A DNA stretch of 64,000 nt from Niveispirillum cyanobacteriorum. GTDB taxonomy: Bacteria; Pseudomonadota; Alphaproteobacteria; Azospirillales; Azospirillaceae. The stretch covers positions 310,001 to 374,000 of the forward strand of contig NZ_CP025613.1 of assembly GCF_002868735.1 (NCBI RefSeq). The letters run 5' to 3'. Shown piece by piece: positions 1 to 64,000 of this stretch. The notes below the pieces were generated by a model, which ran no database searches, was not told where the DNA came from, and saw only the letters and a program-made list of their open reading frames with translations. Position 1 is the stretch's first letter, and every line of letters begins with the position of its first letter. The position numbers were made by a program, and so were the translations under genes.

Positions 1-1134
1 GGGTGCGCGACCGCTGACCATTTCGTCCTGCATCCGGTCCAGGACATTGCCGGGGCTCATCCGGTAGAAGACCGTCTTGATACCGATCTTCACGCCCTGC
101 AACTGCTGTGTGATGGCGCGAGAATAGGCGACATCATCGGCGGTCGCGGGCCAGAACGGCGTTTCCTCCGGAAAGCCGCCGGTGCGAGCATGCGCCTCGC
201 GGCGGATGCAGAGATTGCAGGGATATGTGCGGATCGACGCGTCGCGCCAGGCGGCGGATACCTGGCTGTCAATCCGGTCGAACAGCATATCGGTGCGCAC
301 ATAATCCAACTGCGGATTGGCATCCAGCGCACCGGCTGTGACATGGAGATGCCGCTCCAGAAACATGTCGTCAGCGTCCAGAAACCAGAGATAGGGGCCC
401 AGGGCCGCTGCAACGCCCGCATTGCGCGCGCGGCCGGCGCCCCGGTTCTGGTTGTTGGCTACCAGGGTCAGGCTTTGGTCGGGATGCGCCCGGCCCCAGG
501 CACGGACGACATCCACCGTGTCGTCGGGGGAGCAATCGTCCACCACCACAATATGGACCTGCGCATCCTCGCGGCCTGACGCGCGGCGGTGATGGTCCAG
601 TGCTGCAAGGATGCTGTCCAGGCTTTCCGCGATGGTGCTGGCGGCCTTGAAAGCGGGAATGACGACAGTTCCGATGACGCCATAGTGGCGGCGGTGGGTA
701 TCCAGCGCCGTGAGCGCTACGGCAATGCCGCTGTCAGCGGGGGCGGTGACGCCAGCCTTGGGCAGCATGGCGATGGCGTCACCATCCCGTCCCAGGATCA
801 GCCAGACGGTGGCCAGCAGCCGGGCCAGATGGCCGGAGGGCGGGATGAACTGCGCCAGCCATTCCAGATGGGTCGCCGCCTCGTCGAAACGGCCGGGGTC
901 CAGCAGCGCAGAGATCTGGTTCAGCGCCACATGCAGCATGGCCTCGGCCTGCCGCATGAAGGTATCCTGGTTTCCATGCAGGCGATAGGCCCGCCTGATC
1001 AGCCGCATCGCGCCCAACCCGTCGCCTGCATCACATAAATGCCCAGCGATGTGCTGAAGTGCCGTCACATCGGCGGGGTTGTCCGCCAGAAGGCAACGGC
1101 ATTTCACCGGGTCCATTCGCATAGCCATGCCCAT
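1..1134 (-). CDS. Glycosyltransferase family 2 protein with helical N-terminal region (3' end outside window)
   Basis: The reverse strand is open from the window edge to an ATG at 1134, giving 378 residues with no stop. A GT-A type GT2 domain starts near residue 155 (VVIPAF), followed by HIVVVDDCSPDDT at about 194-206 and the nucleotide-sugar/metal-binding DADD at 253-256. Residues 1-150 are an alpha-helical region resembling degenerate TPRs, as in its neighbours. The protein should transfer a sugar from a nucleotide-sugar donor in the cytoplasm; the acceptor is unknown. Start codons at 1128, 1122 and 1116 are also possible, and no strong ribosome site discriminates between them. It diverges from the GT4-TPR-GT17 gene across 82 bp, so both probably use one promoter region. 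The C-terminus lies beyond base 1. Confidence 0.85.
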   Translation of the reverse strand, partial: MGMAMRMDPVKCRCLLADNPADVTALQHIAGHLCDAGDGLGAMRLIRRAYRLHGNQDTFMRQAEAMLHVALNQISALLDPGRFDEAATHLEWLAQFIPPSGHLARLLATVWLILGRDGDAIAMLPKAGVTAPADSGIAVALTALDTHRRHYGVIGTVVIPAFKAASTIAESLDSILAALDHHRRASGREDAQVHIVVVDDCSPDDTVDVVRAWGRAHPDQSLTLVANNQNRGAGRARNAGVAAALGPYLWFLDADDMFLERHLHVTAGALDANPQLDYVRTDMLFDRIDSQVSAAWRDASIRTYPCNLCIRREAHARTGGFPEETPFWPATADDVAYSRAITQQLQGVKIGIKTVFYRMSPGNVLDRMQDEMVSGRAP

Positions 1135-1216
1135 AACGATCTCGTCACGCATTCCATAGCAACCAAACTATGATAACAGGAACGAAAAGCTGAATGCCGT
1201 TGCGGTTCAAAAGGTC

Positions 1217-4200
1217 ATGAGATTAGCCTTCCTCGACACAACATTCGGCGATTACACGCCGCAGACCATGCAGGCGGCCCCGTTGGGCGGTACGCAGTCT
1301 GCGGCTTGTTACCTGGCGCTCGCCCTCGCCCGTATGGGCGTGGATGTTACGCTGGTGAATGGTACGTCGGCGCCGGGCATGGTCGACGGTGTCATGTGCC
1401 GGCACCATGGTACCATGCCTGTTTCCGTGCTGGCGCGATTCGATGCGCTGGTGGTTATGGGGGGCTGTGACGGCGACAGCATACGCAATCTGCATGTAGC
1501 CAGTGATAGCAGGTGCCGACTGGTGCTGTGGACACAGCATGCTAGCGACCAGCCGGCGGTTGCCAACCTTGCCGATCCCGATACTGTCAACCGGTGGGAT
1601 GCGTTTATTTTTGTCAGCCGGTGGCAGCGCGAGGATTATATCGGCCGTTTCCGGCTTCCCCGCCATCGCTGCCATATCATGCGCAACGCGCCGGCCCCTT
1701 GCTTTGCCGGGCTGTTCGCGCCTGAAGAGCGAATTATCGCCGCGAAGCCGTGGCCCCCCATCCTTGCCTATACGAGCACACCGTTTCGCGGGCTGGAAGT
1801 GCTGCTGGCCGCAATGCCCCTCGTCCGTGCTGCAATACCCGGGACAGGCCTGAAAGTACTTTCTTCGTTGGAAGCTTATCAGGTCCCGTTGGAACGTGAT
1901 CCTTATACCGCCCTTTACGATCGCTGCCGGATAACGGAAGGGGTTGAGTATCTGGGCGGCGTTTCACAGCCGGTCCTGGCGGCGACATTGCGAGAGGTGG
2001 CTGCGCTGGCCTACCCCAACCGGTATGCCGAAACGTCCTGCATCAGCGTGATGGAGGCGATGGCAGCGGGTTGCCTGGTCGTATCCAGCCGGCTTGGGGC
2101 CCTTCCGGAAACCGGCGCCGGCTATGCCCGGCTGCTATCCGTGCCGCCTGATCCGGTCCTGCACGCGGCCCAATTCGCAGACGCCATTGTGGCTGAATTG
2201 AACCGTCACCATGCACAGTCCGACGGGTCTGAGCGGTACCTGCGCGCGCAGGTGCAGCACGCCGATGCGGAACAGGGCTGGAACCGGCAGGCCGCACGCT
2301 GGCTGTCCTTTTTGTCTGATAATGCCAGTTGGCAACCGCCAATCCAGGAGATCGCCGGCATTCTGGGTCAGCTGAAACGACCGGCGGCGGTGAATGATCA
2401 TGACGCGATGGCCGATCTGTGTGCCCGCATCCTGTCGCTGGACCCCGCCCGTGCCGGTATCTGGCGCGTGCTGATGCAGATTCAGGCCGCGCAGGCGCGT
2501 CATGCCGACGCGCTGCTGTCGCTGGGCCGTGCTGGCCGACTGGAAGCGCCTGATCCCGCGGAATGGCAGGGCTGGATGCCCACCATGCTGGCGGGTGTGG
2601 CATCGGGTACAGATGGGACACCCCTATCGCTGCGTATCGCGGCGTTGCGCGCGGTGCGGCCCCTGTTGTCGGGCGAAGTGTTCTGGGCCGGTCAACTGAC
2701 CATCGCTGCCCGGCAGCTGGCGTCCCAGGCCAGGGCGGCGAATGATGCGGTGGTAACGCTTTCAGCCTGCCTGCTGGTGGCGGAGATGGCGCCCGATGAC
2801 ACGGGCATCCGGTTGGCGGCCGCAATGGCCGCACAGGCCTTGGGCGATCATGCGTTGACCCTGGAACTGGCGGTGCAGGCTCTACGGATCGACAGTGCGG
2901 CCGTTCTGTCCTCTCGCCAGACGCGGGGGGTGTTGCACGGTTGGCTGGACGCGGCGGAACGTGCCTTGCTGACCGGCCTGGATGCGCTGGACGCAAATGT
3001 CGCTGCGCGGCTTTTCACTGCTATGGCCGTGGTCACCGGCGCCCTGGGCGGGGATGCCAGCCTCGCCCGGCAGGCCGCCCTGGCACACGAACCCCAGGCC
3101 CGCCGAGCCCTGCTACTGCGCATGGTTGCCGCGCGGCATCGTCTGGCGGGGCGGCGTGCGGATCAGGTGGAATTGCTGCGTCAGGCGGCCAGTTTTGGTC
3201 ATGATCCAGGGGCCGGGCACCGGCTGGGGACGGCGCGAATGGCGTTGTCACAGCGGCTGCTGCTGGAAAATCTGGGCGCGATACTGACTGATGGCGCCAA
3301 TGACCGGCTTGAAACCGGCTGGCAGGAACAGGCAGCTGCGCTGATTGGCCAGATCGAAGGGCTGCTTTATCTGGACGGTAATGATGAGAGCGAGCGATCG
3401 GCGATGTGGGCCACGCTGCGCGGCTATGATGCTTTCTTGTCCTGGTTCAAGGTTGCGGGACCCGGAATGCCGCCATTGCCTGCCCCGCCGCCGGGCGGAC
3501 GAAAGCTTTATGACTGTTTCCAGTTCTACAATGAACTGGACCTGCTGGAGATCCGGCTGGCCGAACTGTCGCCTGTCGTCGATCATTTCGTGCTGGTGGA
3601 GGCCGCCTATACCCATGCGGGTACGCCAAAACCGCTTTATTACGCAGAGAACCGAGAAAGGTTCGCCCGCTATGCCGACAAAATCATCCATGTCGTGGTG
3701 GAGGATGATCCGGGCGGTTTCGCCTGGGTTCGGGAGGCTCATCAGCGTCAGGCGATCCTGCGCGGCCTGACCCAGGCTGGGCCCGCCGACATGGTGATCA
3801 TCAGCGACGCCGACGAGATTCTGCGGCCCGAGATAGCGTCTCAACTGCGGTCGGTGGCTGCGGAAGGCCCGTCCCTGTTCGCACCACATCTGGATATCCA
3901 TCTCTATTTCCTGAATCTGCGGTCACAGGAACCCTGGATTTCGGTGGCGGCAGCACCCTTCGACCTGGTCCGTCAGGTCGGGGCCAACAATATGCGCTAT
4001 CTGGCCAAGCAGGGTATCGGGCAGACCATCCCGGCGGCGGGCTGGCATTTCACCTGGATGGGCGGGATTGAACGGTTCCTGGCCAAACTGGATGCCTTTG
4101 CCCACCGCGAAATGATCGACAGTTTCGGCAATGACGGGGATGTCAACCGCGCGCGGCTGGAGAAATTCTTCGCCACGGGCCGGTTTGAGGAAGGGGCCAT

Positions 4201-4321
4201 CCCCGGCATGTGGACCGCTTTGCAGCGGGTCTCCATCGATGACAGCTTCCCGGCCACCCTTCGCGCCCGCCATGCGCAGTTTGCGGAAATGGGCTGGATT
4301 GCACCGGAGAGCGGCGCGTGA
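1217..4321 (+). CDS. Three-part glycosyltransferase: GT4 domain, helical repeat linker, GT17 domain
   Basis: The protein has 1034 residues. Residues 1-350 look like a GT4 (GT-B) enzyme, with a G-G-T-Q-S motif near residue 25 and a donor-site segment with E-A-M-A-A-G followed by LGALPETG near 275-300. The central 370-720 stretch is Ala/Leu-rich helical repeat. From about residue 762 to the end it matches GT17 (beta-1,4-N-acetylglucosaminyltransferase-like): KLYDCFQFYNELDLLEIRL, HFVLVEAAYTHAG, and the metal site IISDADE near 864. Each catalytic half is recognisable, so it may add two sugars in sequence to one acceptor, which is an inference. A weak AAAGG precedes the ATG. Its stop overlaps the next start by 4 bp (GTGA), so the two are translationally coupled. 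Confidence 0.85.
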   Translation: MRLAFLDTTFGDYTPQTMQAAPLGGTQSAACYLALALARMGVDVTLVNGTSAPGMVDGVMCRHHGTMPVSVLARFDALVVMGGCDGDSIRNLHVASDSRCRLVLWTQHASDQPAVANLADPDTVNRWDAFIFVSRWQREDYIGRFRLPRHRCHIMRNAPAPCFAGLFAPEERIIAAKPWPPILAYTSTPFRGLEVLLAAMPLVRAAIPGTGLKVLSSLEAYQVPLERDPYTALYDRCRITEGVEYLGGVSQPVLAATLREVAALAYPNRYAETSCISVMEAMAAGCLVVSSRLGALPETGAGYARLLSVPPDPVLHAAQFADAIVAELNRHHAQSDGSERYLRAQVQHADAEQGWNRQAARWLSFLSDNASWQPPIQEIAGILGQLKRPAAVNDHDAMADLCARILSLDPARAGIWRVLMQIQAAQARHADALLSLGRAGRLEAPDPAEWQGWMPTMLAGVASGTDGTPLSLRIAALRAVRPLLSGEVFWAGQLTIAARQLASQARAANDAVVTLSACLLVAEMAPDDTGIRLAAAMAAQALGDHALTLELAVQALRIDSAAVLSSRQTRGVLHGWLDAAERALLTGLDALDANVAARLFTAMAVVTGALGGDASLARQAALAHEPQARRALLLRMVAARHRLAGRRADQVELLRQAASFGHDPGAGHRLGTARMALSQRLLLENLGAILTDGANDRLETGWQEQAAALIGQIEGLLYLDGNDESERSAMWATLRGYDAFLSWFKVAGPGMPPLPAPPPGGRKLYDCFQFYNELDLLEIRLAELSPVVDHFVLVEAAYTHAGTPKPLYYAENRERFARYADKIIHVVVEDDPGGFAWVREAHQRQAILRGLTQAGPADMVIISDADEILRPEIASQLRSVAAEGPSLFAPHLDIHLYFLNLRSQEPWISVAAAPFDLVRQVGANNMRYLAKQGIGQTIPAAGWHFTWMGGIERFLAKLDAFAHREMIDSFGNDGDVNRARLEKFFATGRFEEGAIPGMWTALQRVSIDDSFPATLRARHAQFAEMGWIAPESGA

Positions 4322-6090
4322 CGGCCAGCGCCAATGACCTGATGGCCCAAGCGGTCGCCCTTCAGAATGCGGGGCAGCTGGTGCAGGCCGACGCCCTGTT
4401 CCGACGGGTGCTGGAACAGTGTCCGGAGGACCCAGACGTGCTGATGGCGCTGGGTGTGCTGTCGCTGCTGCGTGAGGATGCGGCTGGGGCGGTGCCGTTG
4501 CTGGCCCGTTCCCTGCGGCAACGCCATCACAATGCCGCCGGCTTCTCCAACCTGTGCGCGGCCTTGCGGGCGCTGGGCCGGCTGGAACAGGCCGAGGTGG
4601 CGGGCCGGGAAGCGGTGCTGATCGATCCCGGTCTGGATATGGCCCAGCATAATCTGGCCAGTGTCCTGCTGGACCGTGGTGACCATGAAGGCGCGTTGGA
4701 ACCGTTGCGCTGCTACATCGCCCTGGTCCCTGATGCCAGCCTGCAGCGTTTCCTGCTGGCCACTTCCCTGATGGCGTTGGACCGGCATGCCGAAGCGGAG
4801 AGTATCTGGCGGGAATTGCTGCGCCTGACGCCGGAGGATGGAAGGGCCCACGCCAATCTGGGTGTCGTGCTGAAGAACCTGCGCCGTTACGCGGAAGCCA
4901 TTGAGGCCTATCGCCGGGCGCTGGTGCTGATGCCCGATGAAGCGGCGGTGATGAGCAATATGGGCCTGTCGCTGTCGCAACTGGGTGACCGGGACGAAGA
5001 AGCCACGCGGTGGCTGCATCGGGCCATCCGGGTGAAGCCCCATTTCGCCGATGCCTGGCTGAACCTGGGTCTGGTGCTGCGCAACCAGAACCGGATCGAA
5101 CAGGCGATGAAGTTCTGCCAGGGGGCGCTGGCCGCCGATCCCGACCATGCGGAGGCTCATACGCTACTGGCCACATGCCTTCTGCTGAAGGGGCGGATGC
5201 GCGACGGTTTTGCCGCCTATGAATGGCGGGTGCGCCTGCGCGATTTTCCGGCGCTACGGCGGGATTATATGTCGCCCGTCTGGACAGGGGGCGATCCCGC
5301 CGGCCTGACGCTGCTGGTCCATGATGAACAGGGCCTGGGTGATGGGATACAGTTCGCCCGATATGTGCCGCTGCTGTCCCGGCGGGGCGCGCGAGTGATC
5401 GTGGAATGTGCGCCGGCCCTGGTCCGGATATTCACGACCTTGGGGGGTGGCACCACCATCATCGCCCATGGCGCCCCTTTACCGCCCCACGATGCGCATG
5501 TCCCCCTGCTCAGCCTGCCGCATCTGCTGGGCCTGGAGGAGATGCCGGATGCCGTGCCCTATCTCACCGCAGAACCGGCACTAATGGCGGACTGGTCACG
5601 CCGACTATCGGACTTTAAGGGAGTGAAGGTCGGGCTGGTCTGGGCCGGCAATCCGGATTTCAAGGATGACCGCCGCCGCTCCCCCGGTCTATCGGCCTTG
5701 CTGCCCCTTCTGGAGGTGCCGGGTGTTTCCTTCTTCGCCTTGCAGAAGGGGGGAGGTCGGGCGGATCTGGAGACGCTGGGCGCGGGTCTGCGGCCGAACT
5801 TCACCGACCTGGGGCCGGAGATCACGGATTTTGCCGATACGGCTGGCATCATGACCAACCTTGATCTGGTCATCAGTTCCTGTACGGCGCCGCCGCATCT
5901 GGCGGGTGCATTGGGCCGGCCTGTCTGGACATTGCTGCCGCTCAATGCCGATTGGCGCTGGCGGGATCAGGGGGCTGCGACGCTATGGTATCCGCGCATG
6001 CGCCTGTTTCGGCAGGAGCGGGCGGGGGATTGGGCATCGGTCGTGACGTGTGTCCGCGACGCCCTTATCAATCTTGCGGCGGCACGATGA
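4318..6090 (+). CDS. TPR protein with GT9-like C-terminal glycosyltransferase domain
   Basis: A GTG start overlaps the preceding stop by 4 bp; the product has 590 residues. Residues 1-290 hold about eight TPR motifs (for example AEAIEAYRRALVLMPDEAAV). The C-terminal half resembles the ADP-heptose:LPS heptosyltransferase (GT9) fold seen in many alphaproteobacterial TPR proteins: DEQGLGDGIQFARYVPLL near 335, FFALQKGGG near 475, and a donor-site-like DLVISSCTAPPHLAGALG near 515-535. TPRs of this kind usually bind the protein acceptor. The gene converges on the GT41 gene and their 3' ends overlap by 23 bp. The sugar and acceptor cannot be read from sequence. Confidence 0.8.
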   Translation: MTASANDLMAQAVALQNAGQLVQADALFRRVLEQCPEDPDVLMALGVLSLLREDAAGAVPLLARSLRQRHHNAAGFSNLCAALRALGRLEQAEVAGREAVLIDPGLDMAQHNLASVLLDRGDHEGALEPLRCYIALVPDASLQRFLLATSLMALDRHAEAESIWRELLRLTPEDGRAHANLGVVLKNLRRYAEAIEAYRRALVLMPDEAAVMSNMGLSLSQLGDRDEEATRWLHRAIRVKPHFADAWLNLGLVLRNQNRIEQAMKFCQGALAADPDHAEAHTLLATCLLLKGRMRDGFAAYEWRVRLRDFPALRRDYMSPVWTGGDPAGLTLLVHDEQGLGDGIQFARYVPLLSRRGARVIVECAPALVRIFTTLGGGTTIIAHGAPLPPHDAHVPLLSLPHLLGLEEMPDAVPYLTAEPALMADWSRRLSDFKGVKVGLVWAGNPDFKDDRRRSPGLSALLPLLEVPGVSFFALQKGGGRADLETLGAGLRPNFTDLGPEITDFADTAGIMTNLDLVISSCTAPPHLAGALGRPVWTLLPLNADWRWRDQGAATLWYPRMRLFRQERAGDWASVVTCVRDALINLAAAR

Positions 6091-7969
6091 GGGTCTGTGG
6101 CGGCAGGCTGGCACAATGCCGTTCCCACATCAGGCGATAGGCCCGTTCCAGGTGCCGCGCGAAGGCGGGCGTGTCGAAAAGCGGCGCGGTATCGCGCACC
6201 CGCTCCAGATGTGCCTTCAGCTCATCAAGTCGTGCCCGGTCACGCTCTAGTGATAGGGCCAGTGCTTCATAGCCGGCAAGGTCATGGGTGATCAGTTCGG
6301 GTAGGCCGACCGCGTGCAGCAGGCTGGCCGCGACCCGTGCTGCGAAACCATCCCCTTGCCGCGTGACCACGGGCACCCCCATCCACAACGCGTCGGAGGT
6401 GGTGGTGTGGCCCGTGTAAGGAAAGCTGTCCAGGCAGAGATCAATGGCGCGGTAGCGGGCCAGATGCTGGGCTAGTGGGGCGGCGCCGACAAAGGTCAGC
6501 CGGCCCGGATCAACGCCCAGCCTGGTCGCTGCCGCGCGCAGATTGGCCGCCGCCGTACCGTTGGGATCATAGAGCATCAGGTGGGCATCAGGTGTGGCTT
6601 TCAGCACTCGCATCCAGCAGCCGAAAAGATCGGGCGTTATCTTCTGCGGTGCGTTAAGGGCGCCGAAGACGAAACCGTCCGGCGGCAGGCCCAGGCTGCC
6701 CCGGTCAATCATGGTATCGGGCCGGGGGCGGTTACGGTCATTGACCTGATAACAGCCGGGCAGAATGACCAGACGCTCATGATAGTAGGGCTGGTCAGCG
6801 GGGGGCGTCACCACAGAATCACCGACCAGATAGTCGACCGGGCCACCGCCCAGCGTGCCGGGATAGCCCAGATAGGCCACCTGCACCGTCGCCAACCGCC
6901 GTGACAGCAAGTCCAGCCGCGCCCCTGCCGTATAGCCCTTCAGATCGACAAGGATATCGATCCCTTGTTCAGCGGCCCATTCGGCAACCTGCCCGACATC
7001 GAGATCGCGCAGGATGTGAAAACCATCAACCGAACGGCGGATGCGCTGGCGTGCCGCACTGTCATCTTCCGTTCCGTAACAGCCGGCTAGGATACGGAAC
7101 CGACTGCGGTCATGCTGTTCCAGCAGGCCAGTGATCAGATAGGCGGTGGCGTGTTCATGAAAATCAGCCGATAGATACGCCACGGTAAGGCGGTCATCAT
7201 GGCGCTTGCGCGACAAGCTGGGGGGTGGGTCCCCGGCCACCTGCCACTGCCAGACCGTCTCGGCGGCCCGGCGTTGCCGGGCGGGGTCGATCCCGGCAAT
7301 CTGCGTCAGCAGGGGCAGGACGATGCCACCCTGGTCGATGCAGACTTCCATAGACTGGCGGTCACGGTCGTAGTGCTGCCACTCAGCGGCCCGCAGGCGG
7401 CAGGCGAATGCCTCGCTCTGTGTCTGTTGCAACGATGGATCAAGGCGAAATGCCCGGTCGAAGGCAATCGCAGCCTGTGCCGGATCATTGCCGCGTAAAG
7501 CTAAGCCCAGCCCTCGCCAGGCCGCAGCCGATGTGGGTGCCAGCGCCAATGCCGAACGGAAATGTCGGGCTGCGGTCCCCGGTTGCTCCAGGCATAGCAT
7601 GGCATGGCTGATGCGCCAGTCGAGGTTGTCCGGGGCCAGGCGGGTGGCACGTTGGAACAGACGGGTCGCCTCTGCCCGATGGCCCTGACGCTGCCGGATC
7701 ATGGCCAGATTACCATTGGCATCGGCAAGGGCCGGGTCCAGCGTCAGAGTGGCTTGGAACAGCCCTGCCGCGGCCTCATCATCCCCCACCGCGGTGCGCA
7801 CGACCGCTAGCAGGAAAAGCCCGCCCACATGGTAGGGCTGGCCGCGCAGGATATCGCGGCACAGAGACTCCGCCTCTGATAAGCTGCCCCGCCGGTAGGC
7901 ATGCATCGCAGCCCGCAGGAAGTCGGTGGGTGAGGGGACGGGCAAGGTCACTTCGATCCTGGCAAACAC
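6068..7969 (-). CDS. O-GlcNAc-transferase-like (SPINDLY family, GT41) TPR glycosyltransferase
   Basis: The protein has 633 residues, with N-terminal TPR repeats up to about 230 followed by a GT41 catalytic region. Hallmarks are the His-bearing YLSADFHEHATAYL near 268-281, the APQKITPDLFGCW segment that carries the conserved catalytic-domain Lys, LMLYD, and the GHTTTSDALWMGVPVVT signature near 545-562. GT41 enzymes put GlcNAc, or fucose in the SPINDLY branch, on Ser/Thr of proteins. Bacterial members are often linked to flagellin or surface-protein modification. It is the only oppositely oriented gene inside the island after the first GT2 and faces the TPR-GT9 gene at 8065, whose upstream region it abuts. 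Confidence 0.9.
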   Translation of the reverse strand: MFARIEVTLPVPSPTDFLRAAMHAYRRGSLSEAESLCRDILRGQPYHVGGLFLLAVVRTAVGDDEAAAGLFQATLTLDPALADANGNLAMIRQRQGHRAEATRLFQRATRLAPDNLDWRISHAMLCLEQPGTAARHFRSALALAPTSAAAWRGLGLALRGNDPAQAAIAFDRAFRLDPSLQQTQSEAFACRLRAAEWQHYDRDRQSMEVCIDQGGIVLPLLTQIAGIDPARQRRAAETVWQWQVAGDPPPSLSRKRHDDRLTVAYLSADFHEHATAYLITGLLEQHDRSRFRILAGCYGTEDDSAARQRIRRSVDGFHILRDLDVGQVAEWAAEQGIDILVDLKGYTAGARLDLLSRRLATVQVAYLGYPGTLGGGPVDYLVGDSVVTPPADQPYYHERLVILPGCYQVNDRNRPRPDTMIDRGSLGLPPDGFVFGALNAPQKITPDLFGCWMRVLKATPDAHLMLYDPNGTAAANLRAAATRLGVDPGRLTFVGAAPLAQHLARYRAIDLCLDSFPYTGHTTTSDALWMGVPVVTRQGDGFAARVAASLLHAVGLPELITHDLAGYEALALSLERDRARLDELKAHLERVRDTAPLFDTPAFARHLERAYRLMWERHCASLPPQTLIVPPQD

Positions 7970-8064
7970 GCGGTAGGGCCAGCATGGCGGGACCTGCCGG
8001 TATTGCCAAGTCGCTTGTCCATCCCTATTCCATGATGCCGCAGACAGGCGGGGAGCGTGGGCCG

Positions 8065-9558
8065 ATGAACGAGGATGGCTTTCGCCAGGAAATGTCAGCA
8101 GGACAGGCGGCCCATGCCGCCGGCGATCTGCACCGGGCGATCACGCATTTTGTTGAGGCTGTCCGCCTGTCCCCGGCCCATCCCGTGGCCCTCTTCAACC
8201 TGGGCATTACGCTGGAGGATGCGGGACAGACCGGGGCGGCTCTGTCAGTGCAGGAGGAGGCACGCCGGCTGCGGCCTGATCATCCGCCGGGTCTGTTCCG
8301 CCTTGGTAGCCTGTTGATGAAATTAGGGCAGTTGGATAGGGCATTCCCGGTACTGACGCACTTGCTGGCCACCAAGCCGGATTTTCCCGACGCCGCTTTT
8401 CGCTGCGGCAACTTACTGATGGCACTGAACCGCCCGGCAGCGGCAGAACAAGCCTATCGCATCGCCCTGACGCTGGAACCAGAGCAGGGCGGTATCGCCA
8501 ACAATCTGGCAGGTTCTTTACGCCGGCAAGGACGTGTCAGCGATGCTACCACATGGTATCGCCGCGCAGTGAGATGTGAACCTGGCACGCCGGAATACCA
8601 TAAGAATCTGGGTGTCTGCCTGATCCAGCAGGGGCAATGGCAGGAGGGCTGGCCTCATTATGACCGGCGCTGCCATCAGGCCATGTGGCGCTGGCGGCGT
8701 GACGTGCCGGGTGTACCGCGGTGGGACGGTAGTTCGCTGATCGGCAAGCGCATTCTGGTGCATTTCGAACAAGGCCTTGGCGATACCCTGCAGTTCATCC
8801 GCTATATGGCGGTGCTGAAGGAGATGGGGGCATGGACACTCTTTGAATGTCAGCCCACCCTGCGTGACATTTTACGCGGGGTGGCGGGTATTGATGAACT
8901 GATCTGTCATGGTGATCCGTTGCCGGACGCCGATGTTCACGTCCCGCTGATGAGCCTGCCCGGCCTCTGCTGCTCCACCCCTGGGACTGTTCCCGGTGCA
9001 TCGATGCCCTATCTGCATCTGCCCCGTGATCGGGTGGCCGCCTGGGCGTCTCGAATCGGAAACGATGGGATACGTGTCGGCATCAATTGGCAAGCCGCCG
9101 GTGCTGATCGCTCCATCCCGCTGTCGGCCTTCACGCCATTGGCCAGCGTGCCTGGTGTACGCTTGTTCAGCCTGCAGAAGGATGTAGGTCTTGAGCAGTT
9201 ATCCGCATGGACTGGTCACGTGCCGATAACATGTTTTGAGGATTCGGAACGGCAACGAACCTATGGAAGCTTCGTTGACAGTGCCGCTATCATTGCCAAT
9301 CTTGATCTGGTTGTCAGTTGCGACAGTGCCATGCTCCATGTGGCAGGTGCTATGGGCAAGCCAACCTTTCTGGCGCTGCCGTTCATTGGTGACTGGCGTT
9401 GGATGAATGATCCGGTGCGGACAGTGTGGTACGACTGCGTACGTATGTTCCGGGCCGATCCGCAGGGTGGATGGGTGGCCGTGATGAACCACATAGCCCA
9501 AGCGATAGTTGATGTTTCTACCCAAAAGATACGATTTGATCACAGGCAGAATTCATAA
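8065..9558 (+). CDS. TPR protein with GT9-like C-terminal glycosyltransferase domain
   Basis: I place the start at the ATG at 8065 because GGGGAGCG lies a short distance upstream. Longer in-frame starts back to 7930 would overlap the divergent GT41 gene. The product has about 497 residues: TPR repeats to about 225, then the GT9-like region with HFEQGLGDTLQFIRYMAVL, FSLQKDVG, and DLVVSCDSAMLHVAGAMG followed by GDWRWM. It is a paralogue of the proteins at 4318 and 12337. It ends 129 bp before the autotransporter. An A/T-rich 6-bp hairpin with a T run starts at its stop codon (9557-9574), which may attenuate readthrough. Confidence 0.8.
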   Translation: MNEDGFRQEMSAGQAAHAAGDLHRAITHFVEAVRLSPAHPVALFNLGITLEDAGQTGAALSVQEEARRLRPDHPPGLFRLGSLLMKLGQLDRAFPVLTHLLATKPDFPDAAFRCGNLLMALNRPAAAEQAYRIALTLEPEQGGIANNLAGSLRRQGRVSDATTWYRRAVRCEPGTPEYHKNLGVCLIQQGQWQEGWPHYDRRCHQAMWRWRRDVPGVPRWDGSSLIGKRILVHFEQGLGDTLQFIRYMAVLKEMGAWTLFECQPTLRDILRGVAGIDELICHGDPLPDADVHVPLMSLPGLCCSTPGTVPGASMPYLHLPRDRVAAWASRIGNDGIRVGINWQAAGADRSIPLSAFTPLASVPGVRLFSLQKDVGLEQLSAWTGHVPITCFEDSERQRTYGSFVDSAAIIANLDLVVSCDSAMLHVAGAMGKPTFLALPFIGDWRWMNDPVRTVWYDCVRMFRADPQGGWVAVMNHIAQAIVDVSTQKIRFDHRQNS

Positions 9559-9687
9559 AATCATAAGATTTTTTGTTGAATGTGCACTATAGCTGGAATT
9601 TCGGTTATTGTGGCGCCAGGGTATGAAGTGCCTTTGGGTGGTTCGAGTTGTTGTTTAAATTCGGTTAATGATGTTGGGAGAGGAAGC

Positions 9688-12306
9688 ATGAAGGGATATC
9701 TCCATCAGTCGGCTCTTGCAGCCCCGATTAAAGCTGCACTGCTGATGACTGTGGCAATTCCCGTCCTTTCATTCCCGGCGGCACACGCCGCGACGTGCAC
9801 GGGGACCATTCTGTGCAATGGCGACTTTGAGATCGTGAGCACTGTCGGTGGCACGGATGCCGTGTCGTTTGGCAGTTGGAGCAGCACTGATCCGTCAGGT
9901 CTGCGCGCCGGCGTCGGTGCCGACGGCAAAGGAAACAGTGCGGAGTTTCTTTTCTCCAGCAACACGCTGTCTCAGTCCCTGACTACGGGTCTGGGCGACC
10001 GTTATCAGATCACATTCCAGTATAAGAGTGAGGGTGGTCAGGGCCTGAGTGCCTATTTCGGCGACGCCCGCATCTTCGATTATGTTGGTGACAGCGCCCC
10101 GCCCACCGGCTGGATCACCTACAGCTTCAATGTCCAGGCCTTCGGTAGCCAGACGATTCTGCGCTTCGTGGCCGACAGCCTGGGCGCCGCACAGAATATC
10201 GATAATGTTACGGTCACGCTGTGCCCGACCTGTACGCCGACCGCTGTTGGCAATCTTGGTGCCGTGATCGACCGTACCAAGGCGTTCTATACGACCGAGG
10301 ACGCGGCGGGTGCTGGCAGCAATCTGTCGGGTACGCGTACGCTGACCTTCGACGGCGGCACCCTGCGCCCCGGCACGCCCGGCGCTCTGGGCAGCCAGGG
10401 GCAGCCTGTCACGCTGATGCTGAATGTCGGGTCCGCCGGCGGCACCCTGGACAATGCCGGGCAGAACATCGCCCTGACTGGACGTATCATCAATACGGCC
10501 TCATCTGCATCGCCCTTTACCCTGACCGGTGCCGGGCAGGGCACGATTTCCAGCCAGATCACCAATCTGGGCACGCTGGTGGTTGCCACCAGTGGCCGTA
10601 CCCTGTTTTCCAGCGCCATCGATAATGCCGGTGGCAGCTTCGTGCTGCGCAATGGTGGACAGGCGAGCCTGACCGGCGGCCTGACCGGCGGTGCCGTGGT
10701 CGTGGAGAGTGGCCACCTTTCCGTCAACAGCGTGGTGACGGCCCCGGTTACGGTCGGTGCCCAGGGTACGTTGCGCGGCACCGGTCGGATTGCGGGTACG
10801 ACAACCGTCGCCGGCACGTTGCGCCCCGGCAATTCTCCCGGCACCCTGACCTTCACCGGCCCTGTGACGCAGCAGACAGGCAGCTCGCTGGTGCTGGAGA
10901 TCGATGGGGCGGGCACGGGCAACGGTGCTGGCAACTATTCCCGTGTCATTGTTACGGGGGCCGGCAATGCCTACACGATCAGCAGTGGCGTGACCCTGAC
11001 GCCGGTTCTGCGCGGCCTGACCTATGCCGCCGGGGAAACGGCTGGTACCAACAGCTACAACCTGACCCTGGGGCAGCGTCTGACGGGCGTGATCCAGGCC
11101 GAAGGCGGCGTCACCGGCACCTTCGCCACGATCACGCAGCCAGTGGCGGGTCTGCCCACCGGTGGGCGCATCGTGGCGCTTTACAGTGCCAACAGCGTCG
11201 ATCTTTATGTGGGAGCCGCATCCTATGCCGGTCTGGCCGGCCTGACCGGCAACCAGCGTGCAGCGGGTGCCGCCGTGGACGCGTTGGAAGCGTCGCGCAA
11301 TCCGGCGGCGCAGCCGATCCTGAACGCGCTGATCCCGCTGGGTATTTCGGCGCTGCCATCGGCGGTGGGCGGCCTGTCGGGTGAATTCAACGCCAATCTT
11401 TCCCTGGCGGCGACCGATGTCAGTCGTGGCTTTGCCGATATGATCTCAACGCGCCAGGGTGGCCTGCACGAGGCTGGGCAGGGGTGGCAGGTCTGGGGCC
11501 GGGCCTTTGGCAACAAGGCGCGGACCAGCAGCGACGGCAACAATCCCGGCTTCCGCCACCGCATGGCGGGCGGCATTGCCGGTGCCGATATCGGTGTTGA
11601 TAATGGTACCCGTGCCGGCATCGCCGTCGGCTATGCCGACAGCCGCGTGACAGGCCGTCAGGACAGTGGCCGTGCCTCCATCGACAGCTATCATGTCGGC
11701 GGCTATATGGGCTGGAGTCAGCAGGCGCTTTTCGTAGATGCGCAGGCCGGCGTCACCTTCAGCAATTATGAGACGGCCCGCACCATCACCACCGGCACCC
11801 AGGTGCGCAATGCCGGCAGCGATACCGATGGCCGCAGCATCGGTGCCGGCCTGGAGGCTGGTTATCGTCTTGATCTGGATGGCATCCAGCTTACGCCCAG
11901 TGCCTTCCTGCGCTATGACGGCAGCGATGTTGATGGATTCGCGGAACGGGGTGCCGATGCGTTCGGTCTGACCGTTGCCGATGACTCCCAGGCGGACCTG
12001 CGTGCCGGTATCGGCCTGCGGCTTGCGGCTCCGGTGGCGCTGGATAATGGCGGCACCCTGGTGCCTGAACTGTCGGCCCGCTGGGAACATGACCTGTCCA
12101 CGCCCGGTAACAGCATCAGCCAGTCGCTGCTGGGCCAGGCCTTCATCGTCCAGGCGGCGGCCCCTGGCCGCGACACGGCGGTGCTGGGTGGTGGTCTGTC
12201 CATGGAAATTGCTGACAACATGCGGCTGTCTGCGCGCTATGATGCGGCGCTGAGCGATAACCGTACACAGCATGCCATGACAGCCCAGGTGCGTTTTGCC
12301 TGGTAA
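9688..12306 (+). CDS. Autotransporter (type Va secreted surface protein)
   Basis: The ATG at 9688 is preceded by GGGAGAGGAAG and opens a clear signal peptide of about 35 residues ending AAHAA. The product has 872 residues. After the signal comes a cysteine-containing jelly-roll-like stretch (about 36-175, CNGDFEIVS to NIDNVTVTLC), resembling carbohydrate-binding or PEP-CTERM-type beta-sandwich modules. A Gly/Thr/Asn-rich beta-helix passenger follows, with repeats such as GTLRGTGRIAGTTTVAGTL. The segment with LSAAATDVSRGF-like sequence leads into a beta-barrel from about residue 600 (GWQVWGRAFGNK) to the terminal VRFAW. It should insert in the outer membrane and display the passenger. The upstream 9559-9687 DNA is more A/T-rich than its surroundings and probably holds its own promoter. 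It sits among TPR glycosyltransferases, so the Ser/Thr-rich passenger is a plausible substrate. Confidence 0.88.
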   Translation: MKGYLHQSALAAPIKAALLMTVAIPVLSFPAAHAATCTGTILCNGDFEIVSTVGGTDAVSFGSWSSTDPSGLRAGVGADGKGNSAEFLFSSNTLSQSLTTGLGDRYQITFQYKSEGGQGLSAYFGDARIFDYVGDSAPPTGWITYSFNVQAFGSQTILRFVADSLGAAQNIDNVTVTLCPTCTPTAVGNLGAVIDRTKAFYTTEDAAGAGSNLSGTRTLTFDGGTLRPGTPGALGSQGQPVTLMLNVGSAGGTLDNAGQNIALTGRIINTASSASPFTLTGAGQGTISSQITNLGTLVVATSGRTLFSSAIDNAGGSFVLRNGGQASLTGGLTGGAVVVESGHLSVNSVVTAPVTVGAQGTLRGTGRIAGTTTVAGTLRPGNSPGTLTFTGPVTQQTGSSLVLEIDGAGTGNGAGNYSRVIVTGAGNAYTISSGVTLTPVLRGLTYAAGETAGTNSYNLTLGQRLTGVIQAEGGVTGTFATITQPVAGLPTGGRIVALYSANSVDLYVGAASYAGLAGLTGNQRAAGAAVDALEASRNPAAQPILNALIPLGISALPSAVGGLSGEFNANLSLAATDVSRGFADMISTRQGGLHEAGQGWQVWGRAFGNKARTSSDGNNPGFRHRMAGGIAGADIGVDNGTRAGIAVGYADSRVTGRQDSGRASIDSYHVGGYMGWSQQALFVDAQAGVTFSNYETARTITTGTQVRNAGSDTDGRSIGAGLEAGYRLDLDGIQLTPSAFLRYDGSDVDGFAERGADAFGLTVADDSQADLRAGIGLRLAAPVALDNGGTLVPELSARWEHDLSTPGNSISQSLLGQAFIVQAAAPGRDTAVLGGGLSMEIADNMRLSARYDAALSDNRTQHAMTAQVRFAW

Positions 12307-12336
12307 CAGGGCAAGACCGTAAGAAGCAGGACCGAC

Positions 12337-13773
12337 GTGACCGCGAAGAAGCGTAAAGCCGCCGCCCCCACAAAGCCGGCACCGGTCCCGGCTTCACCGC
12401 CACACCAGGCGCCGCCCAAGGCGAATGTGAAGACGTTGCCTGCCGGCAATGACGAGCAACTGCTGCGTACCGCAGAGGATATTGTGCGTGCCAATCCGCG
12501 TGACGGTGCGGCGTGGAGCACCATGGGCGTCGTTCTGCGGCGCATGGGCCGTCTGGAAGAGGCGGTGGTTTGTTATCACCGCGGTGTGGAGCATGACCCT
12601 AACAATGCGGGCAACTGGTCCAACCTTGGCAATCTGTTGACCGAACTGGGCCGCCACGCCGAGGCGGACGATGCCCATGCCAGGGCCCTGCGCCTGATGG
12701 ACGACAATGGACAGTTGCTGTTCAACGCGTTGATCAGCAAGCGCAAGGCCACCGCCTTCCACGAGGCTCTGACGCTGATGGAGAAGGCGCTGGCAGCAGA
12801 GCCGCATTCGGCACAGTTGCGGTGGGAGCGGGCGCTGACCCTGTTGCAGGTCGGTGAATATGAGCAGGGCTTCAAGGATTACGAATATCGTCGTGGCATC
12901 GCCACATACCGCACCCGCCCAACGCCGGGCACCCCATGGGACGGCAGTGACCTGAAGGGCAAGCGTATCTTCCTGTCCACTGAACAGGGGTTTGGCGACA
13001 CGCTGATGGCGGCCCGCTATGTACCCCTGGTCAAGGCGCGCGGCGGACGTATCCTGTTCGAATGCCATCCGGAGCTTCGCCGTGTGCTGGGTGGTTTGCC
13101 GGTCGACGAGTTTGTGCCGGCGGGACATGCCTTTCCTGATTTCGATGTCCAGGCCTCGCAGATGAGCCTGCCCTATCTCTGCGGTACGCGTTTCGACAGC
13201 GTGCCGCCGCCGGTGAAGCTGCATATTCCACCCGATGCGCGGGCCAAGGCGACACGGATTCTGGGTCCGGCAGAACCAGGCATCCTGCGCGTCGGGATCA
13301 TCTGGTCGGGCCGCGTGACCTTTGCCGACAATGCCCGTCGGGCCAGCAATCTGAAGAACTTTCTGCAGTTCGGCACTGTATCTGGCGTGCGGCTTTATTC
13401 CCTGCAGAAAGGACCGCCAGAGGATCAGCTGGAAGAGATGGGCAGCCGCATGCTGGTAACCCCGCTGGGCCCGCATATCGATGATTTTGCCGATACGGCG
13501 GCCCTGTTGGAACAGCTGGATCTGCTGATCATGACCGACAGTTCCACGGCGCATCTGGCCGGCTCCCTGGGCACGCCGGTCTGGAATCTGGTACAGTTCA
13601 TGCCGTATTGGGTTTATGGCGACCGTGGTGGGCGCACGCCTTGGTACCCGTCCATGCGTCTGTTCCGGCAAAAGGATGACCAGGATTGGGGTCCGGTCTT
13701 TGCCGAAGCCATGGACGCGTTGCGGGATCTTGCCTATTCCAGGCGCCTGACCGCCAAACCTTGCGGTACCTGA
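12337..13773 (+). CDS. TPR protein with GT9-like C-terminal glycosyltransferase domain
   Basis: A GTG start lies 30 bp after the autotransporter stop, so the two are probably co-transcribed. The 478-residue product begins with a Lys/Ala/Pro-rich tail of about 35 residues that its paralogues lack. TPRs follow (about 45-190), then the GT9-like domain: STEQGFGDTLMAARYVPLV near 210, YSLQKGPPEDQL, and DLLIMTDSSTAHLAGSLG near 405-420. Its tight coupling to the autotransporter makes it the best candidate for an enzyme that glycosylates it. Autotransporter-coupled heptosyltransferases are known in other bacteria. The donor sugar cannot be inferred. Confidence 0.82.
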   Translation: MTAKKRKAAAPTKPAPVPASPPHQAPPKANVKTLPAGNDEQLLRTAEDIVRANPRDGAAWSTMGVVLRRMGRLEEAVVCYHRGVEHDPNNAGNWSNLGNLLTELGRHAEADDAHARALRLMDDNGQLLFNALISKRKATAFHEALTLMEKALAAEPHSAQLRWERALTLLQVGEYEQGFKDYEYRRGIATYRTRPTPGTPWDGSDLKGKRIFLSTEQGFGDTLMAARYVPLVKARGGRILFECHPELRRVLGGLPVDEFVPAGHAFPDFDVQASQMSLPYLCGTRFDSVPPPVKLHIPPDARAKATRILGPAEPGILRVGIIWSGRVTFADNARRASNLKNFLQFGTVSGVRLYSLQKGPPEDQLEEMGSRMLVTPLGPHIDDFADTAALLEQLDLLIMTDSSTAHLAGSLGTPVWNLVQFMPYWVYGDRGGRTPWYPSMRLFRQKDDQDWGPVFAEAMDALRDLAYSRRLTAKPCGT

Positions 13774-13823
13774 AAAGGGTGCGGTATCTGTCAGCCCGTG
13801 GGTCGGGTGAAGGGAGTTTTGTC

Positions 13824-14102
13824 ATGGGCTACTACGACATGGTTGAGAGCAGCTGGCAGCTGAGCGACGCCGCCCAGGAATATGCGCAGAAGGCCGGTCG
13901 TGCCGTGGAGCCGGCGGAGTTCTGGGACAAGGTTTTCTCTCAGTCGCCGCTGGTCGATGCGGAGCGGACGCTGCGCGAAAGCCCGCAGCGTGACCGCATC
14001 TTCCTGAAGTCCCCTTATGGACTGCAGTATCGTCCCGCCCAGAAGGACTGGGTGCCCTTCCGGCATGGCGCGGTCGATCTGTCGAATGAAAACAACATCT
14101 GA
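13824..14102 (+). CDS. Small conserved-looking hypothetical protein
   Basis: A 92-residue frame starts at the ATG at 13824, preceded by AAGGGAG. It has no signal peptide or membrane segment. The sequence is charged and aromatic-rich (for example AEFWDKVFSQSPLVDAE near 36-52 and SPYGLQYRPAQKDWVPF near 63-79). I do not recognise the family. It lies 50 bp after a TPR-GT9 gene, and its 3' end overlaps the next TPR-glycosyltransferase gene by 17 bp, so it is almost certainly translated within the glycosylation operon. It may be an accessory subunit or a modified peptide; the sequence does not decide. Confidence 0.6.
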   Translation: MGYYDMVESSWQLSDAAQEYAQKAGRAVEPAEFWDKVFSQSPLVDAERTLRESPQRDRIFLKSPYGLQYRPAQKDWVPFRHGAVDLSNENNI

Positions 14103-15990
14103 TCAGGTATTGGCCGGCGCGTTGGCAGACCACCGTGCCGGCTATCCCGAGCGAGCAGCCACGGTCTATCGCCGACTGCTGGCCGATGATCCTGGCAATC
14201 CCGATTTATTGCATCTGCTGGGCATTACTGAGCGGCAGGGGGGACGTCTGACACCGGCCATTGACCTGTTCCGTCAGGCCCTAAAACGCGCGCCACAGAT
14301 GGTGGAAGCGCGGCTCAATCTGGCCAACGCCTTGGTGACGCAGGGCGATGCGGCGGGTGCGCGGACACAGTGGCATGCCAGTCTGGCGCTGGACCCGGCG
14401 CATGGGGTGGTGTGGCATTCCTTGGGCGCATCGGGGGCGGGGCATGGCGGGGCGGGGCGTGAAGGCGCCATCCGTTGCCTGCGCCGCGCGGCCCGGCTGC
14501 TTCCCGACAAGGCCGAGATCCATCATGACCTGGGTATCCTGCTGCGCCAGGATGACCGCATCGAGGAAGCCATCGCCTGTCAGCGTCAGGCATTGGCCCT
14601 GGAACCCGGCTTCCTGTCGGCCTGGATGAGCCTGGGCAATGCCCTGTTGGAGATGGGGGAGGTCGCGGCGGCGGCGCAGGCCCTGGAACGGGCAGCCAGC
14701 CTGTCTCCCGCGACACCGGAAATCTGGTTTAACCTGGGTAACCTGCACTACCGGTCCGCCGATCTGGTGGGTGCCCTGCGCTGCTACCGGCGTTCGGCAC
14801 AGCTGGGGCTGGCGGCAGCGCGGTCCCGTGTGGTGGCCACCCTGTTCGATCAGGCGGAGGATGCGGCGGCAGAGGCGGCCTTGGCCGAATATTTGCCGCT
14901 GGAGGGCACGGATGTCTCCTCCATTCTGGAATATCTCTATGCCATTCTGATCCGTGGTGGCCGGGCGGCCCAGGCGCGGTTCCTGTTCACGCGGCTGGAA
15001 ACGGTGCCCTTAGCGGGCCGCGTCTATCCGGTGGAATGCCGGACGGCGCTGTCTGCCCTGGATTTGCTGGAAGGCGATCCTAATGCTGCCGCCGCACGGC
15101 TGGAGCCCGTGCGGTCCGACAATTGCTGGATGTTCACCGTCCGCTCCCTGGCGGCACTGGAGCGTACACGACGGCAGCAGGGCTGGCGCTGGCAGCGGCC
15201 GCACAACCCTGATCCTGCCCGTCCGCGCCTATGCTCCACGACCTTGGGCAACCGGGGGCGCTTTGCCCATAATGTTCTGGAGTATGTGCTGCTGCGGCTT
15301 TACGCGGAAAAGCATGGCTGCGTGCTGGAGACGCCGAACTGGGTGGGGGGCGCCTATTTCGATCTGGACGATCCGGTGCCCAGCGGCCCGCTGCCGCCCT
15401 GGCCCTTTGCACGGCGTGTCCTGAACGGATCGGTCATGGGTACGTGGGGTGGGGAGCCCGTGCTGGACCGTGATGCCCTGTCTCCCCTGTTCCTCTTTGA
15501 GTATCCAGCCGCTTTTCGTGACCGGATACGGTCCTGGCTCCAGCCTCGCCCGCAATGGAGACCCTGGATCGACCCGCCGGTCGATGCCCTGCGCGCCGTT
15601 GGCCGCACGGTGGTCGCCATTCATATAAGGCGGGGTGACTTCCTTCAGTATGGCTATCCGATCACCGAGACACAGACCTATGTCGACTGGTTACGCGGCC
15701 TGTGGCCGACATTGGAAAAGCCGGTCCTGTATCTGGCCAGCGATGATATTCCCGCCGTCCGCGCAGCCTTCCGTGAGTTTCGACCTGTCACGCTCAATGA
15801 TGCAGGACCCGCATGGCCGGGGTTGGAGTTCCTGCAGGATTTTCACGTTCTGACACAGGCTGACATCGTCGGCGTCAGTGCCGCCAGCGGCTTCAGCCAG
15901 TTGGCGGCCCGTCTGAATGCTTGTTCGCGTCTTCTTGTGGAACCGGACATGACGATGGGTGGGATCAAGCCATTCCAGGCTTGGGTGTAG
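14086..15990 (+). CDS. TPR protein with GT11-like (fucosyltransferase-type) C-terminal domain
   Basis: The chosen ATG at 14086 overlaps the preceding small gene by 17 bp; longer starts from 14017 read a low-complexity out-of-family N-terminus. The product has 634 residues. TPR repeats run to about 270 (for example AIDLFRQALKRAPQMVEARLNLANALV). The C-terminal domain from about 390 shows the alpha-1,2-fucosyltransferase (GT11) pattern: RFAHNVLEYVLLRLYAEKHG, VVAIHIRRGDFLQYG (the GDP-fucose-binding HxRRGD motif), LYLASDD and a late segment VSAASGFSQLAARLN. Fucosylation is therefore the likeliest activity. It closes the glycosylation island. Confidence 0.82.
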   Translation: MKTTSDQVLAGALADHRAGYPERAATVYRRLLADDPGNPDLLHLLGITERQGGRLTPAIDLFRQALKRAPQMVEARLNLANALVTQGDAAGARTQWHASLALDPAHGVVWHSLGASGAGHGGAGREGAIRCLRRAARLLPDKAEIHHDLGILLRQDDRIEEAIACQRQALALEPGFLSAWMSLGNALLEMGEVAAAAQALERAASLSPATPEIWFNLGNLHYRSADLVGALRCYRRSAQLGLAAARSRVVATLFDQAEDAAAEAALAEYLPLEGTDVSSILEYLYAILIRGGRAAQARFLFTRLETVPLAGRVYPVECRTALSALDLLEGDPNAAAARLEPVRSDNCWMFTVRSLAALERTRRQQGWRWQRPHNPDPARPRLCSTTLGNRGRFAHNVLEYVLLRLYAEKHGCVLETPNWVGGAYFDLDDPVPSGPLPPWPFARRVLNGSVMGTWGGEPVLDRDALSPLFLFEYPAAFRDRIRSWLQPRPQWRPWIDPPVDALRAVGRTVVAIHIRRGDFLQYGYPITETQTYVDWLRGLWPTLEKPVLYLASDDIPAVRAAFREFRPVTLNDAGPAWPGLEFLQDFHVLTQADIVGVSAASGFSQLAARLNACSRLLVEPDMTMGGIKPFQAWV

Positions 15991-16011
15991 CCTGACCTCA
16001 TATTTGTGCGT

Positions 16012-16034
16012 ATTCGGAAAAATTTTGACCGAAT
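16012..16034. repeat. Inverted repeat ATTCGG-N11-CCGAAT
   Basis: Six-base arms at 16012-16017 and 16029-16034 flank an A/T-rich spacer. With two mismatches the arms extend to 10 bp. It lies in the 126-bp gap before the acetyltransferase gene. It could be an operator or part of a terminator for the upstream glycosyltransferase gene. There is no T tract. Confidence 0.4.
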
Positions 16035-16035
16035 G

Positions 16036-16056
16036 TGCGCGAGCATGCTCCGCGCA
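16036..16056. repeat. Compound palindrome (TGCGC-GAGCATGCTC-c-GCGCA)
   Basis: GAGCATGCTC at 16041-16050 is a perfect 10-bp palindrome. It is nested between TGCGC (16036-16040) and GCGCA (16052-16056). As RNA it folds into a 9-bp stem with one bulge. It is 60 bp upstream of the acetyltransferase start and suits either a protein-binding site or a factor-dependent terminator. Confidence 0.4.
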
Positions 16057-16116
16057 TGCACTATCCATCTGATCCGCTGACTGACGGCGCTGTCGTCCGC
16101 GCGCATCGGAGGAGCG

Positions 16117-16944
16117 ATGGATAGCAAGATTACGCCGATTGATCGGGCCGCCCTGGTCCGCGACTTGACCAACCTTGGTATCGTCCAGGGTGATCTGGTC
16201 ATGGTTCATGCGTCGCTCAAGGCTGTAGGGCCTGTCATAGGTGGGCCGGCGCAGGTTGTTGAGGCATTGCTGGAAGCCATCGGTCCGGCCGGTACGCTTC
16301 TGGCCTTTGTCTCCTGGGACCGTTCGCCCTATGAGGAGACATTGAACGGTCGGACCTTGTCACCCCGGGAGCGGGAGGATTGGCCGGCCTTTGATCCAAC
16401 GCGTGCCGGAACCTATCCGGGTTTCGGGATGCTCAATGCCTTCATTGCCAGCCACCCAAACGCCTATCGCAGCGCCCATCCCGATGCCTCAATGGCATCA
16501 ATCGGTCGATTGGCCCCTATGCTTGTCACGGAACATGAGTTGGGTCAGGCCTATGGTCCCGGATCACCACTTGAAAGATTCGTCGCTGCGGCAGGATGCG
16601 TCCTGCTGCTTGGGGCGCCGCTGGATGCCGTAACCGTCCTTCACTATGCCGAGGCGGTGGCCCGAATTCCCGGCAAGCGGCGCGTCCGCTACGAGATGCC
16701 AATTCTCGATGCTGGCGGCCGTAAGGTTTGGGTGCCGGTCGATGATTTCGATTCCAACGGCATTCTGGATTGTTATGCGGTTCCGGGTCAGTCCGATGCT
16801 GTTGAACGGATCGCCCGCGACTATCTGGGGGAGAAACGGCACCGTACCGGTCGGATTGGCAATGCGGACAGCTACCTGCTTTCCGCGCCAGATCTGGTCC
16901 GGTATGGCATTGACTGGCTGGAGAGACGTCATCCTTCTGTATAA
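16117..16944 (+). CDS. AAC(3)-fold N-acetyltransferase
   Basis: The 275-residue protein matches the Antibiotic_NAT (aminoglycoside 3-N-acetyltransferase) family. It begins with the family's DLVMVHASLKAVG near 30-42 and GPAGTLLAFVSWD near 60-72. The HP-containing YRSAHPDASMASIG near 122-135 is the conserved active-site region, and the LLLGAPLDAVTVLHYAEAVA segment lies near 165-184. GGAGGAG precedes the ATG. Classical members acetylate 2-deoxystreptamine aminoglycosides with acetyl-CoA. Other members acetylate small amines or amino sugars. Given its place just after a glycosylation island, an amino-sugar substrate is as likely as drug resistance. Confidence 0.8.
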   Translation: MDSKITPIDRAALVRDLTNLGIVQGDLVMVHASLKAVGPVIGGPAQVVEALLEAIGPAGTLLAFVSWDRSPYEETLNGRTLSPREREDWPAFDPTRAGTYPGFGMLNAFIASHPNAYRSAHPDASMASIGRLAPMLVTEHELGQAYGPGSPLERFVAAAGCVLLLGAPLDAVTVLHYAEAVARIPGKRRVRYEMPILDAGGRKVWVPVDDFDSNGILDCYAVPGQSDAVERIARDYLGEKRHRTGRIGNADSYLLSAPDLVRYGIDWLERRHPSV

Positions 16945-17144
16945 AATTGCTCCAAGATCGAATTGCCTGATAAAACAAGAGATCGTTGCAAATAATATAA
17001 CCAAGTATGATGAGTTATAAAGAACACTAATCCACAAAATATTCAGTGAAAAATATATCTATATTTGACTGTACCGATGAGCGCCGCTTCAAATGCGATG
17101 CGTCCGATGCAAAAGCGGTGCAGAAACAGATACGGAGAAGAACA

Positions 17145-20102
17145 GTGATTGGGCTCAGTGATCGAAACACAGCATTTCGAAACCTTATGTTGGCAGGTGT
17201 GTGTGCTGCTTGCGTGACCACTGCCGGCGCGCAGGAACAGGCCGCCGGTGAACCGCTGCAGCTGGAGGAAATTGTTGTCACCGGTTCGCGCATCGCCCGG
17301 CAGGACTATGTCTCCACCAGCCCTGTGACAACGGTGAATGCGGAGGCGTTTCGCCAGACGGGTGCGCTGACGCCGGAGAACTTCCTGAACACATTGCCAC
17401 AGGTCAGCCCGGATGTGTCCTCCGGCTCCAATAATCCCGACAATAACGGTCGTGCGAATCTCAATCTGCGCGGCCTTGGGGCCAACCGTAATCTGGTTCT
17501 GCTGAATGGCCGTCGCGTCATTCCGGGCGACAATACCGGCGCGGTCGACGTCAATATCATTCCGACCGCCCTTATCGACCGTGTCGAGGTTATTTCGGGG
17601 GGCGCGTCCGCCGTTTACGGGGCCGACGCGGTAGCCGGTGTCGTCAACTTCATTCTGAAGGACGATTTCGAAGGCGCTCTGGCCGATATGCAGTACACGA
17701 TTTCCGAGAAGGGCGACGGCAAGGAGAAGAGCGCCTATGCGGTTCTGGGCGGCAATTTCGGGAATGGCCGCGGCAATGCCGTCCTCAATATCGGATGGGC
17801 GGAACGTGACGAGATCGGCAAGGGCGAGCGCGATTTCTCTGACCAGGCCGGGAGCACAACCAGCTACTATCCAAGCGGCAGCTATGTTGCTTCGGGATTG
17901 AATCTGCCCAGCCAGGCAGCAATCGACAGCGTCTTTGCGCGTTACAATGTGGGGGCGGGGAAGGTTGCCCGCAATGGCACCCTGTCGTTTAATCCGGATC
18001 GTTCGCTGTTTGCGGTTGGTAGTTCGTCTGCGGCCTATGACGTTCAGAACTACAAGGGTCCCGACAGCGATATCGCGCAGGCATTCTATCCGAACTTCTT
18101 CAGCTACAATTTCGAACCTCAGAACAAGCTTATCCTGCCCCTGGAAAGGACGAGCGCGTCAGGTTTTGCCAATTACGAGGTCAATGATTGGGTGGAGGCA
18201 TATGGACAGTTCCTGTATGCCAATTACAGCGCGACATCGTCGCTGGCCTCCAGCCCTGCGCCGACCGGTACAAACTCGGTGGATGCTGGAGCGGGTGTCT
18301 TCTTCTCTGTTCCTGTCAGCAATCCCTTTATTCCGGCGGATCTTCGGCAGATTCTTGCCTCGCGCACCGGTGATGATCCGACGCTTGCCGGTGTTGGCGC
18401 TTCGGAGGATTTCCGGGCCCGCAAACGCTTCAATGTCTTGGGGCCGCGTGTTGCCGAGAGCCGGTTCGATGTGTATCAGGTGCTGGGCGGCTTCAAGGGC
18501 CGGCTTCCCAATGGCTGGCGCTGGGACGTGTACGGGGCCAGCGGCAAGACCAGCATGACCGAAATTCAGCGTGGCAATGTCTCAGTTTCCGCAGTTGAAC
18601 GGCTACTGGATGCGCAGGACGGTGGTGCTTCCTTGTGCCAGGGCGGCTTCAATATGTTCGGCAGCAACGATCTGTCGGTCGAATGCCAGCAGTATGTCGG
18701 TCGAACGGCCAAGAACCTGGAAACCTATGAGCAGGAGGTCGTGGAAGGCAGCCTCTCCGGCGATCTCTTCGAACTGCCTGCTGGCAATGTCGGCTTTGCC
18801 ATCGGTGCCCTCTATTATTCGAACCGCTTTGACTTTGAGCCGGACAGCCTGCTCTCCTCCGGTGACGTGGCGGGCTTCAGCGCCCAGAACCCGCTGCATG
18901 GTGCGATCGACAATACCGACGTTTACGCTGAGCTGCTGATCCCCTTGGTGAAGGATCTGCCATTGGCGCAGTCTGTCAACTTCACCGGGGGCTTCCGCTA
19001 CTCCGATCACAGTTCGGCTGGAACCTTCCCATCTTACAAGGGTGAGATGGACTGGCAGATGATTGATCAACTGCGCATGCGCGGCAGTTATCAGCGTGCG
19101 GTACGGGCACCGAACATATTTGAACTGTTCTCCCCTCAGGATGAGGACAATCCCGAGGTCGATGATCCTTGCAGTGTCAACAGCGCGCTGCGCCGTGGGC
19201 CCAACGCGGCGCAGGTCCGCCAGCTTTGCATCCAGCAAGGTATTCCCGCTGCGGTCATTGACAGCTATACCCAGTTCAATGCCCAGATTGATGCGCTGGC
19301 CGGTGGCAATCCGAATCTGCACGAAGAGAAAGCGGACACCTACACCATCGGTGCCGTTATTACGTCGCCGTTCGACAATAGCCTGTTCGAACGGTTCACC
19401 ATGTCGGTGGATTATTACAATATCAGCATCAAGGGGGCGATCGACAGCCTGTCCCCGGATACGATACTGGGCGCCTGCTTCAATGCCGACGGGACAAACC
19501 CGACCTATGATGTCAACAGTGCCAGTTGCCGCCGGTTCGGTCGTTCGGGTGTTGGCGACATTGTCGGGCTTCTACAGATTGCTGAGAATCTCGGTTCCAT
19601 TAAAACCAGCGGTATCGACACGCAGCTGGATTGGGGAACCGAGTTGCCGAACGGGCTGGGCGATGTCAGCCTCAACACCATCGTCACCTGGGTTGACAGC
19701 TATCGCATTCAGGAACTGAAGGGCCAGCCGTTCCTGGAATATATCGGTTCCATCGGCGATGATCCCGGTGATGCCCTGCCTGAATGGAAGGCGGCCATTA
19801 CCGGGACCTATGTCTATGGTCCGGCCATGGCTCAGATGCGGGCGCGCTATATCGGAGCCATGCGCAACGAGAATGTCGTTGTCGATCCAACCTCCACCGA
19901 CGGGGGCGTACCTGCCACTTGGTACTTCGATGCCTCCGCCAGCTGGCAGGTTACCGAGGAACTGTCGATCCGTGGTGGTGTTAACAACCTGTTCGACAAA
20001 AAGCCCCGGCTCTACACCGACAGTGTTGACAGCAACACCGACCCGTCAACCTATCACGTGATCGGTCGACGTTTCTTCGTCGGTGCCAGCGTGAAGTTCT
20101 AA
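17145..20102 (+). CDS. TonB-dependent outer-membrane receptor
   Basis: I chose the GTG at 17145 because GGAGAAG sits just upstream and it starts directly at a signal peptide ending TTAGAQ. The longer frame from 17046 adds a charged segment that would disable export. The mature protein has a TonB box-like EEIVVTGSRI near 42-51. A plug domain follows (about 55-190) with NLRGLGANRNLVLLNGRRV and VEVISGGASAVYGADAVAGV, then a 22-strand-type barrel to the terminal FFVGASVKF. At 985 residues it is long, in the Caulobacter/sphingomonad style. It stands alone, followed by a strong terminator. The preceding 200 bp is A/T-rich and carries no gene. Ligand unknown. Confidence 0.9.
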   Translation: MIGLSDRNTAFRNLMLAGVCAACVTTAGAQEQAAGEPLQLEEIVVTGSRIARQDYVSTSPVTTVNAEAFRQTGALTPENFLNTLPQVSPDVSSGSNNPDNNGRANLNLRGLGANRNLVLLNGRRVIPGDNTGAVDVNIIPTALIDRVEVISGGASAVYGADAVAGVVNFILKDDFEGALADMQYTISEKGDGKEKSAYAVLGGNFGNGRGNAVLNIGWAERDEIGKGERDFSDQAGSTTSYYPSGSYVASGLNLPSQAAIDSVFARYNVGAGKVARNGTLSFNPDRSLFAVGSSSAAYDVQNYKGPDSDIAQAFYPNFFSYNFEPQNKLILPLERTSASGFANYEVNDWVEAYGQFLYANYSATSSLASSPAPTGTNSVDAGAGVFFSVPVSNPFIPADLRQILASRTGDDPTLAGVGASEDFRARKRFNVLGPRVAESRFDVYQVLGGFKGRLPNGWRWDVYGASGKTSMTEIQRGNVSVSAVERLLDAQDGGASLCQGGFNMFGSNDLSVECQQYVGRTAKNLETYEQEVVEGSLSGDLFELPAGNVGFAIGALYYSNRFDFEPDSLLSSGDVAGFSAQNPLHGAIDNTDVYAELLIPLVKDLPLAQSVNFTGGFRYSDHSSAGTFPSYKGEMDWQMIDQLRMRGSYQRAVRAPNIFELFSPQDEDNPEVDDPCSVNSALRRGPNAAQVRQLCIQQGIPAAVIDSYTQFNAQIDALAGGNPNLHEEKADTYTIGAVITSPFDNSLFERFTMSVDYYNISIKGAIDSLSPDTILGACFNADGTNPTYDVNSASCRRFGRSGVGDIVGLLQIAENLGSIKTSGIDTQLDWGTELPNGLGDVSLNTIVTWVDSYRIQELKGQPFLEYIGSIGDDPGDALPEWKAAITGTYVYGPAMAQMRARYIGAMRNENVVVDPTSTDGGVPATWYFDASASWQVTEELSIRGGVNNLFDKKPRLYTDSVDSNTDPSTYHVIGRRFFVGASVKF

Positions 20103-20133
20103 AAGCGATCTGCCTCTGTCTGAACTGTCATCT

Positions 20134-20166
20134 GGGGTGCCGCTTCATCGCGGCACCCCCTTTTTT
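20134..20166 (+). terminator. Rho-independent terminator of the TonB receptor gene
   Basis: A perfect 10-bp stem (GGGGTGCCGC at 20134-20143 with GCGGCACCCC at 20150-20159) with a 6-base loop is followed by CTTTTTT. It sits 32 bp after the receptor stop codon. Confidence 0.93.
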
Positions 20167-20305
20167 GTTGCTGCGGCCCTCCAAAAAGCCAGTCCTTTCG
20201 TGCTGACAATCGTCGCCCTGTGTGCGACCGCGGGATGATCCCGCAGTTAAAAGTGATCCTGATAACGGGTTGCTGAACCCGTCCCATGTTCGGAGAGTTT
20301 TCAAG

Positions 20306-20530
20306 ATGAGGATGCGTGCGACGTTCGAGGTCACGTTCGACGTAGCCGACTTCGTAGAGGCAGGGAGCCATGAGGTGTTTCTGCGCGAGGTTCGGGACTC
20401 GTTGGCGACGCGATTTGATGAGGTGGAGTTCAGTATCCGTGAGCGCCGCCCCCGGGCCGAACGCCTGAACGAGATTTCAGGTTCTCCGCCACGTGTGTCG
20501 ACAGGCAGGGTGAAGCGATATGCCAGCTAA
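20306..20530 (+). CDS. Small hypothetical protein paired with a MarR-like regulator
   Basis: A 74-residue frame starts at the ATG at 20306 after CGGAGAG with good spacing. It is charged and shows alternating hydrophobic residues (MRATFEVTFDVADFVEAG), suggesting an alpha/beta fold, with an Arg-rich C-terminus. I recognise no family. The following MarR-like gene starts 11 bp before its stop, so the two are translationally coupled. A role as co-regulator or antitoxin-like partner is possible but unsupported. Confidence 0.6.
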   Translation: MRMRATFEVTFDVADFVEAGSHEVFLREVRDSLATRFDEVEFSIRERRPRAERLNEISGSPPRVSTGRVKRYAS

Positions 20531-20924
20531 TCGCAATGATAAGGGGGCTCGCCGCAGTCTGCCGCTCGAACTGTTGGAGAGGCTTCGGGACCTGGATCGG
20601 GATGTTTCCCTCAAGGAAGCGCTGGCCCTGCTCTATGTCGCCGAGAATGACGGTATCAGCCTGAGCGAACTTCGCTGGATAATGCGGGACACGCCATCCA
20701 CGGTATCACGCATCATTTGCCGTTTGGGGGCTGGCCTGGACGGGAAGGCCGGGTTGTATCTCATTGAGCAAAGTACTTGGGCGCATGATGCCAGGGTAAG
20801 GTGCCTGCACCTTACCCAGACAGCACAACTGTTGCTGGATAGCGTCTGGCAGCAGGCAGGAGCCAGCCTCTGGTGGAACGGCAACGATAGGCCGCCCAAA
20901 GTCGCCGACCGTTCAGCAGGCTGA
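20520..20924 (+). CDS. MarR-like winged-helix DNA-binding protein
   Basis: The 134-residue product has a winged-helix layout: helices at about 15-50 (SLKEALALLYVAENDG), a recognition helix TPSTVSRIICRLG at about 60-73, a wing near 77-98, and HLTQTAQLLLDSVWQQ as the dimerisation helix. The recognition segment and overall order resemble MarR-type regulators, although the protein is short and the wing is atypical. The start overlaps the preceding small gene by 11 bp. Targets are unknown. It ends about 50 bp before the convergent IclR gene. Confidence 0.55.
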   Translation: MPANRNDKGARRSLPLELLERLRDLDRDVSLKEALALLYVAENDGISLSELRWIMRDTPSTVSRIICRLGAGLDGKAGLYLIEQSTWAHDARVRCLHLTQTAQLLLDSVWQQAGASLWWNGNDRPPKVADRSAG

Positions 20925-20974
20925 CAGCGTTCCATGTCTTGCGCCCGTTCAGACGCAAGTGCCACGACCCTTGG

Positions 20975-21790
20975 TCAGAAGCGCAGGAAGGCCCCGAGAT
21001 CGCGGGCCGTGCCACGCAGGACCGGCAGGATTGTTCCGACTAAGGCTTCGTGCGGATATCGGATGGCCGCCACACCCAGGGCGGCCTCCACCTTGTTACC
21101 GGGACCAAAGATAGGCACGGCGATGGAGGTCAGGCCTTCTTCGAACTCGCTATCGGAGATCGAATAGCCGGTGGTGCGCACCTGCTCCAGCACATCGTCC
21201 AATGCTGCGCGGTCGGTGACCGTGCGGCTGGTATGGGCAACCAGATCGGCACCCGCTAGATGACGTTCCAGTTCGTCTGCCGGCAGGTGCGCAAGAATGC
21301 ACCGCCCCAGCGAGGTGCAATAGGCCGGAATCCGGCTTCCCACCGACAGGGACGCAGAAACCATGCGCCGGCTGGCAGAGCGGGCGACGAATGTCACATA
21401 CCCTTCGTCCAGGACGGCTATGGAACAGCTCTCATTTACCTGATTGCCGATCCGGTCCAGCGTCTCCTGTGCCATCGTGGCCAGCGAGTTGGACGACAGG
21501 TAGGCCTGGCCAAGGGCCAGCGTCTTGGGCAGCAGTTGGAATGACCGCCCCTCTGACCGCACATAGCCCAGCTTCTCCAGCGTGTTCACCAGCCGCGCGA
21601 CCGATCCGCGTGAAAGGCCGGTAATACGGCTGATGTCGGAAATGCTGAGATGCTTGCGGGAGCCGGCGAAGGCCAGCAGCACGTTCAGCCCACGGGCCAG
21701 CGACACAACGAAATTCGGATCATCCTCATAGGTCTCTTGCAGTTCCTCCGGGGTGTTCCCCGGCGTGGCCCCAGCCTGGCGACGTGCCAT
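20975..21790 (-). CDS. IclR-family transcriptional regulator
   Basis: The 271-residue protein has a winged HTH at about 28-90 (SISDISRITGLSRGSVARLVNTLEKLGYV). An IclR effector domain follows (about 105-270), with AYCTSLGRCILAHLP, TGYSISDSEFEEGLTSIAVPIF and ALGVAAIRYPHE. GGAGAA precedes the ATG. Members close to PcaR/PobR sense aromatic acids. It diverges from the hyuA-hyuB operon across 377 bp that contain phased CGGAC half-sites (21942-21965), so it probably controls that operon and itself. Confidence 0.9.
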   Translation of the reverse strand: MARRQAGATPGNTPEELQETYEDDPNFVVSLARGLNVLLAFAGSRKHLSISDISRITGLSRGSVARLVNTLEKLGYVRSEGRSFQLLPKTLALGQAYLSSNSLATMAQETLDRIGNQVNESCSIAVLDEGYVTFVARSASRRMVSASLSVGSRIPAYCTSLGRCILAHLPADELERHLAGADLVAHTSRTVTDRAALDDVLEQVRTTGYSISDSEFEEGLTSIAVPIFGPGNKVEAALGVAAIRYPHEALVGTILPVLRGTARDLGAFLRF

Positions 21791-22167
21791 CCCTGTCTTC
21801 TCCTTGTCGTACGGCTGCCAACGCCGCCGTGCCCGAAAGTGTCGGACGCCGTCGGTGGCGTCAACTGCCGCTGCTGCCGATCCAGTCTTAGCTGAACTTT
21901 TCGTTTGACAACAGGTCTGGTGTGATCAATCATTCGCATATCGGACAAACGTCCGCGCAGCGGACAAAATAAAGTCAGCTCAACAAGCAAGGCGACAGGG
22001 GAGGAGCGGGTTTCGGGACATCAGGTCCCCGGCCGTCTCCATACGGATTTCTGGTTCTCGTTATCGCGTGCCAGCGGCGGTCCCCCGTCGCGGCATGCCC
22101 ATCCATGGCCGCCCGGCGGGTTCAGCCCGCGACAGAGGCTTGGCCGGACAGCGAATAGGGGGTTTCT
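21791..22167. other. Gene-free divergent regulatory region between IclR and hyuA
   Basis: I see no gene in these 377 bp. It contains a possible promoter and IclR operator (21905-21968) and a long GC-rich leader (about 21990-22155) before hyuA. An open frame crossing the leader at 22068 lacks a ribosome site and runs into hyuA out of frame, so I do not count it. Confidence 0.6.
21905..21968 (+). promoter_or_regulatory. Candidate hyuA promoter with IclR-type operator
   Basis: TTGACA at 21905-21910 has AATCAT 17 bp later as a weak -10. Just downstream is the inverted repeat CGGAC-AAAC-GTCCG (21942-21955). The half-site CGGACAAA recurs 19 bp further on (21961). The same 19-bp phasing occurs in the operators near the second IclR gene, which supports IclR binding. 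A site downstream of the promoter would suit repression. Confidence 0.45.
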
Positions 22168-24261
22168 TTGTCCTACATCGGTACGGATATCGGCGGCACT
22201 TTCACGGACCTGGTCCTGTTGTCGGACGATGGCGACATCCGCATCTTCAAGGCGTTGACGACGCCGGAGGATCGGACCAAAGGCGTGTTGAACGCCATGA
22301 ATCTGGCAGCGGAGGCGCTGGGGATCGCGCCGGCGGAACTGGTCGCCCGGCTGCAATATTTCTCCCACGGCACCACGGCTGCCACCAATGCCTTCATCGA
22401 GCGCAAGGGCGCACGGACCGGTTTACTGACCACCCGCGGGTTCGAGGATACGCTGCGCATCCAGCGTGCGATGGGTGGCTGGGTCGGCATGGCGGCGCAT
22501 GAAATCTCGCATTTCTCCGTCCGCCGTTTACCCGATCCCATAGTCCCCCGCGCCCTGACCGAAGGGATCGTGGAGCGCGTGGATTACAAGGGCGAGATCA
22601 TCGTCCCGCTGGATGAAGATGCGGCCCGCGCCAGCATCCGCAAACTGGTGGCTGATGGCGTGGAATCCATCGCCATCAGCCTGCTCTGGTCCTTCCGCAA
22701 CATGGCGCACGAACGCCGCTTGGCGGAACTGGTGGCGGAGGAAGCGCCCGGCGTCTTCGTCACCACCTCATCCTCGCTGGTGCCTATCATCGGTGAGTAT
22801 GAACGGGCATCGACGACTGCTATCAACGCCTATCTGGGTCCCGTCATTCATCGCTATATCAATGGCTTGGAGCGTGCGATCCGCGGACACGGGTTCGAGG
22901 GGCCCATCTCAATCATGGAATCCGGCGGCGGCGTCCTGCCGGCATCGGAGGCGGCCTTCCAGGCGGCGAACCTGCTGACCTCGGGTCCCGCCGGCGGCGT
23001 GCTGGCGTCGCAGAAGCTGGGAGAACTGCTGGGCTTCCCCAATGTGCTGACGGCGGACATGGGCGGTACCAGCTTCGACGTGGGCCTGATCGTCAACGGC
23101 CAGCCGCTGCTGGAGACGGTGCGTGAGGAAGGGCGGTTCCATGTCGCCCTGCCATCGATCAAGGTCACGGCCATCGGTGCCGGTGGCGGGTCCATCGCCC
23201 GTGTCTGCGACGGTCACATGACGGTCGGTCCGGAGAGTGCGGGCTCCACCCCAGGTCCCGCCTGCTACGGTCGTGGCGGCGTTGAGCCGACCATCACCGA
23301 CGCCGACGTGGTGCTGGGCATCATCGATCCCAAGTACTTCCTGGGCGGCAAGATGCGGCTGGATGTCGAGGCGGCGCACAAGGCGGTGCGCGAGCATGTG
23401 GCCGAACCGCTGGGCATGGGTGTGGCCGAAGCCGCCTCCGGTATTCGCGAGGTGGCCAACAACCAGATGGCCGATCTGCTGCGCCGCGTCACCCTGCGCG
23501 CCGGTTATGATCCGCGCGATTTCGTGCTGATGGCCTATGGCGGGGCGGGTGCCACCCATGCCCACCAGTTCGCCGAAGCCGCCGGCATCGCCACCATCAT
23601 CGTCCCCAATACCGGCCCGGCCCATTCCGCCTATGGCACCGTCACCGGCGACCGCCATCGGTCCTTCTCGCTCGCCATCGGCCAGCATGCCCCGGCCCGG
23701 TTTCGCCGTGCGTCCGACCATGTCGATATCGCCAAGATCAATGACAGCCTGAACGGTCTGGCCGCCCGCTGTGTCGAGGCGCTGGGCGATGGTGTGACGA
23801 TCAAGCGCTTCATCGGCATGCGCTTCCGCCAACAGGTACACGAGATCAGCGTGGCCGTGCCCGATGGTGCCCTGGATGCCGCCGGCATCGACGCCCTGGT
23901 CGACCGGTTCGAGGAACAGTATGAGCGGGTCTATGGCAAGAACACGGCCCTGCGCATTTCCGGCGTGGAATTCTCGGTGGTCCGGGTCGAAGGCACGTCG
24001 CCGGTGATCAAGCCGGTGCCGCGTAAGGTCGATGGCAGCAACCGCACCAACAAGCCCATCGATGCCCGGGAGGTATATTTCTACGGCAAGGGATTCCTGA
24101 CCGCCGCCATCTACCGCAGCGAGGATATCGGCCCCGGCCAGCCTGTTGCCGGCCCCTGCATCATTGAGCGCCCGGACACCACCATCGTCGTCGGCCCCGC
24201 CCAGACAGCGGAGATGGAGCCCTACGGCAACATCATTATCCGCACGTCGCAGACCGTCTGA
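22168..24261 (+). CDS. hyuA: HyuA-type ATP-dependent subunit (hydantoinase A / ketone carboxylase beta-like)
   Basis: The 697-residue protein uses a TTG start: an in-frame TAG at 22156 leaves no other upstream start, and AGGGGG lies at a suitable distance. The ASKHA-like nucleotide site is evident in GTDIGGTFTDLVLLSDD (5-21) and LTADMGGTSFDVGL near 293-306. Further conserved blocks are YFSHGTTAATNAFIERKGA, PGPACYGRGGVEPTITDADVVLG and MAYGGAGATHAHQFAEAAG. The family includes N-methylhydantoinases, 5-oxoprolinases and acetone/acetophenone carboxylases, all of which couple ATP hydrolysis to a carbonyl-chemistry step. The partner HyuB carries a carboxylase-gamma-like domain, which favours the carboxylase branch. 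Confidence 0.88.
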   Translation: MSYIGTDIGGTFTDLVLLSDDGDIRIFKALTTPEDRTKGVLNAMNLAAEALGIAPAELVARLQYFSHGTTAATNAFIERKGARTGLLTTRGFEDTLRIQRAMGGWVGMAAHEISHFSVRRLPDPIVPRALTEGIVERVDYKGEIIVPLDEDAARASIRKLVADGVESIAISLLWSFRNMAHERRLAELVAEEAPGVFVTTSSSLVPIIGEYERASTTAINAYLGPVIHRYINGLERAIRGHGFEGPISIMESGGGVLPASEAAFQAANLLTSGPAGGVLASQKLGELLGFPNVLTADMGGTSFDVGLIVNGQPLLETVREEGRFHVALPSIKVTAIGAGGGSIARVCDGHMTVGPESAGSTPGPACYGRGGVEPTITDADVVLGIIDPKYFLGGKMRLDVEAAHKAVREHVAEPLGMGVAEAASGIREVANNQMADLLRRVTLRAGYDPRDFVLMAYGGAGATHAHQFAEAAGIATIIVPNTGPAHSAYGTVTGDRHRSFSLAIGQHAPARFRRASDHVDIAKINDSLNGLAARCVEALGDGVTIKRFIGMRFRQQVHEISVAVPDGALDAAGIDALVDRFEEQYERVYGKNTALRISGVEFSVVRVEGTSPVIKPVPRKVDGSNRTNKPIDAREVYFYGKGFLTAAIYRSEDIGPGQPVAGPCIIERPDTTIVVGPAQTAEMEPYGNIIIRTSQTV

Positions 24262-24286
24262 CATCCAATTATTGGGGACCAAACCC

Positions 24287-26479
24287 ATGGACGTTGTTTT
24301 CAATTACGAAACCCAGGATGTCGACCCGATCACCTTCGAGGTGATCCGCCACCGGCTCCTGTCCATCACCGACGAGCAGGCAGCTACCCTGGCCGCCGTT
24401 TCCGGCTCCACCCTGGTGAACGAGGCGACGGACTTCAATACCGGCCTCTACCGCGCCTTTGGCGAAGTGGTGACCATGGGTCGCACCGTTACTTTCCATG
24501 CCGCATCGCTGTCCTTGATGGTTAAGCATGTGATCGAGGATTGCGCGGAGAACCCGGGCATCAATCCCGGCGACATGTTCATCGTGAATCATCCACACAA
24601 GGGGGCGCTGCACTGCCCCGATATCGGCATCCTGGCCCCGATCTTCGTGGGTGATAAGCGCATCGGCTGGACCGGGGCGTGCGCTCATCAGTTGGATGTC
24701 GGCGGCATGGTGCCGGGCAGCTTCGCCTCCATGGCCAAGGATATCCGACAGGAAGGCATCCTGATCCCGCCCGTGAAGCTGGTGGACCGAGGCGAACTGC
24801 GCGCTGACGTCCTGAACTTCATCACCGGCATGTCGCGCCTGCCCATCAATGTCAGCCTGGACCTGAAGGGCCTGATGGCCGCCTGCAATACCGGCGTGAA
24901 GGGCGTGCTGGATACGGTGGCCAAGTATGGGGTCGACACGGTCCTGACCGTCATGGACGGAATGATGGACCTGTCGGAAGCCAAGATGCGCAAGCGCCTG
25001 CATGAACTGCCTGACGGCGTGTTCCGTGCCCAGGCCTTCCTGGACCATGACGGGTTCGAGAACAAGATCTACAAGATCCATGTCGAGCTGCGTAAACAGG
25101 GCGACCGCATCACCTTCGACTATACCGGTTCCGACGATCAGGCGCCGGGCTTCGTGAATGCCACCCGCACCGGTCTGCTGGCCGGCATCTATGCCGGCAT
25201 CCTGCCGCTGATCGCCTTCGATCTGCCCTGGAATGACGGGCTGCTGCGCCCGCTGGAAGTGCTGTCGCGTGAAGGCTCCGTCGTCTCCTGCAAGTTCCCC
25301 GCTCCCTGCTCACAAGGGCCTCTGGGTGCCATGTGGCTGGTTGAGGTGACGACGACGGAGGCGATGTCCAAGCTGCTGGCCAGCCATCCAGACTATGTAC
25401 GCGAGGCGCAGGCCGCCCCGGCCAGCGGCCCTGACCTGTTCCATATCCATGGCAAGAACCAATATGGCGAGCCGGCGACCGCGCCCATCCTGGAGGTGAT
25501 GCTGTCGGGCGGCGGCGCCTATGCCCATCGCGACGGCATCACCGTGTCGGGCCAGCGCAACATCACCGCTGGTCGCGCGCCGAACGTGGAGGCGACGGAG
25601 CTTAAGCTGCCCGTGCTCTATATGTACCGGCGCATCATCACCGACAGTTCCGGTCCTGGTCGCAATGCCGGCGGACAGGCGGCGGGGGCGGCGTTCGTCC
25701 TGCATGATGTGCACGAGGTGGAATCCCTGGTCGCCTGCCATGGCTATCAATCGCCGACCTCTCGCGGGCTGTTCGGCGGCTATCCCAGCGGTTGCAACCA
25801 TCGCCGTCTGCTGCGCAATTCTAACATCCGCGATTTGATGCAAGGCGGGGTGTTCCCCGACAGCATGAACGGGCTGGTGGGGGAAGAGACAACCTTCACC
25901 GCAAAGCCGCCGGAATTCGAATTTGCCCATGACGATGTGTATGAGTGCAACCCGACCGCCGGTGGCGGCTGGGGCGACCCGATCGGACGCGAGCCGGAAC
26001 TGGTGGCCCGTGATGTGATGGGTGGCGCCTTCTCCGTCGCTTCAGCGGAACGCATCTTCGGCGTTGTCGTCACCGCATCGGGTACTGTTGACGAGGCGGC
26101 AACGGCGGCCCGCCGCGACGCCATCCGTCAGGACCGCCTGTCCTGGCCCGTGACCCGCCGGTTGCAACATGCACCGCACGTTCATGGCAACGCCGAAGCC
26201 GTGGCCATCGTTGGCGATGTCGCCCGTATCCTGAAACTCACCGATGGCCGCAGCTACTTTGTCTGCAATTGCGGCCATGTCATCGCGCCGGCTGATGAGA
26301 ATTGGAAGGACTATGCCGCCCATGCCCCGGCAACGGCAGAGGATCTTGGCCCCCGCGTCCGTATCCATGCTGATCTGGAGGTGGTGCGCCATGCCTGTCC
26401 CGGCTGCGGCACGCTCTTGGATGTGGAGGTGAAGCGGCGCGGCGAGGACAGCCTGTTCGATATCGAAATCGCAGCTTGA
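24287..26479 (+). CDS. hyuB: HyuB-type subunit fused to an acetone-carboxylase-gamma-like zinc domain
   Basis: The start is the ATG at 24287 (GGGGACC upstream; longer frames read into hyuA). The product has 730 residues. Residues 1-580 are a HyuB domain: DPITFEVIRHRLLSITDEQA, GDMFIVNHPHKGALHCPD, GAYAHRDGITVSG and NPTAGGGWGDPIGREPE. After about residue 640 comes an extra module with YFVCNCGH (Cys 660/662) and HACPGCGTLLDVEV (Cys 704/707) plus an intervening ENWKDYA. This pattern matches the gamma subunit of acetone carboxylase (PF08882-like), normally a separate small protein. The fusion suggests a carboxylase acting on a ketone, giving a beta-keto acid. Substrate unknown. Confidence 0.87.
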   Translation: MDVVFNYETQDVDPITFEVIRHRLLSITDEQAATLAAVSGSTLVNEATDFNTGLYRAFGEVVTMGRTVTFHAASLSLMVKHVIEDCAENPGINPGDMFIVNHPHKGALHCPDIGILAPIFVGDKRIGWTGACAHQLDVGGMVPGSFASMAKDIRQEGILIPPVKLVDRGELRADVLNFITGMSRLPINVSLDLKGLMAACNTGVKGVLDTVAKYGVDTVLTVMDGMMDLSEAKMRKRLHELPDGVFRAQAFLDHDGFENKIYKIHVELRKQGDRITFDYTGSDDQAPGFVNATRTGLLAGIYAGILPLIAFDLPWNDGLLRPLEVLSREGSVVSCKFPAPCSQGPLGAMWLVEVTTTEAMSKLLASHPDYVREAQAAPASGPDLFHIHGKNQYGEPATAPILEVMLSGGGAYAHRDGITVSGQRNITAGRAPNVEATELKLPVLYMYRRIITDSSGPGRNAGGQAAGAAFVLHDVHEVESLVACHGYQSPTSRGLFGGYPSGCNHRRLLRNSNIRDLMQGGVFPDSMNGLVGEETTFTAKPPEFEFAHDDVYECNPTAGGGWGDPIGREPELVARDVMGGAFSVASAERIFGVVVTASGTVDEAATAARRDAIRQDRLSWPVTRRLQHAPHVHGNAEAVAIVGDVARILKLTDGRSYFVCNCGHVIAPADENWKDYAAHAPATAEDLGPRVRIHADLEVVRHACPGCGTLLDVEVKRRGEDSLFDIEIAA

Positions 26480-26490
26480 GGGGAGGGGTG

Positions 26491-27252
26491 ATGAGCCATC
26501 CGACTTACCCCGTCACCGCCCGCTGGGTGACTTTCCCCAATGGCGGCGACCTGATCCGGGGCTATCTGGCAGAGCCTGAGGGCACAGGCCCCTGGGGAGC
26601 CATTGTCACGGCCCCGGAAAATCTGGGCGTTACCGAGCATCGTCAGGCGGAGACACGCCGTCTGGCCGCCGAGGGCTTCGTGGTCCTGTCCGTCGATCCC
26701 TACAGCCGGATCGGCGGTCGCCCGCCCCAGGATTACACCACACCGGAGGAACGCCGCAGCAAGGCGTTCCTGGCCGCCAAGGATGAGACGGCGGTTCCCG
26801 ACATGCAGGCCGGGTTCGACTTCTTGGCGGGCCTGCCCAATATCGATCCGGCCCGTATCGGCACCCTGGGTTACTGCCTGGGCGGCGGCACCTCGCTGGC
26901 CTGGGCGGCGCGTCCCAACAAGCTGGCCTGCGCTGTCATCCTCTACGCCCTGCCCATCCTGCCGGCTGCCTATTCCCCGGACGGCAAGGAACGCTCCCGC
27001 CTGACCCTGGCGCCGAACATACAGTGCCCGTTGCAATTGCATTTCGGCACGAATGACGAAGCGATACCCCTGGAGCAGACCGAAGCGCTGCGGGCGGCAC
27101 TGCTGGCGCAGAGCCCCCAGCCGGTGGATTTCCACCTCTATGAGGGGGCGCGTCACGCCTACATGGACAGCACCCTGGAACGCTACTCACCGGAGGCGGC
27201 GGCACTGACCTTTCAGCGCTTCGTCGCCTTCTTCCACCAGCATCTGGGATAA
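26491..27252 (+). CDS. Dienelactone hydrolase family protein
   Basis: The start is the ATG at 26491 with GGGGAGGGG upstream; the product has 253 residues. The dienelactone hydrolase triad is visible: nucleophile Cys129 in GYCLGGG, Asp189 in FGTNDEAIP and His222 in YEGARHAYMD. Such enzymes open lactones or cleave activated esters and are often found in aromatic pathways. It lies 11 bp after hyuB and 5 bp before an alpha/beta hydrolase gene in the same operon. It may process the carboxylated product or a ring-cleavage lactone. Confidence 0.88.
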   Translation: MSHPTYPVTARWVTFPNGGDLIRGYLAEPEGTGPWGAIVTAPENLGVTEHRQAETRRLAAEGFVVLSVDPYSRIGGRPPQDYTTPEERRSKAFLAAKDETAVPDMQAGFDFLAGLPNIDPARIGTLGYCLGGGTSLAWAARPNKLACAVILYALPILPAAYSPDGKERSRLTLAPNIQCPLQLHFGTNDEAIPLEQTEALRAALLAQSPQPVDFHLYEGARHAYMDSTLERYSPEAAALTFQRFVAFFHQHLG

Positions 27253-27257
27253 GCGCC

Positions 27258-28103
27258 ATGAGCCTGTGGACGCAAATGCTGGGCGGGGAGGTCGGGTTCG
27301 TCATGGCGGGTGGCCTTCGCACCCGCTATGTCCGGCTGGGTCAAGGGGTGCCACTACTGCTGCTGCATGGCCGCGGCGGGCACCTGGAGACCTTTGCCCG
27401 CAATATCGGCCCGCTGTCAGCTCACTTCACTGTCTATGCCGTCGATCTGGCAGGACATGGGCTGACGGCACCCTTCGATGGGGACTACACAATCGAACGG
27501 CTGGCCGCTCATGTTGCCGATACCATGGACGCGCTGGACCTGACCCGCACCCATGTCGTGGGCCAAAGCCTGGGCGGCTGGGCGGCGGCCTGGTTGGCCC
27601 TAAACCGACCCGAGCGGTTCAACCGGTTGGTGCTGATCGAACCGGCGGGATTGCAGGCCGAGGCCGAACGGCTGGCCGATCCCAAGATCGCCCAGGCCTA
27701 TAAGGCGGGTGGGGAGGCATTCGATAAGCCGACCTTGGAGGCCGTGCGCAAGCGGTTGTCGGGCCTGCTGGCCGATCCGGACAGCGTGGATCCGGAAATC
27801 CTGGCTACCCGCCTGGCACTGTACCAGCCGGACGCCGCCCGTGCGGTGCATCTGAAGGTGCGCCAGGCCGACAATGGCCCCTTCCTGCTGACGCCGGAAC
27901 GGCTTTCCGGCCTGTCGGTGCCGACCCTGTTCATTCGGGGGGAGGGGGGAAATACGGCTGCCGGGATCATGGCCCAGGCGGTAGCGGCTTGCCCCGATGC
28001 GCGGCTGGTCACGGTCGAGGGTGCCCGGCAATGGCCGCAATATGAACAGGCCGACAGGACTAATGAACTGATCGGCGACTTTTTGAAGAACGGGAGAGAA
28101 TGA
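27258..28103 (+). CDS. Alpha/beta hydrolase lacking the usual catalytic histidine
   Basis: The 281-residue protein has the oxyanion HGRGG (about 37-41), the nucleophile elbow VGQSLGGW (Ser104) and a cap region. At the place of the catalytic His it reads GARQWPQYEQAD with Gln258 (codon 28029-28031, CAA). The paralogue encoded next door has SAGHWPQFEQAD there. The two proteins share the same N-terminal start pattern and C-terminus, so they arose by tandem duplication. This copy may be a pseudoenzyme, a partner subunit, or use another base. It overlaps the next gene by 4 bp. Confidence 0.85.
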   Translation: MSLWTQMLGGEVGFVMAGGLRTRYVRLGQGVPLLLLHGRGGHLETFARNIGPLSAHFTVYAVDLAGHGLTAPFDGDYTIERLAAHVADTMDALDLTRTHVVGQSLGGWAAAWLALNRPERFNRLVLIEPAGLQAEAERLADPKIAQAYKAGGEAFDKPTLEAVRKRLSGLLADPDSVDPEILATRLALYQPDAARAVHLKVRQADNGPFLLTPERLSGLSVPTLFIRGEGGNTAAGIMAQAVAACPDARLVTVEGARQWPQYEQADRTNELIGDFLKNGRE

Positions 28104-28969
28104 TGTCCTTCTGGACCGATGCCCTTGGGGCACAAGTCAAATATTACGATGCCGGCGGCTGGCGCACCCGCGTGCTCGAAGCAGGCGAAGGTACCCCGGT
28201 GATCATGATGCACGGCCTGTCGGGCCATGCCGAGGGCTTCATCCGCAATGTCGTGCCGATTTCCCAGGCCGGTTTCCGCGCCATCTCCATGGACGCCATC
28301 GGCCATGGATTGAGCGCCAAGCCGCTTGACGTCACCTATCACGCGCCCTTGTTCGTGGAGCATCTGAAGCGTTTCATGGACGCCATCGGGGCGGAGAAGG
28401 CGCATCTGGTGGGACAGTCGCTGGGCGGCTGGACGGCCTTCAATTTCGCCCAGGCCTATCCCGACCGCGTCGCCTCCCTGATCTCCATCACCGGGGCCGG
28501 CTTCCTGCTCAGCGACGCCGAAAGCCAGGCGGAAAGTGCGCGCATCCACCAGCAGGTGAAGAACGTCACCAAGAAGGCCAGCGAGGCACCGACGCGCGAC
28601 AAGGTCAAGGAACGGCTGCAATGGCTGATGTGGGATAAGTCAGTGGCCACTGACGAGCTGGTCGATACCCGCTTCCATTTCTTCATGTTGCCTGACAGTC
28701 GCGCCGCCATGCCCAAGATGGTGGAGGAACAGCCGGGCGAGGAGAACCGGAAGTATCTCCTGGACGAGGCTCAACTGGCCAAGCTGGACATCCGCACCAA
28801 GATCATCTGGAGCGACCATAACCCCACCACACCCTGGACGGTGGCCAAGAAGGTCTCCGAGATCATGCCCAATGCCGACTTCTCCCTGGTGGAGAGTGCC
28901 GGTCACTGGCCGCAGTTCGAGCAGGCCGACGCCGTCAACCGTTTGGTCATCGACTTCTTGAAGGGGTGA
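28100..28969 (+). CDS. Alpha/beta hydrolase, possible ring-fission-product hydrolase
   Basis: The 289-residue protein has an intact triad candidate: Ser107 in VGQSLGGW, an Asp in IIWSDHNPTTPW, and His269 in SAGHWPQFEQAD. The start is ATGATG at 28100 overlapping the upstream stop. It lies upstream of the LigB/LigA-like dioxygenase genes, a place where meta-cleavage C-C hydrolases such as CarC or MhpC are often found. The elbow reads GQSLGG and not the GNSMGG common in MhpC, so an esterase role is also possible. Confidence 0.85.
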   Translation: MMSFWTDALGAQVKYYDAGGWRTRVLEAGEGTPVIMMHGLSGHAEGFIRNVVPISQAGFRAISMDAIGHGLSAKPLDVTYHAPLFVEHLKRFMDAIGAEKAHLVGQSLGGWTAFNFAQAYPDRVASLISITGAGFLLSDAESQAESARIHQQVKNVTKKASEAPTRDKVKERLQWLMWDKSVATDELVDTRFHFFMLPDSRAAMPKMVEEQPGEENRKYLLDEAQLAKLDIRTKIIWSDHNPTTPWTVAKKVSEIMPNADFSLVESAGHWPQFEQADAVNRLVIDFLKG

Positions 28970-28974
28970 GGGAC

Positions 28975-29796
28975 ATGGGCAGCTTCGTCTGGGCGGCGGC
29001 GACGGCCCATACCGGTGCCATGATGCGCCTTCCCGATGGCGGGGCCGATGAGGCCCGCGCCGAACAGGTGTTCAACGGGTTCCGCACCTTGGCTTCTTCG
29101 CTGAAGGCGGCCCGCCCGGACGTGCTGATCACCATCGCCACCGACCATTTCCTGACCTACGGCTATGAATTCCTGCCCATCTTCAGCATCGGCACCGGCG
29201 ACCGGTTCGAAGGTTGGGGGGAGTTTGGGGTGCCCAAGCGCGACTATAAAGGTGTCGCGCCCTTCGGCGAAGCGGTGCAGAACGGGCTGGTGGCGGCGGG
29301 CTTCGACGCCGTTGGCGCGCGCGATGTGAAGCTTGACCATGCCTTTTCCTGTCCCTTGCAGCTTCTGCTGCGGGATTGGGATGTGCCGATCCTGCCCGTC
29401 TACATTAACTGCACTGTCGCCCCCTTGCCCAGCCATGCCCGCGCCTTGGCCTTTGGCCGCGCGTTGGGCGATGTGGTGCGAACCCAGGGGGTGTCACAAC
29501 GGGTGGCCATCGTCGGCACAGGCGGCTTGTCGCACTGGGTCGGCACGCCGCAGACCGGGACCATCAATACCGGCTTCGACCGGCGGTTTCTGGAGCTGTT
29601 CACGTCTGGCCGGTTGGATGAGATCGCGGCGATGGACAGTGACTGGGTGATCGACAATGCAGGCAATGGGGCGGCGGAAATCCGCAACTGGCTGGCCGCA
29701 GCCGGTGCAGTGAATGCCAAAGGCGCGCGCGAGATCGCATATGAGCCGGTGGCCATGTGGAATACCGGTATCGCCGTGACGGAGATCCTGTCATGA
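28975..29796 (+). CDS. Extradiol (class III, LigB-type) dioxygenase catalytic subunit
   Basis: I prefer the ATG at 28975 (GAGGGA upstream) over the GTG at 28966; the product has 273 residues. The iron ligands fall in the LigB register: His12 (ATAHTGAM), His58 (ATDHF) and a late Glu near 257 (YEPVAMW). A central GTGGLSHW near 180 matches the substrate-side His region. It is diverged from the protocatechuate enzyme encoded at 54551, which has SHVPAIG at the first site. It overlaps the short LigA-like gene by 4 bp. Size and organisation resemble two-subunit CarBb/CarBa-type dioxygenases. Confidence 0.87.
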   Translation: MGSFVWAAATAHTGAMMRLPDGGADEARAEQVFNGFRTLASSLKAARPDVLITIATDHFLTYGYEFLPIFSIGTGDRFEGWGEFGVPKRDYKGVAPFGEAVQNGLVAAGFDAVGARDVKLDHAFSCPLQLLLRDWDVPILPVYINCTVAPLPSHARALAFGRALGDVVRTQGVSQRVAIVGTGGLSHWVGTPQTGTINTGFDRRFLELFTSGRLDEIAAMDSDWVIDNAGNGAAEIRNWLAAAGAVNAKGAREIAYEPVAMWNTGIAVTEILS

Positions 29797-30044
29797 GCCG
29801 CCGCGATCTTGAGAGGTTCCTGTTCCGCTTTGACAAGGAACCTGACCTGCAGGCCGCCTTTGCCGAAGCCCCCGAAAAGGCCTTCATCGCCTTCGACCTC
29901 AGCGAGGCAGAGGTGGCAGTGCTGGCGGCACGCGATGTGGCTACGCTCTATGAATGGGGCCTGCATCCGCTGTTGATCCGTAACTTCGCGGGTACGGTTG
30001 GTGTGCGCTATGTCGGTGAATATCGCAGGCGAGGGCTGACATGA
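29793..30044 (+). CDS. Short LigA-type (alpha) subunit of extradiol dioxygenase
   Basis: The 83-residue product starts at the ATG overlapping the catalytic subunit's stop (ATGA). It has the LigA-domain signature near 60-66, where YEWGLHPLLIRNFAG corresponds to the conserved gly-x-x-pro segment of LigA. It is much shorter than the 135-residue LigA encoded at 54142, lacking its N-terminal helices. Such short alpha subunits accompany dioxygenases for bulky substrates such as aminobiphenyldiol. It overlaps the aldolase gene by 4 bp. Confidence 0.85.
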   Translation: MSRRDLERFLFRFDKEPDLQAAFAEAPEKAFIAFDLSEAEVAVLAARDVATLYEWGLHPLLIRNFAGTVGVRYVGEYRRRGLT

Positions 30045-30748
30045 GCGTCGACGCCGCCTGCCACGATCTGGCACTGGCCAACCGTATCCTTGCCCATGAG
30101 GGGGTGGTGGACGCGTTCGGCCATGTCAGTCTGCGCCATCCCGACCGGCCTGGTCACTTTCTGCTGTCCCGTTCGGTCAGCCCTGACCAGGTGGTGCCAG
30201 AGGACATCATGTGTTTCGGCCCCGATGGGCAGGCGGCGGACGGGGATGCTCGCGCGCCCTATCTGGAACGCTTCATCCATGCCGCGATCTATGAAGCGCG
30301 CCCGGATGTCGCCGCCGTGGTCCATTCCCACGCCCATGATCTGATCCCGTTCGGCGTGACAGGCACGGAAGTGCGACCGCTTCTGCATGTTGCTGGCCCG
30401 TTGGGCAGGGTGCCTGTCTGGGATATCGCCGACCGGTTCGGGGAGACGTCGCTGCTGGTCACCAACATGGTGCAGGGACGTGATCTGGCGGAACGGCTGG
30501 GTGCCGGCAGGGCGGTGCTGATGCGCGGCCATGGCGGCGTGGTGGTGGGCGACGGCCTGCGCGCCGCCGTGATCATGGCTGTCTATCTCCAGGTCAATGC
30601 CGGGCTAGACCTGAAGGCCCGCCAGCTTGGGCCTGTCCGTTATCTCAGCGACGGCGAGGTCGCGCTCAGTTTCGACGCCATCCTGGCTGAAGGGCCGGCC
30701 CGGCGCGCCTGGGAATATTTCAAGCGGAAGGTGGAGACGCACACCTGA
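30041..30748 (+). CDS. Class II aldolase/adducin family protein (aldolase or aromatic decarboxylase)
   Basis: The 235-residue protein has the class II aldolase metal site: VVHSHAHDLIPFG at about 88-100 supplies two His, and MRGHGGVVVGDGL near 166-178 supplies a later one. GHVSLRHP near 27-34 is the substrate loop. The family includes fuculose-phosphate aldolase and also 3,4-dihydroxyphthalate decarboxylase of phthalate pathways. Directly after a ring-cleavage dioxygenase, either an aldolase for a ring-fission fragment or a decarboxylase preceding ring cleavage is reasonable. It ends the tightly overlapped part of the operon. Confidence 0.85.
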   Translation: MSVDAACHDLALANRILAHEGVVDAFGHVSLRHPDRPGHFLLSRSVSPDQVVPEDIMCFGPDGQAADGDARAPYLERFIHAAIYEARPDVAAVVHSHAHDLIPFGVTGTEVRPLLHVAGPLGRVPVWDIADRFGETSLLVTNMVQGRDLAERLGAGRAVLMRGHGGVVVGDGLRAAVIMAVYLQVNAGLDLKARQLGPVRYLSDGEVALSFDAILAEGPARRAWEYFKRKVETHT

Positions 30749-30798
30749 GCTTTCACCGCGAAACAATGCCATAAGGCAAGTCACAGGGAGGAAGAAGA

Positions 30799-33204
30799 AT
30801 GGCCAAGATGTTCAGGATGCAACCGGGTCACGGTCTGACGCGACATGGCATATCGGCGTTGGCCCTGGTGCTGGCGGCGGGGACGGTACAGGCCCAGACA
30901 GCCCCGGCTACAGGTCAGGTGCTCGAACTGGAGGAGATTGTCGTTACCGCCGAACGCCGTTCGGAATCGTTGCAGGACACCCCAATTTCCATCCTCACCT
31001 TCTCCGGCGACGCGCTGGAGCGGGCCAATGTCCGGTCGGTGGACGATCTTCAGAATTTCCTACCCAACGTTTCCATCGGCGGTTCCGCGCCGGTCGGAAA
31101 CTCGGCCCCCAACTTCTCCATACGTGGCGTCGGTCAGACGTCGGGCCGCGCCAATAATGAGAAGGGCGTGGGTCTCTATGTCGATGATGTCTATTATCCG
31201 CGTTCCACGGGCGCCATCCTGAACCTGCTGGATGTGGAACGGATTGAGGTTTTGCGTGGGCCGCAGGGCACTCTGTTTGGCCGCAACACGACGGGCGGTG
31301 CCATCCGCTATATCACGCGCAAACCCACCGACCGGCTGGAAGGCCGTATCACCGGCACCTATGGTTCCCTGGATCGGACGGATATCGAAGGCGTCCTGAA
31401 CGTCCCCGTGTCCGAGAAAGTGGCGTTCCGGGGCCAGGCCGCCTGGTTCAAACGTGACGGCTATGTTGATGTCATTGGCACCGACCGGACGCGGGGCAAT
31501 CAGGATGATTATGCCGTGCGCGGCGCCCTGCGCGTACGTCCCAATGACAGCATCACTGTCGATCTGAGTGCAGCCTATACCGAGAACCGCAGCAATGGTT
31601 CGCCCACCGTCATCGCCGGCGTCGGCCTGCGACAGGCATCGGGTTTCCCGATTGCGGCGGTCAATGCCTACAATGCCTATCTGGCGGCGCGCGGCCAGTC
31701 TGCCATCGTGGCGGATGATCCGCGCTTCGTGACCAAGGACGGCTATTCCGTGCCGGATAGCTGCATCATGGATGATATTGCGCTTAACCCGGCCAAATTC
31801 GGCGACGCCCCGAACCTTCTGCCCAACAGCCGTCCCCAGGCCAGCCTGTGCGACGATGCACGTCGGACCAAGAACACCTTCCTGTCGGCTGATATCAATG
31901 CCGACCTGAACGATGCGCTCTCGCTGCGTTCGATCACGGGCTATAACAAGGGCACGGATATCGACCAGGGTGACTATGGTCTTTTCGGTGCCCAGACCAA
32001 CTATACCCTGAACGAGATGAACTCCATCTCTCAGGAATTGCAGCTTCTGGGCAGTCATGAGGGCCTGGAGTGGGTAGCCGGTCTTTATTATTTCCACGAA
32101 ACCCCGGCAGAGCGCCGGTTCCTGCGTGAGGCGGTGGTCAACGCCGGTCGGGTCGAATGCTGCAACGGCTTCGATGCCAATGTGCAGCTGAAGACCAACA
32201 GCTATTCCGCGTTTGGTCAGGCCAGCCTGGACCTGACCGACAAGGCGCGGGTGACGGCCGGGGCGCGATATTCCTATGACGACAAGGACGTTTTCATATC
32301 GAAGGTCGGCATCTTCACCCCGGCCTTGCCGGCTGGCGGTTCCCCGCGGACCAATGCCAATAATTGGGATGCCATCGATTATCGCCTGACGCTGGATTAT
32401 CAGTGGACCGATACGCTGATGACCTACGCGACTTATTCCAAGGGTTTCAAGTCCGGCGGCTTCAATGTCGATATCGTCACGCTGGGCACGGCGGCCCCCA
32501 CCATCACCTCCTTCGATCCGGAGACGGTGAAGAACCTGGAGGCCGGTGTGCGATCGGAATGGTTTGACAAGCGCCTGCGCGCCAACCTGACCGGCTTTCA
32601 CATGAAGTATGACAATCTGGTCGTGCAGGTGGCCGACTTCTCCCGCGGGGCCTTGCAGGTCCTGTTCCTGAATGCTGGCAAGCTGGAAATTGACGGGTTC
32701 GAGGGCGAGTTTGCGGTGGCGCCTATCGAGCGGCTGACCCTGAATGCCAATGTCGGTTACACCAGGATCAAATATGTCGATCTGCCCACCGGCAGCCCGC
32801 TGTTCGATCCTGCCAGCTGCCCCGGCGGTGCCCTCACCTTTGATCGCTGCCGGGCACAGCCGCTGGCCCGGTCGCCGGAATGGACCTACACGCTTGGCGC
32901 CCAGTACACGGTTCCGGTGGGGGCTGGCGATGTCAGCATGAATGCCAACTACGCCTATAAAAGCAGCCAATATTCCAACAACTCCACCTCCAACTCGGTG
33001 AAGCTGCCGGCCTATGGCGTGGCTAATGTCCGCATTGAGTATGATAGCGGTGCACAGTGGAAGGTGGCGGCCTTCGGCACCAACATCTTTGACAAATACT
33101 ACATCACCACAGGCACCAATGGCCGCCAGAACACGCTGGCCACGCTGACCCATTCGCCGGGCCGGCCGGCGGAATATGGCGTGTCGCTGACCTGGAGCTT
33201 CTGA
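30799..33204 (+). CDS. TonB-dependent receptor
   Basis: The 801-residue protein starts at an ATG after GGGAGGAAGAAG. It has a signal peptide ending TVQAQ, a TonB box-like EEIVVTAERR near 44-53, and a plug with NFSIRGVGQTSGRANNEKG and VERIEVLRGPQGTLFGRNTTGGAI near 150. The barrel ends in YGVSLTWSF. The RGPQGTLYGRN-type plug is typical of sphingomonad and Caulobacter receptors for plant-derived aromatics and sugars. It lies 50 bp after the aldolase gene and before an aromatic-acid MFS gene, so it probably imports the substrate of this module. Confidence 0.92.
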   Translation: MAKMFRMQPGHGLTRHGISALALVLAAGTVQAQTAPATGQVLELEEIVVTAERRSESLQDTPISILTFSGDALERANVRSVDDLQNFLPNVSIGGSAPVGNSAPNFSIRGVGQTSGRANNEKGVGLYVDDVYYPRSTGAILNLLDVERIEVLRGPQGTLFGRNTTGGAIRYITRKPTDRLEGRITGTYGSLDRTDIEGVLNVPVSEKVAFRGQAAWFKRDGYVDVIGTDRTRGNQDDYAVRGALRVRPNDSITVDLSAAYTENRSNGSPTVIAGVGLRQASGFPIAAVNAYNAYLAARGQSAIVADDPRFVTKDGYSVPDSCIMDDIALNPAKFGDAPNLLPNSRPQASLCDDARRTKNTFLSADINADLNDALSLRSITGYNKGTDIDQGDYGLFGAQTNYTLNEMNSISQELQLLGSHEGLEWVAGLYYFHETPAERRFLREAVVNAGRVECCNGFDANVQLKTNSYSAFGQASLDLTDKARVTAGARYSYDDKDVFISKVGIFTPALPAGGSPRTNANNWDAIDYRLTLDYQWTDTLMTYATYSKGFKSGGFNVDIVTLGTAAPTITSFDPETVKNLEAGVRSEWFDKRLRANLTGFHMKYDNLVVQVADFSRGALQVLFLNAGKLEIDGFEGEFAVAPIERLTLNANVGYTRIKYVDLPTGSPLFDPASCPGGALTFDRCRAQPLARSPEWTYTLGAQYTVPVGAGDVSMNANYAYKSSQYSNNSTSNSVKLPAYGVANVRIEYDSGAQWKVAAFGTNIFDKYYITTGTNGRQNTLATLTHSPGRPAEYGVSLTWSF

Positions 33205-33215
33205 CTTCAAATAAC

Positions 33216-33253
33216 TGGTGAAGACCATGGTGTGTATGACATGGTCTTCACCA
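33216..33253. repeat. Perfect 14-bp inverted repeat between receptor and MFS genes
   Basis: The arm TGGTGAAGACCATG (33216-33229) pairs with CATGGTCTTCACCA (33240-33253) around a 10-base loop. An A run follows on the plus strand, and there is no T tract in either direction. It could be an operator for the MFS gene or a Rho-linked or mRNA-stability hairpin. Confidence 0.75.
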
Positions 33254-33295
33254 AAAAAGTCATAGCCGCATGAACGGACGACAAGGGTGAGAAAC

Positions 33296-34525
33296 ATGCA
33301 GACCGACCAGGAAATGCCCGCCGGAGCGCGGCGCGGCATCACCATCTTTCTCTGCTTTCTGGTGGCCGTGTTGGAAGGGTTTGACCTGCAGGTCATTGGG
33401 GTGGCGGCTCCGCAATTAACCCGCGAACTGGGGCTGGCGCCACAGGAAATCGGCTGGGCCTTTGGTGCCAGCCTCATCGGCCTTGCCATCGGCGCCCTGG
33501 CGGGCGGTCGGCTGGCCGACAAGGTGGGGCGCAAGCCGGTGCTGGTCGGTTCGGTTGTGGCCTTTGGGGCCGCCACCCTGGCCTCCAGTTGGGCCTGGGA
33601 CTATCATTCGCTATTCGTGCTCCGGGTGCTGACCGGTTTGGGGTTGGGCGGTACCTTTCCAAACGTCATCGCCATCGCATCGGAAGTGACGGCACGGGCG
33701 CGGGTTACCATAACCGTGGCCTCCATCTCCTGCGGGCTGGCGGTTGGCGGGATTATTGTGTCGTTAATGGCCAAGCTGGCGCCCGGCGGTATGGATTGGC
33801 GGGGGCTGTTCCTTATAGGGGGGGTGCTGCCGCTGCTGGTGGCTCCGGCCCTGTGGTATTTCCTGACGGAAACCAAGCGAGCGGCTGTGCGCGGCCACGG
33901 CAGCCGCACCCCGATCGGTCAGGCCCTGTTTGGCGCGCAGCAGGCTGGGCCGACGCTGATGCTGTGGATCGTGTTCGCCTTGACGCTCCTGCAACTTTCC
34001 CTGCTGCTGAACTGGCTGCCTACGCTGATCATTGCAAAGGGGTTTCCCCCGGCGCAGGCCTTTTTAACCTCGCTGGTGCTGAATATCGGCAGCATCTTTG
34101 GCTCCGTCATCGCCGGCTTCCTGTGCGACCGGTATGGCGCGCGCACGCCGATGGCGGTGGGGTATCTGGCGATGGCGCTGGTCATGTACCTGCTGTCATT
34201 GGCCAGTGACATGAACATACTGCTGGTGCTGGCCTTCTGGGCAGGGTTTCTGGTCCTGGGTGCGCAGTTCGCGCTCTATGGTCTGGCGCCGAAAGTATAT
34301 CCCGATCAGACGCGTGGGACCGGGGTCGGGGCCGCTGTGGCCGCTGGCCGGGTTGGTGCCATTTCCGGTCCGCTGATCGCCGGTCAGATGATCGGCGCGG
34401 GTGCCACGGGTGATCAGGTAGTGTTGCTGATGGTGCCGTTGGCCCTTCTGGCCGGGGTGGCGCTGCTGGCGCTGGCCCATATGGCCGGTCCGCGCCTGCG
34501 TGCCGGTGGTGCCGGCGTGCATTGA
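33296..34525 (+). CDS. MFS transporter, aromatic acid:proton symporter (AAHS) type
   Basis: The start ATG at 33296 is preceded by AAGGGTGAG (a GTG at 33287 is possible); the product has 409 residues. Twelve hydrophobic segments are apparent. The DGFDLQ-like EGFDLQVIGVAAP in TM1 and GRLADKVGRKPVLV in loop 2-3 are typical of PcaK/BenK-type aromatic acid symporters. It probably moves the imported aromatic acid across the inner membrane, pairing with the upstream TonB receptor. It converges on the GntR gene with a shared terminator between them. Confidence 0.88.
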   Translation: MQTDQEMPAGARRGITIFLCFLVAVLEGFDLQVIGVAAPQLTRELGLAPQEIGWAFGASLIGLAIGALAGGRLADKVGRKPVLVGSVVAFGAATLASSWAWDYHSLFVLRVLTGLGLGGTFPNVIAIASEVTARARVTITVASISCGLAVGGIIVSLMAKLAPGGMDWRGLFLIGGVLPLLVAPALWYFLTETKRAAVRGHGSRTPIGQALFGAQQAGPTLMLWIVFALTLLQLSLLLNWLPTLIIAKGFPPAQAFLTSLVLNIGSIFGSVIAGFLCDRYGARTPMAVGYLAMALVMYLLSLASDMNILLVLAFWAGFLVLGAQFALYGLAPKVYPDQTRGTGVGAAVAAGRVGAISGPLIAGQMIGAGATGDQVVLLMVPLALLAGVALLALAHMAGPRLRAGGAGVH

Positions 34526-34564
34526 GAATAAAGGGTATCTCCGTCATTGCGGACTGAGACGGAT

Positions 34565-34609
34565 CAAAGGCCAGGAATCGCATCTGCCGGATGCTGTTCC
34601 TGGCCTTTG
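34565..34609. terminator. Terminator hairpin between convergent MFS and GntR genes
   Basis: CAAAGGCCAGGAA (34565-34577) pairs with TTCCTGGCCTTTG (34597-34609), 13 bp perfect. An inner GCATC/GATGC stem lies in the loop. T-rich bases (GTCTTTG) follow on the plus strand. It can serve both convergent genes. Confidence 0.75.
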
Positions 34610-34646
34610 GTCTTTGACGCGTGAAAAGACGGTCTGTGGGCGTGCC

Positions 34647-35474
34647 TCACCGCCGGCTTTGACCTGTCCGTTCCAGCAGATCGATGGACCATTCGACATG
34701 GCTATCCATGACGGCGGCGGCGGTGCGGGCGTCCCCGGCCAGCACGGCATCAGCCATGCGGTTGTAATTGGCGATATAGCCCGGGATATGCAGGCGCATG
34801 TCGATGGTGCCGGCAAGGAACCGGTTCCAGTATTCCAGGTTGAGCAGCCCCAGCAGGTAATCCACGTAGGGCTTCTGCCCAATCTCATTCAGCAGATAAT
34901 GGAAATCGTTCAGCACCAGATAGAATTTGTAGGAAGGCGGTGCATCACGGGCCGCGCGGATCCGGGCAATGGCCTCCTCCACACGCTGCCGGTTGTCGCC
35001 CTCGCCGATGCGCCGTGCGGCCGCCGTGACCCCCACCTTGGCGATGGGGCCCGTAACCTCATAGATCTGGATCAGGTCGGCCAGTGACAGCTCGCGCATA
35101 ATGGCGCCCTTGTCGGGCAGCAGTTCGACCAGCCCCTGGCCCGCCAGAATATGCAAGGCCTCCCGTACCGGGGCGCGGCTCACCCCCAGACGTTTGGCCA
35201 GCTCTGCCGCCTTGATCCGCTGTCCAGGCCGCAGGACCCCCTCATCCAGGCTTTCCATCAGCGTTTCGTGCACACGCTGCACCAATGTCGTTTTGGTGCT
35301 GCCATCGGCCATCAGTTTTGGCGCACCGAAGGGCGATGGCGCCCCGGCAATGTCGGACGGAAACTCGTCAGCGTCCTCTTCCGTTTCCGACGGCACGCGC
35401 GGCACATGGGGCGGCGCCTTCGTCTTCTCGCCTTTACGCTCCCTGCCCGGCGCGTCGGTCGATACCTTTGTCAT
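34647..35474 (-). CDS. GntR-family (FCD-type) transcriptional regulator
   Basis: The 275-residue protein carries a charged, probably disordered N-terminal extension of about 60 residues. A GntR winged helix follows at about 63-130 (GQRIKAAELAKRLGVSRAPVREALHILAGQGLVELLPDKGAIM), then an all-helical FCD effector domain (about 135-260) with NDFHYLL and an HIPGYIANYNRM segment that supplies metal-binding His. FCD regulators usually sense carboxylic acids and repress. A GTCGTA-N6-TACGAC repeat lies 63 bp upstream. Likely targets are the adjacent transport and catabolic genes. Confidence 0.9.
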   Translation of the reverse strand: MTKVSTDAPGRERKGEKTKAPPHVPRVPSETEEDADEFPSDIAGAPSPFGAPKLMADGSTKTTLVQRVHETLMESLDEGVLRPGQRIKAAELAKRLGVSRAPVREALHILAGQGLVELLPDKGAIMRELSLADLIQIYEVTGPIAKVGVTAAARRIGEGDNRQRVEEAIARIRAARDAPPSYKFYLVLNDFHYLLNEIGQKPYVDYLLGLLNLEYWNRFLAGTIDMRLHIPGYIANYNRMADAVLAGDARTAAAVMDSHVEWSIDLLERTGQSRR

Positions 35475-35850
35475 TATCGCTTTATCCCCTGCGATCCATG
35501 CCCGCCTGCATGGCAGGCCATCCGGCAGCCCCTTTCGTCGTACGATGCTACGACAACCGCCGGACCCTGCATAGCGGGCTGAAAGTCAGCATACCGTAAC
35601 ATCCAGTAGTGTCGACAGATTTATAAATCCCTCCTTCTGCATTCATATGGATGATCGGACATCTGCGCGTTAGTTACTGATATTATTGGATAAAAAGGAA
35701 ACCAGGCAGTTCGTTGCGAAAATTATTTCCGAGGCATCAAGATTCCTTCTTGAAAGTGCCGACACTTTGTGGCGGATTATAGGGGCGCTCACGACACAGC
35801 ACGGGATGGCCGGGCGCATAGGCGGTTTACCTTCATCGGGGACTGACGCC
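35475..35850. other. Gene-free divergent region between GntR and cupin genes
   Basis: These 376 bp hold the candidate GntR operator (35537-35554) and an A/T-rich stretch (about 35615-35745). The cupin frame is open back to 35686, but I see no convincing ribosome site there, so the upstream part is treated as untranslated. No other gene is supported. Confidence 0.5.
35537..35554. promoter_or_regulatory. Candidate GntR operator GTCGTA-N6-TACGAC
   Basis: A perfect inverted repeat of 6-base arms with a 6-base centre (CGATGC) lies 63 bp upstream of the GntR start. Size and symmetry suit an FCD-type GntR dimer, so autoregulation is the likely role. Confidence 0.5.
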
Positions 35851-36426
35851 ATGGACAACCAAACAGCCGCTAGTGATCTTGGTGGCCCCTGCGCTGACGG
35901 GCGCGTTGCCCGTTTTGAGCAATTGTTGGAGATTGAGCCGCAGCGGGGCCACGGTCTGCCGCAGCCTGTTGCGGATATGATCTGGTCGCGCCGTTTGCTC
36001 CCTGTGATCACACGGAACGATGATGCGCCCAGTCCCTTCGGTAATGTCGCGCCGATCCGGGGGGCAGGGGATATGTCCATCACCTATGCCGCATGCCCGC
36101 CGGGCACGGGGCCTTCACTGCACACCCACCGCCGCACATTCGAAACCTTCACGGTGCTGTCGGGGCGATTTGAATTCACCCTGGGCGACAATGGGGACAG
36201 CGCGGTAACGCTGAACCCGTTCGATGTCCTTTCCGTACCGCCGGGCGTTGCTCGCGCTTTCCGTAATGTCAGTGATAAGGAAGGACTGCTGCAGGTGATC
36301 ATCACCGGCGGCCAGCATGATGTGAACGACATCTTCTTTCCGGCACGTACGGCAAAGGAGATCGCCAGTCACGGCGAACAGTACCTGGCTTATTTTCAGT
36401 CGAAGGGCCTGTTCTTCGACATCTGA
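35851..36426 (+). CDS. Cupin-domain protein
   Basis: The start is the ATG at 35851 with GGGGA 8 bp upstream; the product has about 191 residues. An alternative start at 35806 is possible. The central domain has cupin motif 1 (GPSLHTHRRTFETFTVLSGRFEF, with the His, His, Glu and Gly pattern). Motif 2 is degenerate (NPFDVLSVPPGVARAFRNV), with the usual terminal His replaced by an Ala-Arg-Ala-Phe segment. It resembles cupins found beside aromatic catabolic genes, some of them dioxygenases and others sensors or isomerases. The next gene, a TonB receptor, is 107 bp away. Confidence 0.78.
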   Translation: MDNQTAASDLGGPCADGRVARFEQLLEIEPQRGHGLPQPVADMIWSRRLLPVITRNDDAPSPFGNVAPIRGAGDMSITYAACPPGTGPSLHTHRRTFETFTVLSGRFEFTLGDNGDSAVTLNPFDVLSVPPGVARAFRNVSDKEGLLQVIITGGQHDVNDIFFPARTAKEIASHGEQYLAYFQSKGLFFDI

Positions 36427-36533
36427 TCCGGTCGGGGCAGGGAGGTATACGGCACGGCAATCCATGGTGATTGCCGAATGCATCGTTACGCCTACCGCTC
36501 TTTCATATAAGAATACAAATGGAGGACGGGGAC

Positions 36534-38702
36534 ATGAACATGTTGAGGCTTCGCACCCTGTTGTTGACCAGTGCTACTGGCTTAGCATTGACCTCCCTGC
36601 CGGCCCTTGTACAGGCGGCGGATGGAACGATGCTGGATGAGGTCATCGTCACCGCGACCAAGATGGGCGACACAAGGTTGCAGGAAACACCCATCGCCAT
36701 CACCGCCTTCACGGCCGATGCGCTGGAGAAAACCGGTATCAAGGATGTCCGCGATCTGGCCGGTTCCACCCCCAATTTGGTGGTGGCCCAGAATGGCGCC
36801 TTCGCCCAGCTCTATATCCGCGGCATCGGGTCCAACAATGTTTTCGCGGGTTCGGACCCCAGCACGACGGTCCACATGGACGGCGTCTACATGGCCCGTC
36901 CCGCCGCCGTCTTCAACAACTTCCTGGATGTGGAGCGGATCGAGGTGCTACGCGGGCCGCAAGGCACGCTCTATGGCCGCAACTCGGTCGGCGGCACCAT
37001 CAACATCGTCTCCCGCCTGCCTGACAACAACGTCAAGGCCAAGGCACAGGCCACCATCGGCAACTATGACCTCTATCGCGGTGAGGCCTATGTCAGTGGC
37101 CCCCTGATCGAAGACAAGCTGTATGGTAGCGTGTCCCTTATGGGCAGCAAGCATGACGGCTATTTCAAGAATGTTGTCCCGTCCGGCAATGACCGCGCCA
37201 GCGAGAATACCTGGGGTACCCGCGCCATCCTGCGTGCCACACCGAATGAGGCGCTGGAGATAGTGTTCCGGGCCGACTATCTGGCTGATTACGGCCATTT
37301 TGTCGGCAACCAGGCGCTTTTGCTGCCGTTCCGCCCCGTGGCCGGCGGCGCGCTGGACCCGGTGACGGAAGCCATCCGGGGCGACTGGCACAAGGTGGCG
37401 CTGGACAGCCCCAGCGACACCGACCGCAAGATCAAGGGCGTGTCGGCGGAGATCACCTACAGTTTCTCCGATGCCGCTGTGCTGAAATCTCTGACTGCCT
37501 ATCGGAAAAGCGATCTGAACTATGTCAACGACACCGACGCCACCGACCTGCACCGCCAGGAAACGCGGCAGCAGGAGTACCAGGATCAGTTCTCCGAGGA
37601 ACTGAACCTGTCAGACCGGGTTAATCGGTTCAAATATGTGCTTGGTTTCTATTATTTCGACGAACATATCGACACGGATTCCACGGTCACCGCCTTCAAC
37701 CTGAACCGCGTGACCAATCCGGCCCCGACCGTCGACACAAAGGCCTGGTCCGGATACGGACAAGTATCATTCGATCTGACGGATCAATTCACCCTGACCG
37801 CCGGCATCCGCTACACGGATGAGAAGAAGGATTTCGACCAGTATCTGAACATCTACACCCTGTCGACCGGGTCGCCGCTGGCCACGTATCCACGCCGCTA
37901 TCTGAACAAGGGCCATTACACGGCCTGGACCCCGAAATTCGGGGCGGAATACAAGGTGACGGAAGATGTGATGCTGTACGCATCAGCGACGCGCGGGTTC
38001 AAATCCGGCGGCTTCAACTTCTCCTCTGGCAACACGGCGCAGGGTTTTGCCCCGGAAACGCTGTGGAGCTATGAAGCCGGTTTCAAAACGGAGTTCGCAG
38101 ACAAGCGCGTGCGCCTGAACGGGTCGGCCTTCACCTATGATTACAAGGACTTGCAGGTACAGTCCTTCCTGGTGCCTGGCGTCACCGACATCACCAATGC
38201 CTCAGACGCCAAGGTGGATGGGCTCGAACTGGAACTGACGACGCGTCCCGTAACCGGCCTGGATATCGGGGGCACGCTGACCTATCTGGACGCGCGCTAT
38301 AAAAACTATCCGCAGGCGCCGATCCCCGGCACCAGCCCCGCCGTCACCATCGATGCATCGGGCAAGTACCTGAACTCCTCCCCCAAATGGGCCTACACGC
38401 TGTATGGCCAGTACAGTTTTGATGTCGCCGGCGGCTCGGCGTTTGTGCGTGGTGAGTATGGCTGGAAGGACCGGCAATATTTCACTGTCATCAATGACGC
38501 GGTGCAAACCATGGGCAGCTATGACCTGCTGAATGCCAGCATAGGGTTCGCCCCGGACGGCGGCAATTGGCAGGTGGTGCTGTACGGTCGCAACCTGTCC
38601 GACACGCAATATCTGGTTTCCACGGGCACGTTCACGGCGGTGCCAGCGGGTACGCCGGGCGACCCGCGCACCTATGGCCTGCGCCTCACCTACACCTACT
38701 GA
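36534..38702 (+). CDS. TonB-dependent receptor
   Basis: The start ATG at 36534 directly follows GGAGGACGGGG and begins a signal peptide ending ALVQAA; the product has 722 residues. The TonB box-like DEVIVTATKM is near 33-42. The plug contains LYIRGIGSNNVFAGSDPST and VERIEVLRGPQGTLYGRNSVGGT near 145. The barrel ends in LRLTYTY. It opens a second catabolic operon; the serine hydrolase gene starts 23 bp after its stop. Ligand probably an ester or alcohol processed by the following enzymes, which is an inference from context. Confidence 0.92.
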   Translation: MNMLRLRTLLLTSATGLALTSLPALVQAADGTMLDEVIVTATKMGDTRLQETPIAITAFTADALEKTGIKDVRDLAGSTPNLVVAQNGAFAQLYIRGIGSNNVFAGSDPSTTVHMDGVYMARPAAVFNNFLDVERIEVLRGPQGTLYGRNSVGGTINIVSRLPDNNVKAKAQATIGNYDLYRGEAYVSGPLIEDKLYGSVSLMGSKHDGYFKNVVPSGNDRASENTWGTRAILRATPNEALEIVFRADYLADYGHFVGNQALLLPFRPVAGGALDPVTEAIRGDWHKVALDSPSDTDRKIKGVSAEITYSFSDAAVLKSLTAYRKSDLNYVNDTDATDLHRQETRQQEYQDQFSEELNLSDRVNRFKYVLGFYYFDEHIDTDSTVTAFNLNRVTNPAPTVDTKAWSGYGQVSFDLTDQFTLTAGIRYTDEKKDFDQYLNIYTLSTGSPLATYPRRYLNKGHYTAWTPKFGAEYKVTEDVMLYASATRGFKSGGFNFSSGNTAQGFAPETLWSYEAGFKTEFADKRVRLNGSAFTYDYKDLQVQSFLVPGVTDITNASDAKVDGLELELTTRPVTGLDIGGTLTYLDARYKNYPQAPIPGTSPAVTIDASGKYLNSSPKWAYTLYGQYSFDVAGGSAFVRGEYGWKDRQYFTVINDAVQTMGSYDLLNASIGFAPDGGNWQVVLYGRNLSDTQYLVSTGTFTAVPAGTPGDPRTYGLRLTYTY

Positions 38703-38725
38703 CCGCCATCATACAGGGTCTGGAA

Positions 38726-39883
38726 ATGTCTTCTGCATTCCCGCTTCATATCGATGGCACCTGCGACCCGGATTTTGCCGGGTTGCGGGAGACCTTCATC
38801 GAGAATTTCCGCAGCCGGGGCGAAATCGGTGCCGCCGTCTGTGTCTATCGCGACGGGAAGAAGGTCGTGGACCTGTGGGGCGGGGTGGCAGATGTCGCCA
38901 CCGGCGCCCTTTGGCAGCGGGATACGATCTGCTGCATGATGTCCGTGGGCAAGTCCATGGCGGCGCTGTGCCTGCTGATGCTGATCGACCGGGGCACGGT
39001 CGATCTGGAAGCCCGCGTCACCGACTACTGGCCCGAATTCGGTCAGGCCGGCAAGGAAAAGACCACCGTTCGCATGCTGCTGTCGGCCCTTTCCGGTGTT
39101 CTTTATGCTGATGCCGCCCCCGACGGTTCCGCCTATGACTGGGATGTCATGTGCCGTGCGCTCGCCGCGCAGAAGCCGGAATGGGAACCGGGCACCCAGG
39201 GCGCCTATCATTCCATGACCGCCGGCTATCTGCTGGGGGAAATGGTGCGCCGGGTGGATAGCCGCATGATCGATGTGTTCTTCCGGGAAGAGATCGCGCG
39301 GCCGCTAGGCATCGATTACGGGTTCGGGGTGGCGGAAGCGGACATGCACCGCGTATCCGATATCATGCCCAATCCCGGCAGCGTCACCTTTGTGCAGGCC
39401 AAGGACAAGACCACCAAGCTGGGCCGGGCCTGGCGTGTGCGGCCCAGTTCGGCTAACCCCTATAATGAACCCGCCTATCGTCGGGCCGTGTTCCCGTCAT
39501 CGAACGGCCATGGCAATGCCCGCGCCATCGCGCGGGTCTATGCGGCGCTGGCCAATGGCGGGACGTTGGACGGTTTCCATCTGCTCTCCCCCGCCCTGGT
39601 GGAGGCAATGCGCACCGAAAGCTGGCGCGGCACCTGCGGTATGACCGACCGGCCCTTCCGCTACGGCCTGGGCCTGTTCTTGAACTACCCGCCCATGCTG
39701 GGCTTCGGGGCCAATCCCCGTGCCTTCGGCCATCCGGGTGCCGGTGGTGCTGTCGGTATCGCCGATCCCGAAGCTGGCCTCGCCTTCAGCTACAGCCCGA
39801 ACCTGATGTGTGCCGGTGCCGGCATGGGTGAGCGGTGCGAGGCGCTGGTGCAGGCGGCCTTGGGCAAACAAGCCACCATCTGA
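38726..39883 (+). CDS. Serine hydrolase of the class C beta-lactamase/esterase family
   Basis: The start is the ATG at 38726, within 23 bp of the receptor stop; the product has 385 residues. The catalytic SxxK is Ser73-Val-Gly-Lys76 (MMSVGKS). The second motif is Tyr161-His-Ser163. HPGAGGAVGIADPEAGLAFSY near 335-355 covers the third (KTG-like, here GAGG) strand. Family members of this kind (EstB-like) hydrolyse esters and not beta-lactams. No signal peptide is visible, so it acts in the cytoplasm. It may cleave an imported ester for the next SDR. Confidence 0.87.
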   Translation: MSSAFPLHIDGTCDPDFAGLRETFIENFRSRGEIGAAVCVYRDGKKVVDLWGGVADVATGALWQRDTICCMMSVGKSMAALCLLMLIDRGTVDLEARVTDYWPEFGQAGKEKTTVRMLLSALSGVLYADAAPDGSAYDWDVMCRALAAQKPEWEPGTQGAYHSMTAGYLLGEMVRRVDSRMIDVFFREEIARPLGIDYGFGVAEADMHRVSDIMPNPGSVTFVQAKDKTTKLGRAWRVRPSSANPYNEPAYRRAVFPSSNGHGNARAIARVYAALANGGTLDGFHLLSPALVEAMRTESWRGTCGMTDRPFRYGLGLFLNYPPMLGFGANPRAFGHPGAGGAVGIADPEAGLAFSYSPNLMCAGAGMGERCEALVQAALGKQATI

Positions 39884-39906
39884 TCCTGACCCCCAGGGAG
39901 GGGAAA

Positions 39907-40680
39907 ATGTCCGATTTCAAAGGAAAAGTAGCCCTGGTGACCGGCGGCAGCTCCGGTATTGGCGCTACGGTGGCTCAGGCGCTGGGCGCCCAGGGCGCCC
40001 ATGTCGCCATCGTGGCCAGCAGTTCCATAGCCAAGGCCGCCCCCGTGGTGGACGCGGTGAACGCAGGCGGCGGTACCGCGCGTGCCTATGCCGCTGATGT
40101 CCGGGATGAGGGGGCGGTCGCCACCTTGCTGGAGCAGGTGACGGCCGATTTCGGTGGTCTGGACATCCTTGTCAATGCTGCCGGCGTGTTCGAGCCCAGT
40201 CCTGTTGGTGGTACGGCGGCAGATAGCATGAACCGTATGGTCGATATCAACCTGAAGGGCACCTGGAACTGCTTGCAGGCCGCCGTGCCGCACCTGAAGG
40301 CGCGGGGGCGGGGCAAGGTGCTGAACTTCGCCTCCGTCGCCGGGACCATCGGGGTCAAGGGCTTCGCCGTCTATTGCGCATCCAAGGCCGCCATCGTGAT
40401 GATGACGCGGGTGGCCGGCGCCGAACTGGCACCCTTCGGCATCAATGTCAATGCCGTTGCCCCCGGCAATACCGAAACCCCGATGAACGAGGCGATGCGC
40501 ACCGCGCCGGAAATGGCAGAGATCCTGGATGGCATGCGCCGCATGACGCCCAGCGGTGTCACCTTCTCCAAACCGGAAGAGATTGCCAGTGCAGTGCTCT
40601 ACCTGTTGTCGGATGCCGCACGGCCAGTCTTTGGCACGACGCTGGTCATTGATGAAGGCATCTCTGCTGCCATTGGCTAA
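39907..40680 (+). CDS. Short-chain dehydrogenase/reductase
   Basis: The start ATG at 39907 follows GGGAGGGGAAA; the product has 257 residues. The cofactor motif TGGSSGIG is at 12-19, NAAG at about 90-93, and the catalytic Ser143, Tyr156 and Lys160 (VYCASK) are in register. It should oxidise an alcohol to a ketone or the reverse with NAD(P). It sits 24 bp after the serine hydrolase gene. In this operon a secondary alcohol to ketone step would supply a substrate for the HyuAB pair downstream. Confidence 0.9.
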   Translation: MSDFKGKVALVTGGSSGIGATVAQALGAQGAHVAIVASSSIAKAAPVVDAVNAGGGTARAYAADVRDEGAVATLLEQVTADFGGLDILVNAAGVFEPSPVGGTAADSMNRMVDINLKGTWNCLQAAVPHLKARGRGKVLNFASVAGTIGVKGFAVYCASKAAIVMMTRVAGAELAPFGINVNAVAPGNTETPMNEAMRTAPEMAEILDGMRRMTPSGVTFSKPEEIASAVLYLLSDAARPVFGTTLVIDEGISAAIG

Positions 40681-40709
40681 GCATAGAACAGTAAATAGGG
40701 GGATCTGGA

Positions 40710-42011
40710 ATGACGGACAGCCTGCGCAAAGACAGCACCTACGCCTGGTATGTGGCCGTGCTGCTGTCTGTTGCCCACCTGATCTCCTTTGTGGACCGGT
40801 TCGTGATGAGCTTGGTTCTGGTCCCCATCAAGACCGAACTGCTGCTCAGCGATACGCAGTTGGGGCTGCTGCATGGTACCGGCTTTGTCATCCTCTACAC
40901 GGTTGCGGCTATTCCGCTGGGCTGGATGGCCGACCGGGCCAACCGCCGCAATATCATCGTCGCGGGTATCCTGGTCTGGAGCTTGGCGACGGCGGCCTGC
41001 GGCCTTGCCAACTCCTTCAACAGTCTGTTCCTAGCCCGTATCGCGGTCGGGTTTGGGGAGGCCGCCTTGGTGCCGGCGGCCATGTCGCTGATCGCGGCCT
41101 ACTTCACCCGGTCCAAACTGTCCCGTGCGGTCAGCACGTTCACCATGGGTGCCTCGCTGGGCAAGTCGGTGGCGCTGATCGTGGGTGGGATGATCCTGGC
41201 GTGGTTGACGGCACGCGGCGGGGCGATGCTGCCGGGTTGGGGGCACCTGTCGCCCTGGCAGGGGTTGTTCATCGCGGCGGCGGCGCCTGGCGTACTGGTC
41301 GCCCTACTGCTGCTGACGGTGCGGGAACCGGCGCGGCCCGTCAGTGCGATGGCCAAGCCGGGTCTGCGGGAGGTGTTCGCCCATATCGGTCGGCACCGCG
41401 CCGCCTATCTGCTGCACACGGCGGCGGCCGCATCGGCGATTCTGCTGGTTCAGTCCTACGCCGCCTGGTCGCCCACCTTCTATATCCGCAATTTCGGTTT
41501 GGCACCGGCAGAGGCGGGGTATCTGGTGGGCATGGTGGTGCTGGTGGCGGGCCCGGTCGGGCATTTGACGGGCGGTTATCTGACCGACCGGTTGCAGGGC
41601 CGGGGCGTGACAGGCGCCCCCGGTCTGGTGATTGCCGGCATGCTGCTGCTGTCCCTGCCACTGGCCACCCTGTTCTGCACGACGGAGAATGAAACCCTGT
41701 CGCTGCTCAGCTACGCCCTGCTGAACATCACGCTCACCGCCGCCGCCCCGCCGGGTCTGTCCGGCATCCAGTTGCTGACGCCGGAGCGGCTGCGCGGCGT
41801 CACAAGTGCCTGTTTCATGGCGGCGGTCACCTTCACCGCCATCGGCATGGGACCGGCCAGCATCGGCATCTTCACCGACCGGGTGTTCGGGGATGACAAG
41901 GCGCTGGGGTCGTCCTTGCTGTTGGCAACCTTCATCTTCGGTCTGCTCGGTGCCTTTGTTGCCTGGTTCAGCCGGGCGCCGGCCCGGGCCGCCATGACCG
42001 CCGACGCCTGA
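40710..42011 (+). CDS. MFS transporter, spinster-like
   Basis: The 433-residue protein has about 12 hydrophobic segments. TM1 carries FVDRFVMSLVLVPIKTEL and the 2-3 loop reads GWMADRANRRNII, the pattern of spinster-type MFS proteins common in sphingomonads and allied Alphaproteobacteria. Transport direction and substrate are not evident. The gene lies 29 bp after the SDR gene and belongs to the same operon, so it likely moves the substrate or an intermediate across the inner membrane. Confidence 0.87.
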   Translation: MTDSLRKDSTYAWYVAVLLSVAHLISFVDRFVMSLVLVPIKTELLLSDTQLGLLHGTGFVILYTVAAIPLGWMADRANRRNIIVAGILVWSLATAACGLANSFNSLFLARIAVGFGEAALVPAAMSLIAAYFTRSKLSRAVSTFTMGASLGKSVALIVGGMILAWLTARGGAMLPGWGHLSPWQGLFIAAAAPGVLVALLLLTVREPARPVSAMAKPGLREVFAHIGRHRAAYLLHTAAAASAILLVQSYAAWSPTFYIRNFGLAPAEAGYLVGMVVLVAGPVGHLTGGYLTDRLQGRGVTGAPGLVIAGMLLLSLPLATLFCTTENETLSLLSYALLNITLTAAAPPGLSGIQLLTPERLRGVTSACFMAAVTFTAIGMGPASIGIFTDRVFGDDKALGSSLLLATFIFGLLGAFVAWFSRAPARAAMTADA

Positions 42012-42092
42012 TCTTCACCCTTCAACACCATGACGGACGGCCGCCCCCAAGGGCGCCGAAGGGGCGGACTTTGCCCCGAATTCAGGAGAGAA

Positions 42093-43031
42093 ATGATGCG
42101 TAAATCCGACAAGGTCATCATCACTTGCGCTATCACCGGGTCGCTGCACACTCCGACCATGTCGCCCTACCTGCCCATCACCCCGCAGGAGATCATCGAC
42201 CAGTCGGTGGAAGCGGCAGCGGCCGGTGCGGCCATCCTGCACCTGCATGCCCGCGACCCGATCGATGGCCGACCCTCGCCCGATCCCGACCTCTTCATGC
42301 AGTTCCTGCCGCAGATCAAGCAACGCTGCGATGCCGTCATCAACATCACCACCGGCGGCGCGCCGGGGTTCAGCGAGGATGACCGGCTGGCCGCCCCCTT
42401 ACGTGCCCTGCCGGAAATGACCTCGCTGAACATGGGGTCGATGAATTTCGGCGTGTTCGGGCTGGCCGACAAATATCCGGAATGGAAGCATCCTTGGGAA
42501 AAGCCGTTCCTGGAGGCCAGCAAGCGGTTTGCTGCCAACCATAATTTCGCGCTGATCGAACGCATCATCCGCGAGCTGGGCGAAGGGCATGGCACCAAGT
42601 TCGAATATGAATGCTACGATCTGAGCCATCTGTACAATGTCGCACATTTCGCCGAACGGGGCCTGATCAAGCCGCCCTTCCTGATCCAGGGGATTTTCGG
42701 TGTGCTGGGCGGAATTGGTCCCGACCTGGAAAATCTGACGGCGATGAAGCAGACGGCGGACCGGCTGTTCGGCAATGACTATTACCTGTCGGCCTTTGGC
42801 ATCGGCCGCATGCAGATGCGGTTCCTGACCCTGTCGGCCATGCTGGGCGGTAATGTCCGCGTCGGGCTGGAAGACAGTTTGATGATCGGGCGCGGCCAGT
42901 TGGCCAAAAGCAATGCCGAACAGGTCGCCAAGATCCGGACCATCCTGACCGAACTGGGCATGGAGATCGCCACCCCGGACGAGGCCCGCGCCATGCTGGC
43001 GCTGAAGGGTCCGGACCGGGTTGCATTTTAA
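42093..43031 (+). CDS. Beta-keto acid cleavage enzyme (BKACE, DUF849 family)
   Basis: The start is ATGATG at 42093 after AGGAGAG; the product has about 312 residues. The metal-binding LHLHARDP is near 49-56, and the late acidic ligand appears in VRVGLEDSLMIGRG near 265-278, with SMNFG between them. BKACE enzymes, for example 3-keto-5-aminohexanoate cleavage enzyme, combine a beta-keto acid with acetyl-CoA to give acetoacetate and a new acyl-CoA. The gene is 15 bp upstream of a HyuA/HyuB pair that could make a beta-keto acid. The substrate pocket specificity cannot be read from sequence. Confidence 0.9.
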   Translation: MMRKSDKVIITCAITGSLHTPTMSPYLPITPQEIIDQSVEAAAAGAAILHLHARDPIDGRPSPDPDLFMQFLPQIKQRCDAVINITTGGAPGFSEDDRLAAPLRALPEMTSLNMGSMNFGVFGLADKYPEWKHPWEKPFLEASKRFAANHNFALIERIIRELGEGHGTKFEYECYDLSHLYNVAHFAERGLIKPPFLIQGIFGVLGGIGPDLENLTAMKQTADRLFGNDYYLSAFGIGRMQMRFLTLSAMLGGNVRVGLEDSLMIGRGQLAKSNAEQVAKIRTILTELGMEIATPDEARAMLALKGPDRVAF

Positions 43032-43046
43032 GGGTGGGGATAGATC

Positions 43047-45122
43047 ATGCGCTTTGCAACCGATACCGGCGGCACCTTCACCGATCTGGTGGTGGAAGAG
43101 GATGATGGCCGGATCAGCATGTACAAGGCCTCCACCGTACCGGGCGATCCGGTGCAGGGGGTGCTGGCGGCCCTGACCCTGGCAGCCAAGGATCGCGGGC
43201 TGGATCTGGCAACCTTGCTGGACCGGGGCGATACCTTCATCCATGGCACGACCCACGCCATCAACGCCATCATCACGGGCCGCACGGCGCGCGCCGCGCT
43301 GCTGGTGACCGAAGGGCATCGCGACATCCTGACCCTGCGCGAGGGGGGGCGGATCGAGCCGTTCAACCACTCGGTCCCTTATCCCAAGCCCTTCATCCCC
43401 CGCGCGCTGACCTTCGAGGTGCCGGAACGCCTGATCCATGACGGGTCGGTCCATCAACCGCTGGATGAGGTGGCGCTGGCCGCCATCATCGAGAAGCTGC
43501 GGGCAGAGAAGGTGGAGGCGGTGGCTGTCTGTCTTCTGTGGTCCACCATCAATCCCGCGCATGAATTGCGGGTGGGTGCCGCCCTGGCGGCGGGTCTGCC
43601 CGGCGTGCCGGTTAGCCTGTCGCATCAGGTGAACCCCAGCTTGCGGGAATTCCGCCGGGCCTCATCCACCGCCATCGATGCCGCGCTGAAGCCGCTGATG
43701 GGCCGCTATCTGGGCGGGCTGGAAGCGCGGATGCGCGAAGCGGGGTTCAAGGGAAAGGTGATGGTGCTGACCAGTTCCGGCGGCATGATGCCGGCGGCGG
43801 AGGTCGCGGCAAACCCCATCCGCATCGTCAATTCCGGCCCCTCCATGGCTCCCATCGCCGGCCAGCATTATGCCGACCTGGAAGGCAATGGCGACAGCGT
43901 CATCGTGGCCGACACGGGCGGCACCACCTACGACATCTCCCTGGTGCGTGGCGGCCGGGTGCCGATGACGCGGGAATTGTGGATCGGGCAGCCGACGCGC
44001 GGCCATCTGGTGGGATATCCGTCGGTGGAGGTGAAAAGTGTCGGCGCCGGCGGCGGCTCCATCGCTCGGGTCGATGCCGGCGGGCTTTTGCATGTCGGGC
44101 CGGAAAGTGCTGGTGCCGTGCCGGGTCCCGTCTGCTATGGCCGGGGCGGCACGCGCCCCACGGTGACCGACGCCTCCCTGGCCCTGGGCTTCCTGGACCC
44201 CGACTTTTTCCTGGGTGGCGCCATGAAGCTGGACCTGGCCGGTGCCCGTGCCGCCATCGAACGGGATGTCGCCATTCAGCTGGGTATCAGCGTGGAGGAA
44301 GCGGCCTGGAGCATCATCCACCTGTCCACGGAGAACATGGTGCAGGCCATCGCCGACATCACGGTGGCACAGGGTATCGATCCGGCCAAATCCGTCCTGA
44401 TCGGCGGCGGCGGGGCGGCGGGTCTGAATTCCACCTTCATTGCGCGGCGTCTGGGTTGCGAACGGCTGATCATTCCGGAAACGGGGGCGGCGCTGAGCGC
44501 GGCGGGAGCCATGATGTCGGAAGTCACGGGCGAATTTGCCACCAGCCTGTTCACCAGCACCGCCCGGTTCGATTTCGCCAAGGTAAATGCCGCCCTGGCC
44601 GACCTGACCGCCCAATGTGCCGCCTTTGCCGCCCGGACGGGCGACCCGTCGCGCCCCGCCGAACCCGTCATCATGGCGGAAGCGCGATACGAAAATCAGG
44701 TCTGGGACATCGATGTCACCATGCCTTTGCACCGTTTCGCGGGGGCGGAGGATGTGGAGCATTTCCGCCGCACCTTCGATGCCGCCCACCGTCAGATATT
44801 CACCATCGACGATCCATCCTCCGCGGTGGAGATCGTGGGTCTGCGCGCCACCATCCGCTGTCAGGTCCGGCCCTTCCGGGAATTCCGCCTGGATGCCGGA
44901 ACCGCAGTGGTGGGAGAGGAGAGTCGGCGGGCCGCCTGGTTCAAGGAAACCGGCTGGGTCGATACGGCCATTTACCGGCTTGAAGCGATGGAGACTGACC
45001 GGGTCATGGCCGGTCCCTGCATTATCGAAAGCGCCTTCACCACCATCGTCGTCGATCCGGGCGCCACGGTGCAGCGATCGGTGTCGGGCAGCATCCTGAT
45101 CCATCCGGCCGGCCGCGCGTGA
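43047..45122 (+). CDS. hyuA: HyuA-type ATP-dependent subunit, second copy
   Basis: The 691-residue protein opens with FATDTGGTFTDLVVEEDDG (nucleotide loop, 3-21) and has DTGGTTYDISLVRGG near 290-304, VGPESAGAVPGPVCYGRGG and LIGGGGAAGLNSTFIARRLG near 450-470. It is clearly diverged from the copy at 22168. GGTGGGGA precedes the ATG. It should activate a carbonyl or amide substrate with ATP together with the HyuB encoded 13 bp downstream. It could be a hydantoinase/oxoprolinase or a ketone carboxylase. Confidence 0.88.
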   Translation: MRFATDTGGTFTDLVVEEDDGRISMYKASTVPGDPVQGVLAALTLAAKDRGLDLATLLDRGDTFIHGTTHAINAIITGRTARAALLVTEGHRDILTLREGGRIEPFNHSVPYPKPFIPRALTFEVPERLIHDGSVHQPLDEVALAAIIEKLRAEKVEAVAVCLLWSTINPAHELRVGAALAAGLPGVPVSLSHQVNPSLREFRRASSTAIDAALKPLMGRYLGGLEARMREAGFKGKVMVLTSSGGMMPAAEVAANPIRIVNSGPSMAPIAGQHYADLEGNGDSVIVADTGGTTYDISLVRGGRVPMTRELWIGQPTRGHLVGYPSVEVKSVGAGGGSIARVDAGGLLHVGPESAGAVPGPVCYGRGGTRPTVTDASLALGFLDPDFFLGGAMKLDLAGARAAIERDVAIQLGISVEEAAWSIIHLSTENMVQAIADITVAQGIDPAKSVLIGGGGAAGLNSTFIARRLGCERLIIPETGAALSAAGAMMSEVTGEFATSLFTSTARFDFAKVNAALADLTAQCAAFAARTGDPSRPAEPVIMAEARYENQVWDIDVTMPLHRFAGAEDVEHFRRTFDAAHRQIFTIDDPSSAVEIVGLRATIRCQVRPFREFRLDAGTAVVGEESRRAAWFKETGWVDTAIYRLEAMETDRVMAGPCIIESAFTTIVVDPGATVQRSVSGSILIHPAGRA

Positions 45123-45135
45123 AGGGGACACAAGC

Positions 45136-46896
45136 ATGAGCGACATGAAGCTGAACGGTGCCGACCTTGCCATCCTGAACAGCCGGTTCGAGGGCGTGGT
45201 GCGCAAGATGGCCAACACCCTGCTGCGCACCGGACGGTCGGGCGTGCTGAACCGTGCGCGGGATTTTTCCTGCTGTATCGTCACTGATGCGGGCGACCTT
45301 CTGGCAGCGGCGGAAAGCCTGCCCATCCATGTGCTGGCAGGTCCCGACATGATGGCCCGCACCATGAAGCAGTTCCATCCGGTGCTGAAACGAGGCGACG
45401 CCTTCCTCCATAATTCGCCCTATCACGGCTGTTCGCATCCGGCTGACCTGACGTTGCTGGTCCCCGTAATTGATGATGACGGTACCCACCGGTTCACCGT
45501 GCTGGCCAAGGCGCATCAGGCCGATATCGGCAATTCCGAACCCACCACCTATATGGGCAACGCCCGCGACCTCTATCATGAAGGCGCGCTGATCTTCCCG
45601 GCGGTTCAGGTACAGCGGGACTATCAGGACATTGGCGACATCATCCGCATGTGCGAGATGCGCATCCGCGTGCCCGAACAATGGCGCGGCGATTATTTGG
45701 CTATGGTCGGCGCCGTGCGGATCGGGGAGAAGGAACTGCTCGCCCTGGGGCGTGAGGTGGGCTGGGACCGGCTGAAAACCTTCTCCGGCCAGTGGTTTGA
45801 TTATTCTGAAGCCGCCATGGTGGACGCGCTGGCCAATCTGCCCGACGGTCAGGCCCACGCCAGCAGCACCCATGACGCCTTTCCCGGCATGCCGGAAACC
45901 GGCGTTACCATCCATGCCAAGGTGGTCGTTGACAGTGTGGCCCGGCGCATCCGCGTCGATCTGACCGATAATCCGGACAGCCTGCCTTGCGGTATGAATC
46001 TCAGTGAAGCCTGTGCCCGCACCGCCGCCATGATCGGCGTGTTCAATTCGCTGGACCACCGCGTGCCCAAGAATGCCGGGGCCTTCCGCCGCATCGATGT
46101 GGTACTGCGGCGGGGCTGCATCGCCGGCATCACCGAGCATCCCTATAGCTGTTCCACGGCCACCACCAACATCGCCGACCGCGTGGCCAATGCGGTGCAG
46201 GTGGCCATCGCCGATCTTGGCGACGGGTTCGGCATGGCAGAGGTGGGGGCCGTGATCGCCCCGTCAGCGGGGGTCATCTCCGGCATCGATGCCCGCACCG
46301 GCAAGCCCTTCGTCAACCAGATCTTCCTGGCCTTCTCCGGCGGTGCCGCCAGCCCGCAGGCGGATGCCTGGTGGACGACAGCCCATGTCGGTAATGCCGG
46401 CATGTGCTGTATCGACGGGGTGGAACTGGACGAATTGTATCAGCCGCTGCTGGTGAAGCGGCGCGCGTTCCTGACCGACAGTGAGGGGCCGGGCCGGTTC
46501 ACGGGTGCGCCCTCCACCATCGTGGAATTCGGACCACTGGTGGGGGCGTTTGACATCGGGTATGGCTCCGACGGGCATGTAAATGCCCCGCTGGGCGTGC
46601 GCGGCGGCGGGGCCGGCGGACGGGCCGACCAGTGGCTGGACCGGGCTGACGGAGGGGCGGAGGCGTTGCCTGCCTGCGCCCTGGTCAATGTGCGGGCCGG
46701 TGACATCATCACAGCCATATCCGCCGGTGGCGGCGGCTATGGTGACCCCCTGTCCCGGGCACCCGAAAGCGTGGCCGAGGCGGTACGCGAAGGCTATCTG
46801 TCGCCTGAACGCGCCCGCGACATTTATCGCGTGGCATTGGACGCGGCGGGCTATCCCGATCTTTCCGCCACCCAGGCATTGAGGGCCGCATCATGA
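45136..46896 (+). CDS. hyuB: HyuB-type subunit, second copy, without zinc domain
   Basis: The 586-residue protein has family blocks MANTLLRTGRSGVLNRARDFSC, GDAFLHNSPYHGCSHPADL and the C-terminal GGGGYGDPLSRAPE. It stops soon after the HyuB core and lacks the acetone-carboxylase-gamma-like tail of the copy at 24287. Pair two might therefore do a different reaction or rely on the tail of pair one in trans. The gene overlaps the next SDR start by 4 bp (ATGA). Confidence 0.88.
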   Translation: MSDMKLNGADLAILNSRFEGVVRKMANTLLRTGRSGVLNRARDFSCCIVTDAGDLLAAAESLPIHVLAGPDMMARTMKQFHPVLKRGDAFLHNSPYHGCSHPADLTLLVPVIDDDGTHRFTVLAKAHQADIGNSEPTTYMGNARDLYHEGALIFPAVQVQRDYQDIGDIIRMCEMRIRVPEQWRGDYLAMVGAVRIGEKELLALGREVGWDRLKTFSGQWFDYSEAAMVDALANLPDGQAHASSTHDAFPGMPETGVTIHAKVVVDSVARRIRVDLTDNPDSLPCGMNLSEACARTAAMIGVFNSLDHRVPKNAGAFRRIDVVLRRGCIAGITEHPYSCSTATTNIADRVANAVQVAIADLGDGFGMAEVGAVIAPSAGVISGIDARTGKPFVNQIFLAFSGGAASPQADAWWTTAHVGNAGMCCIDGVELDELYQPLLVKRRAFLTDSEGPGRFTGAPSTIVEFGPLVGAFDIGYGSDGHVNAPLGVRGGGAGGRADQWLDRADGGAEALPACALVNVRAGDIITAISAGGGGYGDPLSRAPESVAEAVREGYLSPERARDIYRVALDAAGYPDLSATQALRAAS

Positions 46897-47651
46897 AGCA
46901 GCGTGTCATTGTCACAGCCGGTGCCGCCGGCATCGGCCTGGCCATCGCCGAACGGTTCCTGGCCGCTGGGGCCGATGTTGCCATCTGCGACGCCGATCAG
47001 GGCCGGCTGGACAAGGTCGCCCATACCCATCCCGGCCTGATCGCCACGGCCCTTGACGTGTCGGATGCCGATGCTGTGGACCGCTTCGTCCGACAGGTCT
47101 TTGACCGTTGGGGCGGGGTCGATACCCTAGTCAACAATGCCGGTATCGCCGGTCAGATCGGCCCGATAGCCGATATCTGCGACCAGGGCTGGCGCACCTG
47201 CTTTGAGGTCAATGTGCATGGTGCCTTCTTCATGATGCGGGTCGTGACCCCGCTGATGAAGGTGCAGGGTGGCGGTTCCATCATCAATATCTCTACCGGT
47301 TCCGTCACCACGCTGCCCGTCAACCGGTCCCCCTATATCGCGTCGAAATGGGCATTGGAGGGGTTGACGCGGGCGGCGGCACGGGAACTGGGGCCCGACA
47401 ATATCCGGGTCAACGCCATCCGGCCCGGCTTTGTCGACAGTGAGCGCATGCGCGGCATCATGGCCGGCATCGCCGCCGGTCGTGGCATTGATGCAGCGGC
47501 CGTCGAGGCAGAGTTCCTGCGATACATCTCCCTGCGCGCCAAGATCCAGCCGGAGGAAATCGGGGATATGGCGATCTTCCTGTCCTCCGATGCTGCGAAG
47601 CATGTCACAGGGCAGTTGATTGCCGTTGACGGCAATGTCGAATGGGAATGA
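46893..47651 (+). CDS. Short-chain dehydrogenase/reductase
   Basis: The 252-residue protein has TAGAAGIG (8-15), NNAG (81-84), Ser137 and the Tyr148-x3-Lys152 pair (PYIASK). Its start overlaps the HyuB stop by 4 bp, so it is translationally coupled and should work on the same pathway. It shares only the SDR fold with the SDR encoded at 39907. The presence of two SDRs in one operon suggests two redox steps on hydroxyl/keto groups. Confidence 0.9.
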   Translation: MKQRVIVTAGAAGIGLAIAERFLAAGADVAICDADQGRLDKVAHTHPGLIATALDVSDADAVDRFVRQVFDRWGGVDTLVNNAGIAGQIGPIADICDQGWRTCFEVNVHGAFFMMRVVTPLMKVQGGGSIINISTGSVTTLPVNRSPYIASKWALEGLTRAAARELGPDNIRVNAIRPGFVDSERMRGIMAGIAAGRGIDAAAVEAEFLRYISLRAKIQPEEIGDMAIFLSSDAAKHVTGQLIAVDGNVEWE

Positions 47652-47665
47652 GAGAGGAAACGGCC

Positions 47666-48253
47666 ATGGCGCGCATCCCCCCGTTGACCGCTGCCGAAAT
47701 GGCGGCCCGCAACATTGACCTGTCCTTTGTCGGCGGCGATTTTCACGAACTGCCCAATAGCGTGCCCACGCTCGCCTGGCGGCCCGACATCCTGCAAGCC
47801 AGCGGCGGCCTCTGGGCCGCCATCATGCTGTCGGGCACGGTCGCTCCCGGCCTGAAATGGATGACGGGCTATATGGTCAGCATGGCTGCGGGCTGCCGCT
47901 ACTGCTCCGCCCATACCGGTACCGCGACCGCTGGCAATGGCGTGCCGGCAGACAAGCTGGCTGCGATCTGGGATTTCGAACATAGCCCCCTGTTCAGCCC
48001 GGCGGAGCGGTCGGCCCTGCGTGTCGCGGTCGGGGCGGGACAGGTCCCAAATGCCGTCAGCGACGCGGACTTTGCCGATATGGCTCTGCATTTCAGCCGG
48101 GAACAGCAGGTGGAGATCGTGGCCGTCATCGCGCTTTATGGATTTTTCAATCGCTGGAACGATACAGTTGCCACGATGTTGGAGGAAACACCCAGGCAAT
48201 TTGCAGAAAGCCACCTCTCCCCCCACGGCTGGACGCTTGGCAAACATGGTTGA
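47666..48253 (+). CDS. Carboxymuconolactone decarboxylase/AhpD-like protein
   Basis: The start is the ATG at 47666 (GAGAGGAAA upstream); the product has 195 residues. The CMD-family core is MVSMAAGCRYCSAHTGTATAG, with the redox-type Cys77-x2-Cys80-x2-His83 arrangement of AhpD-like proteins. The C-terminal helix QQVEIVAVIALYGFFNRWNDT is also typical. Because it has the CxxCxxH motif, a peroxidase/thiol role is likelier than lactone decarboxylation. It ends the region-3 operon and converges on ligI. Confidence 0.87.
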   Translation: MARIPPLTAAEMAARNIDLSFVGGDFHELPNSVPTLAWRPDILQASGGLWAAIMLSGTVAPGLKWMTGYMVSMAAGCRYCSAHTGTATAGNGVPADKLAAIWDFEHSPLFSPAERSALRVAVGAGQVPNAVSDADFADMALHFSREQQVEIVAVIALYGFFNRWNDTVATMLEETPRQFAESHLSPHGWTLGKHG

Positions 48254-48261
48254 ATGGTCGG

Positions 48262-48303
48262 ACTTTCGTGGGTGTTGGTGTCGCCGCGTACACCCACGAG
48301 AGT
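48262..48303. terminator. Terminator hairpin between convergent operon end and ligI
   Basis: ACTTTCGTGGGTGT (48262-48275) pairs with ACACCCACGAGAGT (48290-48303) with one mismatch in 14 bp; the loop is 14 bases. It lies exactly between the CMD stop and the ligI stop. There is no T run, so it is probably Rho-aided or bidirectional. Confidence 0.7.
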
Positions 48304-50241
<1,938 letters not shown>

Positions 50242-50249
<8 letters not shown>

Positions 50250-50916
50250 ATTTCAACCCCATGGCGGCCAGCTTGCCGCGCATGTCATAGATATCCAGGC
50301 CCAGTTCACCGGCGGCCAGACGCGTGCGCTTGGCGGTTTCGGCGGCCTCGCGCGCCTGTGCCTTTTCCAGAACGGCAGCGGCCTTTTCGCGCGGCACAAC
50401 GCAGACACCATCATCATCGGCGATGATCACGTCGCCCGGCTGGATCGCGGCACCCGCGCACACCACCGGGACATTCACCGAACCCAGTGTGGCCTTCACG
50501 GTGCCTTGCGCGAACACGGCCTTGGACCAGACGGGGAAGCCCATCTCTGTCAGGTCGCGGACATCACGCACACCGGCATCAATGACCAGACCCCGGCAGC
50601 CGCGTGCGATAGCGGATGTCGCTAGCAGGTCGCCGAAATAGCCATCCTCACAGGGGCTGGTCGGGGCCAGGACCAGGATGTCGCCTTCGTTCAGTTGTTC
50701 GATGGCCACATGCACCATCCAGTTATCGCCCGGCGGAGCGGAGATGGTGACTGCCGACCCTGCGATGCGGGCGCCAGCATAGATGGGGCGCATATGGCTG
50801 GCCAGAAGGCCGGTACGGCCCTGCGCCTCATGCACCGTGGCTACGCCACAGCGGGCCAGCCCATCGATGACGGACGCCTCGGCGCGTTGGATGTTCTGGA
50901 CGACGATGCCGGACAT
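50242..50916 (-). CDS. ligK: 4-carboxy-4-hydroxy-2-oxoadipate aldolase
   Basis: The start is the ATG at 50916, right after CAGGAGAG; a longer frame to 51027 would overlap the lysR gene. The 224-residue protein matches the RraA-like class II aldolase family: [13 protein letters not shown] near 24-36, [19 protein letters not shown] near 85-103 (substrate loop) and [13 protein letters not shown] near 116-128 with the Arg-Asp metal site. It splits 4-carboxy-4-hydroxy-2-oxoadipate into pyruvate and oxaloacetate. It is the first gene of the leftward unit, divergent from lysR. Confidence 0.92.
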
Positions 50917-50996
50917 GGAAACTCTCCTGGGGACGATCACTGTAACTGTCTTGACCCCCGGGTCGCGGTGGGGCAATTCAGAAGCGCGCCCGTGCC

Positions 50997-51012
50997 ATAA
51001 GTTTTTGCTAAT
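50997..51012. promoter_or_regulatory. LysR-type T-N11-A box between ligK and lysR
   Basis: The 16-mer ATAAGTTTTTGCTAAT is an imperfect dyad with T-N11-A geometry. It ends 10 bp before the lysR ATG and is 80 bp from the ligK start. With flanks it matches the box at 52177 (reverse strand) at 18 of 19 positions. It suits autoregulation plus activation of ligK. Confidence 0.7.
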
Positions 51013-51021
51013 CGTGTTGCG

Positions 51022-52185
51022 ATGCACATATGGAATCTCAATCTACGTCATTTGCGTGCGGCCCTTGAGGTGATGCGCCGTGGCAGCATCAGTGCCGCCG
51101 CGCAGGCGGTGGCCCTGACCCAGCCGGCTGTGACCCAGGGGCTGGCACGGCTGGAGCGGGAACTGGGCAGGCCCTTGTTCGAGCGGCGAGCCGATGGCAT
51201 GGAAATGACAGATGCTGCCCGTCTGTTGCAGCCCCGGCTGGAGGCGGCCCTTGGCCATATCGGGTCGCCGCGCGTGACCATGGCGCAGGTTCGCGCCATG
51301 ATCCTGGTTGGTGCTGCCGGCAGTCTGGCGGAGGCGGGGCAGGCAGGAGGCCTGTCGCAGCCCACGCTGCACCGGGCTGTGAAAGATTTGTCGTTGGCAT
51401 TGCGCCGCAACATGATCGAGCGGCGGGGGCGCGGCATCGCCTTGACGGAGGCGGGACACCGGACCCTGCGTGCCTTCCGCCTGGCGCGTGCGGAACTGGT
51501 CGCCGCCTTGACGGAGTTGCGGGCGCTAGACGGGGTGGAGGTGGGGCGGGTGGCGGTGGGTGCCATGCCGCTGTCGCGGGCCCGGCTGCTGCCCGGTGCG
51601 GTTGCCACTTTTCACCGCGCCCATCCCGATATCACCATCACCATCGCGGAAGGATCGCACGCTGAGCTGATCGAACCACTGCGTGACGGTGACCTGGATA
51701 TCTTGATCGGTGCGTTGCGATTGGATAACCCGCCGGTCGATGTGGATCAGCGTCCCCTGTTCGATGATCAGCCCATGATCTTCGCCCGGCCCGGCCACCC
51801 CATCATGGATCTTTCCGACCCGTGGAGAGCCATTGCCGATTATCCCTGGGTGGTGCCGCCGACTGGCACCCCGCTGCGCACACAGTGGGAGGCGATGTTC
51901 AGGGCCGGCGGTCTGTCTGTGCCAGTTGTGCCCATCGAATGCGGATCGGTCATGACGGTGCGTCAGCTAATCCGTGACAGTGATTTCCTGACTTTGCTGT
52001 CGCCCGATCAATTGTCGGTGGAATTGCAGGCGGGTGTGGTGGCACAGGTCGGGGCAGCCCCCGGCGACCTGCGCCGAACCATCGGTATCACCACCCGCAC
52101 TGGTTGGCGTCCGACGCCGGTCCAGGCCGACTTCATCATGGCCCTGATTGCCGCCGCCCGTGGCATTGGTGGGACTATTAGCTAA
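51022..52185 (+). CDS. LysR-type regulator with two tandem HTH domains
   Basis: The 387-residue protein carries a first LysR HTH at about 8-66 ([29 protein letters not shown]). A second related helix-turn-helix lies at about 86-148 ([24 protein letters not shown]), followed by a substrate-binding domain (about 170-380). Normal LysR proteins have only one. Its length above the usual 300 residues is explained by the duplication. It is transcribed away from ligKUI and toward ligJABC, bracketed by two near-identical T-N11-A boxes. It probably activates both units in response to a protocatechuate-pathway compound. Confidence 0.9.
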
Positions 52186-52192
52186 AACTTAT
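52177..52192. promoter_or_regulatory. LysR-type T-N11-A box upstream of the lig J-A-B-C unit
   Basis: ATTAGCTAAAACTTAT overlaps the lysR stop codon. Its reverse complement matches the box at 50997 at 15 of 16 bases, and GCC flanks both. It lies 56 bp upstream of the dehydrogenase start, so it should control the rightward ligJ-ligA-ligB-ligC operon. Confidence 0.7.
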
Positions 52193-52247
52193 GGCGTGGC
52201 GTGCGAACTGATTGGCCCTCTCCACCGGTTACGGCCAGGGTTGGGCC

Positions 52248-53123
52248 ATGCAGAACGAACCCAACCCCATATCGGGCCTTGCCCTGATCGGCTTCGGTGA
52301 GGCGGGCCGCACCTTCGCCACCGCCGGCGCCTGGAACGCTGCTACCGTCTTCGACCTGAAGACTGACCGGGCGGAAACTGGCGAGGCCAAGCGCGCCGAA
52401 TATACTGCCGCTGGCGTTCAGGGGCGGGAGACGGCGGCGGCCGCACTCGCTGGTCGGTCGCTGGTCCTCAGTCTGGTGACAGCCGATCAGGCGCTGTCCG
52501 CCGCCAAGGCGTACGCCCCGCTGCTCCCGCCGGGCGCATTGTGGTGCGACATGAATTCTGTGGCGCCGGACACCAAACGCGCGGCGGCCACGCAGATCGA
52601 GGCGGCAGGGGCGCGCTATGTCGATGTCGCGGTGATGGCGCCGGTCGACCCGGCCCGCCTGTCCGTGCCGCTGCTGGTCAGTGGTCCGCATGCCGACGCG
52701 GCGGTCGCCAGTCTTCTTGCACTTGGCTTTGCCAAGGTACGCACAGTGGGCGACGCGGTCGGGCGGGCCTCCTCCATCAAGATGGTGCGGTCGGTGATGG
52801 TAAAGGGCATTGAGGCCCTGACCGCAGAGATGGTTCTGGCCGCTTCACGCGCTGGGGTGGTGGAGGAGGTTCTCTCCTCGCTGGGCGCCGAGTGGGAAGG
52901 TCGTGCCGATTACAACCTCGATCGCATGCTGGTTCACGGCTTGCGCCGCGCCTCCGAGATGGAGGAAGTGGCGAAGACCTTGCAGTCACTGGGGGTGGAG
53001 CCGGCCATGACCCAGGGCACCATCATCCGCCAACGCCGCCTTGGCGCCCTTTCCGCCGGTTCGCCGGACGGTCTGAACAATAAACTGAACCTTCTGACCC
53101 GCGACGGGACGGAGATGAAATGA
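52248..53123 (+). CDS. 6-phosphogluconate/3-hydroxyisobutyrate dehydrogenase-like protein (DUF1932 type)
   Basis: The start is the ATG at 52248 (CAGGGTTGG upstream; a TTG at 52212 is open); the product has 291 residues. The N-terminal Rossmann motif is LALIGFGEAGRTFA near 9-22. The C-terminal half has the DUF1932 block SIKMVRSVMVKGIEALTAEM near 180-199. It is not a classical member of the protocatechuate 4,5-pathway. As first gene of the ligJABC operon it may reduce or oxidise a related hydroxy or keto acid, a side route that I cannot identify. It overlaps ligJ by 4 bp. Confidence 0.87.
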   Translation: MQNEPNPISGLALIGFGEAGRTFATAGAWNAATVFDLKTDRAETGEAKRAEYTAAGVQGRETAAAALAGRSLVLSLVTADQALSAAKAYAPLLPPGALWCDMNSVAPDTKRAAATQIEAAGARYVDVAVMAPVDPARLSVPLLVSGPHADAAVASLLALGFAKVRTVGDAVGRASSIKMVRSVMVKGIEALTAEMVLAASRAGVVEEVLSSLGAEWEGRADYNLDRMLVHGLRRASEMEEVAKTLQSLGVEPAMTQGTIIRQRRLGALSAGSPDGLNNKLNLLTRDGTEMK

Positions 53124-54141
53124 CCCTCGTGATCGATTGCCACGGCCATTACACCACGGCCCCCGAAGCCCACACTGCCTGGCGCGAGGCGCAGGTTGCC
53201 GCCTTCAAGAAGGGCGAGCCAGCACCTCCCTATCCCGAGATCTCCGATGCGGACATCATCGAGACCATCGAGAAGAACCAGCTTCGCCTGATCCGCGAGC
53301 GTGGGGCCGACCTGACCATTTTCAGTCCCCGCGCCTCCACCATGGCGCATCATGTCGGTGACCAAGCGGTGAGCCTGGAATGGTCGCGGCGGTGTAACGA
53401 CCTTATCGCCCGCGTGGTGAAGCTGTTCCCGGAAAGCTTCGTCGGTGTCTGCATGCTGCCGCAATCGCCGGCAGCCGGGCTGGAAGCATCGATCGCGGAG
53501 CTTGAGCGCTGCGTTAAGGAGTTGGGCTTTATTGGCTGCAACCTGAATCCTGATCCCGGCGGCGGGCATTTCAAGCACCCGGCACTTACCGATCGATACT
53601 GGTATCCGCTGTATGAGAAGATGGTGGAGCTGGATGTGCCCGCCATGATCCATGTGTCGGGATCTTGCAATGCCTGCATGCATGCCACCGGCGCCTTCTA
53701 CATCGCTGCGGACACCATCGCCTTCATGCAGTTGATTGAGGGCGACCTGTTCAAGGATTTCCCCACCCTACGCTTTATCATCCCCCATGGCGGCGGGGCG
53801 GTGCCCTTCCATTGGGGTCGTTACCGCGGGCTGGCGGATATGCTGAAAAAGCCGTCGCTGGATACGCATGTGATGCAGAACGTGTTCTTCGACACCTGCG
53901 TCTATCACCAGCCCGGCATTGATCTGATGGCCAAGGTCATCGACAACCGCAACATCCTTTTCGGGTCCGAAATGGTGGGTGCGGTGCGCGGTATCGATCC
54001 GACCACCGGTTTCTATTTCGACGATACCAAGCGCTATATCGAGGCACTGGATATTTCAGATGCGGAACGTCATGCGATCTACGAGGGTAATGCGCGCCGC
54101 GTATTTCCCCGTCTTGACGCGATCCTGAGGGAGAGGGGGCT

Positions 54142-54145
<4 letters not shown>
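53120..54145 (+). CDS. ligJ: 4-oxalomesaconate hydratase
   Basis: The 341-residue protein matches LigJ (ACMSD-like amidohydrolase fold). The metal motif DCHGHYTT is at 6-13, HVSGSCNACMHATGAFY lies near 179-195, IIPHGGGAVPFHWGRYRG near 220-237 and ILFGSEMVGA near 280-289. LigJ adds water to 4-oxalomesaconate, giving 4-carboxy-4-hydroxy-2-oxoadipate for LigK. The length agrees with the known enzyme. ATGA overlaps join it to the dehydrogenase gene upstream and ligA downstream. Confidence 0.92.
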
Positions 54146-56331
<2,186 letters not shown>

Positions 56332-56369
56332 ACAGGTCCGTTTGCGTCGATGCTGCATTGTTGATTGTG

Positions 56370-56398
56370 TCGCGCGGCAGGCCGGTACTGCCGCGCGA
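56370..56398. terminator. Terminator hairpin between ligC and the convergent lyase-like gene
   Basis: TCGCGCGGCAG (56370-56380) pairs perfectly with CTGCCGCGCGA (56388-56398) across a 7-base loop. No long T run follows, so strength is uncertain. It separates two convergent units. Confidence 0.7.
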
Positions 56399-56427
56399 TG
56401 CATTTATGGACTATCCGTTGTGGGAAA

Positions 56428-57204
56428 TCATTGCCCGTCATAGCGGATGGCCTTCGCCGCTTCCGCTGACAGGATGAAGCCGATCGGTCGCTCGCTTTCC
56501 TCGCGCAGATGGGCGATCAGACTGGCCGTACGGGCCAGCAGCGATATGCCTTTCAATGCGGGCAGCGGGAACCCGGCATCCAGCATCACCGCCGGGATGG
56601 CGCCGTTCACATTGATGGGCAAATCCCGTCCGAACGCCGTCGGAAGTGCGGCCTTTACAGCGCGCAAGGCGGCCACATGCGCCCCTGATATGCCGCGTTC
56701 GTCCGCAAGACCCAGAAGCCGATGCGCGCGCGGGTCACCGCCACTATGCTGAGGATGGCCAAAGCCAGGAATGGCGCGCTTCACGGCCCGGTACTCGTTC
56801 AGCTTCGTTGTTACCACCGGCTCCAGCGCAGTTGCCCCAGCACCTTCCACCAGATCGGCCAGGAACCGGCCCGCCACCTCTGCACTGCCTAAAACCACAC
56901 TGCCGCAACCGGACAGACCCGCTGCGACAGCGCCTTGCATGGCCTCCGGGGCGGCGGCATAGGTCATGCGGGCGGCCACCACGCTGGGCACCAATCCATG
57001 TTCAGCGATGGCGGCCAGTACGGCATCTGCCATGAAGCGCTGATCGTCGCTGGGTGTGTTGCCGGTGACCAGCAGCCAGAAATAGCTGGTAAAGTCCATC
57101 CGACCGATGATCTGCCCGCACAGATCCAGCCCCCGGACCCGGATGCTCTCTGCGTCAGACGTGCAGATGGCACTGAAAGGCTGGTCGGTCTTGCCGATAC
57201 GCAT
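56428..57204 (-). CDS. Citryl-CoA lyase-like protein of the citrate synthase superfamily
   Basis: The 258-residue protein corresponds to the large-domain part of citrate synthase, as in short citryl-CoA lyases. It has AVAAGLSGCGSVVLG near 92-106 and the hallmark PGFGHPQHSGGDPRA near 146-160 (His150), with VNGAIPAVMLDAGFP late. The His-rich site of true citrate synthases around GSVVLG is changed to non-His residues. It should cleave or form a citryl-CoA-like thioester. It diverges from a CaiB-type CoA-transferase gene across an IclR-type operator, so the two probably act in one pathway. Confidence 0.82.
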   Translation of the reverse strand: MRIGKTDQPFSAICTSDAESIRVRGLDLCGQIIGRMDFTSYFWLLVTGNTPSDDQRFMADAVLAAIAEHGLVPSVVAARMTYAAAPEAMQGAVAAGLSGCGSVVLGSAEVAGRFLADLVEGAGATALEPVVTTKLNEYRAVKRAIPGFGHPQHSGGDPRAHRLLGLADERGISGAHVAALRAVKAALPTAFGRDLPINVNGAIPAVMLDAGFPLPALKGISLLARTASLIAHLREESERPIGFILSAEAAKAIRYDGQ

Positions 57205-57270
57205 GGGGATGCTCCCGTCACTGCTGATCCGCCGCCAGCTAACGCCCGGTCCGGTCGCTTGGCAAGAAAA

Positions 57271-57302
57271 TTCGATTATCGAAGTTGATTTCGATTGTCG
57301 AA
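57271..57302. promoter_or_regulatory. Two IclR-type palindromes 19 bp apart in the divergent promoter
   Basis: TTCGATTATCGAA (57271-57283) and TTCGATTGTCGAA (57290-57302) start exactly 19 bp apart. They lie between the lyase-like gene and the CoA-transferase gene. The same box recurs at 59517-59567. They are likely sites for the IclR protein encoded at 58608. Confidence 0.75.
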
Positions 57303-57313
57303 GTCGCTATACC
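57285..57313 (+). promoter_or_regulatory. Candidate promoter for the CoA-transferase gene
   Basis: TTGATT (57285-57290), 17 bp, then TATACC (57308-57313). The second TTCGATnnTCGAA box occupies the spacer and overlaps the -35. Binding there would block RNA polymerase, consistent with repression by an IclR protein. Confidence 0.5.
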
Positions 57314-57407
57314 GGGTAATGGATGTTGCGGCGGTGGCCGCCTGGCCGGTGCGTTCCACCCGCCTGTGACCCCCGCGCCTGCGGTCCTTCCCTGATCGGA
57401 GCATGAG

Positions 57408-58538
57408 ATGGCAAAAGTCCTGAAGGATGTCAGGGTATTGGAAATGGGCACCTTCATTACGGGGCCGGCGGCGGGAATGCTGCTGGCCGACCTGGGTGCC
57501 GATGTCATCAAGATTGAGCAACCGGGGACAGGCGATCCGTTTCGCGCCTTCAAGGGTGGACTCTACAGCCCGCATTTCCAGACCTACAATCGCAACAAGC
57601 GCTCCATCACTCTGGACACCCGCGAAGCGGCGGGACGTGACCAACTGGACGCGCTTGTCGCTGACGCGGATATTTTCATCCAGAATTTCCGACCGGGTGC
57701 GGCGACCAAGCTGAATGTCGACGCCGACCGGCTGCGCGCGTTGAATCCGCGCCTGATCTACTGTGCCATTTCTGGCTTTGGCGCCACCGGCCCCGACAGC
57801 CAGCGGCCCGCCTTCGACACCGTGGCGCAGGCGGCCAGCGGTTTCCTGCGCCTGGTGCTGAATCCCCAGAACCCGCGTGTCGTGGGCCCGGCCCTGGCCG
57901 ATGCGATTACGGGCTTCTATGCTGCCTACGGTATCCTGGGTGCCCTGCATGAACGCAACCGAACCGGCCAGGGGCGTCTGGTCGAACTGTCCATGCTGGA
58001 GGCCATGTGCCATTTCAACCTGGATGACTTCACCCATTATTTCGCCGCCGATCAGGTCATGGGGCCATACAGTCGGCCATCGGTGTCCCAATCCTATGTG
58101 TTTGTCTGTGCGGACGGGAAATGGATCGCCCTGCATATGTCGTCGCCCCCGAAATTCTGGGAAGGCTTGGCCCAGGCCGTGGAATGGCCGGACATGTTGC
58201 AGCATCCCGAATTCGCCGACCGCCAGTCGCGGATCGCAAACTACGAAAAGGTGGTCGAGCGTCTGGCCCCCATCTTTCGCAGCCGCACCCTGTCGGACTG
58301 GTGCGAGCGGTTGAGCCGCCTGGACGTCCCGCACTCCCCTGTGCATGACGCGGCGGCGGCGCTGGCCACCGATCAGGCGCGGCATCTGGATCTGCGGGTG
58401 GAGGCGGAACATCCCAGTATGGGTCGGTTCCGCACTGTCCGCTGCCCCCTTTCCTTTGATGGGGAACGCGATCTGGCCATCACCCCGCCCCCTGTCCTGG
58501 GCCAGCATAATGCGGAGATTCTGGGCGATCCGGTTTAA
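57408..58538 (+). CDS. CaiB/BaiF-type (family III) CoA-transferase
   Basis: The 376-residue protein begins VRVLEMGTFITGPAAGMLLADLGADVIKIE (8-37) and has NRNKRSITLD, FDTVAQAASGFL near 136-147 and a GRLVELSMLEA segment. In formyl-CoA transferase the corresponding SMQDA holds the catalytic Asp; here it is Glu198. Family members swap CoA between carboxylates or racemise acyl-CoAs. In this position it would activate a carboxylic acid for the divergent lyase-like protein. The IclR gene follows 69 bp later. Confidence 0.88.
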   Translation: MAKVLKDVRVLEMGTFITGPAAGMLLADLGADVIKIEQPGTGDPFRAFKGGLYSPHFQTYNRNKRSITLDTREAAGRDQLDALVADADIFIQNFRPGAATKLNVDADRLRALNPRLIYCAISGFGATGPDSQRPAFDTVAQAASGFLRLVLNPQNPRVVGPALADAITGFYAAYGILGALHERNRTGQGRLVELSMLEAMCHFNLDDFTHYFAADQVMGPYSRPSVSQSYVFVCADGKWIALHMSSPPKFWEGLAQAVEWPDMLQHPEFADRQSRIANYEKVVERLAPIFRSRTLSDWCERLSRLDVPHSPVHDAAAALATDQARHLDLRVEAEHPSMGRFRTVRCPLSFDGERDLAITPPPVLGQHNAEILGDPV

Positions 58539-58607
58539 GTTCTGGCAGCCGGCCTAGCCTCCGGTTATAGCTGGCCGGCGGGCAAGTCGGCGCACGGGAC
58601 GGACGGT

Positions 58608-59441
58608 ATGGCGGACAATGGGGTCAGGGGCGATGGCGCGGCCGAGCGGGAAAAGGACCCCGAATATCTGCTGACGCTGGAACGTGGCCTGACGGTCCTG
58701 CGCTCTTTCAATCAGCAGCGTCCCGAGATGCAATTGTCGGAAGTGGCCGCCGCCACCGGCCTCAGCCCGGCTGTGGCCCGCCGCTGCCTCAATACGCTGG
58801 TGGCGTTGGGCTATGTCGGACGGCACGGAAGGCGGTTCCTGCTGCGACCGGAGGTGCTGGTCTTCGGGTCGGCTTACCTGGCCTCGATGAACCTCGAACA
58901 GGTGGTGACGCCGCACCTCCAGTCCCTGCGTGATGAAACGGGCGACAGTGCCTCCATGGCCACGCTGTCTGGACCGGATATCCTCTATCTCGTCCACGTA
59001 TCAACCAACCGCCATATCCGTCTGGGGGCCAGTGTCGGCACCCGCTATCCGGCCCATGCCACCTCGCTGGGCAAGGTGCTGCTGGCGTTTGAGCCGGAAA
59101 AGCTGCTGGAAGACTATCTGGCAACGGCAACGCTGCATCGCTTCACCGAACGTACGCTCACCAACCGCGAGGAACTGACGGCGCGGCTGCTGCGCGTGCG
59201 GGAACTGGGATATGATTCAGCGCTGGATGAGCTGGATTATGGCATCGTGTCTGTTGCGGTGCCGGTGCGGGACAAGGATGGCAATGTCTGCGCCTCCATC
59301 AACTGTTCCACCTCCACCACCCGCATCTCCCAGGATGAGTTGGTGCGTACCCGGTTGCCGCTGCTACGCCGTGCCGCCCGCGATATCGAACTGTCTTTGC
59401 AGCAATGGCCCTTCTTGATGCACTCGTTGGCCCGCGGCTGA
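58608..59441 (+). CDS. IclR-family transcriptional regulator
   Basis: The 277-residue protein has an N-terminal wHTH at about 22-85 (QLSEVAAATGLSPAVARRCLNTLVALGYV). An effector domain follows (about 100-265) with AHATSLGKVLLAF, RVRELGYDSALDELDYGIVSVAVPV and NVCASINCSTSTTR. It resembles PcaR/PobR-type regulators of aromatic degradation. A strong terminator follows it. Phased TTCGATnnTCGAA boxes precede both the CoA-transferase gene (with the lyase) and the TonB receptor, which are the natural candidates for its regulon. Confidence 0.92.
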   Translation: MADNGVRGDGAAEREKDPEYLLTLERGLTVLRSFNQQRPEMQLSEVAAATGLSPAVARRCLNTLVALGYVGRHGRRFLLRPEVLVFGSAYLASMNLEQVVTPHLQSLRDETGDSASMATLSGPDILYLVHVSTNRHIRLGASVGTRYPAHATSLGKVLLAFEPEKLLEDYLATATLHRFTERTLTNREELTARLLRVRELGYDSALDELDYGIVSVAVPVRDKDGNVCASINCSTSTTRISQDELVRTRLPLLRRAARDIELSLQQWPFLMHSLARG

Positions 59442-59470
59442 TACCTGCCATCCACAGCGGTCTCTGAACG

Positions 59471-59500
59471 ACGCCCCGGTTCCTTGCCGGGGCGTTTTTT
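59471..59500 (+). terminator. Rho-independent terminator of the IclR gene
   Basis: ACGCCCCGG (59471-59479) pairs with CCGGGGCGT (59487-59495) over a 7-base loop and runs into TTTTTT (59495-59500). It lies 30 bp after the IclR stop. Confidence 0.92.
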
Positions 59501-59516
59501 GTTGCCTGCGTGGAAC

Positions 59517-59567
59517 TTCGATAAACGGAAAAAACTTCGAAGATCGAACTTGACTTCGATAATCGAA
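59517..59567. promoter_or_regulatory. Three IclR-type boxes 19 bp apart upstream of the TonB receptor
   Basis: A degenerate TTCGATAAACGGA (59517) is followed by TTCGAAGATCGAA (59536-59548) and TTCGATAATCGAA (59555-59567). The starts are spaced 19 and 19 bp. TTGACT at 59550-59555 overlaps the third box, matching the -35 position seen at 57285. A TAGATT at 59571 is a possible weak -10. Confidence 0.75.
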
Positions 59568-59699
59568 ACATAGATTGTCCATGGCACGGGCAACGACCCG
59601 TGTGGACGCGATATGTCGCGGATCCAGTTCGCATCGGCCGCCGCAAGAACGAACCGCGCCGTGCGCCATCAATGACAAATGACGAACGGGAGGTTTTGC

Positions 59700-61886
59700 A
59701 TGGCACGTTCCTCTTGGCGCTTCGGCTCTCTGGCCGGTGTCTCGGCTCTGGCGCTGGCAGCCACCGGCCCCGCATCGGCTCAGTCCACAAACCAGGCTGG
59801 CGCCTCAACCATCGAAGAGGTGGTGGTAACCGGCCTGCGCCGCCCACAGGCACAGCAGAATGTGCCTGCTGCTGTTACTGCCTTCACCGCCGACGCCATC
59901 GAGATGGCCGGCATTGAGAAGCCGGCCGATTTCATCGACCTGACCTCTAACGTCACGCTGGTGGAAACGCAGAATGCCGGCAATGCCTTCATCATTATTC
60001 GTGGCATCACCCAGGCCCGTAACAGCGAGCCATCCGTTGCCGTGATTGTCGATGGTGTGCAACAGGTGAACGCCGCGCAGTTCAGCCAGGAACTGTTCGA
60101 TATCGATCAGATTGAGGTGCTTAAAGGTCCCCAAGGCGCGCTTTATGGCCGTAACGCCATCGGCGGCGCCATCGTAATCCGCACGAAACAGCCAACCGAC
60201 ACGTTCGACACACGGGTCAAGGTGGGTGTGGAAAACGGCTTCGGCTATTCCGCCCGCGCTGGCATCAGCGGACCTTTGTCGGAAAAGGTGAAATTCCGGC
60301 TGGCCGGGTCCTATGTGAACAGCGACGGCCTGATCCGCAACGCTTACCTGGATGAAAAGGCTGACCCGTATGAGGATTTGTCCCTGCGCGGAACCCTGCT
60401 GTTCCAGCCGACGGACAATCTGACGGTCGATCTGCGGGGGTCCGTGTCGCGGTTGCGCACACAGGCGCTGTATTTCAACATCGTCAATGATGTGAACAAT
60501 ACCAGCCTGCCGGTGCGCGTGAACAATCCCGGTCAGAATGACCGCGACATGAACGGCACCTCGCTGCGCGTCGCCTATGAAACCGACGCCGGTACGCTGA
60601 CGTCCGTCACCTCCTATGATCAGGTGAAGGAAATTCTGACTGGTGACGCGTTCGACTTCCTGCCCATCACGGAAAGCCTGTTCTATCAGATCCTGGGGTT
60701 CGACCTGAACCAGAGCCAATATCTGAATGTGAAGGCCTGGAGCGAGGAGATACGCTTTGCGTCGCCCACCGACCAGCCGTTTCAATGGAGCGTGGGCGGC
60801 TACATGATCGGTACCAAGCGCTATATCTCCACTGGCAATATGATCGACCGCGGGCAGGGGGTGTTTCCCGTCTACCGCACGCCCAGTACCAATCCACGCA
60901 ATCCGCAATTCTCCTTCCTGGCCGACGCCCAAGATAATTTCGCCTGGGCCCTGTTCGGCAGCACGTCCTATGATCTATCAGAGAAGCTGACCGCCGACCT
61001 GTCACTGCGCTATGACAAGGACAAGCGCGAAAATACGACGCTGACCCCCACCGCCTACCTGCCCAATGTCGCCGGGTTCCCGGCAGGGCGCAGCGGGGAG
61101 GTGCGCAACGAAACCTTCACCTCCTGGCAGCCAAAAGCGACGCTGACCTACAAGGCCGATGAGGCGCTGACGCTTTACACCGGCTATTCCAAAGGCTTCC
61201 GCAGCGGCGGGTTCAACCAGACCGGGGTAGGGGCGGTCGCGGCAGCCAATGGCATTCTCGGTGTGTCGGATGTGTTCAAGGCGGAAACGGCCAGCACGCT
61301 GGAGGCGGGGTTCAAGTCGCAGCTGATGGACCGGAGGCTGCGTCTGAACGGCTCCGTCTACAACACCATCTCTGACAATTCCTATTTCTTCGTCTTCCTG
61401 GCGGCCAATTCCACTCAGAACCTGGGCAATGTGCCGGAAACCCGCCTGCGCGGGTTCGAACTGGATGCAACGGCCTTCCTGACGACGGGTCTGCAGGTCA
61501 ATCTGGGCTTCGGTTTCACCGACAGCAAGATCAAGGAATTCGCGGACCCGACCGTGCTGGGCAACGAGGCGCCGCTGATTTCCCGCTACACGTTCAACAT
61601 GGGTGTGCAGTACAGCACCGAACTGAGCGATAGCGGCCTGACGGGCACGGCGCGGGCTGATTATCGGCGTATCGGCAAGACCTGGTTCGATATCCAGAAC
61701 AGCACCGTGCGCGACCCGCTGGACCTTGTCGATGTCCGGCTGGGTATCGAAGGGGAGGGCTGGAACCTGTCCGCTTATTCCGACAATCTGTTCAACAAGA
61801 AGTACAATGCTGAGTTCTCGCCTGGCGGTTTCGTCTTCAAGGGACGGCCTCGCCGCTATGGTCTTGAAGCTGGCGTGAAGTTCTGA
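59700..61886 (+). CDS. TonB-dependent receptor
   Basis: The ATG at 59700 follows GGGAGG with good spacing and starts a signal peptide ending GPASAQ; an ATG at 59679 is less likely. The product has 728 residues. The TonB box-like EEVVVTGLRR is near 38-47. The plug contains AFIIIRGITQARNSEPS and IEVLKGPQGALYGRNAIGGAI near 137-157. The barrel ends in YGLEAGVKF. Expression is probably controlled by the IclR boxes upstream. It heads a run of WrbA, VOC and hydrolase genes. Confidence 0.92.
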   Translation: MARSSWRFGSLAGVSALALAATGPASAQSTNQAGASTIEEVVVTGLRRPQAQQNVPAAVTAFTADAIEMAGIEKPADFIDLTSNVTLVETQNAGNAFIIIRGITQARNSEPSVAVIVDGVQQVNAAQFSQELFDIDQIEVLKGPQGALYGRNAIGGAIVIRTKQPTDTFDTRVKVGVENGFGYSARAGISGPLSEKVKFRLAGSYVNSDGLIRNAYLDEKADPYEDLSLRGTLLFQPTDNLTVDLRGSVSRLRTQALYFNIVNDVNNTSLPVRVNNPGQNDRDMNGTSLRVAYETDAGTLTSVTSYDQVKEILTGDAFDFLPITESLFYQILGFDLNQSQYLNVKAWSEEIRFASPTDQPFQWSVGGYMIGTKRYISTGNMIDRGQGVFPVYRTPSTNPRNPQFSFLADAQDNFAWALFGSTSYDLSEKLTADLSLRYDKDKRENTTLTPTAYLPNVAGFPAGRSGEVRNETFTSWQPKATLTYKADEALTLYTGYSKGFRSGGFNQTGVGAVAAANGILGVSDVFKAETASTLEAGFKSQLMDRRLRLNGSVYNTISDNSYFFVFLAANSTQNLGNVPETRLRGFELDATAFLTTGLQVNLGFGFTDSKIKEFADPTVLGNEAPLISRYTFNMGVQYSTELSDSGLTGTARADYRRIGKTWFDIQNSTVRDPLDLVDVRLGIEGEGWNLSAYSDNLFNKKYNAEFSPGGFVFKGRPRRYGLEAGVKF

Positions 61887-61913
61887 CCCACGGCCTTCGG
61901 AAGGGGACGATCC

Positions 61914-62516
61914 ATGGCAAAGGTACTTGTTCTTTATTACTCCAGCTACGGCCATATCGAGACCATGGCGGCCGTCATGGCTGAGGGCGCGCGGTCGGTG
62001 GCAGGGGCCGATGTCACGGTGAAACGCGTGCCGGAGCTGGTACCGGATGAGGTGGCAAGGGCCGCTGGCATCCGCCTGGATCAGGTGGCCCCCATCGCTA
62101 GCCCTGGCGAGCTGGGCGATTATGACGCCATCATCTTCGGCACGCCAACGCGCTTCGGCAATATGGCGGCACAGATGCGCAACTTCCTGGACCAGACGGG
62201 CGGGCTGTGGGCCAAGGGCGCTCTGATTGGCAAGGTGGGCAGCGTCTTCGTCTCCACCGCCAGCCAGCATGGCGGGCAGGAAACGACCATCACCTCCTTT
62301 CACACCACGCTGCTGCATCACGGCATGATCATTGTCGGCCTTCCCTATAGCTGGGCGGGTGCGACAAGGATGGATGAGGTCAGTGGCGGCACGCCCTATG
62401 GCGCCAGCACTTTGGCCGGCGCTGACGGGTCCCGCCAGCCCAGCGCCAACGAATTGGATGGCGCCCGCTTCCAGGGGCGTCATGTCACGGAAATCGCTAC
62501 ACGGCTGTTCGGCTGA
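61914..62516 (+). CDS. wrbA: NAD(P)H:quinone oxidoreductase, WrbA type
   Basis: The 200-residue protein is a flavodoxin-fold WrbA. It begins [17 protein letters not shown] (FMN phosphate loop, 3-19) and has [24 protein letters not shown] near 79-102 and [13 protein letters not shown] near 114-126. It reduces quinones by two electrons with NAD(P)H, avoiding semiquinones. In an aromatic-catabolic operon it may detoxify or process a quinone intermediate. It begins 28 bp after the TonB receptor gene (AAGGGGACGATCC upstream). Confidence 0.93.
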
Positions 62517-62541
62517 AAGACTTGAGAGAGAGGATGCGACC

Positions 62542-63075
62542 ATGAGTGCGAAACTTCCCAATCGTCTGCACCACACCGCCTATGTCACCCGCGACCTGGA
62601 GGCGACGCGCCATTTCTATGAGGATGTGCTGGGTATTCCGCTGATCGCCACCTGGTGCGAGAAGGATATGCTGTTCGGTGCCGAACGCACCTATTGCCAT
62701 TGCTTCTTCGGGTTGGCGGATGGCAGTGCCCTGGCCTTTTTCCAGTTCGCCGAGCCTGAAGATCAGGCCCTATTCGGACCGCCCATGCCGGAATCCCCCT
62801 TCCATCATATCGCCCTGCATGTCGATGCCGACACCCAGGCACAGATCGAAAGCCGTATCCGCGCGGCGGGCTTTACCGAGCCCGACACCTACACGCTGGA
62901 ACATGGCTATTGTCGGTCGGTCTATATCAAGGACCCGAACGGCATGATCCTGGAATTCACCTATGACGCGCCGTCGGCGGCGGCCCTGGAACAGGCAAAG
63001 CGCGAAACGGCGCGGGCCGATCTGGCCCGCTGGCTGGGGGGTGACCGCAGCGTCAATAACACCTATCGTCATTGA
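62542..63075 (+). CDS. VOC-family (glyoxalase/type I extradiol dioxygenase fold) protein
   Basis: The start is the ATG at 62542 (AGAGAGGATGC upstream); the product has 177 residues. Two beta-alpha-beta-beta-beta modules are visible: HHTAYVTRDLEATRHFYEDVLG near 10-31 and FHHIALHVDADTQAQIE near 92-108, then VYIKDPNGMILEFTY near 132-146. His, His and Glu at the usual metal positions are present. It could be a dioxygenase, isomerase or glyoxalase. The last 30 residues are a helical extension. Its stop overlaps the next start by one base. Confidence 0.87.
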   Translation: MSAKLPNRLHHTAYVTRDLEATRHFYEDVLGIPLIATWCEKDMLFGAERTYCHCFFGLADGSALAFFQFAEPEDQALFGPPMPESPFHHIALHVDADTQAQIESRIRAAGFTEPDTYTLEHGYCRSVYIKDPNGMILEFTYDAPSAAALEQAKRETARADLARWLGGDRSVNNTYRH

Positions 63076-63866
63076 TGATGCAGACCCAGGTTGCCGTCGA
63101 CGGGGGAAGCCTGTCCGTGGAGATTGCCGGGGCCGGTAAACCGGTCCTAGTGATGCTCCATGGCTGGACGCTGGACCGGCGCATGTGGCGGCATCAGGTT
63201 CGGGGATTGTCGGATTGCGCCACCCTGCTACTGCCCGACCGGCGCGGCTTCGGAAGGTCGCAGGCGCCACCCGGATTGTTGCAGGAACCAGATGATATCC
63301 TGGCCTTGCTGGATCATTTCGGTTTGGCTTCTGCTATTCTCGTCGCGCATTCGCAGGCCGGGCGGGTGGCACTAACGGCGGCGGCCCGGCATCCGGAACG
63401 GGTTGCGGGCCTTGTCCTGCTGGCGGCGGCACATGATGCGGCACCGCCGGACCCTGTGACGGAACCTGCACTTCCCTTTGCGCAATTGGTGGAACATGTC
63501 AGGGCAGGAAACCTGCCAGCAGCGGTGACGCTGTGGCGGGACCATCCGATGCTGCGGACCGATGACGCGGAAACGTTCTTGCTGCTGGACGAGATGCTGG
63601 CCGATTACCAAGGTAGGGATCTGCTGTCGCCGCCCGCATTCTTGCCAGTGACGGATAAACTGCTGGCGACCATCACTTGCCCCAGTTTGGTGATGGTCGG
63701 GGATCTCGATACGCCGTCACGGATGGCGGCGGCACATCGGCTGTGTCAGGGGCTGCGGCGGGCAGCGATGCAGGTGTTTGTGCGAGCCGGGCACATGGCG
63801 AACATAAGCCACGCCGCTGCCGTCAATCAGGCGATCATAGAGTATGTCACCCGCAATTTCCGGTGA
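63075..63866 (+). CDS. Alpha/beta hydrolase
   Basis: The start is ATGATG at 63075, sharing a base with the VOC stop; the product has 263 residues. The fold is shown by VLVMLHGWTLDRRMW (24-38), the nucleophile VAHSQAGRVAL (Ser93), VMVGDLDTPSR with the acid, and RAGHMANISHAA with the catalytic His. It resembles haloperoxidase/esterase-type hydrolases of catabolic operons. It probably acts on the product of the VOC protein, the WrbA or the imported ester. Confidence 0.88.
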   Translation: MMQTQVAVDGGSLSVEIAGAGKPVLVMLHGWTLDRRMWRHQVRGLSDCATLLLPDRRGFGRSQAPPGLLQEPDDILALLDHFGLASAILVAHSQAGRVALTAAARHPERVAGLVLLAAAHDAAPPDPVTEPALPFAQLVEHVRAGNLPAAVTLWRDHPMLRTDDAETFLLLDEMLADYQGRDLLSPPAFLPVTDKLLATITCPSLVMVGDLDTPSRMAAAHRLCQGLRRAAMQVFVRAGHMANISHAAAVNQAIIEYVTRNFR

Positions 63867-64000
63867 AATTGCCCTCGTTCCTCCCTTTTCTCACAGAGAC
63901 TGGGGTCGGGTCCTCGCCTTGTTGAAGCCTGCACTTCTTTCTTAAAGTTCATGGTAATGTGGCTCCTATTCCGCAATCCGAAATGCGCGAAGACGCGTGG
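63867..64000. other. Right edge without a recognisable gene
   Basis: The last 134 bp show no supported gene, promoter or repeat. A short A/T-richer stretch near 63940-63970 may be part of a promoter of a gene beyond the window. Confidence 0.4.

What the first reader, a model, noticed from the sequence alone, without database searches (positions are those of the whole stretch)
39907..47651. SDR, BKACE and HyuA/HyuB in one operon: possible ketone carboxylation and beta-keto acid cleavage route
Seen: the genes are closely spaced. Known: BKACE converts beta-keto acid plus acetyl-CoA to acyl-CoA plus acetoacetate, and HyuA/HyuB relatives carboxylate ketones to beta-keto acids. Inference: alcohol to ketone to beta-keto acid to acyl-CoA, with no AMP-forming CoA ligase needed for that step.
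Basis: inference. Interest (0 to 1): 0.75.

Follow-up and report, generated by a model that had tools for sequence, protein, structure and literature searches.

The report
Conserved HyuAB-BKACE catabolic operon
A gene cluster kept together in distantly related bacteria joins an ATP-dependent enzyme of the hydantoinase family to an enzyme that breaks beta-keto acids with acetyl-CoA; it looks like an undescribed degradation route, but the proposed carbon dioxide-adding step is the less likely reading.

Summary
SDR1, MFS, BKACE, HyuA, HyuB and SDR2 lie on one strand with gaps of at most 81 bases, between an EstB-type hydrolase and a CMD/AhpD gene. The gene set recurs whole in Sphingomonas, Croceicoccus and an uncultured genome, and in part in Paracoccus. 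BKACE lies in 16 of 35 loci of this HyuB clade, and HyuAB-linked BKACEs sit in three separate parts of the BKACE tree.

The ketone carboxylation half is not. By gene set, HyuB length and best tree the pair falls with ATP-dependent hydrolases. Another HyuAB pair, 16 kb upstream, groups with acetone and acetophenone carboxylases and carries their gamma domain. The tree does not settle it: AU tests keep the carboxylase placement (p 0.145; 0.131).

Best reading: HyuAB hydrolyses an inert, probably cyclic amide; an SDR makes the beta-keto acid; BKACE passes CoA from acetyl-CoA to the acyl part; in some relatives a thioesterase may free the acid. The substrate is unknown.

The parts
34647..35474 (-). 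GntR/FCD regulator, possible regulator of the cluster
   Evidence: Pfam PF00392/PF07729; 55-59% orthologue beside the operon in L075, L076, L077, there on the operon strand
36471..38702 (+). TonB-dependent receptor upstream of the operon
   Evidence: Pfam PF00593/PF07715; 49-55% in L075, L076, L077
38726..39883 (+). EstB-type serine hydrolase (PF00144), possible first hydrolase
   Evidence: Pfam E 1.3e-66; best PDB matches carboxylesterases 5gmx, 8j5v and fenoxaprop-p-ethyl hydrolase 7y3z; start read from sequence
39907..40680 (+). SDR1, short-chain dehydrogenase/reductase
   Evidence: Pfam PF13561 E 5.7e-56; 47-61% in L074-L077, L181-L184; not seen in L087
40710..42011 (+). MFS transporter
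   Evidence: Pfam PF07690 E 5.6e-41
42093..43031 (+). BKACE, beta-keto acid cleavage enzyme (beta-keto acid + acetyl-CoA to acyl-CoA + acetoacetate)
   Evidence: Pfam PF05853 332.9 bits; NF053538 492.9 bits over cut-off 430; only BKACE match in the genome; counterparts of E171 and R254 of BKACE15 present in the alignment, numbering offset worked out by hand
43047..45122 (+). HyuA, ATP-binding subunit, 691 aa
   Evidence: Pfam PF01968/PF05378/PF19278; CapA 549.0 against ApcC 298.4 bits; trees; ATP motifs
45136..46896 (+). HyuB, metal-site subunit, 586 aa, no gamma domain
   Evidence: Pfam PF02538 E 1.9e-115; CapB 229.5 against ApcD 88.6 bits; D-H-D-H tetrad
46893..47651 (+). SDR2, proposed beta-hydroxy acid dehydrogenase
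   Evidence: Pfam PF13561 E 6.6e-58; 43-61% in L074-L077, L087, L088, L182, L184, L195; not seen in L181, L081 or the short contig L183, 28% in L086
47642..48253 (+). CMD/AhpD-like protein, last gene of the operon
   Evidence: Pfam PF02627 E 4.8e-08; 50-56% in L075, L076, L077

Best explanation
This is a catabolic operon. The uptake system and EstB deliver a substrate. HyuAB, an ATP- and metal-dependent hydrolase of the caprolactamase/hydantoinase kind, opens an inert carbonyl bond, most likely a cyclic amide, and frees a hydroxy acid (inferred). An SDR, most likely SDR2, oxidises the beta-hydroxyl to a beta-keto acid (inferred from the dehydrogenases beside related BKACEs). BKACE exchanges it with acetyl-CoA to give acyl-CoA and acetoacetate (family assignment shown, substrate not). 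In several relatives a thioesterase gene beside the operon could then free the acid (inferred). The order of EstB, SDR1 and HyuAB is not known. My confidence is about 0.75 for the SDR-BKACE half and about 0.65 for HyuAB as hydrolase.
For: (1) HyuA/HyuB score best on caprolactamase models and structures: 549/229 bits against 298/89 for acetophenone carboxylase; 432/174 against 283/77 bits in the PDB, acetone carboxylase HyuA 193 bits. (2) No gamma gene: the only PF08882 match in the genome is inside the other HyuB, window 26243-26470; 5 of 11 genomes with the pair have none. (3) In the careful tree the operon clade is sister to caprolactamase CapA (95/90) while ApcC, AcxA and window HyuA2 are together (100/98); with more rows the 13 gamma-linked HyuAs form one clade (99) and the operon clade lies outside it. 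(4) Of 37 BKACE loci without HyuAB, 16 have a carnitine-3-dehydrogenase-like gene and 19 such a gene or an SDR within 2.5 kb on the same strand; per kb, such dehydrogenases are about ten times and SDRs about four times as dense there as in the rest of the same loci. The starred set of 23 BKACEs that holds the operon type also holds six with such a dehydrogenase. (5) Thioesterases of L075 and L195 match the C-terminal part of the carnitine 3-dehydrogenase model NF005716 (26.2 and 38.4 bits), as would fit an acyl-CoA product. (6) The HyuAB-BKACE link is found with BKACEs from three parts of the tree.
Against: AU tests do not reject the operon clade together with the carboxylases (p 0.145; p 0.131, one search test A; tests B and C not finished). 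The family motifs are shared by hydrolases and carboxylases (PMC5214803 section 7), and CapAB itself needs bicarbonate (PMC8453981, passages). The window pair that does look like a carboxylase also scores best on caprolactamase (564.2/242.9 bits), so scores alone do not separate the kinds. HyuB of the clade sits on a long stem (3.79 changes per column), so its chemistry could have changed. No nitrogen-handling gene was seen in the window operon. The thioesterase is absent from the window operon, that of L074 does not match the carnitine model, and none was found beside the 37 other BKACEs. 19 of 35 HyuB loci show no BKACE, though L080 has a piece of one and some contigs are short. The substrate is unknown.
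Confidence: 0.5

Rival explanations
1. One reading: SDR makes a ketone from an alcohol, HyuAB carboxylates it to a beta-keto acid with ATP and bicarbonate without a gamma subunit, BKACE turns it into acyl-CoA and acetoacetate.
For: It makes the BKACE substrate directly. HyuAB and BKACE are neighbours in several lineages. EstB plus two SDRs would fit an ester of a secondary alcohol. The thioesterase in relatives recalls VceA/VceB, which turn vanilloyl acetic acid into vanillate in SYK-6 (PMC9618137 and PMC11837543, passages); VceB is named a thioesterase there. AU tests do not reject kinship with carboxylases. PMC5214803 section 7 thinks it unlikely that gamma takes a direct part in carboxylation.
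Against: Gene set, HyuB length, model scores and best tree point to the hydrolase branch. A pair with carboxylase features exists in the same window outside the operon. In 19 of 35 loci of the HyuB clade no BKACE was seen, and I identified no other enzyme for a beta-keto acid in the two that I listed gene by gene (L192, L193).
Confidence: 0.22
2. A phloroglucinol-like route: an SDR reduces a polyphenol ring, HyuAB opens the ring, a second SDR makes a 3,5-dioxo acid, BKACE cleaves it as triacetate acetoacetate-lyase does.
For: BKACE is over the cut-off of NF053538, 3,5-dioxohexanoate:acetyl-CoA acetone transferase. The Clostridium scatologenes pathway uses an SDR, a ring hydrolase, a dehydrogenase and TAL (PMC10470551, passages). 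Two SDRs are present, and an aromatic cleavage cluster is next door.
Against: The known ring hydrolase is an Mn-dependent cyclase-family enzyme assayed without ATP in the passages seen. NF053538 covers enzymes with other substrates: BKACE15 also takes beta-ketohexanoate and beta-ketopentanoate (PMC11961710, passage).
Confidence: 0.1
3. HyuAB and BKACE act in two separate pathways that share a regulator and transporter; the gene order has no biochemical meaning.
For: HyuAB is absent from 37 of 40 fetched BKACE loci and BKACE from 19 of 35 HyuB loci. In L087 BKACE lies 8 kb from HyuB, and in L195 the two are on opposite strands.
Against: The pairing is found with BKACEs from three parts of the tree, in Pseudomonadota and Actinomycetota, and in L072-L077 and L088 HyuA follows BKACE within about 20 bases.
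Confidence: 0.1

Closest known systems
Caprolactamase CapAB of Pseudomonas jessenii (PDB 6yra)
   Same: Two-gene ATP-dependent HyuA/HyuB enzyme, HyuB 581 against 586 aa, same D-H-D-H metal tetrad and ATP motifs, best structural match, sister in the careful tree.
   Different: Far below the curated cut-offs (549.0 and 229.5 of 1000 bits). The HyuB clade is on a long branch of its own. CapAB is not known to me as a partner of BKACE and two SDRs (recalled).
Acetophenone carboxylase Apc and acetone carboxylase Acx (PDB 5l9w, 5svb, 5m45)
   Same: Same hydantoinase/ketone carboxylase family; their product is a beta-keto acid.
   Different: Both have a gamma subunit with four cysteines and, in Apc, further subunits (PMC5214803 section 7); none here. 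Lower scores. Outside the gamma clade in the best tree.
Carnitine degradation (carnitine 3-dehydrogenase, BKACE-type cleavage, betainyl-CoA thioesterase)
   Same: Hydroxy acid, keto acid, BKACE, thioesterase logic; two of three thioesterases scanned match the C-terminal part of the carnitine 3-dehydrogenase model. That these enzymes act in this order in carnitine breakdown is recalled.
   Different: No carnitine dehydrogenase in the operon; the BKACE beside the over-cut-off carnitine dehydrogenase of Paracoccus is only 34-36% identical; HyuAB is no part of it.
BKACE15 of Paracoccus denitrificans (PDB 8rip, 8rio, 9hnf)
   Same: Closest relative with tested substrates that I saw; E171 and R254 counterparts kept. 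The closer PDB matches 3e02 and 3e49 are called uncharacterized.
   Different: Lies in another branch of the BKACE tree than the operon BKACEs; physiological role unknown (PMC11961710, passage).
Acetovanillone and vanilloyl acetic acid routes (Hpe/Acv, VceA/VceB)
   Same: A ketone is carboxylated and the aryl beta-keto acid goes on to an acid, with a thioesterase (PMC9618137, PMC11837543, passages).
   Different: Another carboxylase class (biotin-dependent, recalled). Whether VceA is a BKACE could not be checked: the paper asked for is not held.

Membership tests
Ketone carboxylase (Apc/Acx branch of the hydantoinase family) | Gamma subunit or domain in the gene set | tested here: not met
   No PF08882 in the operon; its only match in the genome is in the other HyuB at window 26243-26470; 5 of 11 genomes have none, in the other 6 it is on another contig or more than 16 kb away. 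Of the eight genomes that are both among the 19 of 289 with PF08882 and among those with a HyuB match, gamma is on another contig in seven and 19 kb away in G000.
Ketone carboxylase (Apc/Acx branch of the hydantoinase family) | HyuB-type subunit clearly longer than in hydantoinases (about 670-720 against about 570 aa) | tested here: not met
   HyuB 586 aa; lengths from PMC5214803 section 7.
Ketone carboxylase (Apc/Acx branch of the hydantoinase family) | Falls in the carboxylase branch of the family tree | tested here: inconclusive
   Best trees place it outside; AU tests do not reject joining it to the carboxylases (p 0.145 and 0.131).
Ketone carboxylase (Apc/Acx branch of the hydantoinase family) | ATP- and bicarbonate-dependent carboxylation of a ketone | not testable with these tools
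   Needs purified enzyme.
ATP-dependent hydantoinase/lactamase (Hyd branch) | Two-gene hyuAB set, Hyd subunit lengths, intact ATP and metal motifs | tested here: met
   tetrad and motifs as given for CapAB in PMC8453981 (passages). The motifs are shared with carboxylases.
ATP-dependent hydantoinase/lactamase (Hyd branch) | Over a curated cut-off of a hydrolase model | tested here: not met
   CapA 549.0 and CapB 229.5 bits against cut-offs of 1000.
ATP-dependent hydantoinase/lactamase (Hyd branch) | ATP-dependent hydrolysis of a cyclic amide | not testable with these tools
   Needs purified enzyme.
BKACE (beta-keto acid cleavage enzyme) | Pfam PF05853 over cut-off and catalytic residues | tested here: met
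   332.9 against 24.8 bits; NF053538 492.9 against 430; E171 and R254 counterparts.
Phloroglucinol pathway (PGR, DPGC, TfD, TAL) | Cyclase-family ring hydrolase DPGC in the cluster | tested here: not met
   No such Pfam hit among the operon and neighbouring proteins scanned.
Carnitine degradation | Carnitine 3-dehydrogenase (NF005716 over cut-off) | tested here: not met
   Best match in G000 104.7 bits against 592, 73 kb beyond the window end.

The most novel reading that the evidence does not exclude
The HyuAB clade is a gamma-free ketone carboxylase that feeds beta-keto acids straight into BKACE, giving an alcohol to acyl-CoA route with one ATP-dependent carboxylation and no CoA ligase, spread across Alphaproteobacteria and Actinomycetota.
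Probability: 0.2. Interest if true: 0.8.

Novelty: new variant of a known kind. Interest (0 to 1): 0.5.

Why it matters
BKACEs are a large family with few known physiological roles, and HyuA/HyuB genes are often annotated by guess (both from general knowledge). A conserved operon that ties a distinct HyuAB clade to BKACE gives both a testable context and a defined set of enzymes to assay. Either answer is useful: a hydrolase would add a new ATP-dependent amide-opening pathway, a carboxylase would show that the gamma subunit is not needed. In the searches (BKACE, HyuA; 20 of 128 papers listed, those with most terms first, none with both; 9 papers, none with hydantoinase) no paper held both terms; the library holds open-licence papers only.

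Tried and rejected
Considered and set aside: phloroglucinol route (kept as a rival, 0.1); carnitine route proper (no carnitine dehydrogenase near the operon); AHL or tetramic acid breakdown and plant alkaloids (ideas only, nothing tested); use of the adjacent protocatechuate cluster as proof of an aromatic substrate (its amidohydrolase, tautomerase, aldolase and LigB queries found nothing in the stretches L072-L088, which reach about 10 kb from HyuB at most). Promoter and terminator scans gave numbers near the shuffled background (7 against 4.3, sd 2.2; 12 against 8.9, sd 2.7) and were not used. PDB matches of the two SDRs were too generic to name a substrate. The HyuB tree has very long branches and was used only as weak support. 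Neighbours of the dehydrogenase-linked sister BKACEs gave no clear substrate. A check of the counterpart of CapA Lys40 hit the wrong column and was not used.

Weak or faulty steps: one search failed (file names). In one search three dehydrogenase reference rows were read on the wrong strand; one search repeats the count with them corrected (16 loci within 2.5 kb; one search had 15 within 400 bases). In one search row L232 was in a wrong reading frame; it was dropped. Tests B and C did not finish and were not repeated. The 40 BKACE loci are those that I chose from the matches; three (L038, L051, L058) are cut short by contig ends. Loci counts include several from one genome (L181-L183 from G227; L047 and L184 from G095; L032/L072 and L033/L073 are the same places). 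A second try lacked fields.
Full report
What is there. The window lies in a Niveispirillum-type genome (nearest named contigs: Alpha proteobacterium AAP38 and a Niveispirillum MAG, 97 and 96% in HyuB; window = G000:C3:310001-374000). On the + strand run TonB receptor 36471-38702, EstB 38726-39883, SDR1 39907-40680, MFS 40710-42011, BKACE 42093-43031, HyuA 43047-45122, HyuB 45136-46896, SDR2 46893-47651 and CMD 47642-48253, with gaps of 23, 23, 29, 81, 15, 13, -4 and -10 bases. A GntR/FCD regulator lies on the other strand at 34647-35474. Pfam and NCBIfam confirm the families. The genome search found one BKACE.

Is it more than chance. Of 17 loci found by HyuB in named genomes, 11 hold a BKACE match (one of them, L082, at 28% and on the other strand) and a twelfth, L080, holds a piece of one at its contig end. 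GntR, TonB, EstB, SDR1, MFS, BKACE, HyuA, HyuB, SDR2 and CMD are all kept in L075 (Sphingomonas jinjuensis), L076 (Croceicoccus ponticola) and L077 (uncultured), at 49-72% identity. Paracoccus kondratievae and P. denitrificans (L074, L088) keep BKACE-HyuA-HyuB-SDR2, a thioesterase, a hydrolase and SDR1. G227 has three such places and G095 and G203 one each; in G203 (L195) SDR1, HyuB and HyuA run one way and SDR2, thioesterase and BKACE the other. Over the 35 loci with a HyuB of at least 50% identity, out of 37 given to the call, BKACE is present in 16, L080 not counted. Seen from the other side, HyuAB is beside BKACE in 3 of 40 fetched BKACE loci, two of these from the window's genus. In a BKACE tree of 62 rows the HyuAB-linked members lie in three separate parts: the main alphaproteobacterial group, two Actinomycetota (L081, L086), and L182 with the weak L082 beside the carnitine-linked BKACEs. 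Starred branches force at least three changes of the label, counted against the dehydrogenase-linked rows; these may be gains or losses. So the pairing was made, or survived replacement of the BKACE, more than once.

The HyuAB question. The operon pair has two genes, no gamma, and a HyuB of 586 aa. The gamma family PF08882 has one match in the genome, inside another HyuB of this window; 5 of 11 genomes checked (G095, G227, G463, G465, G466) have none at E 0.01 or better, and in the other 6 it is on another contig or more than 16 kb from the operon BKACE. NCBIfam gives 549.0/229.5 bits to CapA/CapB and 298.4/88.6 to ApcC/ApcD, all below cut-offs. The PDB search gives 432/174 bits to caprolactamase, 362/117 to N-methylhydantoinase, 283/77 to acetophenone carboxylase and 193 to acetone carboxylase HyuA; acetone carboxylase HyuB is not among the matches up to E 1e-5.

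The internal contrast. A second pair, HyuA 22168-24261 and HyuB 24287-26479 (start at an ATG; the mechanical ORF starts at 24146), gives 390.6/203.0 bits on ApcC/ApcD, 372 bits on acetone carboxylase HyuA, 137 on its HyuB and a weak match to its gamma subunit. Its best scores are still with caprolactamase (564.2/242.9 bits), so it is the smaller gap, the gamma domain and the tree that set it apart. Its HyuB ends in a domain with four cysteines, CNC and CPGC, over the Pfam cut-off for Acetone_carb_G. Of its 12 best matches in 289 genomes, 8 (in G218, G161, G108, G357, G088, G237, G264, G106) have a gamma match about 2 kb from HyuA on the same contig. If a ketone carboxylase is sought in this window, this is the better candidate.

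Trees. In the careful HyuA tree (47 rows) the operon clade of 27 rows is sister to CapA and a Paracoccus CapA-like protein (95/90), and window HyuA2, L131, ApcC, AcxA and a Paracoccus AcxA are together (100/98). With gamma-linked relatives added (48 rows, one of them misread) the gamma-linked rows form one clade (99) and the operon clade (94) lies outside it, but the deep order is open. AU tests do not reject the operon clade with the carboxylases (p 0.145; p 0.131 for the clade with ApcC and AcxA alone). So the tree leans to hydrolase and does not decide. The HyuB tree leans the same way with very long branches.

Function of the pair. Metal tetrad and ATP motifs are intact in the 13 HyuB and 12 HyuA rows of the clade that I aligned, so the enzyme should be active. 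CapAB needs ATP and bicarbonate and opens a lactam (PMC8453981, abstract and passages). I read the operon pair as an ATP-dependent hydrolase of an inert carbonyl bond. In L087 a protein with a weak match to cytosine permease, a RidA-like protein and an FMN monooxygenase lie in the cluster, in L081 an APC-type permease, in L086 a peptide-type ABC transporter (permease and monooxygenase, the rest my reading of the sequences). This hints at nitrogen-containing substrates but is weak.

The BKACE half. In 16 of 37 BKACE loci without HyuAB a carnitine-3-dehydrogenase-like gene, and in 19 of 37 such a gene or an SDR, lies within 2.5 kb on the same strand; no thioesterase of the kind below was found there. 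Within 2.5 kb, both strands, these dehydrogenases have a density of 0.100 per kb against 0.010 in the rest of the same loci, SDRs 0.078 against 0.021. The starred set of 23 BKACEs that holds the operon type also holds six dehydrogenase-linked ones. So BKACEs of this kind are often fed by a hydroxy acid dehydrogenase, and SDR2 or SDR1 can play that part here. Thioesterase genes are beside the operon in L074, L075, L077, L088, L184 and L195. Of the three scanned, those of L075 and L195 match residues 352-471 and 353-474 of the carnitine 3-dehydrogenase model and that of L074 matches no NCBIfam model; L074 and L075 are 4HBT-type in Pfam. BKACE15 of P. [quoted passage not shown]

First hydrolase. 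No EstB match was seen in L074, L088, L087, L081 and L195; they hold an alpha/beta hydrolase instead, which in L074 is related to 2,6-dihydroxypseudooxynicotine hydrolase (2jbw, E 1.6e-17). The bond that either cleaves is not known.

Verdict. Shown: gene content, conservation, family memberships, intact motifs, absence of gamma. Inferred: hydrolysis by HyuAB, the role of SDR2, the product acyl-CoA. Not known: substrate and order of the early steps.

Noticed in passing
window 22168-26479 (+): Second HyuA/HyuB pair whose HyuB carries a C-terminal four-cysteine Acetone_carb_G domain; groups with acetone and acetophenone carboxylases. Followed by dienelactone hydrolase, two alpha/beta hydrolases, LigB-type dioxygenase and class II aldolase up to 30748.
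   Followed up: partly
window 48304-56331: Protocatechuate 4,5-cleavage cluster: amidohydrolase, 4-oxalomesaconate tautomerase and CHA aldolase on -, then LysR, dehydrogenase, amidohydrolase, a LigA-like 135 aa ORF at 54142-54549 (named from its place and recall), LigB and an oxidoreductase on +.
   Followed up: partly
L079 4377-11752; L191-L193; L185-L187, L190, L199: HyuB occurs in tandem (HyuA-HyuB-HyuB, in L079 three HyuBs) and, in L185, L186, L187, L190 and L199, without any HyuA match in the fetched stretch; L185 and L199 are short contigs.
   Followed up: partly
window 56428-58538: Citryl-CoA lyase-like protein on - beside a class III CoA transferase on +.
   Followed up: no
L181 8487-9329 and L184 16497-17345: A glutathione S-transferase is part of the cluster, beside HyuB; it has only a weak match to the beta-etherase model.
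   Followed up: partly
window 39907-40680: SDR1 and the orthologues I looked at keep an ASSS-type stretch where NAD-dependent SDRs have an acidic residue (SDR2 has one); this may mean NADP. Read by eye, rule recalled.
   Followed up: no
window 1217-15990: Series of large ORFs that look like TPR proteins and glycosyltransferase-like starts (read by eye); not looked at further.
   Followed up: no
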